Shown one piece after another: positions 1 through 56,584 of a stretch of DNA of 56,584 nucleotides. The DNA is from a virus. The translations under genes and the position numbers were made by a program. Each line of letters opens with the position of its first letter. Within the stretch, counting starts at the first letter, position 1. The notes under the pieces were generated by a model. That model worked only from the letters and a program-made list of their open reading frames with translations, ran no database searches and had not been told where the DNA came from. The stretch spans positions 1 through 56,584 of IMG/VR virus record IMGVR_UViG_3300040801_004012. One strand, given 5' to 3'.

Positions 1-5
1 ACAAG

Positions 6-362
6 GTGCCCAGCAAAGTTATTCAAGCACGGCTGCGAGAGTTAAGCCGTGCGGTGACGCAAGGCCGCGATGCAGTATTGCGCGAGTTTTATATGAGCAT
101 CCCAGCAGAGCTAGACCACGATGCTGACGTAGTGCTGGCAGATGCGGCAAAGCGCATAGCAGGGCTAGAGGCAGAGAACGAGAGGCTGCAAGAAGAGCAC
201 GACGACATAACCGCACGATACCACAGCCTTGCTCAAGAGATGATATATGAAGGCAATAGTGTCTGGTACTGGAGAAACAAGGCGCTTGCGTATAAGGGCT
301 GTGCTGGATTCGTGTATGACGTCAAGGAGTTGCTGAAGGCACTACAGGGTGGAGCGTCATGA
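6..362 (+). CDS. Hypothetical coiled-coil protein
   Basis: A 118-residue product read from a GTG that lies only 6 bases from the window edge. No ribosome site is visible before it, so the gene may begin outside the window. The middle (about residues 45-75) is rich in Glu, Leu and Lys/Arg and looks like a short coiled coil. It ends in an ATGA overlap with the next gene, so the two are probably co-translated. No family was recognised. It is first in a run of small rightward genes ahead of the terminase. Confidence 0.6.
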   Translation: MPSKVIQARLRELSRAVTQGRDAVLREFYMSIPAELDHDADVVLADAAKRIAGLEAENERLQEEHDDITARYHSLAQEMIYEGNSVWYWRNKALAYKGCAGFVYDVKELLKALQGGAS

Positions 363-571
363 CTACTGGACAGGTCTACCTCTGGGGCGTTGCTGCAGCG
401 ATATGTACCATTCTGGCTCTGATTGAGAAAGATGATGACCCAGAGCTACACTACATGCGACGAAAGTGCCCATTCTGCTACGTGGTGACAGTATCAGTAT
501 GCGGCCTAATATGGCCTGCACTGGTGGCTGGATTGATAATCGAGTGGGCGGTGGGTAGTCGAGATGGCTGA
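359..571 (+). CDS. Small two-helix membrane protein
   Basis: A 70-residue protein with two hydrophobic stretches (about residues 5-21 and 43-64) separated by a charged loop containing a Cys-Pro-x-Cys motif. It is probably an inner-membrane protein of unknown role. The start overlaps the previous stop (ATGA). Its own last 8 bases overlap the next small gene. It could be an accessory membrane protein; nothing ties it to lysis, since holin and spanins are found elsewhere. Confidence 0.65.
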   Translation: MTTGQVYLWGVAAAICTILALIEKDDDPELHYMRRKCPFCYVVTVSVCGLIWPALVAGLIIEWAVGSRDG

Positions 572-734
572 TATCACTATGTGCTCAGGAGAGGGCTGCC
601 CAAAGCGCGAGACATGCTACCGCGCTCAGGCCCCCGAGGGCATCCGGCAGTCATGGTTTGTCGAAGTTCCCCTAAGGGATGGCGACTGCCGGCACTACTG
701 GCCAATGCCCGATGTCGAAGACAAGGTGGAGTGA
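564..734 (+). CDS. Small cysteine-rich phage protein
   Basis: A 56-residue frame starting at the ATG inside the end of the previous gene. The N-terminus carries a tight Cys cluster (C-SGEG-CP-KRET-C-YR) followed by a Trp/Phe-rich half and a late DGDC-x-YW segment. This pattern is seen in many short phage proteins of unknown function and may bind a metal. A different frame is open over the same bases but gives an Arg/Pro-rich, protein-unlike product. The 100 bases after its stop (735-835) hold no convincing gene; a 28-codon GTG frame (731-817) there is judged weak. Confidence 0.65.
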   Translation: MADITMCSGEGCPKRETCYRAQAPEGIRQSWFVEVPLRDGDCRHYWPMPDVEDKVE

Positions 735-835
735 GTGCAGCACATTGGGTTGGGAGTGCCCGGCCGGCCACAACGGTGAGCCCCGCACCGTCTGCACACC
801 GGGGCATAAACACATGATAGAGAGGTGAGCTATAG

Positions 836-1312
836 ATGAGTGACGCAAACAGATTCATGCGAGAAACCGTAAGCTACTGGGATGGCTATTTTGAGTCGAT
901 GAATGATTTGTCTTACGGGGCTCAGCTGTACGCAATGGAGGTCGCGCTCAATGACCATGCTGTGATCTCTGACTGCTGTACTTGCATGAAGGTGCGACCC
1001 CCAAAGGGCTTCGACGGCAATGACCTGCTGCGCGCTTATTGGATGGCATCACGCACGCAGAGGATGATTGATCGCTACTTGAGCGGAGCGGCTGACGACG
1101 ACGAGGGTCTGGTTAGCTACTCCGACTACGCGAAACTACAAGCAAAGAACGCGGAGCTAGAGGAGAAGATCCAGCGGCTGCTGGGGCTTGTGGCAGATGC
1201 CTACGAAGAGGGCTGGTATGACTGCCGCAATACCACGTCTGTTGTGGGGTTCGAGCCGGATTGGAGGGATAGCCACACCAAGAAAGTGCTACAGGAAATA
1301 GGAGATGAGTGA
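836..1312 (+). CDS. Hypothetical protein
   Basis: A 158-residue protein preceded by GAGAGGTGAG. Its N-terminal two thirds mix aromatic and charged residues with a Cys-Cys-Thr-Cys cluster near residue 48. A Glu/Lys/Leu-rich helix (about 112-130) is likely coiled coil. No family recognised. It overlaps the small terminase gene by 8 bases, so it is probably transcribed and translated with the packaging genes. Confidence 0.65.
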   Translation: MSDANRFMRETVSYWDGYFESMNDLSYGAQLYAMEVALNDHAVISDCCTCMKVRPPKGFDGNDLLRAYWMASRTQRMIDRYLSGAADDDEGLVSYSDYAKLQAKNAELEEKIQRLLGLVADAYEEGWYDCRNTTSVVGFEPDWRDSHTKKVLQEIGDE

Positions 1313-1805
1313 CCACAAACTAAGCCCAGAAGAGCTGAAGGCCACACTGGCCAAGCTCACCACAAAGCAGCGCGCCTTTGCCGAGGAGTACAGCATCGAC
1401 AAGAACGCTACTCAGGCGGCCATACGTGCGGGATACGCCGCGGGATCGGCAACCGTGCAGGGCAGCCGCTTGCTAGCTAATGCTAAGGTGTCCAAATATG
1501 CAGCACATCTGTGCGCTGAGGTCACTGAGCGTGCTAAATATGGAGCACAGGAGTTCTTCAGGGACCTGCTAGAGGTAACAGAGCACGCCCGGTCGCTGGC
1601 GCTTCAGGATGACGTGGAGCCGGCCATGATCGGCGCCTACAGGGGAATGGCTGAGACGCTGGGCAAGCACGTGGATCTGCAGGCGTTCAAGGAGCGCATA
1701 GAGGTCGAGACCAAGACAGACGCGGCCGAGACGCTAGAGGAGGCTCTGGCCCGGGCAGAGGCGGCATCCAAGGCCGCTCTGGCTGGCAAGAGGTCTGTCC
1801 ATTGA
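1305..1805 (+). CDS. terS: Terminase small subunit
   Basis: A 166-residue protein whose N-terminal half has the typical terminase_2 signature: LTTKQRAFAEEY, then 'KNATQAAIRAGY' and a 'GSRLLANAKV' helix. This part forms the DNA-binding helix-turn-helix that recognises the packaging site. The acidic C-terminal part (about 125-160) would contact the large subunit or oligomerise. In the family, this subunit forms a ring that presents concatemeric DNA to the ATPase/nuclease. The large subunit lies one gene downstream, separated by a membrane-segment protein, which is a slightly unusual insertion. Confidence 0.88.
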   Translation: MSDHKLSPEELKATLAKLTTKQRAFAEEYSIDKNATQAAIRAGYAAGSATVQGSRLLANAKVSKYAAHLCAEVTERAKYGAQEFFRDLLEVTEHARSLALQDDVEPAMIGAYRGMAETLGKHVDLQAFKERIEVETKTDAAETLEEALARAEAASKAALAGKRSVH

Positions 1806-2284
1806 TGAGCATACTGCAGGGTGTTGTGCTCTGGATAGGCGTCATGATGATCATCTTGTCCTGCTACCTGCTTTACACCGAGTGGATGGAGTACCTGCGC
1901 CTCCTGAGCCGCAAGTCCAGCGAGGCCAGCGAGGTCATGTATCGCCACATGACTCTGGGTAAGGCTCGCACCATGAGGCCTATAACGGAAACCGAAAAGG
2001 CCGTCGTGGCTCTGCTTATCGAGAGGGGGGAGGACATGGAGATGTCTTCCATAGAGCAGGCCAGCCTGCTGCGCGAGTATGGCACCGAGATGGTGGAGCG
2101 ATGCGGGGCTATGGTCGACTGGGTGGAGCTAGTGAAGGGTTGGGATGACATCACGATACGCATCGCCGGCACAGAGGGATCCCAGTGGCGCACGATGTTT
2201 GCCAAGCGCATTACCGCGGCCGCCCAGTACGAGATGCACTGGCGCAAGCTGAAACCTTGGAGCCCTGTTGATATCTACAGCTGA
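1805..2284 (+). CDS. Membrane-anchored hypothetical protein between terS and terL
   Basis: A 159-residue protein from the ATG in a TGATG overlap with terS (a TTG one codon earlier is possible). Residues about 3-24 form one hydrophobic helix followed by a basic stretch, so the body is probably cytoplasmic and anchored in the inner membrane. The rest is an acidic/basic alpha-helical domain without recognised motifs. Its last 17 bases overlap the start of terL. Location suggests a link with packaging, but this is inference. Confidence 0.7.
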   Translation: MSILQGVVLWIGVMMIILSCYLLYTEWMEYLRLLSRKSSEASEVMYRHMTLGKARTMRPITETEKAVVALLIERGEDMEMSSIEQASLLREYGTEMVERCGAMVDWVELVKGWDDITIRIAGTEGSQWRTMFAKRITAAAQYEMHWRKLKPWSPVDIYS

Positions 2285-3704
2285 AGAGAACCAGCTACAG
2301 CAGATCATCGCCCAGTTCGTCAATGACCCGCTGGGCTTTGTCATGTTCGTGTTCCCGTGGGGCTCTGGTCCGCTAGAGGGGCAGGAGCCAGACGAGTGGC
2401 AGGTCGAATTCCTGATGGAGATCAAGGGCTACCTCGACGAGGATCCCTATGAGGTGATCCAGATGGCCAGATCCTCTGGTCATGGCATCGGGAAGACGGC
2501 ACTGGTGAGCTGGCTGATCCTGTTCCTAGTGTCCACACGGCCGCACATCGCCGGCGTAGTCACAGCAAATACCAAGACTCAGCTCACAACCAAGACGTGG
2601 CGAGAGCTGTCCATCTGGCACCAGCGCATGAAAAACAAGCACTGGTTCGAGTGGACTGCCACCCGGTTCTATCACGTAGACCACAAGGAAACATGGGGCT
2701 TTGACGCTATCCCGTGGTCTGAGCACAACTCCGAGGCCTTCGCTGGGCTGCACAGCAAGTACGTGGCCGTGATCTTCGATGAGGCATCAGCGATCGCCGA
2801 TATAATCTGGGAGGTCACCGAGGGCGCCATGACCACTGAGCGCGCTATGTGGTACGCGTTCGGCAACCCGACAAAGAACACCGGCCGCTTCCGAGAGTGC
2901 TTCGGCAAGCAGTCACACCGCTGGATGACGAAGAAGATCGACAGTCGCACGGCGCGCATGACCAACAAGGCCAAGATTCAGGAGTGGATCGAGGACAACG
3001 GCGAGGACAGCGACTTTGTGCGTGTCCGTGTGCGGGGCGAGTTCCCGCGGTTCGGCACCAACCAGCTGATCAGCAGCGAGTCTGTACATGCTGCCCGGGG
3101 CTACAACATGGGCATCGACGAGTACGTCCACTTCACACCCGTCATCGGCGTCGACGTTGCGCGCTTCGGGCAGGACGAGAGCGTGGTTTGTGCCCGGCAG
3201 GGCCGCAAGGTCCACGACCTGAAGTCATACCGGGGGCTCAACAACATACAGGTGGCCAGCAGGGCTGCCGAGGTATGGCGCGACTTCGGCGGCAAGGGAG
3301 TGATCATGGTCGACGAGATTGGCGTTGGCTCTGGCGTGGTGGACTACCTGACGACGCAGGGCTATCCGGTCATCGGAGTAAATGCTGGCGCCAAGGCGGA
3401 TAATGACAAGCGCTACTACAACAAGCGCGCCGAGATGTGGCACAGGATGGCGGAGTGGACCCAGAATCAGGTGGCTCTACCAGAGGATTCAGTGTTGTGC
3501 GAGCAGATGACTGCACTGGAATACGAATACGACCTCAAGGAGCGGATCAAGCTGGAGCGCAAGGAAGACCTGAAGGCTAGGCTGCCTGCACTGGGCTCGC
3601 CTGACAGGGCTGAGGCACTGGCCCTGACGTTCGCCGAGATAGTGGCACCGCATACCAGCATGGTCGGCAGCTTTGAGCCAGACCCAGAACCAGAGGACTA
3701 CTGA
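2268..3704 (+). CDS. terL: Terminase large subunit
   Basis: A 478-residue packaging motor and nuclease. Walker A is GHGIGKT at residues 71-77 and Walker B is VAVIFDE with the catalytic DE at 171-172. The C-terminal RNase H-like nuclease shows a first aspartate in VIGVDVARFG (D296) and a second acidic pair in VIMVDE (349-350). The protein cuts concatemeric DNA and drives it into the prohead through the portal. The start is a TTG: an in-frame stop lies 16 bases upstream, and GGAG sits 5 bases before the TTG. It overlaps the preceding gene by 17 bases. Confidence 0.95.
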   Translation: MISTAEENQLQQIIAQFVNDPLGFVMFVFPWGSGPLEGQEPDEWQVEFLMEIKGYLDEDPYEVIQMARSSGHGIGKTALVSWLILFLVSTRPHIAGVVTANTKTQLTTKTWRELSIWHQRMKNKHWFEWTATRFYHVDHKETWGFDAIPWSEHNSEAFAGLHSKYVAVIFDEASAIADIIWEVTEGAMTTERAMWYAFGNPTKNTGRFRECFGKQSHRWMTKKIDSRTARMTNKAKIQEWIEDNGEDSDFVRVRVRGEFPRFGTNQLISSESVHAARGYNMGIDEYVHFTPVIGVDVARFGQDESVVCARQGRKVHDLKSYRGLNNIQVASRAAEVWRDFGGKGVIMVDEIGVGSGVVDYLTTQGYPVIGVNAGAKADNDKRYYNKRAEMWHRMAEWTQNQVALPEDSVLCEQMTALEYEYDLKERIKLERKEDLKARLPALGSPDRAEALALTFAEIVAPHTSMVGSFEPDPEPEDY

Positions 3705-3997
3705 TGCAGACGTACAGCGTAACACTGATCCCTGCGGATCCTAGGTACCACCACATTGAGGAAATTGAATACGTGGCCGAGTGGAGCGTGGTTGAGGGCA
3801 ATGTCTTGATGCTGGAGGTATTCGTCGACGACGAGGAGACCTCCACCCACCTGTTCAACCTGAAGTTCTACCTGCACGTCGAGATCCACAAGAGCGAGGA
3901 CGGTGAGGACGACTTCGACGATGTCATTCCCGGCGTCTGGGTTGGTGGAGACGAGATAAACGATGCGGATTACCCGCGAATTGTGAGTGGAGAGTGA
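3704..3997 (+). CDS. Hypothetical acidic protein
   Basis: A 97-residue, strongly acidic protein (many Asp/Glu, notably about residues 62-76) predicted mostly beta. The ATG overlaps the terL stop (TGATG). No family recognised. It is followed 3 bases later by another small gene, in the block between terminase and portal. Confidence 0.7.
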   Translation: MQTYSVTLIPADPRYHHIEEIEYVAEWSVVEGNVLMLEVFVDDEETSTHLFNLKFYLHVEIHKSEDGEDDFDDVIPGVWVGGDEINDADYPRIVSGE

Positions 3998-4000
3998 GAG

Positions 4001-4345
4001 ATGATCGAATCAGCAGATATCGAAGAGATGCAGACGTTCCTGAAGACGCGAGGAATCAGGGACACGATCGGTAAGGCGCTGGGCAAGGCGTACCCGACGG
4101 TCAAGTGGCTGGTGAGCGTTAGCGGCGACGGCACGGTGGCGCAGATCGTCGCGCCGGACCTGACGTCGGAGTACGGCATGACCATCCACACGGATCAGAT
4201 AGGCATAGATCTGGAGGCGAAAGCGGTGCGCTTTGGTGGTGAGCTACTGGAGCGCTTCAATGTCAGCAGGATGACCGGGGATACGTCTTCGGTCGTGCGT
4301 AACGTAAGGGGTGACAGCATTCATGGCAAAGCAGGCGGCGTATAG
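4001..4345 (+). CDS. Hypothetical protein
   Basis: A 114-residue soluble alpha/beta protein with GTG-AGAG just before the ATG. No recognised motif. Its end overlaps the next gene. Codon use and lack of gaps match its neighbours, so it is probably real. Confidence 0.65.
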   Translation: MIESADIEEMQTFLKTRGIRDTIGKALGKAYPTVKWLVSVSGDGTVAQIVAPDLTSEYGMTIHTDQIGIDLEAKAVRFGGELLERFNVSRMTGDTSSVVRNVRGDSIHGKAGGV

Positions 4346-4673
4346 GCTATGGAGGCCGATCAATCACTGGATATGGCAGATGTTGAACATCGTCTCTCAG
4401 GCGGTGGGCGTAGCGACAACGTACACGAAGAACGCCAACGACAGCATCAGCGCCGAGAGCTTCTGGTACAGGGAGGATCGATTCCTGTACCGCATGATCC
4501 AGAATGTCACGGATGGCCTGTTCTGGGTTTTCGTTAGGCAGAAGAACCACTGCTTCGAGGCGCTCTGGAACGAGTACCAGTATGCCAAGCAGACTCAGGA
4601 GCGATTCGAAAGCCGATATGGCAAGGAGGTGGCCTATGAGCCGGGTGATCCGATTCCCGAAAGGACAGCGTGA
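4323..4673 (+). CDS. Hypothetical protein
   Basis: A 116-residue product from the ATG at 4323, with AAGGGG about 11 bases upstream. A GTG at 4311 would add four residues but has no ribosome site. The protein is rich in Trp, Tyr and Phe, with an alternating helix around residues 14-35, and may touch a membrane. The next gene starts inside its end with a very strong ribosome site. Confidence 0.65.
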   Translation: MAKQAAYRLWRPINHWIWQMLNIVSQAVGVATTYTKNANDSISAESFWYREDRFLYRMIQNVTDGLFWVFVRQKNHCFEALWNEYQYAKQTQERFESRYGKEVAYEPGDPIPERTA

Positions 4674-4860
4674 TGCGGAAGATGTTTTCAAGGATGCGAC
4701 AGAAGCTGGAGTCAGCGAGGTTCTTGTGGTGGGCTTTGTCGCAGAAGGAGACCAGCTCTTCCTCGGAGCAACCCCGCTCAAGCTCTCAGACCTCCTGCTC
4801 CTCCAGCGATACATCGGAGACGCCGTCGACCAAGCCTTCGCCGCCGCCGCCGAGTCCTGA
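4636..4860 (+). CDS. Small phage protein (VIRFPKGQ type)
   Basis: A 74-residue protein starting at an ATG preceded by AAGGAGGT with 5-base spacing, the best ribosome site in the region. It begins SRVIRFPKGQ and continues with an alternating hydrophobic/acidic pattern (EVLVVGF, LKLSDLLLLQRYIGDAV) seen in many short phage proteins of unknown function. It starts inside the end of the preceding gene. A second open frame runs across most of this gene (see 4670-5020). Confidence 0.75.
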   Translation: MSRVIRFPKGQRDAEDVFKDATEAGVSEVLVVGFVAEGDQLFLGATPLKLSDLLLLQRYIGDAVDQAFAAAAES

Positions 4861-5020
4861 TTCCGGCCGGCACTTCATCGGCGTCACTGTCACATCCGAG
4901 ATGCGAGTCGAGGTCCCGGCAGGCACCAGCGTTGAAGAGGCGCAGGCCATGGCCAGAGAAAGGGTCAACGCGGCACTGGCCGGAATGAGGCAGGAGCTGT
5001 ACCCAGAGACCGTGCATTAA
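4670..5020 (+). CDS. Overlapping hypothetical ORF; C-terminal half looks genuine
   Basis: A 116-codon frame whose first 63 codons lie over the 4636-4860 gene in another frame. That part is Ser/Pro/Arg-rich low complexity. The last 50 residues (HFIGVTVTSEM ... VEVPAGTSVEEAQAMARERV) look like ordinary protein. There is no good start near 4860; the only later ATG (about 4903) would give 39 residues. So this is either a truly overlapping gene, a product reached by frameshift from the 4636 gene, or a short 3' gene. Confidence 0.45.
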   Translation: MMRKMFSRMRQKLESARFLWWALSQKETSSSSEQPRSSSQTSCSSSDTSETPSTKPSPPPPSPDSGRHFIGVTVTSEMRVEVPAGTSVEEAQAMARERVNAALAGMRQELYPETVH

Positions 5021-5060
5021 ATCGTTGCGCCAAGACTTACCATTGCAGTTCTGCAGTGCT

Positions 5061-5111
5061 CCGGGGCTCGAGGTCCCTCTCTCTCTCCCTCGACCCCGGG
5101 GCGCTGTTTTT
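5061..5111 (+). terminator. Rho-independent terminator before the portal gene
   Basis: Arms 5061-5073 and 5088-5099 pair as a 12-bp G+C-rich stem (CCGGGG/TCGAGG with CCTCGA/CCCCGG, one bulged C), with a CT-rich loop, followed by a T run at 5106-5111. It separates the packaging block from the portal operon. Confidence 0.75.
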
Positions 5112-5131
5112 ACTAACACAGAAGGTAGGAC

Positions 5132-7288
5132 ATGGGTGAGCTGGTAGGCGACGGCATACTTCCCGGGGATCGCGAGGATCTGCCCGGACTTTCCGACGGC
5201 GACTATCGCTGGCTAAAGCTGGCCCGCGAGCATTTCGATAGCTCCACTGACTTCCTTGATGACAGCATCAGGGGTGAGTGGGAGAACGCCCTCTACCGGT
5301 TTCACAATCAGCACCCGCCCGGGTCCAAGTACGCCTCCAAGGCATACAAGCACCGCAGCAAGATCTTCCGCCCAAAGACGAGATCCCTGTCTCGCCGGTC
5401 AGAGGCCAAGACAGCGCGCGCCCTGTTCAGTAACACAGACCTGATCGATGTCCGCGGGCAGAACCGTGGTAGCGCAAAGCAGGCAGAGGCCGCCCGATAC
5501 CGCAAGGCTCTGCTGCAGTACCGGCTCGAGCACTCAATCCCTTGGTTCTTGACCGTACAGGGAGCCCGGCAGGACACGTTCAACTACGGCATCTGCCTTA
5601 GCCTGAGCACGTGGAAGTACGAGGTCGAAGAAGAGGTCGTCCCAGAGATGGATCCGATGACCGGCGAGCCCATGCGCGACGAGGATGGCACCGAGCTGGG
5701 CAGGAGCGTGCTCCGAGTCACTGCAGACAAGCCTGACATCCAGCTGCACCCGCCCGAGAATCTGCGGATCGACCCTAACTGCGACTGGCGAGACCCGATC
5801 AACACCAGCCCCCGAATTACCCTCATGATGCCGATGAAGGCGCAAGCCGTCATAGAGCGCATGACCAGAGAGAACCCGGTCACCGGATCACCAGAGTGGC
5901 GGGAATACAGCCTCGCTGAGGTCCTCGCTGCATCGCAGGACAAGTCACTCAACGAAGTCATCCGACAGGCCCGCACCGGCCGCAACCGTCAAGACCCGAT
6001 GGACCTTGTGCAGGGCACTGAATACTCTGACGTCTGGGTACACCTGAACATCATCCGTCAGGAGGGCAAGGACTACGCGTTCTATTCACTTGGCAACCGC
6101 CTGATGCTCACTGACCCAGCACCGGTCGAGGAGATTCTTCCCCTTGGACGTGACAGTCTGACTTTCGGCTTCAGCATCGTTGAATCGCACCGGGCTTACC
6201 CGATCGGCGGCAACAAGCTGGCTGCACCCATGCAGTCTGAGACCAACGACATTGCCAATCAGCGCATGGACAACGTCAAGCTGGCGCTCAACGGCCGCTA
6301 CCTGTTGCGCCGAGGTGCCCAGATAGACACCAGCGCGCTGATGCGATCTGTCCCGGGAGGCGGAGTCATGACTGGCGACGTCGATAAGGACGTTCGCGAG
6401 CTCAAGTATCCCGACGTCACTGGCTCCAGCTATCAGGAGCAGGACCGACTCACGCAGGAGATGGATGAGCTGACCGGCAACTTCAGCTCCAGCAGCGTGC
6501 AGGCCAATCGATCGCTCAACGAAACCGTCGGCGGAATGAACATGCTGATGGGTGACGCGAGCGAGGTTGCAGAGTACGAGCTCCGCACGTTTGTAGAGAC
6601 GTGGGTCGAGCCAGTGCTCCGCAAGTTGGACAAGCTGATCGCCATGTTCGAGACCGACGAGACGATCAAGTCAGTGTGTGCTGAGAACGCGGACATCATG
6701 GGTTACGGCACGACCGAAGAGCTCGACGCATTGCTGGACGACGAGATGGTCGTCAGCGTCAACGTGGGCATGGGCAACACCAACCCGCAGCAGCGACTGC
6801 AGCAGTTCCAGATGATCATCGGCGGCGTTGCATCGATACCCGAGCTGGCCCAGCGACTGAACCCGATGGAGATCGGCAAGGAAGTGTTCAGCCTCGGCGG
6901 GTTCAACGATTCCGAGCGTTTCTTCCGCAGTGACGAAGAGATGCAGAAGCTGCAGGAGGCTGCAGCGCAGAACCAGCCGCAAGACACCTCGCTGCAGGTT
7001 GCCCAGCTCAAGGCGCAGGCATCGCTGCAAGAGACTCAGATCAAGGTCGAGATGGACATGGCTATCGCCCAGCTGCGCGCTCAGGTAGAGACGCAGGGCC
7101 AGATGCAGGACTACGAGGCGAAGATGGCCAAGATCATCACTGACGCGAATACTAAATTGAAGGACCTGTATGAGAGTATGAACATCGAGCGTGACAAGCT
7201 GCGCACACAGCGTGACGTCACGGCCGCCAAGGAAGGTGGTCGACTGCGCGAGATGAATCTGAGGAGAGACACGGGGGCAGGGATTTGA
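5132..7288 (+). CDS. Portal protein
   Basis: A 718-residue protein with the layout of podophage portals: a conserved N-terminal half (SKIFRPKTRSL near residue 75, then the long beta/alpha wing domain), a clip region, and an acidic/Gln-rich helical C-terminus (about 610-700) that would form a coiled-coil barrel. Twelve copies form the channel at one capsid vertex through which DNA enters and leaves, and TerL docks on it. GAAGGTAGG precedes the ATG. It opens a rightward head operon just after a strong terminator. Assignment rests on size, position and general look rather than one catalytic motif. Confidence 0.88.
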   Translation: MGELVGDGILPGDREDLPGLSDGDYRWLKLAREHFDSSTDFLDDSIRGEWENALYRFHNQHPPGSKYASKAYKHRSKIFRPKTRSLSRRSEAKTARALFSNTDLIDVRGQNRGSAKQAEAARYRKALLQYRLEHSIPWFLTVQGARQDTFNYGICLSLSTWKYEVEEEVVPEMDPMTGEPMRDEDGTELGRSVLRVTADKPDIQLHPPENLRIDPNCDWRDPINTSPRITLMMPMKAQAVIERMTRENPVTGSPEWREYSLAEVLAASQDKSLNEVIRQARTGRNRQDPMDLVQGTEYSDVWVHLNIIRQEGKDYAFYSLGNRLMLTDPAPVEEILPLGRDSLTFGFSIVESHRAYPIGGNKLAAPMQSETNDIANQRMDNVKLALNGRYLLRRGAQIDTSALMRSVPGGGVMTGDVDKDVRELKYPDVTGSSYQEQDRLTQEMDELTGNFSSSSVQANRSLNETVGGMNMLMGDASEVAEYELRTFVETWVEPVLRKLDKLIAMFETDETIKSVCAENADIMGYGTTEELDALLDDEMVVSVNVGMGNTNPQQRLQQFQMIIGGVASIPELAQRLNPMEIGKEVFSLGGFNDSERFFRSDEEMQKLQEAAAQNQPQDTSLQVAQLKAQASLQETQIKVEMDMAIAQLRAQVETQGQMQDYEAKMAKIITDANTKLKDLYESMNIERDKLRTQRDVTAAKEGGRLREMNLRRDTGAGI

Positions 7289-7632
7289 CGAGCAAGCTCG
7301 AGGCCACGCTGGCGGAAGCGGAGATCCCGATTGAGTTCGAGGATGAGCGCGAAGAGGCGCTAGTACGCACCGCGGTAGTTGGCAAGGATGCACACGACTG
7401 GCTGAGCTCACAGCTGGGCCAGTTCGTGATTGGTTCTGCGTATCAGGACCAGATAAAGATTCAGGAGGCATTGACCAAGGTCAGCCCCCTGAGCCTGTTC
7501 GGGAGGCGCAAGATCGCCAAGCTGCAGCAGAGGCACGAAGCTGTAGAGATGGCAATCGAGTGGCTCACGGACGCGGTTAGAGTCGGCATGATGGCCGAGC
7601 GAAGACTGGAAGACTACAACACAGAGGATTGA
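7285..7632 (+). CDS. Hypothetical protein between portal and scaffold
   Basis: A 115-residue, largely helical protein using a TTG start that overlaps the portal stop (TTGA). Acidic N-terminus, amphipathic helices and no recognised motif. Its place between portal and scaffold suggests a minor head or assembly role. Confidence 0.7.
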   Translation: MTSKLEATLAEAEIPIEFEDEREEALVRTAVVGKDAHDWLSSQLGQFVIGSAYQDQIKIQEALTKVSPLSLFGRRKIAKLQQRHEAVEMAIEWLTDAVRVGMMAERRLEDYNTED

Positions 7633-7636
7633 CACA

Positions 7637-8731
7637 GTGACTGACGAAACTATCCAACAGGACGTTTCGGACGCAGATCAGACCAGCGATCAGCAGCCGG
7701 AACAAGATGCACCGGTAGCCGAGGAGAAGCCAGATTACCGGTCTCCCCGGGAGCGCAAGATGGCCGAGGTGGCCGAGAAGCGCCGCGAGAAGCAGGAGGC
7801 CGACAGAAAGGCATTCGCGCTGATCAATGATCCTGACCTGAGTGAAGAGGATTACGACGCCCGGGTTGCAGCTGAGGCTGGCGACACCGAGCAAGATGAC
7901 GAAGAGCAGGACGATGATCCTGTAGCGCAGGAGGCTGACCAGAAGCCCATCCGCGCTGGATTTGAAGACCGCGGCGATGGGACGCTGGTCAAGAAACTGA
8001 AGGTCAACGGCCGAGAGGTTGAGCTGACCGAAGAGGAATACGATCGACAGCTGAGCAAGGATCTCGCTGGCGATCAGAAGCTCCGACTTGCAGCTGAGCG
8101 CGAACGTGCGCTCGCCGAGCGGGAGCAACGAATTGCTCAGATGGAGCAGCGAGGATCACAGCAGGAGCCACCCGATCTGGGCGCAAATGCAGTGGACCTT
8201 GACGCAGCACTGTCTGAGTACCATGACGCCGTATATGCAGGCGATCAGGATGCAGCACGTGAGAAGCTGAAAGCCGTCATGATGCAGGGCCGACAATCGT
8301 CTACCCCTAACATCGACGAGCTGGTTTCCTCAGTTGCTACCCGGGTCAAGGCCGAGGCAGACAACGAGCGTTACAGAGAGTCTGTGCAAAAGGGCATGGG
8401 CAGCTTCAAGAAGGATTACGCGCATATCGTGGCAGATCCAGCGAAGCTCGCTTACGCCGACGCGCGACTCAAGGAGATCACGCAGACCGAGCCCGATCTC
8501 TCGCCTGAAGAGGCGATATTGAAGGCGGGGAAGATGGCGGCCGAGGTATGGCCCGATGACACCCCGGGTAAGCGAGGATCGACGACGGATGCCGAGCGCA
8601 CGCAGCGCAAGGCGAATTTGAAACCTGTGCCCAATGCAGGATCGCGGCAAAGCCGTAGCGACAAGAAGCCGGACGTGGACATGAGTCCCGCGGCCAAGAT
8701 TGCGCGGATGCGATCAGGTAGGGCTCTGTAA
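7637..8731 (+). CDS. Putative capsid scaffolding protein
   Basis: A 364-residue, highly charged protein (GTG start): an Asp/Glu/Gln-rich disordered N-terminus (1-100), a long helical mid-section with an ALAEREQRIAQMEQR coiled coil (about 155-175), and a basic C-terminus ending MSPAAKIARMRSGRAL. This composition, and the position directly before the major capsid gene, are typical of scaffolds that guide procapsid assembly and leave before packaging. No protease gene was seen nearby, so it may exit intact. Confidence 0.78.
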   Translation: MTDETIQQDVSDADQTSDQQPEQDAPVAEEKPDYRSPRERKMAEVAEKRREKQEADRKAFALINDPDLSEEDYDARVAAEAGDTEQDDEEQDDDPVAQEADQKPIRAGFEDRGDGTLVKKLKVNGREVELTEEEYDRQLSKDLAGDQKLRLAAERERALAEREQRIAQMEQRGSQQEPPDLGANAVDLDAALSEYHDAVYAGDQDAAREKLKAVMMQGRQSSTPNIDELVSSVATRVKAEADNERYRESVQKGMGSFKKDYAHIVADPAKLAYADARLKEITQTEPDLSPEEAILKAGKMAAEVWPDDTPGKRGSTTDAERTQRKANLKPVPNAGSRQSRSDKKPDVDMSPAAKIARMRSGRAL

Positions 8732-8749
8732 GCAATGGAGCAATGAGCA

Positions 8750-9694
8750 ATGTCTCAGCTGTGGAGTAACACTGGCCAAGGGTTTATGGCCTCGGACATT
8801 CTGTCCGAAAAGTGGAGAACCTCCCTTCAGCCGCTTACGCGTTTCCGTCAGTTCTGTGACGTAGAGGAAGCCGTAGGTACGAATGAAGGGGAAAAATACA
8901 CGTGGACCGTGTATGGCGATACTGTGGACAATGGTTCGCGCAAGCTGCAGGAAACTGCACCGATGCCGACTACCAGCTTCCCGGTATTTCAGGCCGAGGT
9001 CATCCTCGAAGAATACGGTATCTCGATTCCGCATTCCCTGAAGTATGAAGCGATGAGCGAGCACAACGTGCCCGAGATCATCACCAAGACGCTCAAGAAC
9101 GACGCGAACCGCAAGTTCGACGAAGAGGCTCACGCCCAATTCGACGCTACTCTGCTTCGCGCTGTTGGTGGCGCTTCTGGTGCTCTGACTATCACGGACA
9201 ATGGCACGCCGTCTGGCACCAACGACATCGCCATGTCCAAGGATCACGTGAAGACCTTCCGCGACACTATGGAAGAGCGCAACATCCCTGTCTTCGATTC
9301 TGAGGACTACATGGCAATCATGCGTCCGACTACGCTGCGCCCCGTCAAGGATGAGCTGGAAGCTGTTGTCCAGTACGTCGACGAAGGTTACAAGCGCATC
9401 GTCAACGGCGAGCATGGTCGTTACGAAGGCATCCGCTTCGTCACTCAGACGAATGTGTCTTCTGAAGGCTGGACTAATAGCAAGTCCGACGCGGCTTACT
9501 TCTTCGGCGCCGATACGGTGACTGAGGCTGTAGCCATCCCTGAAGAGCTTCGCGGTAAGATCCCCGATGACTATGGCCGTAGCCGTGGCATCGCGTGGTA
9601 CTACATCGGTGCCTTCGCAATCACTCACGCTGATGACACGTCTGCAGAAAGCAAGAAGCAGGCTCGTATCATCAAGTGGGATAGCGCAGCGTAA
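8750..9694 (+). CDS. Major capsid protein
   Basis: A 314-residue protein with an N-terminal arm, a loop rich in Gly/Thr (about 55-85), and a body whose spine-helix region (LKNDANRKFDEEAHAQFDATLL, in two parts) fits HK97-fold capsid proteins of the Bcep22/BPP-1 podophage type. It follows the scaffold and precedes a decoration-like protein, the usual order. Many copies form the icosahedral head. Confidence 0.9.
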   Translation: MSQLWSNTGQGFMASDILSEKWRTSLQPLTRFRQFCDVEEAVGTNEGEKYTWTVYGDTVDNGSRKLQETAPMPTTSFPVFQAEVILEEYGISIPHSLKYEAMSEHNVPEIITKTLKNDANRKFDEEAHAQFDATLLRAVGGASGALTITDNGTPSGTNDIAMSKDHVKTFRDTMEERNIPVFDSEDYMAIMRPTTLRPVKDELEAVVQYVDEGYKRIVNGEHGRYEGIRFVTQTNVSSEGWTNSKSDAAYFFGADTVTEAVAIPEELRGKIPDDYGRSRGIAWYYIGAFAITHADDTSAESKKQARIIKWDSAA

Positions 9695-9703
9695 GGGGGA
9701 AAT

Positions 9704-10069
9704 ATGAATACTTACGACAACGCAATGGTGGTCAACTATGAGCTGCGTGCTGCAGCTCTCGATACCGCCGCTGAGCTCCTGACGCTGGTAGGGCCGAAAG
9801 GCAAGACCGGTCGGGTCGTGGGCATTCAGGCTCTGGTAACGGTCGCAGTGACCGGTGCCGCGAGCGTGGTGTCTGTTAACACTCTGGACAATGCAACCGT
9901 CTGCGGCAGCCTGTCTGTCCCGGTCGGCGTTGCTGACACGTTCGCAAACGACGCAACCGTTGGCACTGATGACACGCTCATCCCTGCTGACACTGCGTTC
10001 ACCATCGACTGTAATGGTGCTGCGACCGCTGGCGATGGCAACGTCGCTGTCCAGATCGCTTGGTTCTGA
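9704..10069 (+). CDS. Putative capsid decoration/head fibre protein
   Basis: A 121-residue beta-rich protein (Val/Thr/Ala/Gly, few charges) with AAGGGGGAA before the ATG. Repeated short beta motifs (ALVTVAVTGAAS, SLSVPVGVAD) suit a small capsid-surface or cement protein. It follows the capsid gene by 9 bases and probably shares its high expression. The role is inferred from composition and position. Confidence 0.7.
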   Translation: MNTYDNAMVVNYELRAAALDTAAELLTLVGPKGKTGRVVGIQALVTVAVTGAASVVSVNTLDNATVCGSLSVPVGVADTFANDATVGTDDTLIPADTAFTIDCNGAATAGDGNVAVQIAWF

Positions 10070-10080
10070 GGAGGACTGGT

Positions 10081-10221
10081 ATGAGCGCAATGAGCGAAGG
10101 CCTGATCAAGAAGGAGAAGTTTACTCCTGAATCTTGCTCTCCGGGCCAAACGAGCAAGGGCATGCGCCCGAAGCACGACAACGACAAGATCAAGCGTAAG
10201 GTTGCAAAGCCGAAGGGCTGA
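10081..10221 (+). CDS. Small basic protein
   Basis: A 46-residue Lys-rich protein starting MSAMSEGLIKKEKFTPES and ending in a basic tail, with a strong GAGGAGG ribosome site 6 bases upstream. It sits between the decoration and adaptor genes. Similar short basic proteins occur downstream of capsid genes in related phages; function unknown. Confidence 0.65.
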   Translation: MSAMSEGLIKKEKFTPESCSPGQTSKGMRPKHDNDKIKRKVAKPKG

Positions 10222-10232
10222 TCTTGACTTAG

Positions 10233-10259
10233 TGGTGGCCCCTCCGGGGGCTGCCATTT
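10233..10259 (+). terminator. Probable terminator/attenuator after the capsid block
   Basis: TGGTGGCCCC (10233-10242) pairs with GGGGCTGCCA (10247-10256), ten pairs including two G-U, closed by a TCCG tetraloop and followed by only three T. It is a compact stem that could end or trim the very abundant capsid transcript. The short T run makes full termination uncertain. Confidence 0.5.
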
Positions 10260-10283
10260 CCAAATTCCAATGGAGGTTGCGCC

Positions 10284-10481
10284 ATGCGAGGCGAAAACCG
10301 AGATTACATTCCGAGGCGCCAGAAGGGCGTTAAGGAAAAGACCTGCGAGGCATCCGAGGGGTGTGCGTTCAAGGCGAAGTCAGAGCGACGTCGTCCGCAC
10401 TACCGCGAGATGGTCGGGGGAGACGAGGGCATGTCCAGAATGGGCGTGTTCGCAATGATGACGGGAGACTACGATGACTGA
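10284..10481 (+). CDS. Small basic protein with Cys pair
   Basis: A 65-residue protein after TGGAGG, rich in Arg/Lys with a C-EASEG-C pair (residues about 21-27). No family recognised. It overlaps the following gene start by 8 bases. A longer frame at 10270 over the same DNA is Arg-rich and judged a shadow. Confidence 0.6.
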   Translation: MRGENRDYIPRRQKGVKEKTCEASEGCAFKAKSERRRPHYREMVGGDEGMSRMGVFAMMTGDYDD

Positions 10482-10680
10482 CGAAACTTCGAGCGATGTG
10501 CCGGAAGGCAGCGAGCTGAGCGAGCCCAAGGCAGCGCCGGCAGAGAAGGCGAAGCCGCGCGCTAAGCGCTTTGACCCGAGCAAGCCGCACGGCACGGTAC
10601 ACGGAACCTCAAAGGCCGCGTTCTTTCAGGACGGCGTGTACTACGATGCCAGCGGCAAGAAGGTCGGCAATAGCCTGTGA
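10474..10680 (+). CDS. Small Lys/Ala/Pro-rich protein
   Basis: A 68-residue protein: an acidic, disordered N-terminus, an Ala/Lys/Pro stretch, then a short folded-looking tail (AAFFQDGVYYDASGKKVGN) of the kind found at the ends of small phage head proteins. It overlaps both neighbours. Function unknown; the position suggests a minor head-completion role. Confidence 0.65.
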   Translation: MTDETSSDVPEGSELSEPKAAPAEKAKPRAKRFDPSKPHGTVHGTSKAAFFQDGVYYDASGKKVGNSL

Positions 10681-11351
10681 CCCTTCTCGAGCTCGTACAG
10701 GAGCTGTGGCGAGAGTCCGGCTCCGGAGGCCCCAAGCCGTCAACGATTGAGTCACTCAACGATGGCGAGGTCCAGCGTTTGATGCGCTGGATCGTGCGTG
10801 CGGACGGGGAAATCCAGACGCTGCACAATGACTGGCAGTTCCTGTGGGGCCAGAGATCAATTCCAACGGTCATAGGCCAAGGCATATACACGCCGCCTTC
10901 TGGCCTGCGGGCATACGACGAGAAGACGTTCAGGCTGGACGGAGATGAGCTTGAGGTGGTTGACTACCTCGACGTTCGTCACGAGCCGATCGACACCACC
11001 CCGGGGCGCCCTTATCGCGCTGTCCGCATGCCAAACAACAGCCTGCGACTCGACAGCCCGCCAAACGCCGTCTACACCCTGTCCTATGACTGGTACAGGA
11101 CGCCGGTGCGCATCGATGTCACGCTTGGCAATGGCGCCACCAGCATAATCCCTGAGGCCTATCAGCAAGCGATAGTTGGCCTTGCTCTGATGTACTACGC
11201 GCGCTACGAACCGGCCGAGGAGCTACTGCCTCAGGCCTCTGAAATGTACAGCACTTGGATGCGGGCACTGGAGTCTGGATATCTGCCCGGGAAGCGAGAG
11301 AACCACCAGCAATCCGAGGGCAATCTTGACATGAGCATTCGCACGGAATGA
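10677..11351 (+). CDS. Head-tail adaptor protein (P22 gp4-like)
   Basis: A 224-residue protein from a GTG in a GTGA overlap. Size, helical ends and the WQFLWGQ / 'GNGATSIIPEAYQQAIVGLALMYYARYE' region (in two parts) fit the family of podophage adaptor proteins that dock under the portal and receive the tail nozzle. Its place immediately before the nozzle-like protein supports this. Exact family assignment is inferred. Confidence 0.72.
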   Translation: MTLLELVQELWRESGSGGPKPSTIESLNDGEVQRLMRWIVRADGEIQTLHNDWQFLWGQRSIPTVIGQGIYTPPSGLRAYDEKTFRLDGDELEVVDYLDVRHEPIDTTPGRPYRAVRMPNNSLRLDSPPNAVYTLSYDWYRTPVRIDVTLGNGATSIIPEAYQQAIVGLALMYYARYEPAEELLPQASEMYSTWMRALESGYLPGKRENHQQSEGNLDMSIRTE

Positions 11352-13381
11352 GAAAGACACCCTACTACCCACTGGGTGGTGGGCTGGACCTTGTCACCCC
11401 CATTACGCAGATGCCAGACGGACGCCTCATTGGTGGCGTCAACTATGAGCCGTGGATCAACGGCGGCTACCGTCGCATCTTTGGATATGAGAGGTTCGAC
11501 GGGAGACCGCTGCCATCCAAGGCAGAGTGGTTTGTTCTCACTGTCGACGACGCCTCAACCTACTCGATCAATGACTCGATAACCGGCGACACGTCTACCG
11601 CCACAGCTACCATCTGTGACATCAATGGCAATGACCTTGTGGTCACCAAAGTGTCCGGCGACTTCCAGCTCAGTGAAGGCATCGATACGGCCACGGCGAC
11701 TATCACCGCTATCTCTCGACTGGGTGGCGACACCCCCGAGCTGCAGGCGCGATACCGCCTTGCCGCGGAGAAGGAATACCGCGATGACATTGGGCAGGTC
11801 CCCGGCATCAACAAGCTGCGCGGGATCTGGCAGTGCCGTGATCGTGTGTACGCAATACGGGACAATGCCGGCGAGACTGCCGCGGTCATCCACAAGGCGA
11901 CTGCCACTGGATGGGATGACACGGTCATGGAGATGGCTCACACGGTTCGGTTTGACGCCGGCACCGCGGAGTTCGCTGTCGGATCCACGCTGACAGGCGG
12001 GACCTCAGGCGCCACTGGCACGATCCACCGCATCATCCTGTTTACTGGCAGCTTCGATGGCAACGACGCCACGGGCTATATCGCGCTGACCAGCGTCACC
12101 GGGACGTTCAGCGATAACGAAACCATAACCGACGCGGGCTCAGGGTCAGCAACTGCCAACGGGGCGAGCGAGCAGTTCGCGCTGGATGTCGGTGGTCGAT
12201 ATGACTTCATAACCCGCAACTTTCTCGCGAGCAGCTCCACCTATCGCACATACGCTGCCGGCGGTGTTGGCCCTGCATTTGAGATCGACGAGGACGATGT
12301 CGTCACCCCGATCCTGCTGGACCTGACATTCGGCGACGCACCCAGCGAGAACAACCCGTATCTTGTTGAGGAGTTCAACGGCGCGCTCTGGCTGATGTTC
12401 CCCGGGGGATCGCTGCAGAAAAGCGTGACCGGGCAGCCGCTGGCCTTCAATGGCTTCTTGGGAGCAGCTGAGTTTGGTCTGGGCGAGGAGGGAACTGATC
12501 TTGTGTCGTCTGCAGGTGGCGTGCTGCTGGCCTTCACCCGAAAGGATATCCACGCGTTCACCCCTGTCGAGGCATCCTTCCAGAAGAGGAAGGTGTCCGA
12601 TCGCGCGGGATGTGTGCTGCACTCCGCGGCGCAGCTGAGCTCTGTATACGCGGTCGATGACTCTGGTGTCATTGACCTGCAGCGGGTTCAGCAGTTCGGT
12701 GATTTCGCCGACTCAACTGTATCAGATTTGGTACAGCCGTTCGTCACAGCCAACGTGGAGAATGTCGCCGGAGTCATCGGCATCCGCAACAGCAACCAGT
12801 ATCGAATCTACTTCAAGAATGGAGACGCGCTGGCCTGTCGAATGAAGCCAGACGGAGCAGCTGAGTACGGCGTGCTCAACATGCAGCAGACGGTTGAGGC
12901 TGCGTATGCATGCGAGGATGAGAACACAACGCCCACATACTGGTTCATAGGCGACTCCGGGTTTGCCTATCGAGCTGAGAGCGGTCGCAACTTTGACGGA
13001 GAGCCGATCGAGTCATCGATGCGACTTCCCTTCACGCATCAGGGCAACCCGGCATCGCGCAAGCGCTACCGCCTCTGTGAGCTGGAGATCGAGGCAGAGC
13101 GGGACGTGACCCTGCTCGCAAGCCACGACCTGTCGTTCGCCGGGCCTGAGACCCCGACGTTCAACTGGCAGGACCGTGTCATTGGCGGCGGTGGCTTCTA
13201 CGACTTGGATCTGTGGGACTCAATCTTCTGGGATGCACAGACGTACACCACCGCGCGCTTTGAGCTGCGTGGATCAGGCAAGAACATATCGATCATGTTT
13301 TACAACGAGTCGGCCACCACGGCGCCGTTTGTAATTCAGGGGATCACCCTTCACTACGACCCGCGCAGGATTTCGAGGTAA
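11348..13381 (+). CDS. Virion structural protein, probable tail nozzle/stabilisation protein
   Basis: A 677-residue, beta-rich protein beginning MRKTPYYPLGGGLDLVTP, with 'GGVNYEPWINGGYRRIFGYERFDGR' (in two parts) soon after. This N-terminus is shared by tail-base proteins in many phages. Residues about 65-130 and 195-275 contain Thr/Gly-rich beta insertions; the remainder resembles a beta-propeller-type nozzle such as P22 gp10. It overlaps the adaptor gene (ATGA) and would sit between adaptor and tail fibres, closing the DNA channel. Confidence 0.75.
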   Translation: MRKTPYYPLGGGLDLVTPITQMPDGRLIGGVNYEPWINGGYRRIFGYERFDGRPLPSKAEWFVLTVDDASTYSINDSITGDTSTATATICDINGNDLVVTKVSGDFQLSEGIDTATATITAISRLGGDTPELQARYRLAAEKEYRDDIGQVPGINKLRGIWQCRDRVYAIRDNAGETAAVIHKATATGWDDTVMEMAHTVRFDAGTAEFAVGSTLTGGTSGATGTIHRIILFTGSFDGNDATGYIALTSVTGTFSDNETITDAGSGSATANGASEQFALDVGGRYDFITRNFLASSSTYRTYAAGGVGPAFEIDEDDVVTPILLDLTFGDAPSENNPYLVEEFNGALWLMFPGGSLQKSVTGQPLAFNGFLGAAEFGLGEEGTDLVSSAGGVLLAFTRKDIHAFTPVEASFQKRKVSDRAGCVLHSAAQLSSVYAVDDSGVIDLQRVQQFGDFADSTVSDLVQPFVTANVENVAGVIGIRNSNQYRIYFKNGDALACRMKPDGAAEYGVLNMQQTVEAAYACEDENTTPTYWFIGDSGFAYRAESGRNFDGEPIESSMRLPFTHQGNPASRKRYRLCELEIEAERDVTLLASHDLSFAGPETPTFNWQDRVIGGGGFYDLDLWDSIFWDAQTYTTARFELRGSGKNISIMFYNESATTAPFVIQGITLHYDPRRISR

Positions 13382-13383
13382 GC

Positions 13384-14133
13384 ATGTCCAACGAATATTA
13401 CACCTACGAGGGCGACCTCGTTCCCTTCACCCCGGCACGCAGTCGCGCGCTGGATGAGGAGTTCGCCAAGATCGAACAGGGCTTCGACAAGCTGTCGGCG
13501 CCCGGCGCAGTCAACACTGGTGCCACGCTGCTGGGCACTGAGACCGGAGGAGTGGCCGACGACTACGTTATCGAGATTGGCGACGGCGTCACCGACACCA
13601 TCCTGAACGGCCAGATGCTGACGTTCTTCCCCGGGGCGGACAACACAGGCCCCTCGACGATCTCGTACAACGGCGGCACCAACCGCCCGATCGTGCGCAA
13701 CGATGGCTCGCCTCTGGGCGCCGGAGATCTCAAGGCAGGGCTTCCTGTTCTCATGATCTACGACAACGCCAACAGCCGCTGGGTCCTGATCGGTGCGACT
13801 GATGCACAGACACGCGCGAGCAATAGACCGAAAGTCCTGACAGACGCAACGGCCACGAGAACGCTGACAGATACCGACGAAGCAGCGGTCATCAGGTTCA
13901 CCAACACCGGCACGATCACTGTGACCTTGCCGGCCGACTCGGATGAGAATCTGCCTGTTGGATACTTGGTCCACCTGTACCTGATCGGTACTGGCTCGCT
14001 CGACGTGGTAGCGGCAGCTGGGGCAACTGCATCGTTCGCGATCGGCAACAGCCCTCGCACCCGCTACTCCAGCCTGACTGTGGTGAAGACCGCAGCCAAT
14101 GAGTGGCTGGTTCTTGGAGACGCTGGCGCGTGA
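13384..14133 (+). CDS. Tail fibre or fibre-attachment protein
   Basis: A 249-residue protein starting 2 bases after the nozzle gene. The N-terminus (YEGDLVPFTPARSRALDEEFAKIEQGF) is helical and would attach to the tail, and the rest is Thr/Gly/Asp-rich beta sheet with a VTLPADSDENLPVG segment common in phage fibres. It overlaps the larger spike gene (GTGA), so the two are probably partners. Confidence 0.7.
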   Translation: MSNEYYTYEGDLVPFTPARSRALDEEFAKIEQGFDKLSAPGAVNTGATLLGTETGGVADDYVIEIGDGVTDTILNGQMLTFFPGADNTGPSTISYNGGTNRPIVRNDGSPLGAGDLKAGLPVLMIYDNANSRWVLIGATDAQTRASNRPKVLTDATATRTLTDTDEAAVIRFTNTGTITVTLPADSDENLPVGYLVHLYLIGTGSLDVVAAAGATASFAIGNSPRTRYSSLTVVKTAANEWLVLGDAGA

Positions 14134-16751
14134 CTTTCTCACTGCTTTGCCACAACTGGCGAGGCGCTGGTGCCGATGGCGGCACCGGGGGCATTCCCGA
14201 TCCCGGCGACACATCTCCTCTGGATCTGGTCCTCGACCGACAGGACCCGGACATCTGGATCCCGTTCGATGACGCGGGCACCCCAGCAACAGTAGTAGAC
14301 CTTGGCACCAAGCAGTACACGAATGCCGTGACAACGCCTGTCACCTTCGGTCGCGACCCGATATACAGCGGCGACTCCGACTCCAAATCCATGGAGACCG
14401 GGGCTGACGGTAACATTACAGTGCGGGACGCGCTGGACAACGACCACGTCCACTTTCTGGTCATGGACCTCGCAGCTGGCGACGGCACCTTCTACCAGTC
14501 TGGCAGCCTGACACTGGCCGTGTCAGAGGGTGAGATTACGGTCAACGGGGTCGCGACCGGGATCCTGTCCACGGTTAACTATCTGGTTGTTCAGGTATTC
14601 CCTGATGAGATCTTTGTGCTCGACCCGGAGACTGGCGAGGCCACTCTGACGATCGACGCCGACTCACCTACGTTCGTTGACGACATCATTGTCGGTGGCC
14701 GCGCTGGAGACGTGTTCGATCTCTATGCGCTGATCCCGAATGAGAACGCTGACGTTAACGAAATCGTGGACATCATCGGTCCTGACACAGTCACCCCGGA
14801 CCCTGACGCCGGCATCATTCCAGAGGACATTGACCCCGGCCCATCCACCCTTACTGGAGATATCACTCATAGAGGCAACGCGTTCGGCAACGGTATTTTT
14901 GACGTCACCAACGATGGAAGGATTCTGTACTTCTCTGGTGCTCAAGCGGCCAACCTTTATCGATCAGAAGACTACGGAGACACGTGGGAGAACCTGAATA
15001 CCGAGGGCGCCACGATAGATCACTACGGCGACACCACAGGCGTGATCGTTGGCAACGTGAGATATATGGGCAGCAGTACGTGGGTCTGCTCAGTAATGGA
15101 CTCCGGATCAGACCGAAGGGGAGCGTGGGCATACTCAAATAATGATGGAGACACGTGGTCTACGGTACAGTCGAGATTCTATTCGTATGCCATAGAGCCG
15201 GTCGACACAGATCGTGCGATACAGGTGGGACGAACAGCCGCCAGTGATGGCAATGGCATCGCTACCCTGTTCACTGGGGTAGGATCTGGGTCTCCGTCTG
15301 GTACGACTCTGGACACCAACGGCAACATATCCAACGGTAACTCCGTTCTCATTATGGGCAGCGGCAACTGGCAGCTGATCTATAGCTCTGAGCGACAGAT
15401 GATCAACAGCAGCACGCTGGCTGATATCGGGGTCGACATTAGCGGATCCGGAAAGGGCTCGACTCTTGCGTTTGGCAACGCGTCTGCGCCCGGGGACGCG
15501 TTCAACTGGGACATCGCCGGAATACTGCAGGAGGCGGACGGCAGCTATGCGAGCGGCGGCGCTCCATTCGTTGACGCAAATGGTGACCTGCAGCCAACTG
15601 TCGGCGAAGGCACGCGCAGAAGAAACGCCATGTTCCTTGGCGCCAACGATCATTACACGGTTCTGTATAGCGCGAGAGGGACTCAGGGAGATCGCGTATA
15701 CATAGCGCAGAACCCAACCGGCGGGCTGACTGACTGGCCTGTTTCCAGCGTGGACTTCCTAAATATTTCAGACCGTCAGGACGATCCTACAGTGGTGGGC
15801 GCGGCATACATGTTCACGCGATACCGCAGCAATGCGGCGCGGCACTTCAGCACTTACCTTGACGACAGCGGCCGCACGCAGCTGATTCGGTGGGAATACC
15901 CGCGCACAGACTTTGGGCCCACAGACGGCGACCCGGGCGGGCCTTCAGTTACGGATGGAGAGGTGCTGGCGCTGTTCAACTTCAATGACAGCTTTGTCAA
16001 TGAGGCGCGCGACGCCGTGGGCGAACTGTCTCCTACTGGAGTCATAACGAGCGACGCCAAGTTCGGATCTGGCGCGCTGTCAGTTCCTTACCGATCTTCG
16101 CAGGTGTGGTATCTCCCGAGCACGCACCCGGACTGGAGATCTGGCCCGCTGGATCTGGGGCTTGAAGACTGGTCCATCGAGGCATGGGTCAAGCCTCTCT
16201 GGTCCAATGGCTTCTGCTACCTGTGTAGCAATCAGGAATACGTGCAAGACGCCAATGGCCGCTGGAACCGATGGGGCGGCTTTACCATCAGTCTTTCTGG
16301 CGTCGCTGGCCGAGGCAAAGCCAGCATCTACTTCGGCGACTCATACGAGGCTGCTATCGCTGGCGAGTCTCTTGGCTTCCGAGATGGCAACGGCCTGCTG
16401 CTTGACGCGTCAGGGTTCACAGAGTGGAACCCGGCGGCCTACAACCACGTCAGGATCTGCCGGCATCAGGGCAGGATTTACATGTTCATCGGAGGCAAGA
16501 CTCCGGCCGCGGTGGTCGATTCTCTGCGCGGGAAGCTGGCCAGCAACAGCGGCATCTCCTCTGCTCCACTGTACCCTGTCGTGGATAACGAGAGCCCGAT
16601 GCGTATCGGCAGCTACCTCATTCAGTACGACGATTACACGAAGCTGGCGCGGTACGCTCCGCCCGTGCAGATCGACGGATTCCGGTTTATCCGTGGAGAC
16701 GCCGTGTCCCTCTATCAATTCAATCCACCAACGGGGCCTTACACAGAATGA
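14130..16751 (+). CDS. Tailspike / receptor-binding protein with BNR and LamG-like domains
   Basis: An 873-residue protein from the GTG that overlaps the previous stop; a longer upstream frame exists but lies over the fibre gene. The N-terminal part is Asp/Pro-rich beta. At least two BNR/Asp-box motifs are visible, RSEDYGDTW (about 279-287) and YSNNDGDTW (about 335-343), typical of sialidase-like beta-propellers. The last 260 residues (about 611-873) form a LamG/concanavalin-like jelly roll (LALFNFNDSF, SIEAWVKPLW, PMRIGSY). It probably binds, or trims, a surface glycan of the host. Confidence 0.78.
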   Translation: MTFSLLCHNWRGAGADGGTGGIPDPGDTSPLDLVLDRQDPDIWIPFDDAGTPATVVDLGTKQYTNAVTTPVTFGRDPIYSGDSDSKSMETGADGNITVRDALDNDHVHFLVMDLAAGDGTFYQSGSLTLAVSEGEITVNGVATGILSTVNYLVVQVFPDEIFVLDPETGEATLTIDADSPTFVDDIIVGGRAGDVFDLYALIPNENADVNEIVDIIGPDTVTPDPDAGIIPEDIDPGPSTLTGDITHRGNAFGNGIFDVTNDGRILYFSGAQAANLYRSEDYGDTWENLNTEGATIDHYGDTTGVIVGNVRYMGSSTWVCSVMDSGSDRRGAWAYSNNDGDTWSTVQSRFYSYAIEPVDTDRAIQVGRTAASDGNGIATLFTGVGSGSPSGTTLDTNGNISNGNSVLIMGSGNWQLIYSSERQMINSSTLADIGVDISGSGKGSTLAFGNASAPGDAFNWDIAGILQEADGSYASGGAPFVDANGDLQPTVGEGTRRRNAMFLGANDHYTVLYSARGTQGDRVYIAQNPTGGLTDWPVSSVDFLNISDRQDDPTVVGAAYMFTRYRSNAARHFSTYLDDSGRTQLIRWEYPRTDFGPTDGDPGGPSVTDGEVLALFNFNDSFVNEARDAVGELSPTGVITSDAKFGSGALSVPYRSSQVWYLPSTHPDWRSGPLDLGLEDWSIEAWVKPLWSNGFCYLCSNQEYVQDANGRWNRWGGFTISLSGVAGRGKASIYFGDSYEAAIAGESLGFRDGNGLLLDASGFTEWNPAAYNHVRICRHQGRIYMFIGGKTPAAVVDSLRGKLASNSGISSAPLYPVVDNESPMRIGSYLIQYDDYTKLARYAPPVQIDGFRFIRGDAVSLYQFNPPTGPYTE

Positions 16752-16758
16752 TGGCCTG

Positions 16759-16809
16759 ATTGGAGTTAACGTAATGCGAAAGCAGATACCATAGAAGCCT
16801 TACTCCAAT
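16759..16809. repeat. 8-bp inverted repeat in the gap before the lysis genes
   Basis: ATTGGAGT (16759-16766) and ACTCCAAT (16802-16809) are perfect inverted copies 35 bases apart, in the 76-base gap between the tailspike gene and the PAS-protein gene. No T run follows, so a terminator is doubtful. A weak stem, or a protein site, is possible. The gap also holds only a 6-codon frame, not called as a gene. Confidence 0.3.
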
Positions 16810-16827
16810 AGCGAATCAGCCATCGTA

Positions 16828-17487
16828 ATGAACACAATGAAGACGCCAGACATCCTCAAGGGCAACAGCTTTCTAGGCCACCTCGCCAACACCCTCATAA
16901 CCACGGCGGGCGTTGTCTTGGTCGGCTTTCTGACGCTGAAGGGAAACATCCAGCCAACCCAGATGATGATTCTGGCGGAGAGGGTTACGGCGCTGGAGCA
17001 GCGACTGGATGACAAGACGGCAGAGATCAATGAGCTGAATCGCGAGCTGCTTACCGTGCGCGCTGAGAACAGCATCATGAGGATTCAACTGGACAAAGGG
17101 TACTCATCGTCTCCACGCGGGATCTTGTTCGCGTACATGGACGCGCTGGACACTCCGGCTTGGTGCAAGGAATTCAGCGAGCCAAGATTTGCGATGATGC
17201 ACATCAACCCGTCCTACGAAACTTACTATGGCATCACCAAGGAGAGATATGTTGGCAACTCAGACTTCGACGTATTCCCTCCGAAGCTCGCTCAGGCATG
17301 GACAGAGAACGACAAAAAGGCATATCAAAGGCGTGGTTTTGTGCGCTTCGTCGAAACTGTAGAGACCCCCAAGGGTCAGGAGATAGATCTCGAGTTCTGG
17401 AAGTTTTACCTTAGGTTGCCTGACGGTGGTGAGCTGATTTGCGGCATACAGATTGGAGAGGTCCTTCACGGGCCAATACCGGGATGA
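16828..17487 (+). CDS. Membrane-anchored PAS-domain protein in the lysis cassette
   Basis: A 219-residue protein with three parts: a hydrophobic helix (about 15-37), a heptad-like coiled coil (about 50-85, RVTALEQRLDDKTAEINELN), and a C-terminal PAS-like domain (about 100-215). The domain shows AWCKEF, the 'INPSYETYYGITKERYVGNS' helix region, FPPKLAQAWTENDKKAY, and the closing LRLPDGGELICGIQIG strand pair. PAS domains bind small ligands or cofactors, or dimerise. The gene overlaps the holin-like gene (ATGA), so a part in sensing or timing lysis is inferred. A second ATG at 16837 is possible. Confidence 0.78.
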   Translation: MNTMKTPDILKGNSFLGHLANTLITTAGVVLVGFLTLKGNIQPTQMMILAERVTALEQRLDDKTAEINELNRELLTVRAENSIMRIQLDKGYSSSPRGILFAYMDALDTPAWCKEFSEPRFAMMHINPSYETYYGITKERYVGNSDFDVFPPKLAQAWTENDKKAYQRRGFVRFVETVETPKGQEIDLEFWKFYLRLPDGGELICGIQIGEVLHGPIPG

Positions 17488-17681
17488 GTTTCGTAGACAA
17501 GCATAAGATCGTAAGGCGGGGAGTGCTGGCGTGGGCGGCGTGGCTTATCAGTGCCACAGCAATGGCCTACTTCGAGCACATAGGTGAAATAAACGCATCA
17601 GACGCTGCAGTGATAACCGGCATCATCGGCATCCTCACTGTCGTCATAGGATTCCAGAAAAATGATACCGATGTTGGCTAG
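17484..17681 (+). CDS. Holin-like small membrane protein
   Basis: A 65-residue protein with a basic N-terminus (DKHKIVRR) and two hydrophobic helices (about 14-28 and 41-56) joined by a short turn, ending in a charged tail, as in class II holins. It overlaps the PAS gene (ATGA) and the i-spanin gene follows by overlap. The assignment depends on size, topology and neighbours. It would set the time of lysis by forming membrane lesions that release the endolysin. Confidence 0.72.
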   Translation: MSFVDKHKIVRRGVLAWAAWLISATAMAYFEHIGEINASDAAVITGIIGILTVVIGFQKNDTDVG

Positions 17682-18069
17682 TGGGGCGTTCGCGCTTCTT
17701 GGAAAATCTAAGGTTAAGGTGGCCATTGCCGCCACCATTGTTGTTGTTCTGTCTGCTGGGTGGGTTCATTACTCGAGCCTTCGCAGTTCTCTCAATGTCG
17801 CGCGCGCTGAGCTGCGCCTGCTTGAGGGACAGCTTACGCTGAAGTCTGAGCACGTAGAAAAGCTCAAGGCTGTGGTTCAACGGCAGAACGAGCAGGTCGC
17901 GGTTCTGGAAGAGCTGTCTGCGATACGGGAGGACAAGATCCTCGAGACTGAGAGTCGGCTGCAGGAAACGCGCGATGCCCTGCTGCAGGACATAGCCCAA
18001 CTTCGGATGGAGATAGGAACGACGTGTTCGGATGGAATAGCACTTATAAACCGGGAGCTTGGGCTCTAG
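17662..18069 (+). CDS. Rz: Inner-membrane spanin subunit (Rz-like)
   Basis: A 135-residue protein with an N-terminal hydrophobic helix (about 19-38) followed by a long periplasmic coiled coil (about 40-120, e.g. RAELRLLEGQLTLKSEHVEK). This is the i-spanin layout. Together with the o-spanin it would fuse inner and outer membranes in the last step of lysis of a Gram-negative host. It overlaps the holin gene and is overlapped out of frame by the o-spanin gene. Confidence 0.8.
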   Translation: MIPMLASGAFALLGKSKVKVAIAATIVVVLSAGWVHYSSLRSSLNVARAELRLLEGQLTLKSEHVEKLKAVVQRQNEQVAVLEELSAIREDKILETESRLQETRDALLQDIAQLRMEIGTTCSDGIALINRELGL

Positions 18070-18347
18070 CATGCTTGCTGGCAGCCGGGCTTTTCTTCCT
18101 GTGCGGATGTTCAACGCCCAGCACCATCATCGAAACCGTAGAGGTTCGGGTGCCGGTCATCGAGCCATGCCCTGTGTCCATTCCAGACACGGCGAGCTAT
18201 GCGGCCGAGAAGCTGTCTGTTGACGATACGGATTTTGAAAAGATACGCGCGCTGCTGATCGAGAGGCGCCAGCGCATAAGCACCGAGGAAGAGCTGCGCG
18301 CCCTGCTGTTGGCGTGCGTGATCCCATTAAACCCTTCCGATCGTTGA
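18024..18347 (+). CDS. Rz1: Outer-membrane spanin lipoprotein (Rz1-like)
   Basis: A 107-residue protein from a GTG start within the end of the Rz gene. A hydrophobic signal (about 11-28) ends in the lipobox LCGC, so the mature protein should start at the second Cys, be lipidated and sit in the outer membrane. The rest is partly Pro-rich and acidic with a C-terminal helix. The out-of-frame overlap with Rz is the standard spanin arrangement. Confidence 0.78.
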   Translation: MFGWNSTYKPGAWALACLLAAGLFFLCGCSTPSTIIETVEVRVPVIEPCPVSIPDTASYAAEKLSVDDTDFEKIRALLIERRQRISTEEELRALLLACVIPLNPSDR

Positions 18348-18376
18348 TAAAATCGGGCGAATACTAGGGGAGTTTT

Positions 18377-21007
18377 ATGATCAATTTTAATCCGGCGGAG
18401 CGTGATCTGGCAGACCTGAGTCTGACCAGCCTCAACCCTCAGGCTGCAGGGTCTGCGGTCGCCGGCGCCGCGTCGACCGGTCAAGATAGCGCTGACATCG
18501 CGTCCACGACAGGCACTACCCCTAAGAATCAGACGAACATCAAGCCCACCGCGAAGAACACGGCCGCGTCCTCTGGATTTGAGAACATTGGCGTCGTCCC
18601 GGGGGTGGAGCCCGGCTCTGCCACACTCGGCCAGCCTGATATGAATCTCAACGCGCTGAACCAGCAGAGCGCAGCTGCTGCTCCGACTCCTCCTATGGCC
18701 GCACAGCAGGCGGGATCGACCGCGCCAAACGGACAGCAGGCAGCGGCAGGTGGATACTTGGACACAACCAACCAAGCCAATGCGGCACAGTACGGCGAAT
18801 GGGAGCAGTGGGACACGGCTGATACCACGCCGGCCCCGGGCGGCACGCTTGGCGCAAACTCTGTGCTGCGCATGCTTCCGACGTATGGCAAAGCAAACCT
18901 GCAGGCAATGGTGCAGAACGGCTACTTCGGCGCGATATCTCCGAGCGCATACCAGCGACTGTTTGATCAGCCCATGCCGGCTGACTACCAGCAGGTGCCA
19001 TACAATGCGTCCTATGTGAACGGAATGACCTCGGCGCCTGACCCGGCGCAGGGCGGGCGCAATCTGTACGAGGCCCCACAGAACGCCGGCGACCCGGCCA
19101 CTATCGGAGGCGAGGCCACCAATCCCCCTGCGGGATTTGCGGATACGCCCCCGGGCTACTCTGGAGTGGGCCCGGGCCAAGCAGCAGAGCAACAGGCGGC
19201 GGCAGCGTCCGCAGGCCAGCAGGCGGCGGCGGCCTCTGGTCAGCGGGGCGCTGCTGCGGGCCAGCAGGGCGGTGGTCAGCAGAGCGGCGGATCCTATCAG
19301 GACAACTTCACGCAGAGCCAGATCGCCAACCGCGGCTTCACTCCGGAGCAGGTTGAGTGGGCCTCTCAGGAATACGACCGAATGGTGGCTGAGGGCAATG
19401 ACCCGGCCAACTGGGCAGGCGGCAGTAACGGATGGAACCGCAACAACTGGATCCTGAATTACCGCGACCCCGGTCAGGTGACTCAGCAGATGGGCGGAGC
19501 TCCGCGCGACCCCGGCTTCGAGGTCCCTCCGGCCGATGGAGTGGGCCAAGGTACGGCTGGGCAGCGCGGCGGCAACACTGCCGGCGCCGGATCAGCTGGT
19601 AACGCGGGTAACGCAGGACAGGCGGGTAGCGCCGCTAGCGCCAGCAACCCGGCTACCGCAACGACCGGAGGCGCTGGCCCTGTAAGTCAGTTCGCTGACG
19701 ACCGCACCGAAACTGCGATAGATCCAAACAATCCGCAGACTGCCTCTTTGGTTGACAGCGTCCTTGATGGATCTGGCAACTTTTCCACCATGGCAGACTG
19801 GCAGAAGGAGCGGGTGCTTAATGGCCTGCAGGACCGGCTTGCTAACGGCGAGGCCGACTGGAACTTGCTTTCAGGAAACCCTGTTCTGCGAGAAGAGTAC
19901 ATCGCGCGGTTTGGCGATCCGATGCAGGGATCCGTTGGCGCGGCTGACAACACCCGCAACGAAGACGGATCTGTTCAGGGTCAGTGGGAAGGTGAGAAGG
20001 GCGGCGCGTTCCAAGGCGAGGCGAGCACTGCTGCAGCCCAGAGCGATATGACCGTAGAGGACGCCACTGCATCTACCGCTGCGAACAATGACCGGACAGC
20101 ATCTATTGATGAGATGTCCAGCGATCAGCTGCGCGAGATCCTGCAGTCAGACAGCCCGCTTATGCAGCTTGCGGCGCAGGACGGTGTAGAGCGCGCGAAC
20201 GCGGCCGGACTGAGAAATAGCTCTCTCGCTGCAGGTGCCTCGATGGCCGAGATGACGCGTCAGGCTTCGCCTCTGGCTATGCAGCAGGCCGACGTTGAAA
20301 ACCGCACCGGCATGCAGAACCAAGCGCTGGAGTCTTCGAGACTCGACAGCAACGCTAACCGAGAGACGCAGACCAGCCAGTTCAACGCCGGCCAAGAGAA
20401 TCAGGCCACCTCTCAGGAGTTCGCCACTGAGGCTGATCGTCGCAAGTTCAATGCTGCGACTGAGACCGATGTCAGCGTAGCGAACGCCGGGATGGCCAAC
20501 GAGACGCAGATGCAGGATCGCGACATTGCCTCGCGTTACAACCTGCAACAGCTGGCGGGCGATCAGGATTATGCCAAGCAGGAGCTTGCTGCGAAGGTCT
20601 CTCTTGACCTTGCCGACATTGAGGGCAGCTACAACCTGCTTATCTCTGACAACGCGGCGGCAGCCAGTATTCTTCAGGCAAGCTACGGCGCCATCGCAGA
20701 CGTCATCGGAAATGCGGAAATCTTCGGCGACGAAGCCGTGGAGAAGGTTCAGTTCCTCGTCCAGAACACGCGCGACGTGCTGGATGGGTTGCTTGCGTTT
20801 GACGACTTTGGGGCTCCGCTGCCGGTCGCCACCGGCACGGGAGAGAACTCTCGATTTGAAACCCCGGATTGGAACAGCGATTCCACGACCCAGATCGGGG
20901 AGGGGCAGATGGTCTTTGGTACAGAGGGGCCAAATGGCGAGCCTCCGGGCTCTGGATATTATGACGAGTCTGGGGCTTGGCAGAACTTTACAACCAACGC
21001 GCCGTAG
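18377..21007 (+). CDS. Internal virion protein, Ala/Gln/Gly-rich
   Basis: An 876-residue protein with AGGGGAG before the ATG. The first 450 residues are low complexity, dominated by Ala, Gly, Gln, Pro and Thr, with QQ/AAA runs near 270-300. The last 300 residues are helical (VSLDLADIEGSYNLLISD, VEKVQFLVQNTRDVLDGLL) and suit long bundles. Location before other inner-virion candidates and the giant protein suggests an ejected core or channel protein. No enzyme motif seen. Confidence 0.7.
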   Translation: MINFNPAERDLADLSLTSLNPQAAGSAVAGAASTGQDSADIASTTGTTPKNQTNIKPTAKNTAASSGFENIGVVPGVEPGSATLGQPDMNLNALNQQSAAAAPTPPMAAQQAGSTAPNGQQAAAGGYLDTTNQANAAQYGEWEQWDTADTTPAPGGTLGANSVLRMLPTYGKANLQAMVQNGYFGAISPSAYQRLFDQPMPADYQQVPYNASYVNGMTSAPDPAQGGRNLYEAPQNAGDPATIGGEATNPPAGFADTPPGYSGVGPGQAAEQQAAAASAGQQAAAASGQRGAAAGQQGGGQQSGGSYQDNFTQSQIANRGFTPEQVEWASQEYDRMVAEGNDPANWAGGSNGWNRNNWILNYRDPGQVTQQMGGAPRDPGFEVPPADGVGQGTAGQRGGNTAGAGSAGNAGNAGQAGSAASASNPATATTGGAGPVSQFADDRTETAIDPNNPQTASLVDSVLDGSGNFSTMADWQKERVLNGLQDRLANGEADWNLLSGNPVLREEYIARFGDPMQGSVGAADNTRNEDGSVQGQWEGEKGGAFQGEASTAAAQSDMTVEDATASTAANNDRTASIDEMSSDQLREILQSDSPLMQLAAQDGVERANAAGLRNSSLAAGASMAEMTRQASPLAMQQADVENRTGMQNQALESSRLDSNANRETQTSQFNAGQENQATSQEFATEADRRKFNAATETDVSVANAGMANETQMQDRDIASRYNLQQLAGDQDYAKQELAAKVSLDLADIEGSYNLLISDNAAAASILQASYGAIADVIGNAEIFGDEAVEKVQFLVQNTRDVLDGLLAFDDFGAPLPVATGTGENSRFETPDWNSDSTTQIGEGQMVFGTEGPNGEPPGSGYYDESGAWQNFTTNAP

Positions 21008-21017
21008 GAATAGATAG

Positions 21018-22049
21018 ATGGGAATTTTTGACAAGATTGGAGATATCCTCGGAGACGTGGTCGACGGGGTTGTGGACTTTGTCGACGACGTGCTTGGCAT
21101 CGAGCTGACAAACCTGCTGGACAATAACTTTGTAAAGTACGGGCTGATGGCGGCCTCAATCTTTACCGGCGGCGTCGCGATCGTGAACGGGGTCATTCAG
21201 GGGGCCGGGGCCGCAGCTGCCGCCAAAGGTTTTGCTGCCAGCTTTGTCGAGGGGGCCAAGGGCTTTGTTCAGGGGGTGGCCTCAGGTATAGCCAACCCCA
21301 TGAAGACTGTAGGCAACATCCCGGGAGATGTTGGCAAGCTGATGTCTGGCGACGTGGCCGGGCTGACCGGACGGGCTGGTGACGCAGCGCGGGCTGCCTC
21401 TCAGGCGGCTGGCGAAAGCGTCATCGCAAACACCCCTCAGGACCTGATTGCCAGCGGCGGAGACATTGCCGGCACGGTGACGGATAACATCGCAGGCGCA
21501 TCTGATATCGCGCTACCAGCGGCAGACGCAGCCGCACAGACGGCGAGCGGCAGCAACATGTCTCTCATGGATCTGGGGGAGACGAGCTTCGATCCCGGGG
21601 CAACCGACTTCCAGCTTGGTGGCATGGGCCCGGCGAACGCCAGCGCCCCGGGCTTTGACCCGGTTGCAGCGGCAACTCAAGCCGGCAAGCCTCCGGGCAT
21701 GTCTGCCAGCGTGGCCGATGCGCTCAAGACGTCCAGCGAAGTTGGGTCTGGAGACTTCCTCAGCAAAATGGTTGGAGGTGCGAAGGACTTTGCTACCTCG
21801 GCGCCGGGCATGCAGACGATTGCGAGCATGGTTCAGGGGTACGCCAGTGGCGCAGCTATGGAGGAGCAGTGGAACATGATGCGCGAAGAAGAAGAGCGGC
21901 GTCGACGTTCGTGGGATGGATTCGGTGGGCGGGTGAATACCTCTCTTGCAGATGTCCCGTCGCTGCGATCTCTCCGCGACAGAAACTCTCAGATGCGTGA
22001 CAATGCTCGCGGAGCACGCGCATCACTTGGACAATTCGGCGGTAGGTAA
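21018..22049 (+). CDS. Internal virion protein, Gly/Ala-rich with hydrophobic core
   Basis: A 343-residue protein: an amphipathic N-terminus with repeated hydrophobic/acidic turns (IGDILGDVVDGVVDFVDDVLG), then a hydrophobic Ala/Gly segment (about 37-75) able to insert in a membrane. After a flexible Gly/Ser middle comes a basic helical end (MMREEEERRRRSWDG). This profile fits proteins released with the DNA that build a channel in the envelope. Function inferred from composition and context. Confidence 0.7.
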   Translation: MGIFDKIGDILGDVVDGVVDFVDDVLGIELTNLLDNNFVKYGLMAASIFTGGVAIVNGVIQGAGAAAAAKGFAASFVEGAKGFVQGVASGIANPMKTVGNIPGDVGKLMSGDVAGLTGRAGDAARAASQAAGESVIANTPQDLIASGGDIAGTVTDNIAGASDIALPAADAAAQTASGSNMSLMDLGETSFDPGATDFQLGGMGPANASAPGFDPVAAATQAGKPPGMSASVADALKTSSEVGSGDFLSKMVGGAKDFATSAPGMQTIASMVQGYASGAAMEEQWNMMREEEERRRRSWDGFGGRVNTSLADVPSLRSLRDRNSQMRDNARGARASLGQFGGR

Positions 22050-22606
22050 TGATGCAAGAGCAAGCACCACAGCAAGCGGGCCCTCCCTCACAGCCAAAGC
22101 CGGGAATGTCCGGAGCCTCTGGAGCACCTGAGGCGTCGCCCAGTGCTATGGGCGTTCAGGGAACTGGCGGTGGCGGCGTGCCTATCGAGAAGGTTCGCGA
22201 GGAGCTTGCTCGCGGAGCCAACGCACTGTCAACGGCGCTGTACTCAAACGAGAAAACTTCGGCCGCGGTGCTGAAGGTTGTCAACGAGCAGGACAAGATT
22301 GGCACCACGGCGAAGGCCGCTGTTCTCGCAGTCACTCAGACCGCAGAGAAGGCCGGGATAGCGCCTCGGGTTATTCCGTCTCTTGCGGCGCTGGCTGTCG
22401 ATGAAGTGATCTCGATGGCATCCGCAACTGGGATCGAGTATAGCGAGGATGATTCGAAGAAAATACTCATGTCCGCCATGGAGATGACGCTCTCCGCTTA
22501 CGGCGTAGACGAGGGTAAGGCGCGGCAACTGGCCGAGCGAGCCAGCCCGGAGGAGAAGGCGCAGATGGAAAATATCTACAAGCAGGCGGAGACTCAAAAT
22601 GCCTAG
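22049..22606 (+). CDS. Putative internal virion protein
   Basis: A 185-residue protein: a disordered Gln/Pro/Gly N-terminus (1-45), then a mostly helical domain (VREELARGANALSTALYSNE through ASPEEKAQMENIYKQAE). The ATG overlaps the previous stop (TAATG), and its end overlaps the next gene. It is one of three small genes between the two large inner-virion candidates and the giant gene. No family recognised. Confidence 0.68.
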   Translation: MMQEQAPQQAGPPSQPKPGMSGASGAPEASPSAMGVQGTGGGGVPIEKVREELARGANALSTALYSNEKTSAAVLKVVNEQDKIGTTAKAAVLAVTQTAEKAGIAPRVIPSLAALAVDEVISMASATGIEYSEDDSKKILMSAMEMTLSAYGVDEGKARQLAERASPEEKAQMENIYKQAETQNA

Positions 22607-23270
22607 CCTCGGCGCACTTGGCGCAATCGGCGGAGCGGCTAAGGGCTTTGAGTCGTTTCTGACTGAAGACCTGAAGAACCAGCGCGCGATGAAGCTGGAG
22701 GAGCTCAAGACCACCAACCGTCGCGAGACCAACAAGATCGATGCCGAAATGCGCAACGAAATGGCAATGGGTCGCGAATCCACTCGCGCTGCGAACCAGC
22801 TCAGCCTCGAGGAGCTGCGAAGTCAGAACCAGCTCAGTCTGGAGGAGACGCGTCAAGGTGCGCCAACTAGCAACATGCAAGACCTGCAGGCACTGCAGGA
22901 GCTAGGCGTAGAGGATGCGGTTGACCGGGTTTATCGTCCGCCTTCGTCTTATAATTCATCTGGAGCGCCCAACCCCTACGCCAAGATTGACGTTGCGTCA
23001 GAGCCAGTGCTTGATGAGCGCGGGGAGCCCAAGATAAACATGATTACCGGCGAGCCGATCGAGCGCACCACCGGATTCAACGTGCTTGGCAAAGACGGGT
23101 CCGCGCAGTTCATCGAGCTACCGCAGCCTATCGACGTGCCAAGCTATGTTGTCGAAGTCATGGTGAATCCTCCTGAGGGCGCCAACATTGAAGAGATGAC
23201 GCAGCAATTCATCAACGAGTACGGCGAAGACGCACTCAACACTATCTATGCGAATACCCCCAACCAATAA
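22599..23270 (+). CDS. Putative internal virion protein
   Basis: A 223-residue protein. Residues 20-90 are a charged helix with a near-repeat (NQLSLEELRSQ / NQLSLEETRQ), then a beta-like tail with DERGEPKINMITGEPI. It overlaps the previous gene by 8 bases and ends 13 bases before the giant gene. The repeat suggests a coiled coil, perhaps holding or chaperoning the giant protein. No family recognised. Confidence 0.68.
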   Translation: MPSLGALGAIGGAAKGFESFLTEDLKNQRAMKLEELKTTNRRETNKIDAEMRNEMAMGRESTRAANQLSLEELRSQNQLSLEETRQGAPTSNMQDLQALQELGVEDAVDRVYRPPSSYNSSGAPNPYAKIDVASEPVLDERGEPKINMITGEPIERTTGFNVLGKDGSAQFIELPQPIDVPSYVVEVMVNPPEGANIEEMTQQFINEYGEDALNTIYANTPNQ

Positions 23271-23283
23271 GGTGTAAGCCTCT

Positions 23284-26200
23284 ATGGCAAGCTACTTCGA
23301 CCAGTTCCGGCCTGAAGCTGATTCAGATGAGACGGTAACTGGAAGCCAGCAGTCTGGCAGCTACTTCGATCAATTCAAGTCGGCAGAGGCCGCCCCCGAT
23401 CCCGAGAATGACAGCGGGATTCTCAGCGATGCAGCCATGGGTTTTGGCCGCGGCGCAAACCAGCTTCTCAGCGGGGTTGGAACGCTGTACGGTCTTGTCA
23501 CCGGCGACTACGATAATTTTGCAAAGCGGCAAGGCGACAGCGGCGTTGAGTATTTCAATGACCGCATGTCTGACGACTATGAGGCTGCCGCCCAGCGCCG
23601 GTCAAAGGCGATCGAAGAGGCTGATGGCGAGCTTGAAAAAGCAGGCGCATTCCTCTGGGAAACGGTTCGCGACCCAACCCTTCTCACCACCACTCTGACA
23701 GAACAGATCCCCATGTTGCTGGCGCCCGGTGGCGTCGGCATGGCTGGCGCGCGAGCTGGTGCCGCAGGGGCCCGGGCGCTGGGCCAGAGCGCAGCTGCTG
23801 CAGCAAAGACCGGAGGCAAGGTAGGTACAGGCGCTGGTGTTGCGGCCGGTGGTGCGCTGAACTCAGCTGACGCGGTAGACACTGCCCGCACGGAGCTTCT
23901 CAAGCTGCCGCCTGAAGTCTGGATGAAGAACCCAGACTATGCCGCAATGGTCAACGACAATGTGGACCCGGAGATCGCGAAGAACCAGATCGCGCAAGAG
24001 ATCTCTCGAGACACGGCGGCCACATCGTTCCTGTTGTCACTCGCCACACAGAAACTTGTCCCCGGGGGCCGCACGTTTGAGCGCGGCGCTGCGGGAGAGG
24101 CCACCGAGCTTACCGGAAACGCGGTTACCCGGGCCATCAAGGGTGGCGCTGGCGAGTCGCTACAGGAAGGACTCGAGGAATCCGTTGCATCCCAGCTGCC
24201 GGCAAACATCGGCATCAAGCGTGTTGATGAAACGCAAAGCCTTACCGAGGGTCTGGGTGAGTCATTCGCCGCCGGCGCTCTGGTGTCTGGCCCAATCGGC
24301 GCGATCACTGGTGCGACCAGCAAGGCGCAAGACGAAGCGATCAATGACATCACCGATGAAGAGGCGGCGGCCGAAGTTCGCGCGCTTCAGGAGGAGGCCA
24401 GAGCCAAGGCCACTCGAGAAGACGTCGCTGCGTCTCAGGCTGCTCTGGAAGTCGAGCAGGCCGGCGGAGATGCGCTGGACGCCACTGTTGCAGCGCAGGC
24501 CGCATACAACGCTGAGGCAGAAGCCCGGCAGATAGAGGAGCGCGAGCAGGCAGCTGCAGAGGCTGAGATTGAGCGACTGCGTACCCTTGGATCTGGCGAG
24601 CAGCTGCAGACCAACATGGACCCTGAGTTGGATCAGGAGGCTCAGGCGGCACGAGAAGACACCCCGCTGCAGCAATCCATCGATAGGGCAAGAGCTCGAG
24701 GCGACGAGCAGTCCACCATCCGCCTCGAAAACGCGCGACGCATGTTCGAGACAGCTGACCGATTCGAGAGAGAGGGGCGGGTTCAGCAGGCAGAAAACTT
24801 CAGGGCGCGTGCTCAAAAGATTGTCAGTGACGTCGATGGCAGCACCGGCGTTGTTCCACGTGTTGCGCAGGGCGAGCTTCAGGTTGCGGAGCAGGTTACC
24901 CCAACAGCGGCGCCTGAGCGCGAGCCTGTCACTATCGACCAGCGGCAGCCGGCGCTGCCACAGACTACGGCACCCGGCCAAGCGGCGATCAACGTGCCGC
25001 CAACCCCTGAGCAGCAGCAGCAGCGAGATGATGCCCGGCGGGCAGATGAGGTTGCGAGAGAGGGCGTAATTCCCCGTGGCGAGCCCGGCCGCATGCAGGC
25101 GCCAATCGTCGAGGAAGGCGAGGTCATTACCGATCGAGACTTCCCGCCTGTCGCCACAGAAGCTGAGGAAATCACCGATGCAAACTACACGATACCGCAA
25201 GATTCCGGGCGCGATCTCCCTTCCGGTCCTTCTCCTGTGGGCGCTGACCGGGCCAATACGGGCGCCGCAACTGATGTCGAGCCGGGCTATGAACGATTCA
25301 ATGAGCCCACTCTCGGCATTCCACGCCAGCAGATGCCGCAGATCAAGAGCGGCGATCGGTCTGCTCTAGTCCAATTCCTTGAGGCTCGAGGCGTCGGTAA
25401 CTTGCGTGAGACGCTGCCTGCCGCTGACCTCCTACCAACGCAGACTAACTACTCCCCGGAGAAGGTGGCCGCTCAGCGAGAGAACAAGAGCTCCCGCGCA
25501 GTCATCGTATCCCGTGAGGGCCGCATCATCGACGGCCATCACCAGTGGCTGGCGGCCAGAGAGGCCGGCGAAGACATCGACGTTATCCGTCTGGACACCA
25601 CGGCCGAAGACGCGCTATCTCTGGCGCTGGACTTCCCCAGCAGCACCACGGAATCGGCTGGCACGGATCTTGCGCCTGACGCTGAATCGACCGAAAACAC
25701 CGGTAATGTGACCGAGAATGACGGTAATGACGCCGTTGAAGAGGGTGGTGCGTCTTACTCGCGCGCGAACGATGAGGCCGGCGGATACAAGATTCGCAAG
25801 GAAAAGACCGGCAGCATCGCGATCATGGGCGACCCGGAAGAGATTCGCTCCAAGCTCCCAGATTACCTGAAGGGACGAAAGATCTCTGGCGGCCTCGCAT
25901 TTACTGCAGCCAACGCGCCGGCGGCGATGAACGCGCTGAGTGGAACAGGACGAACTCAGGGCCGCGCCGGCGAAGTGCGCCGACACGAGATACGCAACGG
26001 TAAGTATGTCGGCGCATCTGAGGCTTACAACACCCCGGGCAAAATTCGGAAGCTGCGCAAGTGGCTCAGAACCATGGCCGAAGAGGGTGAGCGCGGCCGC
26101 TACTGGTATGAGAAGTCTAGCCGAGGGATCCTTGAGTTCGTTGGCGGCGACGTGCGTGAAGCCAAGAAGCTGCTTGCGCTCATGTCGATCTACTCTCCTC

Positions 26201-29200
26201 AGGCGACGGTGGCAGCCAACACCAACTTCGCACTACGTGCATACGCGCAGCATCGCGCCGGCCAGCCCATCTCGATCAAGCAGGCGTCGATGGACAAGAA
26301 GGCCAACGAGGCAATGGCCGATCCCGAGGGGTTTGTTGCCCGCTGGAAGGGCGAGAAGACCGGCAACTTCTACCACAACCTGCTGGCCGAGATTGACTCC
26401 AGCATCGAGCAGGGCGCAACGATCGACATCTGGATGATGCGAGCTGGTGCCTATGATGGCAAGGACGCCCCCACCGCGGCGCAGTACGCGTTCATGGAGG
26501 TCGAGGTCAACCGCATCGCGCAGGATCTGGGATGGCCTCCTCATCAGGCTCAGGCCGCGATCTGGACCGGGATGAAGGCGCGCTGGGAAAATGCCGGAGT
26601 CAAGACTGACACAGAGTTCGCTTCTGAGAAAAAGGGCTACATCGAGTTCCGTAAAGACGGAGAGGTGGTCCCTAAGGGAACGAAGAAAGCTGAGCGCGTT
26701 GTGCTCGATAAGGGTAAGCACTTCCAGAACTGGAGGGAGCACGCCGAGAAGCACGACCCAACTGCCGAGGATACCTCGGTAGCTGCGTTCGATTTTGCTG
26801 ACGCTGTTCGCAACCACATGGGTATCGTTTCATGGGAGCCGATCCCGGGCGGCGACTCTGTGCTGCAGGACCTCAACGAAGACCAGCAGGCCGAGTTTGC
26901 ATCTGAGATCTACGACGCGCTTACGGATGATGCTGGAGTCGACATGCTGGCCCGTGAGCTTGGCCTGCTCGTCGATGACGGAATATTCGGGGCTGGTGCA
27001 TGGGAAGGTGAGTCAAACGTCAGCCGGCAGCAGAACGTCGTCATGGCGCCCGAGAAGGGATCGACCCTCGAGATAGCTCCGGACCAGAGGGCGCTCGTCG
27101 AAACATACGCCGCGTCTCTCGGTCTGCTCATGAAGCAAGACAGCGTTGGCTACCATCGCCCCTCATACAGATCCACCAAGAAAGACAGCAACGCGATTGA
27201 GTTCCGCGCCGGTCGCCCACTGACCAAAGAGGAGATGCTGTCTCTGGAGGCTGCGCTATCCGAGGAGATGGCGAACAGTCCTGCTCTGGTTGTGTCTGCT
27301 GAAGGCGTCCGAGTAATCAACTTCTCAGGCGACAACAACGCGTTCGCCGATGCGGCCGTGAGGGCGTATAATAACAGCTCTGCACCAGACGCCCCTGCGA
27401 CTCGATTCGCTACGGACGGGGATCTGGTCTCTAACGATTGGAGTACCGATACCGATGGGCAAGGTTACGAAAGTGTCATTCGCGAAGCCGGACGACCCGA
27501 TATACTCGAGTGGATTCGAGATGTTCTCGAGCCCCGCGTCCAGCCAGTCATCCAGCGATATGAGCAAATCGCAGAAGGACAACAAGACTCCGTCCAAGAG
27601 CGAGCGCCGCAATACCAGTCGGAAGTAGAGGGAGCCTATGGAGCAGAATCAGAAGAGCGCCCCGGAACTCGTCCAGAGCAAAGATCTGCCGGGAGGTCGG
27701 CGCTTAGAGATCTTCTCAGACGGTTCAACGCTACTGTTGAACGATCGGGAGGAGATACTGCGCAAGACGGACCCGGGGCCGAGCTACTTGCGAGCAGGCT
27801 CTCTGCCAACTTTGTTGCGAGCAAGCCAAATCGACTGATCGGCGAAACCGTCAATGGTCCAAAGGACCTTGCTGCGCTGGCTCAGGTTTATCGCGATCCA
27901 CGCTTTGAAACTCTGCGACTGGTGTTCACCAGCGGCGACACCGCCGTAGGCGAGACCGCGTTCAGCTCCCGCATGCCGGGGTCTGTAGAATTCCATGGCG
28001 GATTCGACTGGGAGGGAATGAAGTCTCGCATGCAGGCTCTGGGTGCTGACGGCTTCTACCTCCTGCACAACCACCCCAGCGGCAACTCCTCTCCGTCAGA
28101 CGCTGACGTCAAATTCACCCAGAAAGCTGCAGACAAGATCCCCGGGTTCCGCGGGCATGTAGTCATTGACTTCAATGAGTACAGCACGATCGACGCCGAC
28201 GGATCACAGAACACCATCTCAGAAGACATGGATGCGGAGGACTTCTACGCAAACCCAGAGATGGAAAGCGACCTTCTGGGACACAAGATCAGCGGCCTCC
28301 CTGCGCTTCGTGCTTACGCAAAAGCGTTCGCTGACCCAGACCGCGCGGTGTTCATCATCACCAACTCTCGCAACGAGGTGCAGATTGCGACGTCGATCTC
28401 TCCTGATACGCTGGCTGCGCTTGAGAGCCCCGGGATAAGCCAAGCCCGGGTATCCGCTATGCTTCGGGCAATGCTGCGAGAGGCTGGCGCCGGCGGACTT
28501 GCTTTCATGGTTATGCCGGAGAACGGCGTCAACGACAACCTCCTGAGCGACACCCACCCGATCCGCAGAATCGTTACGGATATTGTAGACGGAAGCGGTT
28601 CCTACTCCCTTGCCGCTGATGGGCCTCTTGCGCGTATTGATCGCCTCTTCTCTCGCAATGCTACGGTGGCAGAGGGCGACATGGACAGACTGATTGGCCT
28701 TCCGGATACGGTTGATGTCGATGGCCGTGCGGTCCCGTTCAAGAACTTTGCTCCTGCTGTTGACGCTGCCCGGAAGTACATGGAATCCAAGGGCATGGAG
28801 TACAACGAGCTCGAGCGATACGTGCCGCTGAACCGCAGCCTTGCGCCCAAGATCGCCAGCGCATTTGATGCAATGGAGCATCGGCCCAACGACCCGGAGG
28901 TCAAGGCTGCTTACGATGCCATGATCGAAGAGACGATGGACCAGTACCGCGCAATCCTCGACACAGGGCTCTCGGTCCACTTCATCAAGGGCGACGACCC
29001 CTACGGCAACCCGAGGAACGCTGTGCTCGATGTGATCGAAAACAACCAGTTCTTTGTGTTCCCAACCAGCGACGGCTTCGGCACCGACGAGGACTTTGAT
29101 GCCAGCGAGAACCCCCTGCTGCGAGAGACCGAGTTCAAGACCGAAGACGGAGACACGATGCTGGCGAACGACGTCTTCCGAGTGGTGCATGACTACTTTG

Positions 29201-32200
29201 GCCATGTGAAAAATGGGGTTGGCTTCCGCGCTCGAGGAGAGGAGAATGCATGGCAATCACATGCGTCGATGTACTCCCCTCTTGCACGTCGCGCAATGAC
29301 CGTGGAAACACGCGGACAAAACTCGTGGGTGAACTTCGGTCCTCACGGAGAATACAACAGGACTGCAGGTCCGGCAGATACAATATATGCTGACCAGAAG
29401 ATCGGACTGCTTCCAAACTGGGTATCAGAATATGGACGAGATTCAGAAAGAGATCGACGAGATGACCCCCGATATAAAGCGGGCCTTCAAGGCGCAATCG
29501 ATCGCGACGGGGTTGTCTCCCTCAGCCACTTCAGCCACGGGCCAGTCGAAGCTACAGACCCGGGGAGAGCCGGCACTGGGCTCGACCGGAAAGTCTCTGG
29601 CCGGCGGCAGCTCAGCCAAGGCACGTGGTTTGGCATCACAAAGGCAGAGGCTGCGCCGTACAAGAAAGAGTCAGGACTAGGGAGTCACGAGACCGAGTTC
29701 GTTCTCCCGGCAACATCTCTCTATCCGGCCAACGCAGATCCAGAAGGTCTGTGGGTTCGCGGTGACATCGAGGCCACCAACAAGAACCTCAAGGAAGCCG
29801 GGTTCTCCGGATGGTGGGCTAACAACAAGGCGCTTGGCAAAGTAGCTTTTGTCTTCGAGCCAGTTTATGCGAACCGTGAAATCTCCGTTCAGGAGCCGGG
29901 CGCAGAGTATCAGCCAGAGCAGCCGAAGGCCCGCCTGTACCAGAAGATTGTAAGGCTCGTCGAAGAGGCCAACATCCCGGGGCTCAAGCCCTCCAAGCGT
30001 AATCCAGAAGGCGGCGTGCTGGGAAGCCAGTGGCTGAACTACCTGCGCGCGCGTGGCGTCAAGCAGGAAGAGTGGCAATGGACTGGTATGCGCGACCTGC
30101 TGAACGAGAACAGCAAGGTTAGATTTACTCGTCAAGAAATGCGACTTCTTGCTGAGAGCAAATCGGTTGGAATTAAGACCATCGTTGCCGGCAACCAAGG
30201 TCAGAAGGCTGCTCCTGTAAACATCGAGATGCCCGACGGGATGATGGGCCCGTCAGACATATTGAAGTCGGACGACGAGAGGGCTTTGGACGGCGTGACG
30301 ATGGACCTCCTTGATAGCCTGCGCAGCAAGTTCGATGACGAGTCACGAGAAATCATCAACGAAGAATTTGTCAATAATTTCAGTGATGATGGCGAGATGG
30401 ACGCGCCCAACGCTCTGCCTTACTGGGAGACATCCCCGGGCGTCAGGATCATAGGGTCTGTCAATGCCGGCCAGTATTCCGTGTGGACGAAAGTCGAAGA
30501 CAGTTCTGAGGGGTTTGTATGGGAGCTGCGGGAACGGGAGATATACGGAATCAGCGAGGCGGCAGTCGTCGCTAGGGCGCTTACATCTGCCGGAGAAGAC
30601 GCCCAGCAAGAGGAAGCTCAGTGGGGCGAATTCGTCGAAGATGGCGAGTTCTCTGAATACCACGAACTGAAAATTCAGCTGCAGGACACCGCAGAACTAT
30701 TCTCGTATACGGCGCACTTCAATGAGCCCAACCTCCTTGGATTTGTCCGAGCAGACATGCGGCAAGAAAAGGGCCGTATTGGGGAGACCTACTTCATTGA
30801 AGAGATTCAGTCTGACTGGCACCAGCAAGGAAGACAGCGTGGCTACAGGTCGGACGACGACTCCTATGAGGAGTCTCGGATTGCAGCAAAGACTGCAGTT
30901 ACATACCAACGTGCAGCACGAGAGCTGAAGCAGAGAAGCGTATCTAAGTTCCACGACAGCGTTATTGAGGCCGCGGCGCTTGAAAAGATCAAGCGAGGAG
31001 AGGACTCAGACAAGGCGCGCGAGGACGCCGCGTGGTCGGTAGACGCGCTGATTGATGACAGGACGTTCAACCTTATTGAGGTTGATGACTCTAGCCCAGA
31101 GGCCGCCGAGAAGTCTGCTCTCGAGGAGCTGGATAGGGTTGCCAAGGCTCTCGAGATCGAAGTCACGCCAGATCTGGTATTTGGTGCTAAGGCGGTAGCT
31201 CAGGATACGGCAGAGTGGAAGCGAGCCTACCGAGAGCGCATGGATGCGTCGGAAGCGTTTTCTCGTGTATCCAACATGCCTCCTGACGCTCCGTTCAAGG
31301 ACGACGCGTGGATGACTCTGCTCGCAAAGCGGGCGCTTATCGAGGCTGTAAACCGGGGCGCCAGCCGTGTCGCGTGGCCGACAGGCAAGCAGATAGAGAA
31401 GCGCTGGTCCAGCGAGTTTGCTGAGCTCTATGATCAGACCTACAACAAGAAGCTCCCGGGCGTCATTCGCCGTCTGATAGGGTCAGAGCCAAAGCTCGTG
31501 CGGAGGCAAGAGTACGGCCCGTCGTCCTTTGGCGCAAAAGCAGGCGACCTGATGGCCTACAACGCTGAGTCACACAACTGGCGCACCATGGATGATCTCA
31601 TGGATTTCAACGGCCGCACGTTCGATGCATCAAATAGGCAGGATGCTATGGACGCAGTGCGAGAGTGGGCCGGTAGCCAGATTAGCCGAAGCTCTCGAGA
31701 CGCGGAAGGATGGTCGATCGTTACTGTCGAGGAATTGATAGATCAGCATTACTCGACAGAGAAGTGGGAGGCTGACATAACGCCAGCAACTCGCACCATG
31801 ATTGAAGAGTCGGGCTATTCCGTGTTCCGAGAGGGTGGCACTACAGCTGCAGGTATGACCGTCGAGGCTGTCGAGAAGGCTATTGGCGGGGCTCAGCCCG
31901 GAGTCAAGGTCGTTCAGACGATGGAAGACCTTCCCTCTCATATTAAGCTCCAGATGAAGCGTCAGGGGGTCACTGGAATCCGCGGGTACTACAACCGTGA
32001 ATCCCAGCAGGTCGTTCTTGTCGCCAGTTCCTTGAAGAACGCCAAGGATGCTCAGGTTACTCTGGTCCACGAGACCATCGGTCACCGCGGAATTGAGAAC
32101 GTGTTCGGCGAAAGCCTGAACGAATTCTATGCGATGGTGCGACAGTCTCGAAACGTGGATCCGGTGATCCGCGAGGCGTATGACTTTGTTGATAGGGCAT

Positions 32201-35200
32201 ACCCGGACGCCAGCGATTTTGTGAAGGCGGCAGAAGTGGTTGCCAAAATCTCCGAGTCGAATCCGAAGCACGGTCTCGTTCAGCGAGTCATGCAGTGGAT
32301 GCGTCAGGCGCTGCGAAACCTTGGAATCACGATACCGTTTTCCAATAACGATATTGTTGAGGCGCTGCGTCGCGCGCGCACCTTCGAGCAAGGGTATGGC
32401 AATCCCGGTCCGGCCACCTTTTTCTCTGTGGCAAACAGAAGCCCTGAGATGCAGGATCAGGTCGCTCGACTGGAGCGCGGTGAGATCACGAACGAAGAGT
32501 ATGCCGAAGAGGTTAAGCGGATACTCCCGGTCACTCCCCTCGACTCCGTACCAAGTCCGGCGACTCAGGCAGACATGGAGCGCGCCCTGCACTCTAACAA
32601 GCTGCCGAAGATGACAGCAAACCCAGAGTCAATACCGGACGGCACTCTTGTAGGTGCTCGACTCGACATCCCAGCTTACGACGATCACGGGGTGTGGGTT
32701 GTGACGCTGCACGATGGAGACGGAACGAAGACGGGCAAGCCGATCGCATATACGCCGACGGCAGTGCTGACCAACGTCGAGTTCACCACATCGCCGAAGG
32801 CTGCTCTTAACATTGCGAAGGGCAAGCCGAAGGCGACCATCGCGCGCATGCACGGAACGTACAAGGCTGCGCCGGTAGAGAACGCAAGGCGCCGGGCTCA
32901 GCTCGCCATGAAGAACCCTGCTTGGGTTCAGGTTGGAATGAACCCGGAGCGTCACAGCTTCTTCTACGACAAGGCCGACAATCGTCCGGTCGTGAGTGCC
33001 GAAGAGGTCATACAAGTTGGCGCTCTGGTTATGGCAAAGAATCCGGTGTACGGCGATCCAATGGATGAGCAGTTCAGGGTTCCAAAGTCTGACGTGTTCT
33101 TCAGCGCACAGGGGCCCGCATCCGCCGGCATTGATATCGAAGACGAAAGTTGGAAGGACGCCGCGATACGAAAAATGCAGGACAAGTTCCGGCGCCTGAA
33201 GATCGTGCAGGATTCCATCAAAGAACAGGGTGGCGTTGTTGACGAGAGCAACGACGCGTACCTCGCTGAAGAGCTGTTCCATGGCAAGGCCGAGAATGAC
33301 CTGCGCATCATGCGCGATAAGCACGTCGATCCGATGACCAAAAAGATGGCCGAGTACGGCATCAGTCAGGAGATGCTCGACGACTACCTGTATGCCATGC
33401 ACGCTCCTGAGCGCAACGCGCACATCGCGTCTATCAACGACCGTCTTCCCGACGGCGGTTCAGGCATGACGGATATCGAGGCTGGCAAGATACTGGCCAA
33501 GTTCCGTCAGGACGGCAGGCTGCAGCAGCTGGAAGAGGTTGCGAGCTTCGTGTACACGATGTTGCAGACCCAGAGGGATATGATCCGCAACGGTCAGCTG
33601 GAAGACGACGGCACTGTGTCTGCGTGGGAAGGCAAGTACGCCCACTACGTTCCGCTCAAGGGCTGGGCTGATGACACTAAGGATCAGGGTCGCCCCGGGA
33701 CAGGGCAAGGCTTTAGCATCCGCGGAAAAGAGTCGCGGCGCAGCGCCGGCCGCCGGTCTCTGGCCGCCAGCCCCAGCAGCTTCGCCATCACTGATCTCAC
33801 CGAGAAGATCATCCGCGTTCGGAAGAACGAGGTAGCTCTGACAATGCTGAAGCTGATCGAGGACAATCCTGACCCGGATCTGTGGGAGGTGTTCACACAA
33901 GAGAACCCGGACAAGAAAGAGGTGTTTGATTCTCGCACTGGCAAGGTAGAGATCAGACCTGTTCCCATGGACAACAACCCCGACTACTTCCAAGCGAAGC
34001 GTGACGGGAAAGCTGTGTACATGAAGATCAAGGATGAGAAGCTGATGCGGGCCATGAAGAACCTTGGCCCAGAAAGCATTGGCCCGGTCCTTAGAGCAAC
34101 CGCCGCATACAACCGGTTCCTGTCTTCGGTCAACACGAGCTACTCTCCTGAGTTCATGATCTCCAACATGCTGCGCGATGTGCAGACGGCGATCCTGAAC
34201 CTGCAGGCCGAGAAGTCTCTTGGCGACAAGGGTAAGCTGGACGGCAACGAGATCACTGCCGCCACGCTGAGAGACCTGCCCAACGCAATGCGCGGAATCT
34301 ATGCCAGCCTTCGTGGTAGCACTGCGAAAGGCAAGGGCGCCAAGGAGATGCAGAAGTGGTTTGAAGAGTTCCGCGCTGCAGGTGCAAAGACTGGCTACTT
34401 CGACATGAAAGATATCGACGGTCAGGCTGCTCACATTGAGAAGCTGGTTCGAATGGCCGACGGATCGGTGGGTGGTGCGGTTGAAGCGAGATGGGAAGAC
34501 ACCAAGCAGCTGGTCGAGGACATGAACCAGTCGGTGGAAAACGCAATCCGCCTGTCAGCATACGTGCAAGCTCGTCGAGCTGGGGTCAGCGAGAAGAAGG
34601 CTGCGTCGCTGGTCAAGAACATGACCGTGAACTTCAACCGCCGCGGCGAAGTGGGCACGCTGTTGAACTCGCTGTTCATGTTTTCGAACGCCAGTATTCA
34701 GGGCGTCTCAAACTTCGTCAGGACGATGGGCACGCTGAAGGGTGACGGCAAGCTGAATTACAGAAACCTGAACAACTCCCAGAAGATTGCCGTTGGTCTG
34801 GTCGCAGGAGCATACGCTCTGGCTATGGCCAACCGACTGCTTAGCGGCGAGGATGATGATGGCGAGAAGTGGTTCGACAAGGTTCCTGCCTACGAGCGAG
34901 AACGAAACATCATCATCATGAAGGCGCTATTCGGCGGACCTGATGACGGTAGCTACTGGAAGATCCCTCTGCCATACGGATATAACGTGTTCAGCGTCAT
35001 TGGGAACTCGCTCGAGGGCGCCGTAAGTGGAGCTCGACCGGTTGGCAGTCAGGTTGCGGAGACGGTACTGGCGATCGTTGGATCGTTCTCGCCCATCGGC
35101 TTCACTCAGGGCAGCACGGTCGAAAACACCATGATGAAGAACGCCACGCCCACGGCACTGAAGCCTCTGGTTGACCTCACAATGAACGAGAACTTCATGG

Positions 35201-35826
35201 GCAGCACGATCTACTCAGAGAACTTCCCGGGCGCAGTGCCAACCCCAGAGAGCCACATGGGCCGCCGCAGCACGCCGGCGCCTTACGGAATGCTGGCCAA
35301 GTGGGCCAACGAGTTCACTGGAGGATCGGAGTACCGGTCAGGCGCTATCGACGTGAACCCGGACAAGCTCGCCTACATGGTCGATTTCACTCTCGGATCC
35401 GCCGGCGTGTTCGCTCTCGACAAGGTTCCGGAGACCGTGATGGATGCGATCACCGGCACCGAGCGGCCTGCATCTCAGATTCCGTTTGTTCGCAGGGTGA
35501 CGGGTCAGGTCCGCGGGTATGGCGACACGGACAATTACTACAAGCGTCGTGATGAGGTTCGTCAGATAGTCGAGGAGATGAAGAGCATCCGAGACCCGGA
35601 TGAGCGCGCTGATTTTATGCGCAAGTTCGGTGACAAGTCTCGGCTTGGCGGTATTCTGAAAGCCACTGACAGGCAGCTCAAGATCCAGAGGCAGATCCGC
35701 GATAGGATCTATGCGGATGATTCACTGGGTCGTGCTGAGAAGAAAGCCAAGCTGAAGGAGGTCGAAGACAAGATGGAAACTATCGTCGATAGATTCCACG
35801 CCAAATACTTCGAAGCGGATAAGTGA
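23284..35826 (+). CDS. Giant polyvalent virion protein (4180 residues)
   Basis: One unbroken frame of 12.5 kb. It starts with two SYFDQF motifs (about 3-8 and 26-31), then a hydrophobic/Ala-rich region and a Glu/Gln/Ala coiled coil (about 350-480). Segments recognised by eye: ParB-like with IIDGHHQWLAAREAG (about 700-775); an RYWYEKSS / GATIDIWMMRAGAYD module (about 900-1115); a JAMM/RadC-like site HNHPSG-x3-PSDAD (about 1594-1606); a VHDYFGHVKNGVGFRARGEE module (about 1800-2045); an ADP-ribosyltransferase-like LSHFS ... GTGLDR (about 2080-2200); FIEEIQSDWH (about 2505); a zincin HETIGH (2929-2934); long helical C-terminal modules with a hydrophobic helix near 3835-3853. This is the architecture of phage 'polyvalent' proteins, probably ejected into the host. 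Individual domain calls are inference. Confidence 0.88.
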   Translation: MASYFDQFRPEADSDETVTGSQQSGSYFDQFKSAEAAPDPENDSGILSDAAMGFGRGANQLLSGVGTLYGLVTGDYDNFAKRQGDSGVEYFNDRMSDDYEAAAQRRSKAIEEADGELEKAGAFLWETVRDPTLLTTTLTEQIPMLLAPGGVGMAGARAGAAGARALGQSAAAAAKTGGKVGTGAGVAAGGALNSADAVDTARTELLKLPPEVWMKNPDYAAMVNDNVDPEIAKNQIAQEISRDTAATSFLLSLATQKLVPGGRTFERGAAGEATELTGNAVTRAIKGGAGESLQEGLEESVASQLPANIGIKRVDETQSLTEGLGESFAAGALVSGPIGAITGATSKAQDEAINDITDEEAAAEVRALQEEARAKATREDVAASQAALEVEQAGGDALDATVAAQAAYNAEAEARQIEEREQAAAEAEIERLRTLGSGEQLQTNMDPELDQEAQAAREDTPLQQSIDRARARGDEQSTIRLENARRMFETADRFEREGRVQQAENFRARAQKIVSDVDGSTGVVPRVAQGELQVAEQVTPTAAPEREPVTIDQRQPALPQTTAPGQAAINVPPTPEQQQQRDDARRADEVAREGVIPRGEPGRMQAPIVEEGEVITDRDFPPVATEAEEITDANYTIPQDSGRDLPSGPSPVGADRANTGAATDVEPGYERFNEPTLGIPRQQMPQIKSGDRSALVQFLEARGVGNLRETLPAADLLPTQTNYSPEKVAAQRENKSSRAVIVSREGRIIDGHHQWLAAREAGEDIDVIRLDTTAEDALSLALDFPSSTTESAGTDLAPDAESTENTGNVTENDGNDAVEEGGASYSRANDEAGGYKIRKEKTGSIAIMGDPEEIRSKLPDYLKGRKISGGLAFTAANAPAAMNALSGTGRTQGRAGEVRRHEIRNGKYVGASEAYNTPGKIRKLRKWLRTMAEEGERGRYWYEKSSRGILEFVGGDVREAKKLLALMSIYSPQATVAANTNFALRAYAQHRAGQPISIKQASMDKKANEAMADPEGFVARWKGEKTGNFYHNLLAEIDSSIEQGATIDIWMMRAGAYDGKDAPTAAQYAFMEVEVNRIAQDLGWPPHQAQAAIWTGMKARWENAGVKTDTEFASEKKGYIEFRKDGEVVPKGTKKAERVVLDKGKHFQNWREHAEKHDPTAEDTSVAAFDFADAVRNHMGIVSWEPIPGGDSVLQDLNEDQQAEFASEIYDALTDDAGVDMLARELGLLVDDGIFGAGAWEGESNVSRQQNVVMAPEKGSTLEIAPDQRALVETYAASLGLLMKQDSVGYHRPSYRSTKKDSNAIEFRAGRPLTKEEMLSLEAALSEEMANSPALVVSAEGVRVINFSGDNNAFADAAVRAYNNSSAPDAPATRFATDGDLVSNDWSTDTDGQGYESVIREAGRPDILEWIRDVLEPRVQPVIQRYEQIAEGQQDSVQERAPQYQSEVEGAYGAESEERPGTRPEQRSAGRSALRDLLRRFNATVERSGGDTAQDGPGAELLASRLSANFVASKPNRLIGETVNGPKDLAALAQVYRDPRFETLRLVFTSGDTAVGETAFSSRMPGSVEFHGGFDWEGMKSRMQALGADGFYLLHNHPSGNSSPSDADVKFTQKAADKIPGFRGHVVIDFNEYSTIDADGSQNTISEDMDAEDFYANPEMESDLLGHKISGLPALRAYAKAFADPDRAVFIITNSRNEVQIATSISPDTLAALESPGISQARVSAMLRAMLREAGAGGLAFMVMPENGVNDNLLSDTHPIRRIVTDIVDGSGSYSLAADGPLARIDRLFSRNATVAEGDMDRLIGLPDTVDVDGRAVPFKNFAPAVDAARKYMESKGMEYNELERYVPLNRSLAPKIASAFDAMEHRPNDPEVKAAYDAMIEETMDQYRAILDTGLSVHFIKGDDPYGNPRNAVLDVIENNQFFVFPTSDGFGTDEDFDASENPLLRETEFKTEDGDTMLANDVFRVVHDYFGHVKNGVGFRARGEENAWQSHASMYSPLARRAMTVETRGQNSWVNFGPHGEYNRTAGPADTIYADQKIGLLPNWVSEYGRDSERDRRDDPRYKAGLQGAIDRDGVVSLSHFSHGPVEATDPGRAGTGLDRKVSGRRQLSQGTWFGITKAEAAPYKKESGLGSHETEFVLPATSLYPANADPEGLWVRGDIEATNKNLKEAGFSGWWANNKALGKVAFVFEPVYANREISVQEPGAEYQPEQPKARLYQKIVRLVEEANIPGLKPSKRNPEGGVLGSQWLNYLRARGVKQEEWQWTGMRDLLNENSKVRFTRQEMRLLAESKSVGIKTIVAGNQGQKAAPVNIEMPDGMMGPSDILKSDDERALDGVTMDLLDSLRSKFDDESREIINEEFVNNFSDDGEMDAPNALPYWETSPGVRIIGSVNAGQYSVWTKVEDSSEGFVWELREREIYGISEAAVVARALTSAGEDAQQEEAQWGEFVEDGEFSEYHELKIQLQDTAELFSYTAHFNEPNLLGFVRADMRQEKGRIGETYFIEEIQSDWHQQGRQRGYRSDDDSYEESRIAAKTAVTYQRAARELKQRSVSKFHDSVIEAAALEKIKRGEDSDKAREDAAWSVDALIDDRTFNLIEVDDSSPEAAEKSALEELDRVAKALEIEVTPDLVFGAKAVAQDTAEWKRAYRERMDASEAFSRVSNMPPDAPFKDDAWMTLLAKRALIEAVNRGASRVAWPTGKQIEKRWSSEFAELYDQTYNKKLPGVIRRLIGSEPKLVRRQEYGPSSFGAKAGDLMAYNAESHNWRTMDDLMDFNGRTFDASNRQDAMDAVREWAGSQISRSSRDAEGWSIVTVEELIDQHYSTEKWEADITPATRTMIEESGYSVFREGGTTAAGMTVEAVEKAIGGAQPGVKVVQTMEDLPSHIKLQMKRQGVTGIRGYYNRESQQVVLVASSLKNAKDAQVTLVHETIGHRGIENVFGESLNEFYAMVRQSRNVDPVIREAYDFVDRAYPDASDFVKAAEVVAKISESNPKHGLVQRVMQWMRQALRNLGITIPFSNNDIVEALRRARTFEQGYGNPGPATFFSVANRSPEMQDQVARLERGEITNEEYAEEVKRILPVTPLDSVPSPATQADMERALHSNKLPKMTANPESIPDGTLVGARLDIPAYDDHGVWVVTLHDGDGTKTGKPIAYTPTAVLTNVEFTTSPKAALNIAKGKPKATIARMHGTYKAAPVENARRRAQLAMKNPAWVQVGMNPERHSFFYDKADNRPVVSAEEVIQVGALVMAKNPVYGDPMDEQFRVPKSDVFFSAQGPASAGIDIEDESWKDAAIRKMQDKFRRLKIVQDSIKEQGGVVDESNDAYLAEELFHGKAENDLRIMRDKHVDPMTKKMAEYGISQEMLDDYLYAMHAPERNAHIASINDRLPDGGSGMTDIEAGKILAKFRQDGRLQQLEEVASFVYTMLQTQRDMIRNGQLEDDGTVSAWEGKYAHYVPLKGWADDTKDQGRPGTGQGFSIRGKESRRSAGRRSLAASPSSFAITDLTEKIIRVRKNEVALTMLKLIEDNPDPDLWEVFTQENPDKKEVFDSRTGKVEIRPVPMDNNPDYFQAKRDGKAVYMKIKDEKLMRAMKNLGPESIGPVLRATAAYNRFLSSVNTSYSPEFMISNMLRDVQTAILNLQAEKSLGDKGKLDGNEITAATLRDLPNAMRGIYASLRGSTAKGKGAKEMQKWFEEFRAAGAKTGYFDMKDIDGQAAHIEKLVRMADGSVGGAVEARWEDTKQLVEDMNQSVENAIRLSAYVQARRAGVSEKKAASLVKNMTVNFNRRGEVGTLLNSLFMFSNASIQGVSNFVRTMGTLKGDGKLNYRNLNNSQKIAVGLVAGAYALAMANRLLSGEDDDGEKWFDKVPAYERERNIIIMKALFGGPDDGSYWKIPLPYGYNVFSVIGNSLEGAVSGARPVGSQVAETVLAIVGSFSPIGFTQGSTVENTMMKNATPTALKPLVDLTMNENFMGSTIYSENFPGAVPTPESHMGRRSTPAPYGMLAKWANEFTGGSEYRSGAIDVNPDKLAYMVDFTLGSAGVFALDKVPETVMDAITGTERPASQIPFVRRVTGQVRGYGDTDNYYKRRDEVRQIVEEMKSIRDPDERADFMRKFGDKSRLGGILKATDRQLKIQRQIRDRIYADDSLGRAEKKAKLKEVEDKMETIVDRFHAKYFEADK

Positions 35827-35965
35827 GGTCGAGTGTCAGCGCGGCGAATGACGCCAGCGTGATCGGTATCAAGCAAAGGGCCCCAGCTATCTGAATCAGC
35901 TGGAGCCCTGTGATAGCGCCCAAGAACAGCAGGGCGATTGAGGCTACGAATGTGCGTTCGACCAT
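35780..35965 (-). CDS. Small two-helix membrane protein
   Basis: A 61-residue leftward frame with two hydrophobic helices (about 6-27 and 29-45) and a basic end (SIWRGIYRR). The composition looks real, but the ribosome site is weak (GGGG only 3 bases before the ATG). The frame runs across a terminator-like hairpin (35878-35908) and over the end of the giant gene. It may be the last gene of the leftward block or a chance frame. Confidence 0.45.
   Translation of the reverse strand: MVERTFVASIALLFLGAITGLQLIQIAGALCLIPITLASFAALTLDLTYPLRSIWRGIYRR
35878..35908. terminator. Bidirectional terminator-like hairpin between convergent blocks
   Basis: GGGC-C-CCAGCT (35878-35888) pairs with AGCTGG-A-GCCC (35898-35908): ten pairs around one mismatch and a 9-base loop. 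On the minus strand the stem is followed by TTTGCTT. It lies 52 bases after the stop of the giant gene and before the leftward genes, the right place for a shared terminator, though it also lies inside a possible 61-codon leftward gene. Confidence 0.5.
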
Positions 35966-35994
35966 GCCCCATGATCAGGGGCAGGGCCATGGGT

Positions 35995-36429
35995 TTAACA
36001 GCCAGCCATCTCGATCATCTTCTGGCTGAACCTCATCTCGATCTCTGCGTGCTCCAGAGTGTGGTGAGCATGTGGCACCTTGTGCCCTATCTTGCGAAGC
36101 CTGCGCGCTCTGACGACCCACACGTAGTGGCTCAGCATGTGTGCCACATCGAAGTACCCCTTCTCCACGTTGACGGTCCACCTGCCCCATGATGACACTG
36201 GCCATGTATTGCAAATGCCGGTGGCCTCCTTGAAGCTGATCGGCGATGACCAGATGCCGGGGTAGTAGCGTAGCGCCCACTCGATGAACTCGCGCGCGAT
36301 CTTTGGGTCCGCGTGGCTCTCAGGCTGGCCCCTGAACGGAGCGCTGTAAATGTTGGTCGGGATGCCGGCCTCTTTCCAAGCCGCGTTTACCTGATCGTAA
36401 ACTGCTAACGCTTCTGCTGATACTTTCAT
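35995..36429 (-). CDS. Hypothetical protein, His-rich C-terminus
   Basis: A 144-residue leftward protein with AAGGAGAGAGAGC just before the ATG, a ribosome site shared almost letter for letter with the gene at 37862-38413. It is soluble, Trp/Tyr-rich in the middle (ALRYYPGIWSSP, SSWGRWTVN), with a late His cluster (GHKVPHAHHTLEHAEIE) that could bind metal. No family recognised. It is probably transcribed from the hub around 36680-36710 together with the gene before it. Confidence 0.72.
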   Translation of the reverse strand: MKVSAEALAVYDQVNAAWKEAGIPTNIYSAPFRGQPESHADPKIAREFIEWALRYYPGIWSSPISFKEATGICNTWPVSSWGRWTVNVEKGYFDVAHMLSHYVWVVRARRLRKIGHKVPHAHHTLEHAEIEMRFSQKMIEMAGC

Positions 36430-36440
36430 GCTCTCTCTCC

Positions 36441-36647
36441 TTATGCGAACTTGAGGTTCTGGGCTACGCCAACCTGAGGGTGGCCCTGTCCTAACCGGAC
36501 GTCGATCGCGATCTCTTCCTTGACATCTTGGGTGTCGGGGCCTGAGACAATGATGATGTCGCGCGGCTGGCAGTAGCTGCTATACACCATCTCTTTAGTG
36601 TCTCGGAATATTACTTCTCCAAATGAGGTTTCGATAGACTGGTTCAT
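36441..36647 (-). CDS. Small hypothetical protein
   Basis: A 68-residue beta-looking protein from an ATG preceded by AAAGGAG. A longer frame upstream would run back through the promoter region and is rejected. It is the first gene after the leftward promoter candidate at 36686-36710. No family recognised. Confidence 0.65.
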   Translation of the reverse strand: MNQSIETSFGEVIFRDTKEMVYSSYCQPRDIIIVSGPDTQDVKEEIAIDVRLGQGHPQVGVAQNLKFA

Positions 36648-36666
36648 GCGTTGCTCCTTTAAGGTT

Positions 36667-36710
36667 GTGCCCAATGCACGAACACATAATAGCAAACGCA
36701 ATATCGTCAA
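36667..36710 (-). promoter_or_regulatory. Candidate leftward promoter with 5' stem-loop (weak member of the early family)
   Basis: Read leftward, TATTAT (36686-36691) would be a -10 box. TTGACG (36705-36710) is 13 bases upstream, too short for an ideal -35, and the 17-base position has only CAAGTT. Six bases after the -10 comes a small hairpin GTGC-ATTGG-GCAC (36667-36679), the same spacing of promoter and hairpin seen at 41453, 51417 and 52044. It would drive the genes at 36441-36647 and 35995-36429. Confidence 0.4.
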
Positions 36711-36753
36711 CTTGGAAAAAGTGGCGGAAAAGAGCACTCCGCATTGCGCAGAG

Positions 36754-36866
36754 TCTATAAAAATAGGGGTGAAAAAAAATGAAAATATTTCTTGACACCG
36801 AAAAATATAGGCTCAAACGATGCACCTTAGGAGTCCAACGCAGCGAATGAGCCTATAAAAATAGGC
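36754..36866. repeat. Operator-like repeats CTATAAAAATAGG
   Basis: TCTATAAAAATAGGGG (36754-36769) and GCCTATAAAAATAGGC (36851-36866) share a 13-base core. The second is a perfect inverted repeat (6-bp arms, AAAA centre). A half site in inverse orientation, TATAGGCTC, lies at 36806-36814. Three related sites in 113 A+T-rich bases suggest binding of a dimeric regulator over the nearby promoters. Confidence 0.5.
36792..36821 (+). promoter_or_regulatory. Candidate rightward promoter with operator-like repeat
   Basis: A perfect TTGACA (36792-36797) is followed at 18 bases by a weak -10 AACGAT (36816-36821). The DNA upstream is very A+T-rich, as for an UP element. Inside the spacer is TATAGGCTC (36806-36814), an exact inverted copy of GAGCCTATA at 36849-36857. 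No gene follows; transcription would meet the terminator at 36860-36890 after about 65 bases. Confidence 0.35.
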
Positions 36867-36890
36867 GTCGGGTGAGGCGCCTATTGTTTT
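36860..36890. terminator. Bidirectional terminator after dut
   Basis: AATAGGCG (36860-36867) pairs with CGCCTATT (36878-36885), 8 bp with a 10-base loop. On the minus strand it is followed by TTTTTATA and lies 10 bases after the dut stop, so it should end the leftward recT-dut transcript. On the plus strand it is followed by GTTTT. Its left arm also belongs to the palindrome GCCTAT-AAAA-ATAGGC, so the two structures exclude each other. Confidence 0.7.
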
Positions 36891-36899
36891 ATCTTATTG

Positions 36900-37337
36900 T
36901 TATATTCCGGTGCTGCCGAATCCTCCGTCCCCGCGATCAGTTTCGCCCAAGCCGTGGACCATCTGCAGCTTTGGATATGCTATCCGTTCTACCACCAGCT
37001 GTGCAATCCTGTCCCCGTAGAAAACGTCAAACGGCTCCTTGCCGAAGTTGATCAGCACTACGCCAAGGTTCCCTCTGTAGTCCGAGTCTATTACCCCGGC
37101 CATCACGTCTACCCCATGTCGTAGGGCAAGGCCGGATCGAGGAGCGATGCGACCGTAGCACCCTTCCGGTATTGCGATGCGGATGCCTGCATCGAACAGA
37201 GCTCGCTCCCCGGGCTCAATAGCACCGACGGCTGCAGAGCGGATGTCGTACCCCGCTGCCCCAGATGTCGCTCTAGTGGGTGCGGATCCATGTGGGCTGA
37301 CTATCTGAAACCCCATCACAAGTTGTTCTGTGCTCAT
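36900..37337 (-). CDS. dut: dUTPase (dUTP diphosphatase)
   Basis: A 145-residue trimeric-type dUTPase hydrolysing dUTP to dUMP and pyrophosphate; it keeps uracil out of phage DNA and feeds dTTP synthesis. All five motifs are present in order: AGYDIRSA, GRIAPRSGLA, GVIDSDYRGNLGVVL (with the catalytic Asp), GDRIAQLVVE, and RGDGGFGSTG at the C-terminus. It is the last gene of the leftward recombination/early operon and overlaps the preceding small gene. Confidence 0.96.
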   Translation of the reverse strand: MSTEQLVMGFQIVSPHGSAPTRATSGAAGYDIRSAAVGAIEPGERALFDAGIRIAIPEGCYGRIAPRSGLALRHGVDVMAGVIDSDYRGNLGVVLINFGKEPFDVFYGDRIAQLVVERIAYPKLQMVHGLGETDRGDGGFGSTGI

Positions 37338-37543
37338 TGTTCTCTCTCTCCCGGGAACAGCATAAGGTATATCTCGCGCGTCGGTTCCCTAGTAAATTTC
37401 TGGCCGCGCAGGCCACTGGTGTTGTTCACGTATCCGTAGAACTGGTTGCACGCTATTCTTTGCTCTGCGCACATCTCCTTGTGCTTGCACATAACGCATG
37501 GCTCAGCTCTGTTCTCGATCCCATCAAGTGATAGCGCGCTCAT
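37334..37543 (-). CDS. Small cysteine-rich protein
   Basis: A 69-residue protein from an ATG preceded by GGAGGGAG. The first half carries CVMC-KHKEMC-x6-C, a four-Cys cluster that could hold zinc. The longer upstream frame is rejected because two better genes occupy that DNA. It overlaps both neighbours (ATGA style). No family recognised. Confidence 0.7.
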   Translation of the reverse strand: MSALSLDGIENRAEPCVMCKHKEMCAEQRIACNQFYGYVNNTSGLRGQKFTREPTREIYLMLFPGEREQ

Positions 37544-37761
37544 TCCACTCCCTCCAGTCTCTTGAGCTCCATAAGTTCCCGGGCAGACCTCTCGGTGTCC
37601 CGAATGAACCGGCTGTAGATGTCCGCGTCTTTCTGCAGAATCTCTATCGTCGTATCTCGGTGTCCGCAGTGCCGGCATTCTCTGCGTCGGTGAGTGTGGG
37701 TAACGCGCTGTCTGGTATCGACAACGCGCATGTTCTCCATCTTGCAGGCTGAGCAATTCAC
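37540..37761 (-). CDS. Zinc-ribbon protein, NrdR-like N-terminus
   Basis: A 73-residue protein from a GTG. Residues 3-32 are a zinc ribbon: C-SA-C followed by C-RH-C after about 22 residues, with the intervening DTRQRVTHTHRRREC typical of the NrdR zinc finger. The rest is a charged helix. The ATP-cone domain of true NrdR is absent, so it is a truncated relative or a separate phage DNA/RNA-binding protein. It overlaps neighbours by GTGA and ATGA. Confidence 0.7.
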   Translation of the reverse strand: MNCSACKMENMRVVDTRQRVTHTHRRRECRHCGHRDTTIEILQKDADIYSRFIRDTERSARELMELKRLEGVE

Positions 37762-37865
37762 AGCATCAGCCCTGTCATGGCTATGATGATGAGGGCGCAG
37801 GCGCCCCCAGTGAAGAACCCAATCAGAAACATGATCAAGCTGGTCCCGATAGTTTGCTCGCTCAC
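37758..37865 (-). CDS. Single-helix membrane microprotein
   Basis: A 35-residue frame from a GTG, almost wholly one membrane helix (SLIMFLIGFFTGGACALIIIAMTGL). It is linked by GTGA overlaps to the genes on both sides, the same coupling used throughout the operon, which supports it despite the size. Function unknown; it may modulate a host membrane protein. Confidence 0.6.
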   Translation of the reverse strand: MSEQTIGTSLIMFLIGFFTGGACALIIIAMTGLML

Positions 37866-38413
37866 AGGCTCCACTCCCCGGGCTTAACACCCCACTCATC
37901 TCCTTCCGCGGCCTCGCAGGCCTCCACTGTCTGCAGGTGGGCAAGCCCAAATCCCATAAGGCTGAACTCGTCAGTCTTCATGCCGTCCGCGCCCGGGCCA
38001 TCGTCAACGAGGTCGTCAATGATCAGCTTCCTGCCAGAGACAAGCTCCATCACAATTGAGTCCGCTACTGGAACCAAAATCCTTTGCGTAGAGGTCCCGT
38101 CGGTGTCCGGAGTGAAGAAGATTTTGCCGGTTCCCCTGTGGACTTTCCCGCTATCAATCCGCGCTCTGAGACCCACATCGACAGATCCTTCTACTGCCTC
38201 CGAGTCGTGTGTTGAAAGCAGCATAAGGAACGGCTTGCAGCTTCCGGCGTCTGGCTCTGGGTAGGCATAAATCCCGAGCAGCGAGTTCCCAAACCTAGTG
38301 GACTCGGTGTAAGAGTAGTACCCGTCGTCGTCTGTCTTATCGACCGGGGTCCAATCTGCAAATGATCCTGCAGAGTGGGCGATCATAGCCAGTGCAATCA
38401 GTGTCTTTTTCAT
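37862..38413 (-). CDS. Exported protein with signal peptide
   Basis: A 183-residue protein from the ATG after AAGGAGAGAGAGC. Residues 1-19 are a clear Sec signal peptide (MKK, hydrophobic core, SFA cleavage). The mature part is beta-rich and acidic with 'GKVHRGTGKIFFTPDTD' and two Cys. It should enter the periplasm. The longer frame upstream overlaps ssb and is Arg-rich, so it is rejected. An exported protein inside a recombination operon may protect the cell envelope or exclude other phages, which is inference. Confidence 0.75.
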   Translation of the reverse strand: MKKTLIALAMIAHSAGSFADWTPVDKTDDDGYYSYTESTRFGNSLLGIYAYPEPDAGSCKPFLMLLSTHDSEAVEGSVDVGLRARIDSGKVHRGTGKIFFTPDTDGTSTQRILVPVADSIVMELVSGRKLIIDDLVDDGPGADGMKTDEFSLMGFGLAHLQTVEACEAAEGDEWGVKPGEWSL

Positions 38414-38429
38414 GCTCTCTCTCCTTATC

Positions 38430-38888
38430 CTAGAACGGGATGTCTTCGTCGAAATCGTTAGCGGGTGCCGCAGCCGGGGCTGCTGACGGGGCTGCGCTCG
38501 CTTCCGGGTAGTCGTAACCACCCTGCGACTGCTGCTGTCCGCCGCCTTGTCCGCCGCGGGAGTCAAGCATCTGCATCTCCTTCGCCACGATCTCGGTGCT
38601 GTAGCGATCGTTGCCATCCTTGTCCTGCCACTTCCGAGTGCGAAGCTGGCCCTCGACATACACCTTGGATCCCTTACGGAGATACTGAGCTACAACCTCC
38701 GCAAGCCGGTTGAAGAACACGATGCGATGCCACTCCGTGCGCTCCTCCTGCTGCCCGGTGTTTTTGTCTTTCCACTTCTCGCTGGTGGCCACCGAGATGT
38801 TGGTAACGCTGCCCCCGTTGGGCATCATTCGAGTCTCTGGGTCTTGGCCGAGATTCCCGACGACGATCACTTTGTTTACTCCGCTCAT
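38430..38888 (-). CDS. ssb: Single-stranded DNA-binding protein
   Basis: A 152-residue SSB: an N-terminal OB fold ([51 protein letters not shown]), a Gly/Gln/Ser/Ala-rich linker, and the acidic tip DFDEDIPF that recruits partner proteins. It coats single-stranded DNA during phage replication and the RecT/exonuclease pathway. It overlaps the DUF1351-like gene by 4 bases. Confidence 0.97.
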
Positions 38889-39844
38889 GCTGCATTCTCC
38901 ATTGCCGCTTTCTGTACATCGACCGAGGTGAGGGTTTTGATCCCCGCCTTGAGCAGGACGCGACGGATCTCTGCTTCGATGCTGGCGACAGATATCGCCG
39001 GGTTTACTTCGGTATCAAACACGCAGGTCACTCGAACTGGAGTTTTCCCCGGTGAGCTTGGTCTCGCAAGCTGAGGCTCAGGCTTTGGCTCAGGTTCCTG
39101 CGGCGCCGGCGCTGGCTCAGGCGCTTCATTGGCCGGCACCTCCACAGCTTTTGCGGCGGCACGCTCTTCTCGATTACGCTGGTGTTCGAGTATCTGTGAA
39201 AGACGGTAGTCATATTCCTGCTCACTTTTCAGCTCAAGAATGTGGTCGACCTCGCTCTTGTCGATCGGCGTTTTGAGCCCGGCCATCTCGCTCATGGACT
39301 CCAGCCGGGCAATGCGAGCGCAGAAGGTGTCTTGTGCTTTTGCGCACGCTTCCACGGCCTCTCGCAGGGACTTCTCTGCGCCCGCTGTCAGCTTGCCGGT
39401 GGATGTTAGCGAAGAGATCTTCGCGAGTGAGTCTGTTACCACGGTGCGAAACCGATCGTCCAAATTGTGCTCAGCGTACAGGGACTCGCACTCACTGGCC
39501 ATGACTTTCTTGGCCTGCTCGAGTCTGACCGCGTCAAACTGGGCCACCTGATCCGCAATCTTTTTTCGTCCCTCTGCGCACATCTCCATCAGGGACTTCA
39601 TCTGCTTGTCTGCTTCGGTGATAGGTGCAGATGCCTCGGCGACGATCGCCTTGCGGGTTGTGTTGATCGATGCCGACACCTTGTTCAGGTCAGCAGCCAG
39701 TTTCTTGGCGTCCTGCAGGGTGTCCTGAGTTACGACAACGTCATACTTTTTCAGCTCAGTAGAAAGCTGCGCGCGTATGGCATCGATGTTGGTTGTAATG
39801 ACAGCAGGCGTGAGCTCGTGCTGGATTTCAGTAAGCTGCTTCAT
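38885..39844 (-). CDS. DUF1351-like protein of the recombination operon
   Basis: A 319-residue protein. Residues 1-200 are long charged helices ([26 protein letters not shown]), fitting the DUF1351 family that accompanies RecT and YqaJ nucleases. A Pro/Glu/Ala linker (about 240-265) leads to a small C-terminal alpha/beta domain that begins near [11 protein letters not shown] and ends near [11 protein letters not shown]. Its biochemical role is not known; an accessory function in recombination is inferred from the operon. Confidence 0.75.
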
Positions 39845-40536
39845 GAGAAAATTCCCTCTGCTGATTCTGTCTCTTCCGCCGCGGTGGAGGATTCTCCGTA
39901 CCCAAGTTCGGCTGCCTTCTCGACGATCTCTTGTACCACTGCGTCAAAATCCTCAAGGTCTTTGCGCAGCTCCTCGATGTACTTATCGTCGCGCTCTATG
40001 CGCCAGATCGTCAGCGCCCGCGGAGCAAGGTCCGGGTGATACAGGCAGAAGTCGCAGTAGTCTCGACCGGTGATCATCATCTGCCCTTGGACCTGATCCA
40101 TGACCTCAGAGTGGTCCTGCTCAAGTATCATCGCAAAGACCTTCTCTGCCGCTTCAAAGCACTTGTACTCAGCGCAGCCATCGTCGTTGATGAACCCGTC
40201 AGCCGAGGCTCCGAATCGCTCGCAGTCGGTAGACACAAAGCCACACTGCTGCACAAGAACGTCGATCTCTTCTTCGTGCGCAAGCCTTGCCTCCTCTTCC
40301 AGCTCTCGACCTCGCTTCATCGCCACGGTCTCAAACATGTATGAGCTGGAAACGCGCCCGGTAATACGCTCAAGAGCGATGCGGTGCGCGTACTGCATCG
40401 CAGCCGCTGTCGGCCGGCCCTTGTTTGGTCCTGACTTCAGCTTTTTCCGACACTCAGAAAACATGCTGGCCGTGACTTTCCCTACGCGCGCACTGTGCCA
40501 CGCGTCCGTTCCTTGCTCGACGTTGTACTCGATCAT
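39841..40536 (-). CDS. YqaJ-type phage exonuclease
   Basis: A 231-residue PD-(D/E)XK nuclease of the YqaJ/lambda exonuclease group. Visible elements: QGTDAWHSARVGKVTAS near the N-terminus, GRELEEEAR (76-84), the catalytic Asp in FGASADGFI (D113), E-x-K in CAEYKCF (123-125), and QVQGQM (148-153). It would chew 5' ends of double-stranded DNA to make the 3' tails used by RecT, whose gene overlaps its start. A Glu/Ala-rich tail follows the fold. Confidence 0.92.
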   Translation of the reverse strand: MIEYNVEQGTDAWHSARVGKVTASMFSECRKKLKSGPNKGRPTAAAMQYAHRIALERITGRVSSSYMFETVAMKRGRELEEEARLAHEEEIDVLVQQCGFVSTDCERFGASADGFINDDGCAEYKCFEAAEKVFAMILEQDHSEVMDQVQGQMMITGRDYCDFCLYHPDLAPRALTIWRIERDDKYIEELRKDLEDFDAVVQEIVEKAAELGYGESSTAAEETESAEGIFS

Positions 40537-41429
40537 GCGATTTCTCCCTCTGATACATCTTGCTGCTTTTGCAGGTAGCTAATGAGCCTTGGAATTCTGC
40601 TTTCGTCCAGCTCATAAAGTGAGTTTATCCCGGCCATTCGGCACAGGTCTTTCTCTGACACGCCCTTCCTCTCGAGCAGTGCGTTCACCTCCGCCATCAT
40701 GGACTTGCGCTGATCCGAAGGCTCCTCCTGCTCTGGAGTCTGATCGAACGTCACCGGGTTGGCGTCGTTGTCAATGTGGATCGCCTCGGCGATTCGATCG
40801 CACTGCGGCCAGCTCTTCGCGGCGCGCTTGATCAGAGCCTTCTTGATCATCTCGAGAGGCCACTGGTTCCAAGGTGACCCGGCCTTAGAGGCGGACGGGC
40901 TGGCAGCGCGCACCTTCAGGATCTCTTCCAAAGACATGCGGTCTACGACCAGCCCGCCTTCTGGCAACTTGGCAACAACGTAGCCGCCGCGGAGGTGGCT
41001 CCACACTTCACCCGGGCCGCGCTCTGTGGAGAACGGGTCAAAATTGTGGGTCGGCATTGTGAAGGGGTCGTGCCAAACAAACTCTTCATCGGTGTCGCAG
41101 ACAAGCTCCGCCTTGCACAGTGAGATTGATCCAGAGTCGGTCGCCATCTTGACCATGCCGAGGAAAGACAGGTCCAGCTTAACGGCGCCATCACGCGGCA
41201 CAAGGTACGCGTGAGCCAGCGCTGGGTTGAGGCTGATGCCAACCGCGGCCACATTCAGGATGGCGTTGCGCAGGGACTGCGGGTTTTTCGCAGCGACCTT
41301 TCCGAGATAGTCGCTCTTCTCGATCGCCTGAATGGCAAAGTGCAGCTCCTTGGCAGCGACCAACTTGTATTCATTGTTGGCGTTGAAGGAGGTGGTCATG
41401 CCGTGAACGTACTCAGCAAGGTTGGACAT
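40533..41429 (-). CDS. recT: RecT single-strand annealing protein
   Basis: A 298-residue protein with the RecT family core: NPQSLRNAILNVAAVGISLNP, AYLVPRDGAVKLDLSFLGMVKMA, and ALIKRAAKSWPQ. It anneals complementary single strands and can promote strand invasion, acting with the YqaJ nuclease and SSB encoded just downstream. It is the first gene of the leftward operon and follows a strong promoter with an operator (41476-41504). Confidence 0.94.
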   Translation of the reverse strand: MSNLAEYVHGMTTSFNANNEYKLVAAKELHFAIQAIEKSDYLGKVAAKNPQSLRNAILNVAAVGISLNPALAHAYLVPRDGAVKLDLSFLGMVKMATDSGSISLCKAELVCDTDEEFVWHDPFTMPTHNFDPFSTERGPGEVWSHLRGGYVVAKLPEGGLVVDRMSLEEILKVRAASPSASKAGSPWNQWPLEMIKKALIKRAAKSWPQCDRIAEAIHIDNDANPVTFDQTPEQEEPSDQRKSMMAEVNALLERKGVSEKDLCRMAGINSLYELDESRIPRLISYLQKQQDVSEGEIA

Positions 41430-41452
41430 ATCTATTCTCTCTCCGTTTTTTC

Positions 41453-41468
41453 GCTGCCCCGATGCAGC
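41453..41468 (-). promoter_or_regulatory. 5' stem-loop in the recT leader
   Basis: Read leftward: GCTGC-ATCGGG-GCAGC, a 5-bp stem starting 7 bases after the -10 box, so it would lie at the very start of the mRNA. It belongs to a family of promoter-proximal hairpins in this genome (see 51417, 52044 and 41615). It could protect the 5' end or bind a regulator. Confidence 0.5.
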
Positions 41469-41475
41469 AGTACGG

Positions 41476-41504
41476 ATATTAGTTCATGCAAAACTGGTTT
41501 GCAA
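41476..41504 (-). promoter_or_regulatory. Leftward early promoter of recT operon
   Basis: Read leftward: -35 TTGCAA (41499-41504), exactly 17 bases, -10 TAATAT (41476-41481). The match to a housekeeping sigma-70 promoter is good. A 17-bp operator palindrome (41487-41503) fills the spacer and overlaps the -35, so a bound Cro-type dimer would block RNA polymerase. Confidence 0.75.
41487..41503. promoter_or_regulatory. 17-bp lambda-like operator
   Basis: TGCAAA-ACTGG-TTTGCA: perfect 6-bp half sites around a 5-bp centre, the usual length and form of Cro/CI operators. It lies in the recT promoter and next to the cro-like gene. A degenerate copy with the same centre ACTGG lies at 52078-52094 in the promoter at 52067-52095. 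Confidence 0.65.
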
Positions 41505-41578
41505 GAATTATTTTCTTCTATCTTGTGGCCGCTTAGAACATGTAGTCTCAAGCGACAGTAAGGTTTTACGATCAGTGC

Positions 41579-41606
41579 TTGCTATGCTCCTGAGTTCTGC
41601 TATTAT
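41579..41606 (+). promoter_or_regulatory. Rightward promoter of cro
   Basis: TTGCTA (41579-41584), 16 bases, TATTAT (41601-41606), with TGC directly before the -10, giving an extended -10 (TGnTATTAT). It lies 54 bases before the cro ATG and should start the rightward early/replication operon. Confidence 0.6.
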
Positions 41607-41614
41607 CCATGGCA

Positions 41615-41632
41615 ATGTCGGATGACCGGCAT
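41615..41632 (+). promoter_or_regulatory. 5' stem-loop in the cro leader
   Basis: ATGTCGG (41615-41621), loop ATGA, CCGGCAT (41626-41632): seven pairs with one G-U, starting 9 bases after the -10. It shares TGGCAATGTCG with the leader hairpin at 52044-52059 on the other strand. Confidence 0.5.
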
Positions 41633-41659
41633 TTCAAATCCAAAGAGGGAAACAATCAA

Positions 41660-41902
41660 ATGAAATTCATTCCACTGCGTGACTACGTGTCGCGCCACAC
41701 GCAGACCATCACCGCGTCCCGGTTGGGATTGACTCAGGGGTACATCAGCCAAGCAATCTCGGCCGAGAGACCGGTTTATGTGACCGAGTTGAAGGACGGA
41801 TCCGCGGAGGCTGTTGAGCTCTGCAGCTTTGGCAATCGTGGAGACGCGGAGAAGCTTGACTTCCTCCATCTTGTCGGCCGCCAGAACATCGTAAGGAGGT
41901 AG
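41660..41902 (+). CDS. cro: Cro-like transcriptional regulator
   Basis: An 80-residue protein with the lambda Cro layout: MKFIPLRDYVSRH (first strand and helix), the helix-turn-helix TASRLGLTQGYISQAISAE (about 16-34), then RPVYVTELKDGSAEAVEL beta strands used for dimerisation. The ATG has AGAGGGA upstream; an earlier ATG would run into the leader hairpin. It lies between divergent promoters with a lambda-like operator, so it probably represses recT-operon and perhaps its own transcription. No CI partner was found in the window. Confidence 0.88.
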   Translation: MKFIPLRDYVSRHTQTITASRLGLTQGYISQAISAERPVYVTELKDGSAEAVELCSFGNRGDAEKLDFLHLVGRQNIVRR

Positions 41903-41904
41903 GC

Positions 41905-42255
41905 ATGAAGTGGTTCAAGCACGATAGCGATGCGCGCATGGACGCCAAGGTTCAGAGGCTGCGGATGAAGTACGGCATGGAGGGGTATGGGCTGTACTGG
42001 TACTTGCTTGAATGTATAGCGTGGAACGTCGGCCCGAATAGCCTTACTTTTGATCTGGAGCAGGACGCCGAGATGATTGCGCACGACACTGGTATTCATC
42101 GTGAGCGCATCGAGGAAATGATGCTTTTCATGGTCAACCAGCAGCTGTTTGAGAATTCTGAGGGCAAGATAACGTGCCTAAAGCTGGCTCGTCGGACTGA
42201 TGAATACACGCATAAACTGCTGCGTCAGCCGCAAAATAAGCTGCCAAAGAAGTGA
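41905..42255 (+). CDS. Lin1244/Lin1753-type (DUF4373) replication-associated protein, short form
   Basis: A 116-residue protein with the N-terminal domain signature MKWFKHDSDARMDAKVQRLR, then EGYGLYWYLLECIAW and a helical end. This domain usually opens longer phage replication initiator or helicase-loader proteins. Here the frame stops at KLPKK. A +1 frame then continues for about 46 codons over the repeats to 42385 with a typical tail (CPDTLRMLSGFCPPRREENR), so the gene may be frameshifted or use programmed +1 frameshifting. It lies just before the helicase and a likely origin. Confidence 0.8.
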   Translation: MKWFKHDSDARMDAKVQRLRMKYGMEGYGLYWYLLECIAWNVGPNSLTFDLEQDAEMIAHDTGIHRERIEEMMLFMVNQQLFENSEGKITCLKLARRTDEYTHKLLRQPQNKLPKK

Positions 42256-42264
42256 CTATGTCCC

Positions 42265-42317
42265 GACAAAATCCCGACAATGTCCGGACACGCTCCGGAT
42301 GCTGTCGGGATTTTGTC
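42265..42317. repeat. 15-bp perfect inverted repeat with nested repeats
   Basis: GACAAAATCCCGACA (42265-42279) and TGTCGGGATTTTGTC (42303-42317) are exact inverted copies. The 23-base centre holds two TCCGGA palindromes (42283-42288, 42294-42299), and the left arm contains CCCGACA twice. No T run follows, so it is not an ordinary terminator. It could be a binding array for an initiator, or an RNA stem that stimulates frameshifting in the overlapping frame. Confidence 0.7.
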
Positions 42318-42333
42318 CGCCCAGAAGAGAAGA

Positions 42334-42363
42334 GAACAGAACAGAACAGAACAGAACAGAGCA
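42334..42363. repeat. GAACA pentamer tandem repeat
   Basis: Five exact GAACA units (42334-42358) followed by GAGCA. Purine-rich pentamers change reading frame by copy number, so slippage here would vary the C-terminus of any protein reading through. The repeat also forms part of the candidate origin block. Confidence 0.75.
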
Positions 42364-42435
42364 GAATTCTCATATCCAGAGGTAGATATATATCTAATTA
42401 AATATATATCTACAGAGTGAGAGAGGGAGATTCAT

Positions 42436-43905
42436 ATGATTGAGTTATACCAAGACCAAGCGGCGGCAATGTCTTCCCTTGGATCTGCCATGCACCGGTC
42501 CAAGCGGGTGGTGTTCAAGCTGCCCACCGGTGGAGGCAAAACCGTGATCGCTGCGAAGCTGGCTGACATCGCCCTGAAGCGCGAGAAGCGTATGTGTTTC
42601 GTGGTCGACGCGATCAGCCTGATTGACCAGACGGTTGAGCGCTTTGCCCAGTTCGGTATCCACCACGTTGGGGTGATCCAAGCGAGCCACCCTGCAACGG
42701 ATTACTCGGCGCCGATCCAGATCGCCAGCATCCAGACCCTGTCGCGCAGGAACGTGCTCGACTACCAGCACTTCGATCTGGTTGTCGTCGACGAAGCCCA
42801 CTGCCAGTACAAGTTCCTGATCGACTGGATGCATCGGTGGGGCAACATCCCGTTTGTCGGGCTGACCGCAACGCCGTATGCGAAGGGAATGGGCAAGCAC
42901 TGGGATGAGCTGGTTGTCGGCGGCACCATCCGCGAGCTGATCGACGCCGGCCGCCTGTCTCCGTATCGAATCTACGCGGCCAGCAGCCCGGACCTGAAGG
43001 GGGTCAAGGTTCGCCGCGGCGATTACGTCGAGGGCGAGCTGTCTGAGCGCATGCGTGACGGGGCAATCGTGTCGCGTCCGTGGGACCACTGGCTCAAGCA
43101 CGGCGAGAACCGTCCGACTCTGGCGTTCTGCGTCGACAGGCTGCACGCAAAGTTTATCCAGCAGAACTTCGAAGACCGCGGGATCGAGTGCGGATACATC
43201 GACGCGTTCACTGATCGCGAGGAGCGCGCAGAAATCGCCGGGCGGTTTAACCGCGGAGAACTCAAGGTCGTCGCCAGCGTTGGCTGCTTGACCAAGGGCG
43301 TGGACTGGGACGTGCGATGCATCCTGATGTTGCGGCCAACCAAGTCCGAGATGCTGTACCTGCAGATCATCGGCCGCGGGTTGCGTGTTGCCGAGGGCAA
43401 GGACTACTGCCTGATACTGGACCACAGCGACACGGCCATGCGACTTGGGTTCCCGGAGGAGGTCGACGAAGAAAACATCACCCTCGATGACGGCGAGAGA
43501 CCTGAGCCTGTCGAGCGCGAGATGAAGCCTGAGCCAAAGCCGTGCGGCGCTTGCGGATTCCTGAAGCCACCCAAGACCCATGCTTGCCCGGCTTGTGGAT
43601 TCACACCGCAGCCATCGCACGAGGGCGACGATGTTGATGCGGAGCTGGAGGAGCTGATACCCAAGTCCAAGCGAAAGCTGAATCGAGAGACAACGCCTGA
43701 GCAAAAGGGATTGTTTTTTGCTGGGCTCAAGGGCTATGCTGAGGAGCGAGGCTACAAGCCCGGATGGGCAGCCAACCAGTACCGAGAGAAGTTTGGCGTA
43801 TGGCCAGACAAATACCGAGACGTTGTTGCGCAGGAGCCGGACATCACCGTCCGCAACTGGGTCAAGTCACGGCAGATTAAATACGCGAAGAGGAGGCGCG
43901 CATGA
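42436..43905 (+). CDS. SF2 DEAD/DEAH-type helicase
   Basis: A 489-residue superfamily-2 helicase. Motif I PTGGGKT (30-36), motif II DEAH (119-122), motif III TATP (144-147) and motif VI QIIGRGLR (310-317) are all present. A zinc ribbon follows (CGACGF ... CPACGF, about 370-395) and then a short C-terminal domain. It would open DNA for phage replication with the primase encoded directly downstream. The ATG has GAGAGGGAG upstream and the end overlaps the primase gene (ATGA). Confidence 0.92.
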   Translation: MIELYQDQAAAMSSLGSAMHRSKRVVFKLPTGGGKTVIAAKLADIALKREKRMCFVVDAISLIDQTVERFAQFGIHHVGVIQASHPATDYSAPIQIASIQTLSRRNVLDYQHFDLVVVDEAHCQYKFLIDWMHRWGNIPFVGLTATPYAKGMGKHWDELVVGGTIRELIDAGRLSPYRIYAASSPDLKGVKVRRGDYVEGELSERMRDGAIVSRPWDHWLKHGENRPTLAFCVDRLHAKFIQQNFEDRGIECGYIDAFTDREERAEIAGRFNRGELKVVASVGCLTKGVDWDVRCILMLRPTKSEMLYLQIIGRGLRVAEGKDYCLILDHSDTAMRLGFPEEVDEENITLDDGERPEPVEREMKPEPKPCGACGFLKPPKTHACPACGFTPQPSHEGDDVDAELEELIPKSKRKLNRETTPEQKGLFFAGLKGYAEERGYKPGWAANQYREKFGVWPDKYRDVVAQEPDITVRNWVKSRQIKYAKRRRA

Positions 43906-44843
43906 GGGACTCAACGATACAGCGAGCGCAGGGCAGGTGGCGATACATCCTGCCGGAGCTGGGGCTCGATGTTGGATACCTGAAGAATCATCATGGCCCA
44001 TGCCCGGTATGCGGCGGCAATGATCGATTCAGGTTCGACGACAAGAATGGATCCGGTTCGTGGTTCTGCACCGGTTGTGACCCACAGTCCGGCTACGGCA
44101 TTCATCTGGCTATGAACCTCACCGGGATGTCCATGCCCGAGGTTAGCAAGGAGATAGATTCAATTCTCGGAGACGCCCCTGAGCACGACCCGGCTCCAGC
44201 CCCGGCGCCGGCAAGAGACCCTCGCCCAGCACTCAAATCTCTCGCGAGGCGCTCTCAGCTTCTCGGCGATCGAATTTGTGCGGTAAGGCGCTACCTTCGT
44301 AACCGTGGGGTCAAGCCTGCGCCTGAGACGCGTTCTGTGCCCTCTCAGGGGTATTGGGAAGACGGGAAAAAGGTTGGCGAGTATCCGGCGATGGCACATC
44401 TTGTGTCCGACAAAGACGGAAACCCCGCAACATGGCACATCACATATCTAACTGAGCGCGGCGAAAAGGCCCCGGTCTTTTCCGCCAAAAAGCTGATGAC
44501 TCCAAGCCGCGACTGGAAGGGTGGGGCAATACGACTTTGCTGCAAGTACAGCGATGGAAAAACGCTTGGTATCGCCGAGGGAGTGGAGACCGCTTTGGCC
44601 TGCGCGGATTGGCTCGGTCACCCAGTTTGGGCCGCCGTAAACGCCAACAACCTTGCCGCATTTGAGCCGCCAGAGTGGGTCGAGAGGCTAGTGATATTTG
44701 CCGACAACGATGGTACATTCACCGGACAGGCCGCGGCATTCGAGCTGGCCAGAAGGATGAAGGTGAAACGAAAAATGAAAACGGTTGAGGTCGAGATTCC
44801 CATTGAACAAGAGACCGACTTTGCCGACGAGCTGGCCGGATGA
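43902..44843 (+). CDS. DNA primase (zinc-ribbon plus Toprim)
   Basis: A 313-residue primase of the phage P4/short type. The N-terminal zinc ribbon is CPVC (34-37) and CTGC (56-59) around GGNDRFRFDD. The Toprim catalytic domain shows GIAEGVETALA (near 225) and VIFADND (near 265). It makes RNA primers for lagging-strand synthesis. No helicase domain is fused; the separate SF2 helicase gene overlaps its start. No DNA polymerase was found in the window, so the host enzyme is probably used. Confidence 0.9.
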   Translation: MRDSTIQRAQGRWRYILPELGLDVGYLKNHHGPCPVCGGNDRFRFDDKNGSGSWFCTGCDPQSGYGIHLAMNLTGMSMPEVSKEIDSILGDAPEHDPAPAPAPARDPRPALKSLARRSQLLGDRICAVRRYLRNRGVKPAPETRSVPSQGYWEDGKKVGEYPAMAHLVSDKDGNPATWHITYLTERGEKAPVFSAKKLMTPSRDWKGGAIRLCCKYSDGKTLGIAEGVETALACADWLGHPVWAAVNANNLAAFEPPEWVERLVIFADNDGTFTGQAAAFELARRMKVKRKMKTVEVEIPIEQETDFADELAG

Positions 44844-45022
44844 AGCTGGCCGCCGGCATTAGGCTGGCTCAGCAGGCCATGGCGAACCTGCAGATTGAGT
44901 CGGCCACACGCGTGCTTGACGAAGAGGGGCGCGCGGAACTACGCCGCCGCCGGGAAGCGGTGCAACAGGTATTGGATAGCGGCGTCCCGGCGCCGATCAA
45001 CGGAGAGAGAGAACATGACTGA
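44840..45022 (+). CDS. Small helical protein
   Basis: A 60-residue charged helical protein in an ATGA overlap with the primase gene. Gln/Glu/Arg-rich with no motif. It may be a primase partner by position only. Its last 8 bases overlap the next gene. Confidence 0.68.
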   Translation: MKLAAGIRLAQQAMANLQIESATRVLDEEGRAELRRRREAVQQVLDSGVPAPINGEREHD

Positions 45023-45194
45023 AGTTATGGTGCATAACTGCACCCGTGATGCCATTCGCAACATCGACAAGATGCGGAAGGACGGGTACACGTGGCGAGA
45101 AATTGGCGAGGAGGTGGGCGCCGGGCAAGGCGCAGTGAATAGATGGCACCGGCTGTACATCCGGTACGGCGAGGAGGCTTTCGTCAATGCTTAG
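45015..45194 (+). CDS. Small helix-turn-helix protein
   Basis: A 59-residue protein from the ATG after GGAGAGAGAGA. Residues about 18-45 (KMRKDGYTWREIGEEVGAGQGAVNRWHR) form a helix-turn-helix of the kind that reads DNA, and little else is present. It is probably a small DNA-binding regulator or a Nin-region protein. A longer upstream frame overlaps the preceding gene and is rejected. Confidence 0.75.
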   Translation: MTEVMVHNCTRDAIRNIDKMRKDGYTWREIGEEVGAGQGAVNRWHRLYIRYGEEAFVNA

Positions 45195-45405
45195 GCCTCG
45201 GCATTACGCGCGCGACATCTGCGCTCTTGCATCAAGAGAGGCAAGGGTCGATGCATTGGCAAGGGTTCCAGACGATCTGAGGGAGATGGTCGCCACGCAC
45301 GTCCGTATCACCTTCGCAATAAACAAATCCAAGAGAGAGAGACATGAGCAAACCAAGAGAGAAGTTTCGAATCGGGAACCACACGGCACTGGCTCACTTT
45401 TTTGA
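45187..45405 (+). CDS. Small basic protein (nin-like region)
   Basis: A 72-residue protein beginning MLRPRHYARDICAL with EARVDALARVPDDLREMV, a pattern seen in short phage proteins of replication regions. The last 20 residues lie over the next gene in another frame and are Arg/Thr-rich. It overlaps the previous gene by 8 bases. Function unknown. Confidence 0.65.
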   Translation: MLRPRHYARDICALASREARVDALARVPDDLREMVATHVRITFAINKSKRERHEQTKREVSNREPHGTGSLF

Positions 45406-45817
45406 GTACGCCAGTGAGCTGGTCAAAGATAAGCCCTTTGTCATCCGCATTGAAAGCGAGAAGCGGAGCATAGATCAGAACTCGATGATCTATGCCGTGT
45501 ACTCGGAGATCGTCAAGCAAGTAGAAGATCAGACGCTCACCGACATTCGCAGGGAGTGCAAGCTGTTGCACGGAGTTGTTATTCTCCGTAGAGATGACGC
45601 CGACTTCCGTGAGCTGTATGATACTGGCGTTCTGAGAAGCCTGAGCTACGAGCAAAAGCTGCGGGCAATGGACATCTTGCCGGTAACCTCGCGTATGAAC
45701 AAGAAGCAGGCAACCGAGTACGTTGAGAACGTAATCCGACATTACGCATCGGTGGGAATCTTTATCCAGCACCCGGACGAAAAATCCAGAAACGATTACC
45801 CGGAGGCACAGCAATGA
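45344..45817 (+). CDS. NinB/Orf-like recombination protein
   Basis: A 157-residue protein after GAGAGAGAG. The core IRIESEKRSIDQNSMIYAVYSEIVKQ and the later LPVTSRMNKKQATEYVENV resemble the NinB (lambda Orf) family, which helps RecA/RecT-type recombination by loading on SSB-coated DNA. The family match is from motif memory and could be a related but separate protein. It sits among nin-type genes and overlaps the following nuclease gene. Confidence 0.62.
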   Translation: MSKPREKFRIGNHTALAHFFEYASELVKDKPFVIRIESEKRSIDQNSMIYAVYSEIVKQVEDQTLTDIRRECKLLHGVVILRRDDADFRELYDTGVLRSLSYEQKLRAMDILPVTSRMNKKQATEYVENVIRHYASVGIFIQHPDEKSRNDYPEAQQ

Positions 45818-46242
45818 GTCGCCCGGTGTATGAGACGTCTTCCGATCTCGAGCGCGAGGATGATGTCCGCGCCAAGATAATGCTTTGGGCAAAGTGTAGC
45901 GCGCTGAAATGTAGAGCGCTGTCCGTCGTCGACAGCATCCTTCATCGAGAGGGCCATGCTGTCGCGCTGGCAGAGATCAAGTGCCGCAGCAATACGATGG
46001 ACATGTATGCAACGTACATGCTCTCGCAGTCGAAGTTCGAAGCGCTCAAGCGCCTGTCTTCTGATCTGAAGCTTCCGGTGTACCTCTTCGTGAGGTGGTC
46101 CTGCGGCCGCATCGGCAGGCTGGACCTTACAGGAGTAGATCCGATCAAGATCGAGGAGGGCGGCAGGACCGACCGGAATGACCCGAAGGACGTAGAGCCT
46201 GTTGCTCACTGGGACCTCAAAGAGTTCAAGCTGCTTCCATGA
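45814..46242 (+). CDS. Putative PD-(D/E)XK nuclease
   Basis: A 142-residue protein in which AVALAEIKCR (about 50-59) gives the E-x-K of restriction-like nucleases, preceded by an Asp-bearing strand (SVVDSILHREG) and followed by YMLSQSKFEALKRL helix and PVYLFVRW strand. It would be a small DNA nuclease or junction enzyme. It overlaps genes on both sides. Confidence 0.68.
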   Translation: MSRPVYETSSDLEREDDVRAKIMLWAKCSALKCRALSVVDSILHREGHAVALAEIKCRSNTMDMYATYMLSQSKFEALKRLSSDLKLPVYLFVRWSCGRIGRLDLTGVDPIKIEEGGRTDRNDPKDVEPVAHWDLKEFKLLP

Positions 46243-46541
46243 GCAAACTGAGGAAGGCCGCCAAGGGCAGGTATTGCATGGTCAGAATCCCCGGGGTCTG
46301 CAACAGCGACCCTGATACTGTGGTTCTGGCCCATCTCAGCGGCGGAGGCATGGGCGCCAAGCGACACGATATCCATGGGGCATGGTGCTGCTCCTCTTGT
46401 CACGATGCGATCGACGGACGCACCCGGGCAAAGGATATTTTTGGTAACGACTGGAAGCAGTCTGAGCTCAAGCACATGCATATCGAGGGTGTTCTGCGTA
46501 CTCAGGAAGCGCTGCTAGATGAGGGCCTGATCAAGGTATGA
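46239..46541 (+). CDS. DUF1364 family protein (HNH-like, nin region)
   Basis: A 100-residue protein with YCMVRIPGVCNSDPDTVVLAH (in the first third), GAWCCSSCHDAIDGR and conserved His, as in the DUF1364 family found beside NinB/NinG in lambdoid phages. The paired Cys and His could bind zinc as in HNH nucleases. No activity is established that I know of. It overlaps both neighbours. Confidence 0.8.
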   Translation: MSKLRKAAKGRYCMVRIPGVCNSDPDTVVLAHLSGGGMGAKRHDIHGAWCCSSCHDAIDGRTRAKDIFGNDWKQSELKHMHIEGVLRTQEALLDEGLIKV

Positions 46542-46918
46542 CTGAGCAGGCAGAGCAGGCTGCTTTTGTAAAGTGGTTCCGGAGGGCTTACAAGAGCGAA
46601 GCTCGCGCCCTCCGAGTTTCCATGGCCGGCATATCATTCCCCGGGGGAAAGTGGGGAGCGATTATGTGGAACAAGATGAAAAGCCAAGGTCTGGTGAAGG
46701 GTGAGCCAGACATCGCAATACTGATCCCGGCCGGCAAGTATCACGGCCTGATCATTGAGCACAAGGGAGAGGGAATGGCGCGCAAGCTGACCGACGATCA
46801 GGCTGCGCATCTCGACTATCACAGGCAGCACGGCTACATGGCCACCGAAACCCGGGGCCTTGAAGAGCTGAAGTCTGTCGTGGAGGAATACCTTGCCCTC
46901 AGGAACACCGCACAATAA
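46538..46918 (+). CDS. VRR-NUC domain nuclease
   Basis: A 126-residue VRR-NUC protein. The catalytic pattern is KGEPDIAIL (Asp near 58) followed by GLIIEHKGEG (E74-x-K76), then LTDDQAAHLDYHRQHGY, the family's late helix. Stand-alone phage VRR-NUC proteins cut branched DNA and may resolve junctions before packaging. It overlaps the phosphoesterase gene. Confidence 0.88.
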   Translation: MTEQAEQAAFVKWFRRAYKSEARALRVSMAGISFPGGKWGAIMWNKMKSQGLVKGEPDIAILIPAGKYHGLIIEHKGEGMARKLTDDQAAHLDYHRQHGYMATETRGLEELKSVVEEYLALRNTAQ

Positions 46919-48485
46919 GGTCCCCGGGCCTCGGCCACAGTGCTGCGGGAGAAACATGTTCTCCCGAGGATCAACTGCCGACTCCGGTAAGCGACGTTGG
47001 AGATGCGAGACGTGCGGCAGGAGCACGACCGCGATAGATTCTGCTGAGCTCGAGGAGCGCGATGGCCCCGGATACGACCCTTACGTGGCAGCGCTCAACA
47101 ACGAGTACGTGCGCAAGAAAGTTCGCTCCGGGCACAAGAGGTTTGTTGTTACCGCGGCGCAGAATAACACCCGGCTTCACTCCGGATGGCAGGCACTCAA
47201 AAACTACTGCGAAGTGACTGGCGCCATCCTTCTGGTTATTCCAATCCACCACAAGAACATCAGCCTGTACACGGCAAGCCAGCAGTACCGAAAGACTTGG
47301 CCGGCAGAGGTGCAGACCCACCTGATAGACGATCACATAAACCTCGGCGGGGGAGTGGACGTTGCCGCGGAGATCAAGATCGCCGCCACAGCATCTCGAC
47401 CACTATCTGGCATGCAGCCGATGGGCGGGCATCGATGGCAGATCATAGGCCACAGCAAGGTTCTCATGGAGCCTGTCGCTACGCCTCAGGACATGAAGCC
47501 GAAGAGGCTATACACCACGGGCGTTGTTACCCAGAGGAACTACAGCAAAACCAAGGCAGGCGCTCTGGCAGAATTCCATCACTCGAACGGGGCTCTAGTG
47601 GTCGAGGTCGATGGCCGTGACCGTGCGTTCATACGACAGCTTAGCATCTCCGGCACATCGCTGTTTGACGTTGCCGGCGGGCAGCTGAAAGAGTACGGAC
47701 CTGACTGGGTCAAGGACCACGACCGAGTGCTCGCGGTAACCACTGGCGATGAGCACGTGAAGTTTCATGATCGCGCTGTCTACCGGGCAACGTATGGCCC
47801 GGATGGGATCTGTACCAAGCTGAGGCCAGAGCACATCTTCAGGCACGACCTGCTGGACGGATATGCCGGGAGCCATCATCACGAGCGAGATCCTCTCACC
47901 CAGTTTCGAAAGTTTCACAACGGCGACGACGACTACCGGGAAGAACTGGATCAGGTGGTTCGATTCATCAACGAGAGCACCCCTGAAGGCTGCACCAATT
48001 ACATTGTGGACAGCAACCATCATGATCACCTTATGCAGTGGCTCAACCGGGCTGATGCAAACAAGGACCACCGCAACGCCCTGCTGATCGCTGAGATGCA
48101 GCACGCTGTTCGCACGGCCACTCTCGAGGGTCGTTCGTTCACGGCGCTGGAACTTTACTGCGAGGATCTCGTCGAAGCTCCTACTGTCTGGCTGAACCGT
48201 GACAAGCCTTTCCTGCTCCGCGGGGTCGACTACTCCCAGCACGGAGACATCGGAGTCAACGGAGCCCGGGGGTCTGCGTCGTCTCTCAGCAAGACGACGT
48301 ACAAGACCGTGATAGGGCACAGCCACACAGCCCGCATAGTTGACGGATGCTATCAGGTTGGGCACAGTGCCGGTAAGCTGGAATACGCAAAGGGCATGGG
48401 CACTTGGACGCACACACATTGCATCCAGTACCCGGACGGCAAGCGCACTCTGGTAGACGTGTGGAGGGGAAGATGGCATATCTGA
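46893..48485 (+). CDS. Calcineurin-like metallophosphoesterase with N-terminal zinc ribbon
   Basis: A 530-residue protein from a TTG with GTGGAGG 8 bases upstream. Residues 17-41 hold a zinc ribbon (CC ... CETC) followed by basic residues. The rest is a metallophosphatase: VTTGDEHVKFHD (near 285), DSNHHDHL (near 374), GVDYSQHGDIGVNGARGS (near 445), and GHSHTAR (near 475), which give the metal ligands. Phage proteins of this kind are thought to be nucleases or nucleotide phosphatases (T5 A1 is a known example with such a domain). The neighbours are nuclease and nucleotide-pool genes. Confidence 0.82.
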   Translation: MPSGTPHNKVPGPRPQCCGRNMFSRGSTADSGKRRWRCETCGRSTTAIDSAELEERDGPGYDPYVAALNNEYVRKKVRSGHKRFVVTAAQNNTRLHSGWQALKNYCEVTGAILLVIPIHHKNISLYTASQQYRKTWPAEVQTHLIDDHINLGGGVDVAAEIKIAATASRPLSGMQPMGGHRWQIIGHSKVLMEPVATPQDMKPKRLYTTGVVTQRNYSKTKAGALAEFHHSNGALVVEVDGRDRAFIRQLSISGTSLFDVAGGQLKEYGPDWVKDHDRVLAVTTGDEHVKFHDRAVYRATYGPDGICTKLRPEHIFRHDLLDGYAGSHHHERDPLTQFRKFHNGDDDYREELDQVVRFINESTPEGCTNYIVDSNHHDHLMQWLNRADANKDHRNALLIAEMQHAVRTATLEGRSFTALELYCEDLVEAPTVWLNRDKPFLLRGVDYSQHGDIGVNGARGSASSLSKTTYKTVIGHSHTARIVDGCYQVGHSAGKLEYAKGMGTWTHTHCIQYPDGKRTLVDVWRGRWHI

Positions 48486-48494
48486 GGGGGTCAC

Positions 48495-48773
48495 TTGGAG
48501 TACATCACTTTGTTCTTTGTCACGCTGGGTAACGTCGCAGTGCGGTCGTTCCAGCAAATCAATGTTACCCACGGCTACTACGCCAGAATACCGCCGACCT
48601 CACTGGCGTTCGCATTCTTTGAAATGATGACCATCGGACTCACTGCCACTGTTTTCATCGGCGGCGGATCTTGGCTTCTCATGTGGGTTGCACTGGGCAC
48701 AGCTGGATCCATAGGATGCATGGGCTCAATGTGGTTCAACAAGAAACTGAGAGAGAGGTACTCGCGTGACTGA
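48495..48773 (+). CDS. Three-helix membrane protein
   Basis: A 92-residue membrane protein from a TTG with GAGGGGG 4 bases upstream. Hydrophobic stretches lie at about 4-17, 37-56 and 60-78, and a basic tail (NKKLRERYSRD) ends it. Similar short proteins occur in phages without known role. It overlaps the next gene by 8 bases. Confidence 0.7.
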   Translation: MEYITLFFVTLGNVAVRSFQQINVTHGYYARIPPTSLAFAFFEMMTIGLTATVFIGGGSWLLMWVALGTAGSIGCMGSMWFNKKLRERYSRD

Positions 48774-49335
48774 CGAAGAATCAGCTGTTGCGCTAGACGC
48801 TGCGATAGGCGACCTGATGTGCGCCGCAGATGGGTGTGGAAAAGATCTGGTGTCTGGAATCGGAGACGTCAACAGTGACGAGCCCGGATCCGGGGCGCGG
48901 TACAACGACGGCAAGGATCCTCTGGATCTGGTCCCATGCAGGCACTGGCTTCTCCTCTTCAAGAACCCCAACAATCGCCTGATCCTAAACTGGCTGATCA
49001 AAATTCAGGAGAGCCCGCGTCCATTGACAGATGAAATAATGGCCGGGCCCACACTCTTCACCAACGACTTGGTCTCGGCCTCCAAGGTTTTCGAATACGG
49101 AGCCAAGAAGTATGCGGCATGGAACTGGGCCAAGGGTATGGACTGGTCTGTTCCTATCGGATGTGCGATACGCCACATGCTGGCAATCGAGGCGCATGGA
49201 CTGGGGGCGCTTGACGATGAGTCGAATCAGACTCACTGGGGACACGTCGTCTGCAACGTCATCATGCTGATGTGGTTCATAGATCTATACCCGGAAGGCG
49301 ACAACGTCGCTCTGCCACTGTGCCAGAGGGCGTAG
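48766..49335 (+). CDS. dATP/dGTP diphosphohydrolase-like protein (DUF5664/MazZ-type)
   Basis: A 189-residue protein from a GTG. GARYNDGKDPLDLVP (about 43-57), VFEYGAKKYAAWNW-KGM (about 107-124), CAIRHMLAIEAHG and HVVCNVIMLMWF make the alpha-helical pattern of the dATP/dGTP diphosphohydrolase N-terminal family (formerly DUF5664), which includes MazZ of Z-base phages. It would strip pyrophosphate from a purine dNTP. No PurZ was found here, so base replacement with 2-aminoadenine is not supported. It may simply adjust the nucleotide pool, as dut does. Confidence 0.82.
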   Translation: MTDEESAVALDAAIGDLMCAADGCGKDLVSGIGDVNSDEPGSGARYNDGKDPLDLVPCRHWLLLFKNPNNRLILNWLIKIQESPRPLTDEIMAGPTLFTNDLVSASKVFEYGAKKYAAWNWAKGMDWSVPIGCAIRHMLAIEAHGLGALDDESNQTHWGHVVCNVIMLMWFIDLYPEGDNVALPLCQRA

Positions 49336-49340
49336 ACAGG

Positions 49341-49568
49341 ATGCGAGAGATCCTCGCGATCGTCGAGGAGAACCCGGGCATCACCGGGAAGGAGCTATCG
49401 GAAAAAATGGGGGTTACCCCGGGAAGAGTTTCCCAGCTACTCGGAGAGATGGGTGGTGACGGAAACATCAACAGGCGCCGCCGCGGTAAAGCGGTTGGCC
49501 TGCACCTTTCGGATGTCGCGATACGCAGAAAGCTACTGCGACAACGATGGACCAGTGACGGAAAATAG
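49341..49568 (+). CDS. Small winged-helix DNA-binding protein
   Basis: A 75-residue protein with ILAIVEENPGITGKELSEKMGVTPGRVSQLLGEM (in parts), a winged-helix MarR-like reading head, and a basic wing (NINRRRRGKAVGLHL). It is probably a regulator at the end of the rightward early operon. The start is the ATG at 49341; the longer frame upstream overlaps the previous gene. Confidence 0.75.
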   Translation: MREILAIVEENPGITGKELSEKMGVTPGRVSQLLGEMGGDGNINRRRRGKAVGLHLSDVAIRRKLLRQRWTSDGK

Positions 49569-49580
49569 AGGGAAGAGACA

Positions 49581-49808
49581 ATGCAAAAGGAAGAGATGCT
49601 GCAGCGGTTCGAAGTGGCAAAGAATGTTGCGGGCTCTGGGTCTAACGGAATGCTGCGAGAAGAGATTGCCAGACAGACGGAGGAATTCCTCAAGGCTGGT
49701 GGCCGGATCAACAATATTGACGAGGGAGTGACTAGCGAGGATAAGGCGGCGCCGCCACTGGGCTTTCACTTGAAGCTCAATGGCAGCACGCCGCACGCTA
49801 TGTCTTGA
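49581..49808 (+). CDS. Small hypothetical protein
   Basis: A 75-residue soluble protein after GAGGGAAGAG, helical at the start (KEEMLQRFEVAKNVA) with a Gly/Pro-rich end. It is the last gene of the rightward block and overlaps the end of the convergent gene at 49798 by 11 bases; no clear terminator is visible there. No family recognised. Confidence 0.65.
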   Translation: MQKEEMLQRFEVAKNVAGSGSNGMLREEIARQTEEFLKAGGRINNIDEGVTSEDKAAPPLGFHLKLNGSTPHAMS

Positions 49809-50028
49809 GCTCCTTGCAGGTTCGGCGCGTCTTGCTTTGCGCCCTCAGGATTAAGACCTCACAGCATCGAGGGGTGCTCCCGGTCACAAAGAACCGGGTC
49901 TCCTTGCCGAGTCTTAGGGTCCACTTGAAGTGGTTCCCGCCAGTCTTCTCAGGGCCCTCCACATCTACGCCGTAGGGGCTCGCCGCTGACTCGATGGCTT
50001 TCTTGAGTTGGCGCGCGACCCCCTTCAT
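49798..50028 (-). CDS. Small HicA-like protein
   Basis: A 76-residue basic protein: KGVARQLKKAIESA, then GGNHFKWTLRLG and FFVTGSTP, the beta-alpha-beta look of HicA-type small double-stranded-RNA-binding folds. The catalytic His of HicA would be that in GGNHFKW. No HicB partner lies next to it, so it may be a solo phage protein rather than a toxin. It overlaps the exported-protein gene upstream by 4 bases. Confidence 0.6.
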   Translation of the reverse strand: MKGVARQLKKAIESAASPYGVDVEGPEKTGGNHFKWTLRLGKETRFFVTGSTPRCCEVLILRAQSKTRRTCKELKT

Positions 50029-50456
50029 CGCTTGATCCTCCAGAGCAGAGCCAGACCGATGACGATCAGGGCGATCGTCCCGGGTACGGGGACAGGGTTG
50101 GATACGCGCTGGGTGAACCCCGGCTTGGGCTGCGGGCTAAACACCGGCATCCCGGGGACCCACTGGCCCTGCTTGACGGGCCCGATGATGCCGCCCGTGT
50201 AGTAGAAGTAGTCCAGCTTCATGTGCAGAGACTCCTCGACAGAGTCCCAGTCAGCGCCTTGCTTTGGATCTGACCCGCCAGCCTCGGCAATGAACTGCTC
50301 CAGCTGCGCTACCTCGCAGTCGCGGTAAAACGTATCTCCGGCCTGTACGACGCATGAGTCCTGAAACGGATACTCATTACTGAGCGCATGCGAGCACTTG
50401 GACGCAAGCAGCAGGAAGAGTGCCAAAAAGAACGCGTAAGCAAAGTGTATTCTCAT
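50025..50456 (-). CDS. Exported protein with PEP-CTERM-like C-terminus
   Basis: A 143-residue protein from the ATG after GGAGTATAGAGAG (the longer upstream start is rejected). Residues 1-24 are a signal peptide (MRIHFAYAFFLALFLLLASKCSHA). The mature part is acidic with two Cys. The end reads NPVPVPGT, then a hydrophobic helix (IALIVIGLALLW) and RIKR. That is the three-part pattern of PEP-CTERM sorting signals (Pro-rich motif, helix, basic tail). It should be exported and held at the envelope, possibly processed by a host exosortase. Confidence 0.72.
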   Translation of the reverse strand: MRIHFAYAFFLALFLLLASKCSHALSNEYPFQDSCVVQAGDTFYRDCEVAQLEQFIAEAGGSDPKQGADWDSVEESLHMKLDYFYYTGGIIGPVKQGQWVPGMPVFSPQPKPGFTQRVSNPVPVPGTIALIVIGLALLWRIKR

Positions 50457-50460
50457 CTCT

Positions 50461-50838
50461 CTATACTCCGTATCGTGCAGTGAGATCGTCGATGATCGCA
50501 TTGCAATAGTGGTTGTCGCTGTAGTTTGAGATCACGATCATAGGATCCTGATCAGAGCCATTGTTGTAGATCAGATGGAAGGTGCCCAGCGAAGTCCCTT
50601 CGTCGGTGTACGCGCGCAGGAACTCCTCTTCGGCGTGGCCCAGCATACTGCGGCACAGCGCTTTGTCCTTGCTCTTGACGACGACCCACTCCTCCGAGTC
50701 GTTGATGCTGACCGAGTGGCCGCAATTGATGATCGTGCTGATGAGGCGCGAGAGGACAAGCCTCTCGTGCTTCGGGACAAACTGGCACCAGCGCTTTGCT
50801 TCGATGTCTGCCTTGTACTGCTCTCGATCGTAACCCAT
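50461..50838 (-). CDS. Hypothetical protein
   Basis: A 125-residue soluble alpha/beta protein with TAAGGAGAGAGAT before the ATG, the same ribosome-site type as at 36429 and 38413. It contains several Cys and His without a clear motif (NCGHSVSINDSEEW, NHYCNAIIDDL). No family recognised. It is part of the leftward early operon. Confidence 0.7.
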   Translation of the reverse strand: MGYDREQYKADIEAKRWCQFVPKHERLVLSRLISTIINCGHSVSINDSEEWVVVKSKDKALCRSMLGHAEEEFLRAYTDEGTSLGTFHLIYNNGSDQDPMIVISNYSDNHYCNAIIDDLTARYGV

Positions 50839-50848
50839 ATCTCTCTCC

Positions 50849-51037
50849 TTACCAGTTTCCTGATGCGACGAAGTCTTGCACTGTCGCTGCTTCTAAGTTA
50901 TCCAGCTGCTCACCTCGAGCAACCTTCGCCTTGAGCATGTCTCGAATCCTGAGGATCCCGGCTCGCTGCTCCTCGCGGGTAGTCGATAGCATGTGCTGCT
51001 CTCTTTTCACCTGTTCCAGCGCCTGTTCAAATGTCAT
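50849..51037 (-). CDS. Small helical protein
   Basis: A 62-residue charged helical protein (TFEQALEQVKREQHML) starting in an ATGA overlap with the previous gene. No family recognised. Coupling to both neighbours in the leftward operon supports it. Confidence 0.68.
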   Translation of the reverse strand: MTFEQALEQVKREQHMLSTTREEQRAGILRIRDMLKAKVARGEQLDNLEAATVQDFVASGNW

Positions 51038-51396
51038 TCTGAATCTCCTGCTTTTTCCTTGGCTGTCTTTTCAAGGTCTCGAGCGGCAATCTTTTCAAGG
51101 ATGGACAGGGCCTTGTCGCTCTGGCTTGCCGCCGCCCTCAGCTCTTCGCTCTTGCGAGCTGCCGCGCCAAACGGTGCGGCGTGGATCACCGCGCCAGTCT
51201 CTTCGTTGAACAAAACGATGGACCCGGATACGCGGTCGCTTTTGATAAAGTCGTTCAGCAGCTTGGCCTGACGGTCAATGCCCTCGATACCACTGGCGGA
51301 GTCCGTCCAGCCTACATGGCCAGTGATCGAGCCGATTAAGGCGCGGTGCTTATCGTCTGCAAAGAAGACAACGGTGGAGCTTCGGAAATTAAACAT
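51034..51396 (-). CDS. Hypothetical protein, first gene of the P2 operon
   Basis: A 120-residue protein from the ATG after AGAGAGAAAAC; the frame further upstream would run through the promoter and is rejected. A beta-rich first half with FFADDKHRALIGSITGH is followed by a helical Ala/Lys/Glu tail. It is the first gene behind the promoter at 51443-51471. No family recognised. Confidence 0.7.
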   Translation of the reverse strand: MFNFRSSTVVFFADDKHRALIGSITGHVGWTDSASGIEGIDRQAKLLNDFIKSDRVSGSIVLFNEETGAVIHAAPFGAAARKSEELRAAASQSDKALSILEKIAARDLEKTAKEKAGDSE

Positions 51397-51416
51397 GGTT
51401 TTCTCTCTCTGGTTAG

Positions 51417-51433
51417 GGGGCCGTTGTGGCCCC
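51417..51433 (-). promoter_or_regulatory. 5' stem-loop downstream of promoter P2
   Basis: Read leftward: GGGGCC-ACAAC-GGCCCC, a 6-bp all-G/C stem starting 9 bases after the -10. It is the strongest of the promoter-proximal hairpins and would begin the transcript of the genes 51396 to 49798. Confidence 0.55.
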
Positions 51434-51442
51434 GATGTAAGA

Positions 51443-51471
51443 ATATTAGTTGCGGGAATACAGGAAGTCAA
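51443..51471 (-). promoter_or_regulatory. Leftward early promoter P2
   Basis: Read leftward: TTGACT (51466-51471), 17 bases, TAATAT (51443-51448), close to the sigma-70 consensus. The -10 and the flanking AATATTAGTT are shared with the promoters at 41476 and 52067; the central AATACAGG resembles the ACTGG core there, but the palindrome is lost. Confidence 0.72.
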
Positions 51472-51480
51472 GAAATATTT

Positions 51481-51566
51481 TCAGGCCGCCTCCGGGGCAG
51501 CCTCGAAAACGGCCTTTGCCGGGCGCTTGAAGAAGCCAAACTTCTCGTCATCGTCAGGATGCTCAT
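51481..51566 (-). pseudogene. Possible decayed small gene
   Basis: Between the P3 genes and P2 there is a good ribosome site (GGGAGAG) and ATG (51564-51566). The ATG frame gives an Arg/Ser-rich product, while a neighbouring frame without any start reads as plausible protein (EHPDDDEKFGFFKRPAKAVF ...) and stops at 51481. A single indel after the ATG would explain this. Chance cannot be excluded. Confidence 0.3.
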
Positions 51567-51576
51567 TGTTCTCTCC

Positions 51577-51792
51577 CTACTCTGATTCGATGGCGGCGCG
51601 GACAACGTCGATGACTGCTGCCCACTGCTCGCCGGTCATGTGATTAAAGTGGCAAACATAGATGCTGGGGATAGACAGCCGCAGCCCATCTTCCCCGGAG
51701 AAGTAGAAGTACCCGCTGCCCTTGACCAGCTCAATATCAAGGCCCGGGAACTCGGACACGATGGCGCTATTTAGCTGAGCAAGAGATCGCAT
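51577..51792 (-). CDS. Small hypothetical protein
   Basis: A 71-residue alpha/beta protein from the ATG in a TAATG overlap with the preceding gene; the longer frame upstream is Arg/Ala-rich and lies over that gene. It contains ELVKGSGYFYFSGEDG and HMTGEQWAAVIDVV. Short phage proteins with this type of strand-strand-helix are common; function unknown. Confidence 0.7.
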   Translation of the reverse strand: MRSLAQLNSAIVSEFPGLDIELVKGSGYFYFSGEDGLRLSIPSIYVCHFNHMTGEQWAAVIDVVRAAIESE

Positions 51793-52025
51793 TACGCGAC
51801 CCCCCGCTTCATAGTGGCCAAGGGCTCGAGCTCGTCCAGCTTCTCGTCCCAGCCACGCTTGAGCTCTTGCCCAACAGCAAAGCCGTTCGGCTGAGCATCG
51901 ATCATGCCGAGCAGGCCGGCGCGTGCCGCTATCACGGCTGTGCGCTGATCCGCATTTTGACAACAAAGGTGCAGCGTGATTGCTAAGCTGGAACCCATCT
52001 CAAAAGCGTCTTTCTTGCAAATCAT
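51792..52025 (-). CDS. Small hypothetical protein, first gene of the P3 operon
   Basis: A 77-residue mostly helical protein from the ATG after AGGAGCTGCACC. It contains a CC pair (residues 21-22) and ends basic. It is the first gene behind promoter P3 (52067-52095). No family recognised. Confidence 0.68.
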   Translation of the reverse strand: MICKKDAFEMGSSLAITLHLCCQNADQRTAVIAARAGLLGMIDAQPNGFAVGQELKRGWDEKLDELEPLATMKRGVA

Positions 52026-52043
52026 GGTGCAGCTCCTCTCCAA

Positions 52044-52059
52044 GTGGCGACATTGCCAC
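52044..52059 (-). promoter_or_regulatory. 5' stem-loop downstream of promoter P3
   Basis: Read leftward: GTGGC-AATGTC-GCCAC, a 5-bp stem beginning 7 bases after the -10 box. TGGCAATGTCG is shared with the leader of cro on the other strand. Confidence 0.5.
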
Positions 52060-52066
52060 AGGGCGA

Positions 52067-52095
52067 ATATTAGTTCATACAATACTGGGGTGCAA
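52067..52095 (-). promoter_or_regulatory. Leftward early promoter P3, near-copy of the recT promoter
   Basis: Read leftward: TTGCAC (52090-52095), 17 bases, TAATAT (52067-52072). Over 30 bases it differs from the recT promoter at only about four places, including the operator centre ACTGG. The half sites are degenerate (TACAAT / GGTGCA). The shared sequence implies shared control, perhaps with weaker repressor binding. Confidence 0.72.
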
Positions 52096-52130
52096 GTTTT
52101 TTTTGCATCAGGGCATTAAATCCTCTCCCG

Positions 52131-52601
52131 GTGCGGGATAATCCAGCGACCATATCCAGATCTGCAGGCCAAAAAGTGATAGATGAGGCGCTCAAAATTG
52201 CGCGGAGGCTGATCTCCCAGCACGAAGGCGTTCGCCGCTTCCCGTACCGCTGCACGGCGGACAAGCTGAGCATAGGCATCGGGCGGAATCTTGACGACCG
52301 CGGCCTGTCTATGTCAGAAATCGAATATCTTTTCGAAAACGACCTGCAGGAGGCAAGGCGTACAGCGCAAGCGTATACTTACTTCGCGGGGCTGAACGAG
52401 GCGCGACAGGCTGCCATTCTGGACATGGCATTCCAGCTAGGATCCCCAAGATTGGCCGGATTTGTGCGTATGCACAAAAACATGGAGGCTGGCGACTACG
52501 CCGCCGCGGCCGACGAATGTCTGGACTCCCGATATGCCAAGCAGGTGCCAGCCCGGGCGCAGCGCATAGCACAAATTATCAGATCAGGTGAGCACGAGTG
52601 A
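52131..52601 (+). CDS. Endolysin (T4-type lysozyme, GH24)
   Basis: A muramidase of up to 156 residues that cleaves the glycan backbone of peptidoglycan. The catalytic Glu is in LISQHEG; then come eight residues, a Cys (in YRCT) where T4 has Asp20, and SIGIGRN. The E-x8-(D/C) spacing is normal, as many phage lysozymes use Cys here. There is no signal or SAR segment, so release depends on the holin at 17484. The GTG at 52131 lacks a ribosome site; a GTG at 52176 (141 residues) is possible. It stands far from the other lysis genes. Confidence 0.88.
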   Translation: MRDNPATISRSAGQKVIDEALKIARRLISQHEGVRRFPYRCTADKLSIGIGRNLDDRGLSMSEIEYLFENDLQEARRTAQAYTYFAGLNEARQAAILDMAFQLGSPRLAGFVRMHKNMEAGDYAAAADECLDSRYAKQVPARAQRIAQIIRSGEHE

Positions 52602-55582
52602 AGTGGACTCCTGAGATACTGGTAAACGGCCCCAGCCTCTGGGTCGACGCCACAGAAAATGTATCTGACACCAGCGGGCTTGTTGACTCCATAACGGATC
52701 GAGCCAGTGGCCACGTATTCAATGGCACTGGGGTCAACCGGCCAAGCATTAACACCGAAACGCTGAACAGCCTGCCGGTTCTGGATTTCAGCGGCAACCA
52801 GCGGCTTGTTTCTAATCAGGCGACCACTGCATACACCTACCTGAACAACGGAACCCCGGTGTGGGCGTTCATCGTTATGCAGGCAGATGTTAAGAACGCC
52901 AACTTCGCTGTTTTCGGAACTGGTCGAGGCGCTAGTGCAACGCGTGGCTGGTCCTTTAATGCCGACAACCGGTCTGCAGTTCCGCGCGACGAGCAGGCCA
53001 CTGCTCTGGTGTCGAATGGGACCACATCAGCACCGATTAACAACACCTCCACCGTAGGGTACGCGCCTCAGGGCCAGTACAACCTGTTCTCGATTTTTAC
53101 AGACCCCAACGAGAGCCCGGTTGCTGATAGATCGTTTATGCGTCGCGATGGGGGTAATCAGATTGCCACCAACACCAGCGCCACCTCAGCCAGCAGCGGC
53201 GCCCCTGCATATACCATGCACATCGGAACCTTCGGTGATCTTAGCTTTCCTCTGGAGGGCCAGATCGCTGAAATCATTATCGTGCAAGGCACCATGCCGT
53301 CTCTGGAGCAGTCCAAAGTAGAGTGGTATCTGGCCGACAAGTGGGGCCTCACCCTAGCATCCGGGCACCCATTTGAGAGCTCAGATCCGGTTGTCACAAT
53401 TGACGATATTGTGGCCCTCGACGATCCGTATGCTTACTACAAGCTGGACGAGGCCAGCGGAAACCTTGCCGACACATCCGGCAACGGGCACACACTGACC
53501 GCGTCTGGCACGATAGCATACGAAGAGCCAAACATAATCGATGTTGCCGGGGCCGTGGATGTGAGCGCTGGCGGCAACATGGTCGACGGATCTGCTGCTG
53601 GATATGTGAACGACGGCGCTCTGACGTTCATGGCAGCCGTCAGGCCTGATGCGTTTACAGGCAGCTCGCATATCATTCACCTCGGTGACTTCGCGAACGG
53701 ATCCTCTCGCGGCATAGCCTTGACTCAAGAGTCAGACCGCAAGCTGCAGGTCATTGGGTGGTCCAGCGGGTATAAGAGTGTCTCCACCACGAACCCCGTC
53801 ATGGTCTCTGGAGAAAACATCCTCCTGCATGTTGTCATCACGACATCCAACGTGAGCTTCTATGTGGACGGGGTGCTGCTGGAGACGCTGTCAGGCTTCA
53901 ACTACAACAACCTGATAACGTCACCCCGGATCAATATTGGGTCCAACAAGTCAACGGTAAACACCGCATATTACGAGGGCGCAATCGGGCATGCTGCGAT
54001 CTTCAATGCCGCGCTGACCGCGGACCAAATCTCTCGCTATGCGAACTTTGTCCTGTCTGGCCCGACGATAGATACCCAGCCGGCAAATAGTACCGTCGAC
54101 GAGAACACCACGGCTACTTTCACGGTGGCGGCCACAGCCAGCTCTGGCACGCTGAGCTACCAGTGGCAAGAGGACACTGGATCCGGGTTTGCAGACATGT
54201 CTGGCGAGACTGCGGCGACGCTGGATTTCACTGCCGTTGAGGCGGATAGCGGAAACCTGTATCGCTGCGTTGTGACAGACGGCGGCGGATCGCTGACCTC
54301 GGATTCCGCCACGCTGACAGTCACCTCGCTGGCGCCGACGATTGACACTCAGCCCGCGGACTCTACCGTCAATGAAAACACGACCGCGACATTCACTGTT
54401 GCGGCCACCGCGTCAGCTGGGTCCCTTTCGTACCAGTGGCAGGATGACACTGGCGCCGGGTTCTCCAACATGGTCGGGGAGACCGCGGCTACGCTGGACT
54501 TCACGGCAGTAGAGGCCGACGACGGCAACCTCTATCGCTGCGTGGTTACGGACAGCAACGGCAGCATCAACACCAGCTCAGCGACGCTAACGGTTACCCC
54601 GCTTGCTCCGACGATTGACACGCAGCCAGTCAGCCAGTCTGTGGCGGAATTCAGCGATGCGACCTTCACGGTTGCGGCGACCGCAACTGCAGGGGCTCTG
54701 AGCTACCAGTGGCGCGAAGACTCTGTCGACATGGCCGGGGAGACATCGGACACCCTGACGTTCACGGTCGCTCTCGCGGACAACGGGAATAGCTATGATG
54801 TTGTCGTAACCGACAGCAACGGATCGATCACATCCAATGCCGCGGTGCTCACGGTCACTGATGCCTCGCCGACGATCGACACGCAGCCCTCGGACGTCAA
54901 TGTGATTGAGGGCAACCCGGCATCATTCACGGTGGCCGCGACCGGGGTGTCTGGCGCCCTCACCTACCAGTGGTATGACGCCAGCGACGACTCCGCGATA
55001 TCCGGGGAGACCGGGACCACGCTGACCGTCGACACGGTGCTCGCGGACAACGGCAACACGTACTACGTCATCGTCACAGATGACTCGGGGTCCACGCAGT
55101 CCAGCACGGTCACCCTCACTGTGTCTGAATTTGTTCTGAATTTCACTGTTGATCTGGATCCGGAAACGTCCGTCTTCCAGTATTCGGAGAAGCGCTTCGA
55201 CGTCAGTGAGCCCGGGGCCGTGCAGTATGACTGGTACGTCAACGGCGTACTCGAGCAGTCGTCCAGTCGGTCATGGTTCAGGCGCGCATTCACCCCCGCC
55301 GAAGAGGGGGCCCAAGTCTTCGCCCGGGCGTTCATCGAGAGCGGCGCTTTTGGCGATAGCACGACCTCCACCATAGTTGTGCTTCAGTCCAATATTGTAG
55401 ATAATACTGAACAGCCCACACCAAGCGAAAAAAGCACTCCGGTGATCAAGCGGTTCAGGTCTGTAGACTGGTCCGCACAGGCAGCAGCTCTGGAGGGAGA
55501 GGTAGTGGAGACAGAGGATTATATCTTCAGCGGCCGCACGTTCACCCGACGCGACAGACTGAGGAATCCCAGAAAAGACTGA
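52598..55582 (+). CDS. Fibre-like protein with LamG domains and four Ig-like repeats
   Basis: A 994-residue protein from a GTG overlapping the endolysin stop (GTGA). Residues about 5-250 and 265-485 look like two LamG/concanavalin jelly rolls (LVDSITDRASG; YYKLDEASGNLADTSGNGHTL). Then four Ig-like repeats of about 90 residues (488-847), each opening with TIDTQP and ending with LTV. A unique C-terminus (848-994) ends in basic residues. It is probably an exposed tail or capsid fibre binding surface sugars. Position after the endolysin rather than with the tail genes is notable. Confidence 0.78.
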   Translation: MKWTPEILVNGPSLWVDATENVSDTSGLVDSITDRASGHVFNGTGVNRPSINTETLNSLPVLDFSGNQRLVSNQATTAYTYLNNGTPVWAFIVMQADVKNANFAVFGTGRGASATRGWSFNADNRSAVPRDEQATALVSNGTTSAPINNTSTVGYAPQGQYNLFSIFTDPNESPVADRSFMRRDGGNQIATNTSATSASSGAPAYTMHIGTFGDLSFPLEGQIAEIIIVQGTMPSLEQSKVEWYLADKWGLTLASGHPFESSDPVVTIDDIVALDDPYAYYKLDEASGNLADTSGNGHTLTASGTIAYEEPNIIDVAGAVDVSAGGNMVDGSAAGYVNDGALTFMAAVRPDAFTGSSHIIHLGDFANGSSRGIALTQESDRKLQVIGWSSGYKSVSTTNPVMVSGENILLHVVITTSNVSFYVDGVLLETLSGFNYNNLITSPRINIGSNKSTVNTAYYEGAIGHAAIFNAALTADQISRYANFVLSGPTIDTQPANSTVDENTTATFTVAATASSGTLSYQWQEDTGSGFADMSGETAATLDFTAVEADSGNLYRCVVTDGGGSLTSDSATLTVTSLAPTIDTQPADSTVNENTTATFTVAATASAGSLSYQWQDDTGAGFSNMVGETAATLDFTAVEADDGNLYRCVVTDSNGSINTSSATLTVTPLAPTIDTQPVSQSVAEFSDATFTVAATATAGALSYQWREDSVDMAGETSDTLTFTVALADNGNSYDVVVTDSNGSITSNAAVLTVTDASPTIDTQPSDVNVIEGNPASFTVAATGVSGALTYQWYDASDDSAISGETGTTLTVDTVLADNGNTYYVIVTDDSGSTQSSTVTLTVSEFVLNFTVDLDPETSVFQYSEKRFDVSEPGAVQYDWYVNGVLEQSSSRSWFRRAFTPAEEGAQVFARAFIESGAFGDSTTSTIVVLQSNIVDNTEQPTPSEKSTPVIKRFRSVDWSAQAAALEGEVVETEDYIFSGRTFTRRDRLRNPRKD
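54058..55125 (+). repeat. Four tandem Ig-like coding repeats
   Basis: Repeat units begin near 54058, 54331, 54604 and 54874, each about 270 bases, encoding TIDTQP ... FTVAAT ... YQW ... LTV. The first two are closest in sequence. Ig repeats of this kind evolve by duplication and recombination and vary in number among relatives. Confidence 0.75.
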
Positions 55583-55604
55583 ATCTATCCGAGGAGGACG
55601 ATTC

Positions 55605-55733
55605 GTGACACTGGACGCAGACCCCCGCCATTGCTTCGTGATCCACGAGGCGACCCCGTATACAAAACACCAGATGAACTACCTGAGCGAGCTCTGCTCA
55701 GCGACCTTTACATTTGAGGGAGGGTTGCCGTGA
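55605..55733 (+). CDS. Small hypothetical protein
   Basis: A 42-residue frame from a GTG with GAGGAGG 8 bases upstream (91-97 of that line). The product contains two Cys and an aromatic helix (YTKHQMNYLSELC). It ends in a GTGA overlap with the next gene. Strong ribosome site and coupling support it. Confidence 0.6.
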   Translation: MTLDADPRHCFVIHEATPYTKHQMNYLSELCSATFTFEGGLP

Positions 55734-55915
55734 TCATGATGATCTACATGACCGGGTTCTCGTTTGCTTGGGGGTATCTTCTTGGATACGAGGCGCCGGA
55801 GACGCCCCGCGAGATGGCGATCTGCACCGGCATTACTGTGCTCTGGCCTGTCCTGTTTCTGGTTTACCTGTATATCCGGTACTCGCAGATGGTCGAGTCT
55901 CGCGATGAAGAGTGA
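55730..55915 (+). CDS. Small two-helix membrane protein
   Basis: A 61-residue protein from a GTG overlapping the previous stop. Hydrophobic stretches at about 3-19 and 33-49 with an acidic end (VESRDEE). Probably inner membrane; function unknown. It resembles in size the membrane protein at 359-571. Confidence 0.65.
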   Translation: MIMMIYMTGFSFAWGYLLGYEAPETPREMAICTGITVLWPVLFLVYLYIRYSQMVESRDEE

Positions 55916-56087
55916 GCCAAGCCAGTGGTATGACTGGATAGGGGCAGAGCCACAGGCCGACGGCACTGTTGTTCTGGATATGATGGGGCCAGTTCGCCCT
56001 ATGGTAATCGAGGTTAGAGGGCTTGTTGACGCGCATCAGGGGGCCCAAGAGATCCTGCAGCGCCAATTTAGAGAGAAGTTCATCTGA
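55905..56087 (+). CDS. Small hypothetical protein
   Basis: A 60-residue protein from the ATG overlapping the end of the membrane-protein gene. It contains WYDWIGAEPQADGTVVLDM, a pattern suggesting a small beta domain, and a late helix. The longer frame upstream is Arg-rich and rejected. No family recognised. Confidence 0.62.
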   Translation: MKSEPSQWYDWIGAEPQADGTVVLDMMGPVRPMVIEVRGLVDAHQGAQEILQRQFREKFI

Positions 56088-56106
56088 TGTTCGGGAGAGA
56101 GGGGTA

Positions 56107-56511
56107 ATGACAGCACACAAGCACGCAGAATTGATGGCGCAGTACGCGCAGGATGCGATGGAGACGGACAGGCCGTGGGAGCGGTGGGAGTTTATAAATT
56201 TTGCAGATTACCCATATTGGCGACCTTGCAGCGACCACTCGATGTGCTTTCGAGAATCCTATCAATACCGCCGCAAGCCCCGCACAGTCACGAGGACCAT
56301 CACCTACCCGGAGCCAATGCGGGAAGCGCCAGAGGTAGGCAGTAAGTATTGGGTCCCCGACCTTGACATTCCCGGCGTGCCCACAGTCTTCGAATGGCGC
56401 GACGACGATTACGATAGATGGGCGCTGAAATACGGCCTATGCCACAGTACTGTCGAGGCCGCAGTGGCCCACGCACGGGCGCTTATAGGGGGTGGGGATG
56501 AAAATACTTGA
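56107..56511 (+). CDS. Hypothetical Trp/Tyr-rich protein
   Basis: A 134-residue protein after GAGAGAGGGG. The first part is a helix (HAELMAQYAQDAMET), then an aromatic segment RPWERWEF ... YPYWRPC ... YQYRRKPRT, found in many short phage proteins of unknown role. Its end overlaps the partial gene at the window edge. Confidence 0.68.
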   Translation: MTAHKHAELMAQYAQDAMETDRPWERWEFINFADYPYWRPCSDHSMCFRESYQYRRKPRTVTRTITYPEPMREAPEVGSKYWVPDLDIPGVPTVFEWRDDDYDRWALKYGLCHSTVEAAVAHARALIGGGDENT

Positions 56512-56584
56512 GTTCCTCGGTTATGGCATTAACGCGCCGCGAGTTTACATACCAGCGGAAAACATAATCAGCTTTCACTTAATC
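56498..56584 (+). CDS. Partial gene cut by the window end
   Basis: Begins with GGGGTGGGG and ATG and runs open for 29 codons to the edge (MKILEFLGYGINAPRV ... SFHL). The early RVYIPAENI beta strand suggests a small beta-rich phage protein. Its C-terminus is missing. Joining it to the first bases of the window gives a stop after 15 more codons and no convincing protein. Confidence 0.55.
   Translation, partial: MKILEFLGYGINAPRVYIPAENIISFHLI

Follow-up and report, generated by a model that had tools for sequence, protein, structure and literature searches.

A membrane-tethered PAS-domain protein encoded in a phage lysis module and its relatives near the lysis genes of other phages

Known cases of phages that time lysis by a signal are the lysis inhibition of T4 and a few others, and the quorum sensing of VP882. 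A locus in the virus record IMGVR_UViG_3300040801_004012, the 56,584 nucleotides of which were analysed in full (the window), raises the question of whether a PAS-domain protein encoded directly in front of a holin-like gene takes part in lysis, and by which route. The interval given in the first-pass annotation, positions 16828-17681, holds two genes, the PAS gene, which stands as described and ends at position 17487, and a downstream 65-aa open reading frame (ORF) (Table 1).

Table 1. Features of the PAS-lysis region and the endolysin gene (window coordinates).
Feature	Position	Strand	Basis and remarks
RNA hairpin between tail gene and PAS gene	16748..16826	+	fold -23 kcal/mol, z -2.9
TM-coiled-coil-PAS protein, 219 aa	16828..17487	+	ATG start; ORF, PAS_4 match, AF2 model, PDB matches
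Predicted transmembrane helix, residues 19-37	16882..16938	+	hydropathy; model helix 14-37
Predicted coiled coil, residues 43-89	16954..17094	+	model helix 43-89; matches to PKG parallel coiled coils
PAS domain, residues 96-212	17113..17463	+	Pfam, Foldseek, AF2 model
Putative holin, 65 aa	17484..17681	+	basic N terminus, probably two membrane helices; start overlaps PAS stop
i-spanin-like (Rz-like), TM + coiled coil	17662..18069	+	phrog_89 Rz-like spanin, E 5e-4
o-spanin-like lipoprotein, start nested in Rz-like gene	18024..18347	+	phrog_3580, E 4e-16; lipobox LCGC
Endolysin (phage lysozyme)	52131..52601	+	PF00959, E 2.7e-10

A membrane helix, a coiled coil and a PAS-like domain within one gene had been proposed from the letters alone, and our analyses bear out this architecture. 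Hydropathy reveals a single N-terminal helix (residues about 15-37), Pfam detects PAS_4 (PF08448) at E 4.4e-7 with 30.5 bits compared to a gathering score of 23.1, and the AF2 model, built on an alignment with nine sequences, places helices at 14-37 and 43-89, the latter long, ahead of a PAS fold at 96-212. The pLDDT in the PAS domain is about 86-94 and its mean is similar across five models, and a Foldseek search of the PDB returned hundreds of matches, the best of which are PAS domains (E about 2e-7). Structure prediction and profile search, the two checks proposed for the C-terminal fold, thus agree, the first of the outcomes named there as refuting the proposal did not occur, and the PAS identity of this domain is correct and not due to chance. 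Sequence and model show no heme-type His on the F-alpha helix (152-168) and no LOV-type adduct Cys in the helical part, both Cys residues of the PAS domain (113 and 203) being located in strands; a LOV or heme sensor was rejected on these residues. Pfam finds no HTH domain, and the protein ends directly after the PAS domain. We found no close relatives of the protein in the viral contig, genome contig and phage sets; one weak match came from a plasmid. PAS_4 exceeds the cut-off in 0 of 19 terminase-related viral records.

The PAS gene starts 76 bases 3' of the stop of an 882-aa ORF in the tail-gene region, which has weak BNR/sortilin-type matches, and its own stop (17485-17487) overlaps the ATG of the 65-aa ORF (17484-17486) in an ATGA arrangement, as had been noted for a 'holin-like' start. 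We infer from size, hydropathy and place only that this ORF encodes a holin: its basic N terminus (KHKIVRR) and its one strong and one weaker membrane helix would fit a small holin with both ends inside, and neither family profiles nor tblastn identified homologues. The role of the i-spanin, that of a TM-coiled-coil gene with a nested o-spanin lipoprotein, is filled by the next two genes and not by the PAS gene. The o-spanin-like product is 45% identical over 69 residues to the annotated o-spanin of Pseudomonas phage Orisa01 (tblastn 1e-7), and relatives of the i-spanin-like gene were not found in the viral contig set. The endolysin, which by hydropathy carries no N-terminal membrane or SAR segment, is encoded about 34 kb from this cassette and is directly followed by a 994-aa ORF (together 52131-55582), so that the lysis genes are split. 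Despite this distance, the PAS-holin-spanin block is a lysis module. In G001, the nearest relative identified (66% terminase identity), a tail-region gene directly precedes the homologue of the window's 876-aa protein and the PAS-lysis block is absent between them, indicating that the block behaves as a module. Elsewhere in the window, a single 4180-aa ORF (23284-35826) lies beside virion-protein genes, with only patchy matches in relatives.

Upstream of the PAS gene, the start of which shows no clear ribosome-binding site, the RNA hairpin encloses a 6-codon ORF (MRKQIP, 16774-16794) with its own GGAG. This long hairpin might act on translation of the lysis operon, either coupling or limiting it; an Rfam search around it gave nothing credible.

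The link to lysis had been guessed from one genome, and relatives from other phages now support it. These relatives, all distant phage proteins, were picked by tblastn similarity, and gene positions played no part in their choice; fold matches to the window model include the proteins of phi10:1/phi19:1 and phi18:3. In the crAss-like Cellulophaga phage phi14:2, the PAS gene directly precedes the endolysin gene and overlaps it, and in an IMG/VR contig (L109) it overlaps a GH108 endolysin gene, with a lipoprotein gene two genes on. In Chryseobacterium phage MA9V-2, the PAS gene comes two genes behind GH108, and a TM-coiled-coil gene and a lipoprotein gene follow it. It lies two genes before the endolysin gene in phi13:2 and phi18:3, adjoining a five-helix protein gene in phi13:2, and in phi10:1 it overlaps a multi-helix gene (weak holin match), with the endolysin gene three genes further. 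In L102, the PAS gene adjoins DUF5675. Homologous TM-coiled-coil-PAS genes are therefore located at most three genes from endolysin genes in five other phage lineages. Using random gene placement in five genomes, 0 of 1e6 simulations gave genes as close, and 1 of 1e6 did when Brevundimonas was added, with the qualification that the phi10:1 and phi13:2 PAS genes are probably related and the lineages therefore not fully independent. The simulation assumed an estimated 70 genes for the L109 contig, in which 92 ORFs were counted later, a difference that would only strengthen the test.

The phi14:2 gene (g078) is annotated as 'PAS fold protein'; its product has the same TM-coiled-coil-PAS architecture as the window protein, to which it is 22% identical, and neither its record nor the papers found describe a role in lysis. 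In the lysis region of MA9V-2, the lipoprotein (L004:6900-7532) encoded beside the TM-coiled-coil gene has an extra C-terminal membrane helix and is perhaps a one-piece spanin. A lysis neighbour of the PAS gene is not visible in the L103/L104/L106 group and in L108, and prophage copies of the Bacteroidota form of the protein were not found. Seven Brevundimonas phages encode a related PAS protein lacking the transmembrane helix. In giant phages of this group (L002:5887-6802, L006:5935-6865), the soluble PAS gene overlaps a separate gene for a coiled coil and a C-terminal membrane helix, a pair that holds the parts of the window protein divided over two genes. The annotated lysis genes of the Brevundimonas phage Kikimora are 38 kb from the PAS gene, and we rejected the Brevundimonas PAS genes as lysis-linked for this reason.

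Taken together, we lean towards the view that the product of the window gene is part of the lysis module, a cytoplasmic PAS protein tethered to the membrane, and that it sets the inner-membrane step of lysis or regulates it. In the model that we propose, a short N-terminal tail would lead into a single inner-membrane helix, followed by a parallel coiled coil, through which the protein probably dimerises, and by the PAS domain on the cytoplasmic side; the protein would be co-made with the 65-aa holin and the spanins, and the timing of the holin step would be set at the inner membrane. A change in the PAS dimer, depending on whether a ligand is bound, would be relayed by the coiled coil as far as the membrane helix, altering its contact with the holin, with lysis either delayed or triggered as the outcome. 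In relatives lacking a recognisable holin, the change would instead alter the assembly of the PAS protein itself.

The proposed orientation derives from the relatives. In eight of them (alignment A4), the N-terminal tail is very short and holds 0-1 basic residues, and 2-3 basic residues (..RKQ) follow just inside, a charge pattern that indicates an N-out/C-in topology and hence a cytoplasmic PAS domain. With two basic residues on either side of the helix, the window protein is ambiguous by charge alone; it lacks the Arg-Lys pair that the relatives have at the membrane junction, and its PAS domain is taken to be C-in and cytoplasmic by homology to them. The plan of these relatives, with one helix between a few periplasmic residues and a basic pair that leads into a cytoplasmic tail, recurs in gp25 (releasin) of phage Mu, a membrane-tethered cytoplasmic protein that Mu, which has no holin, uses instead (PMC9239132). 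Like gp25, the window protein is a small lysis-region protein with one N-terminal helix; unlike it, it carries a PAS domain.

This precedent suggests a different assignment of roles, in which the TM-coiled-coil-PAS protein would itself be a single-helix holin or a releasin-like helper for endolysin crossing, the 65-aa ORF an accessory protein or antiholin, and the PAS domain a regulatory or dimerising head. In addition to the architecture, profile scores point in this direction: when six releasins were compared by profile with the TM-coiled-coil halves, P was 3e-4 for the relatives, 9e-4 for MA9V-2 and 0.0066 for the window protein, compared to P over 0.3 for four control sets including Rz proteins, albeit with HH probabilities of only 2-17%. 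The N-terminal half of the window protein also reaches phrog_736, to which Mu gp25 is assigned, at E 0.07. The cut-off of DUF2730 (PF10805), however, was not reached; the best relative was L103 (E 0.0064, 17.0 vs 24.9 bits), and the window protein gave no match. We therefore regard the weak, colinear resemblance of the TM-coiled-coil half to Mu releasin as a lead and not as membership. The same half was tried as a BhlA or XhlA holin and rejected, as Pfam gave no such match. Furthermore, releasin acts on SAR endolysins, and no SAR segment was seen in the endolysins here, including those of phi14:2 and L109; at about 34 kb from the endolysin gene, the window gene also lies well outside the five-gene distance used for releasins, within which the genes of the other lineages fall.

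The neighbouring genes bear on this assignment in both directions. Multi-helix proteins are encoded beside the PAS gene in the window and in the Cellulophaga phages phi10:1 and phi13:2, which argues against it, whereas in phi14:2 and L109 a separate holin is not evident near the endolysin gene, and, spanin-like proteins and small or doubtful ORFs elsewhere aside, no membrane protein other than the PAS protein is encoded in the late or lysis region. Because no other candidate lies near the non-SAR endolysin in these two phages, the PAS protein itself may do the holin's job there, and the 'antiholin with a sensory head' raised in the first-pass annotation becomes one of several options, beside a holin or a releasin-like helper. 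For the window protein itself, we consider a holin or releasin-like function rather doubtful, and we retain the reading of a regulator of the holin step.

Within this preferred reading, the PAS domain would sense a ligand, and a possible one is suggested by VqmA. A search of the PDB with the family PAS profile identified VqmA as the only group significant by sequence (E 6e-6); with the window PAS domain alone as query, VqmA was not found. The autoinducer DPO is the ligand of VqmA; vibriophage VP882 carries a VqmA of its own, by which it starts lysis at high cell density (PMC8284805). Residues F67, F99 and K101, which are critical for DPO (PMC10426928), align with W158, F190 and K192 of the window PAS domain at predicted contact places. 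In all 14 phage sequences, K at place 101 and Y at place 36 are invariant and place 67 carries an aromatic residue; F at place 99 is confined to the window protein, most relatives having V there. The combination of Y, an aromatic residue and K occurred in 0/25 control PAS_4 domains, all of which derive from one cyanobacterial plasmid, and the alignment of these places was seeded with the phage sequences. Many kinase PAS domains of one class carry a 'KxP' lysine. Owing to the miss with the window domain alone, the phage-seeded alignment, the controls from one replicon and this common lysine, we put forward a VqmA-like ligand for the phage PAS family as a hypothesis only.

Conservation of a PAS pocket is no proof of ligand binding, and some PAS domains only dimerise. 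The PAS domain might accordingly sense nothing and serve the lysis protein only for dimerisation or as a scaffold, in line with the F-alpha helix and helical part devoid of heme-type His and LOV-type Cys; given that Y, an aromatic residue and K at the VqmA contact places are kept in 14/14 phage sequences versus 0/25 controls, we judge this to be unlikely. Least probable is a membrane signalling protein that lies beside lysis genes by chance and acts on host signalling, since the Brevundimonas, L103-group and L108 genes, which are devoid of lysis neighbours, are set against lysis linkage in the window and five other lineages and against translational overlap with holin or endolysin genes.

The presence of similar proteins near lysis genes in several unrelated phages suggests that phages may sense an intracellular cue for the timing of lysis. 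If so, a PAS head on a lysis protein would let cell state act on lysis directly and post-translationally, both in unrelated Bacteroidota phages and in the window's own lineage. More broadly, and as a tentative proposal that we hold possible at best, these proteins could form a widespread, so far undescribed class that acts in lysis: anchored in the inner membrane next to the holin, a VqmA-like PAS domain would read a small host metabolite or autoinducer and set the time of lysis directly, without transcription. Our literature search turned up no paper that names a PAS protein as part of a phage lysis cassette; the present analysis provides named genes for testing, including g078 of the cultured phage phi14:2.

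Such a mode of action would differ from the signal-dependent systems to which it is closest. VqmA is a soluble PAS-HTH transcription factor, whereas the window protein is membrane-tethered and has no HTH domain. The T4 antiholin RI is likewise a phage protein and links lysis timing to a signal, as we propose for the window protein; RI is periplasmic (PMC8385771), whereas the PAS domain of the window protein is predicted to be cytoplasmic.
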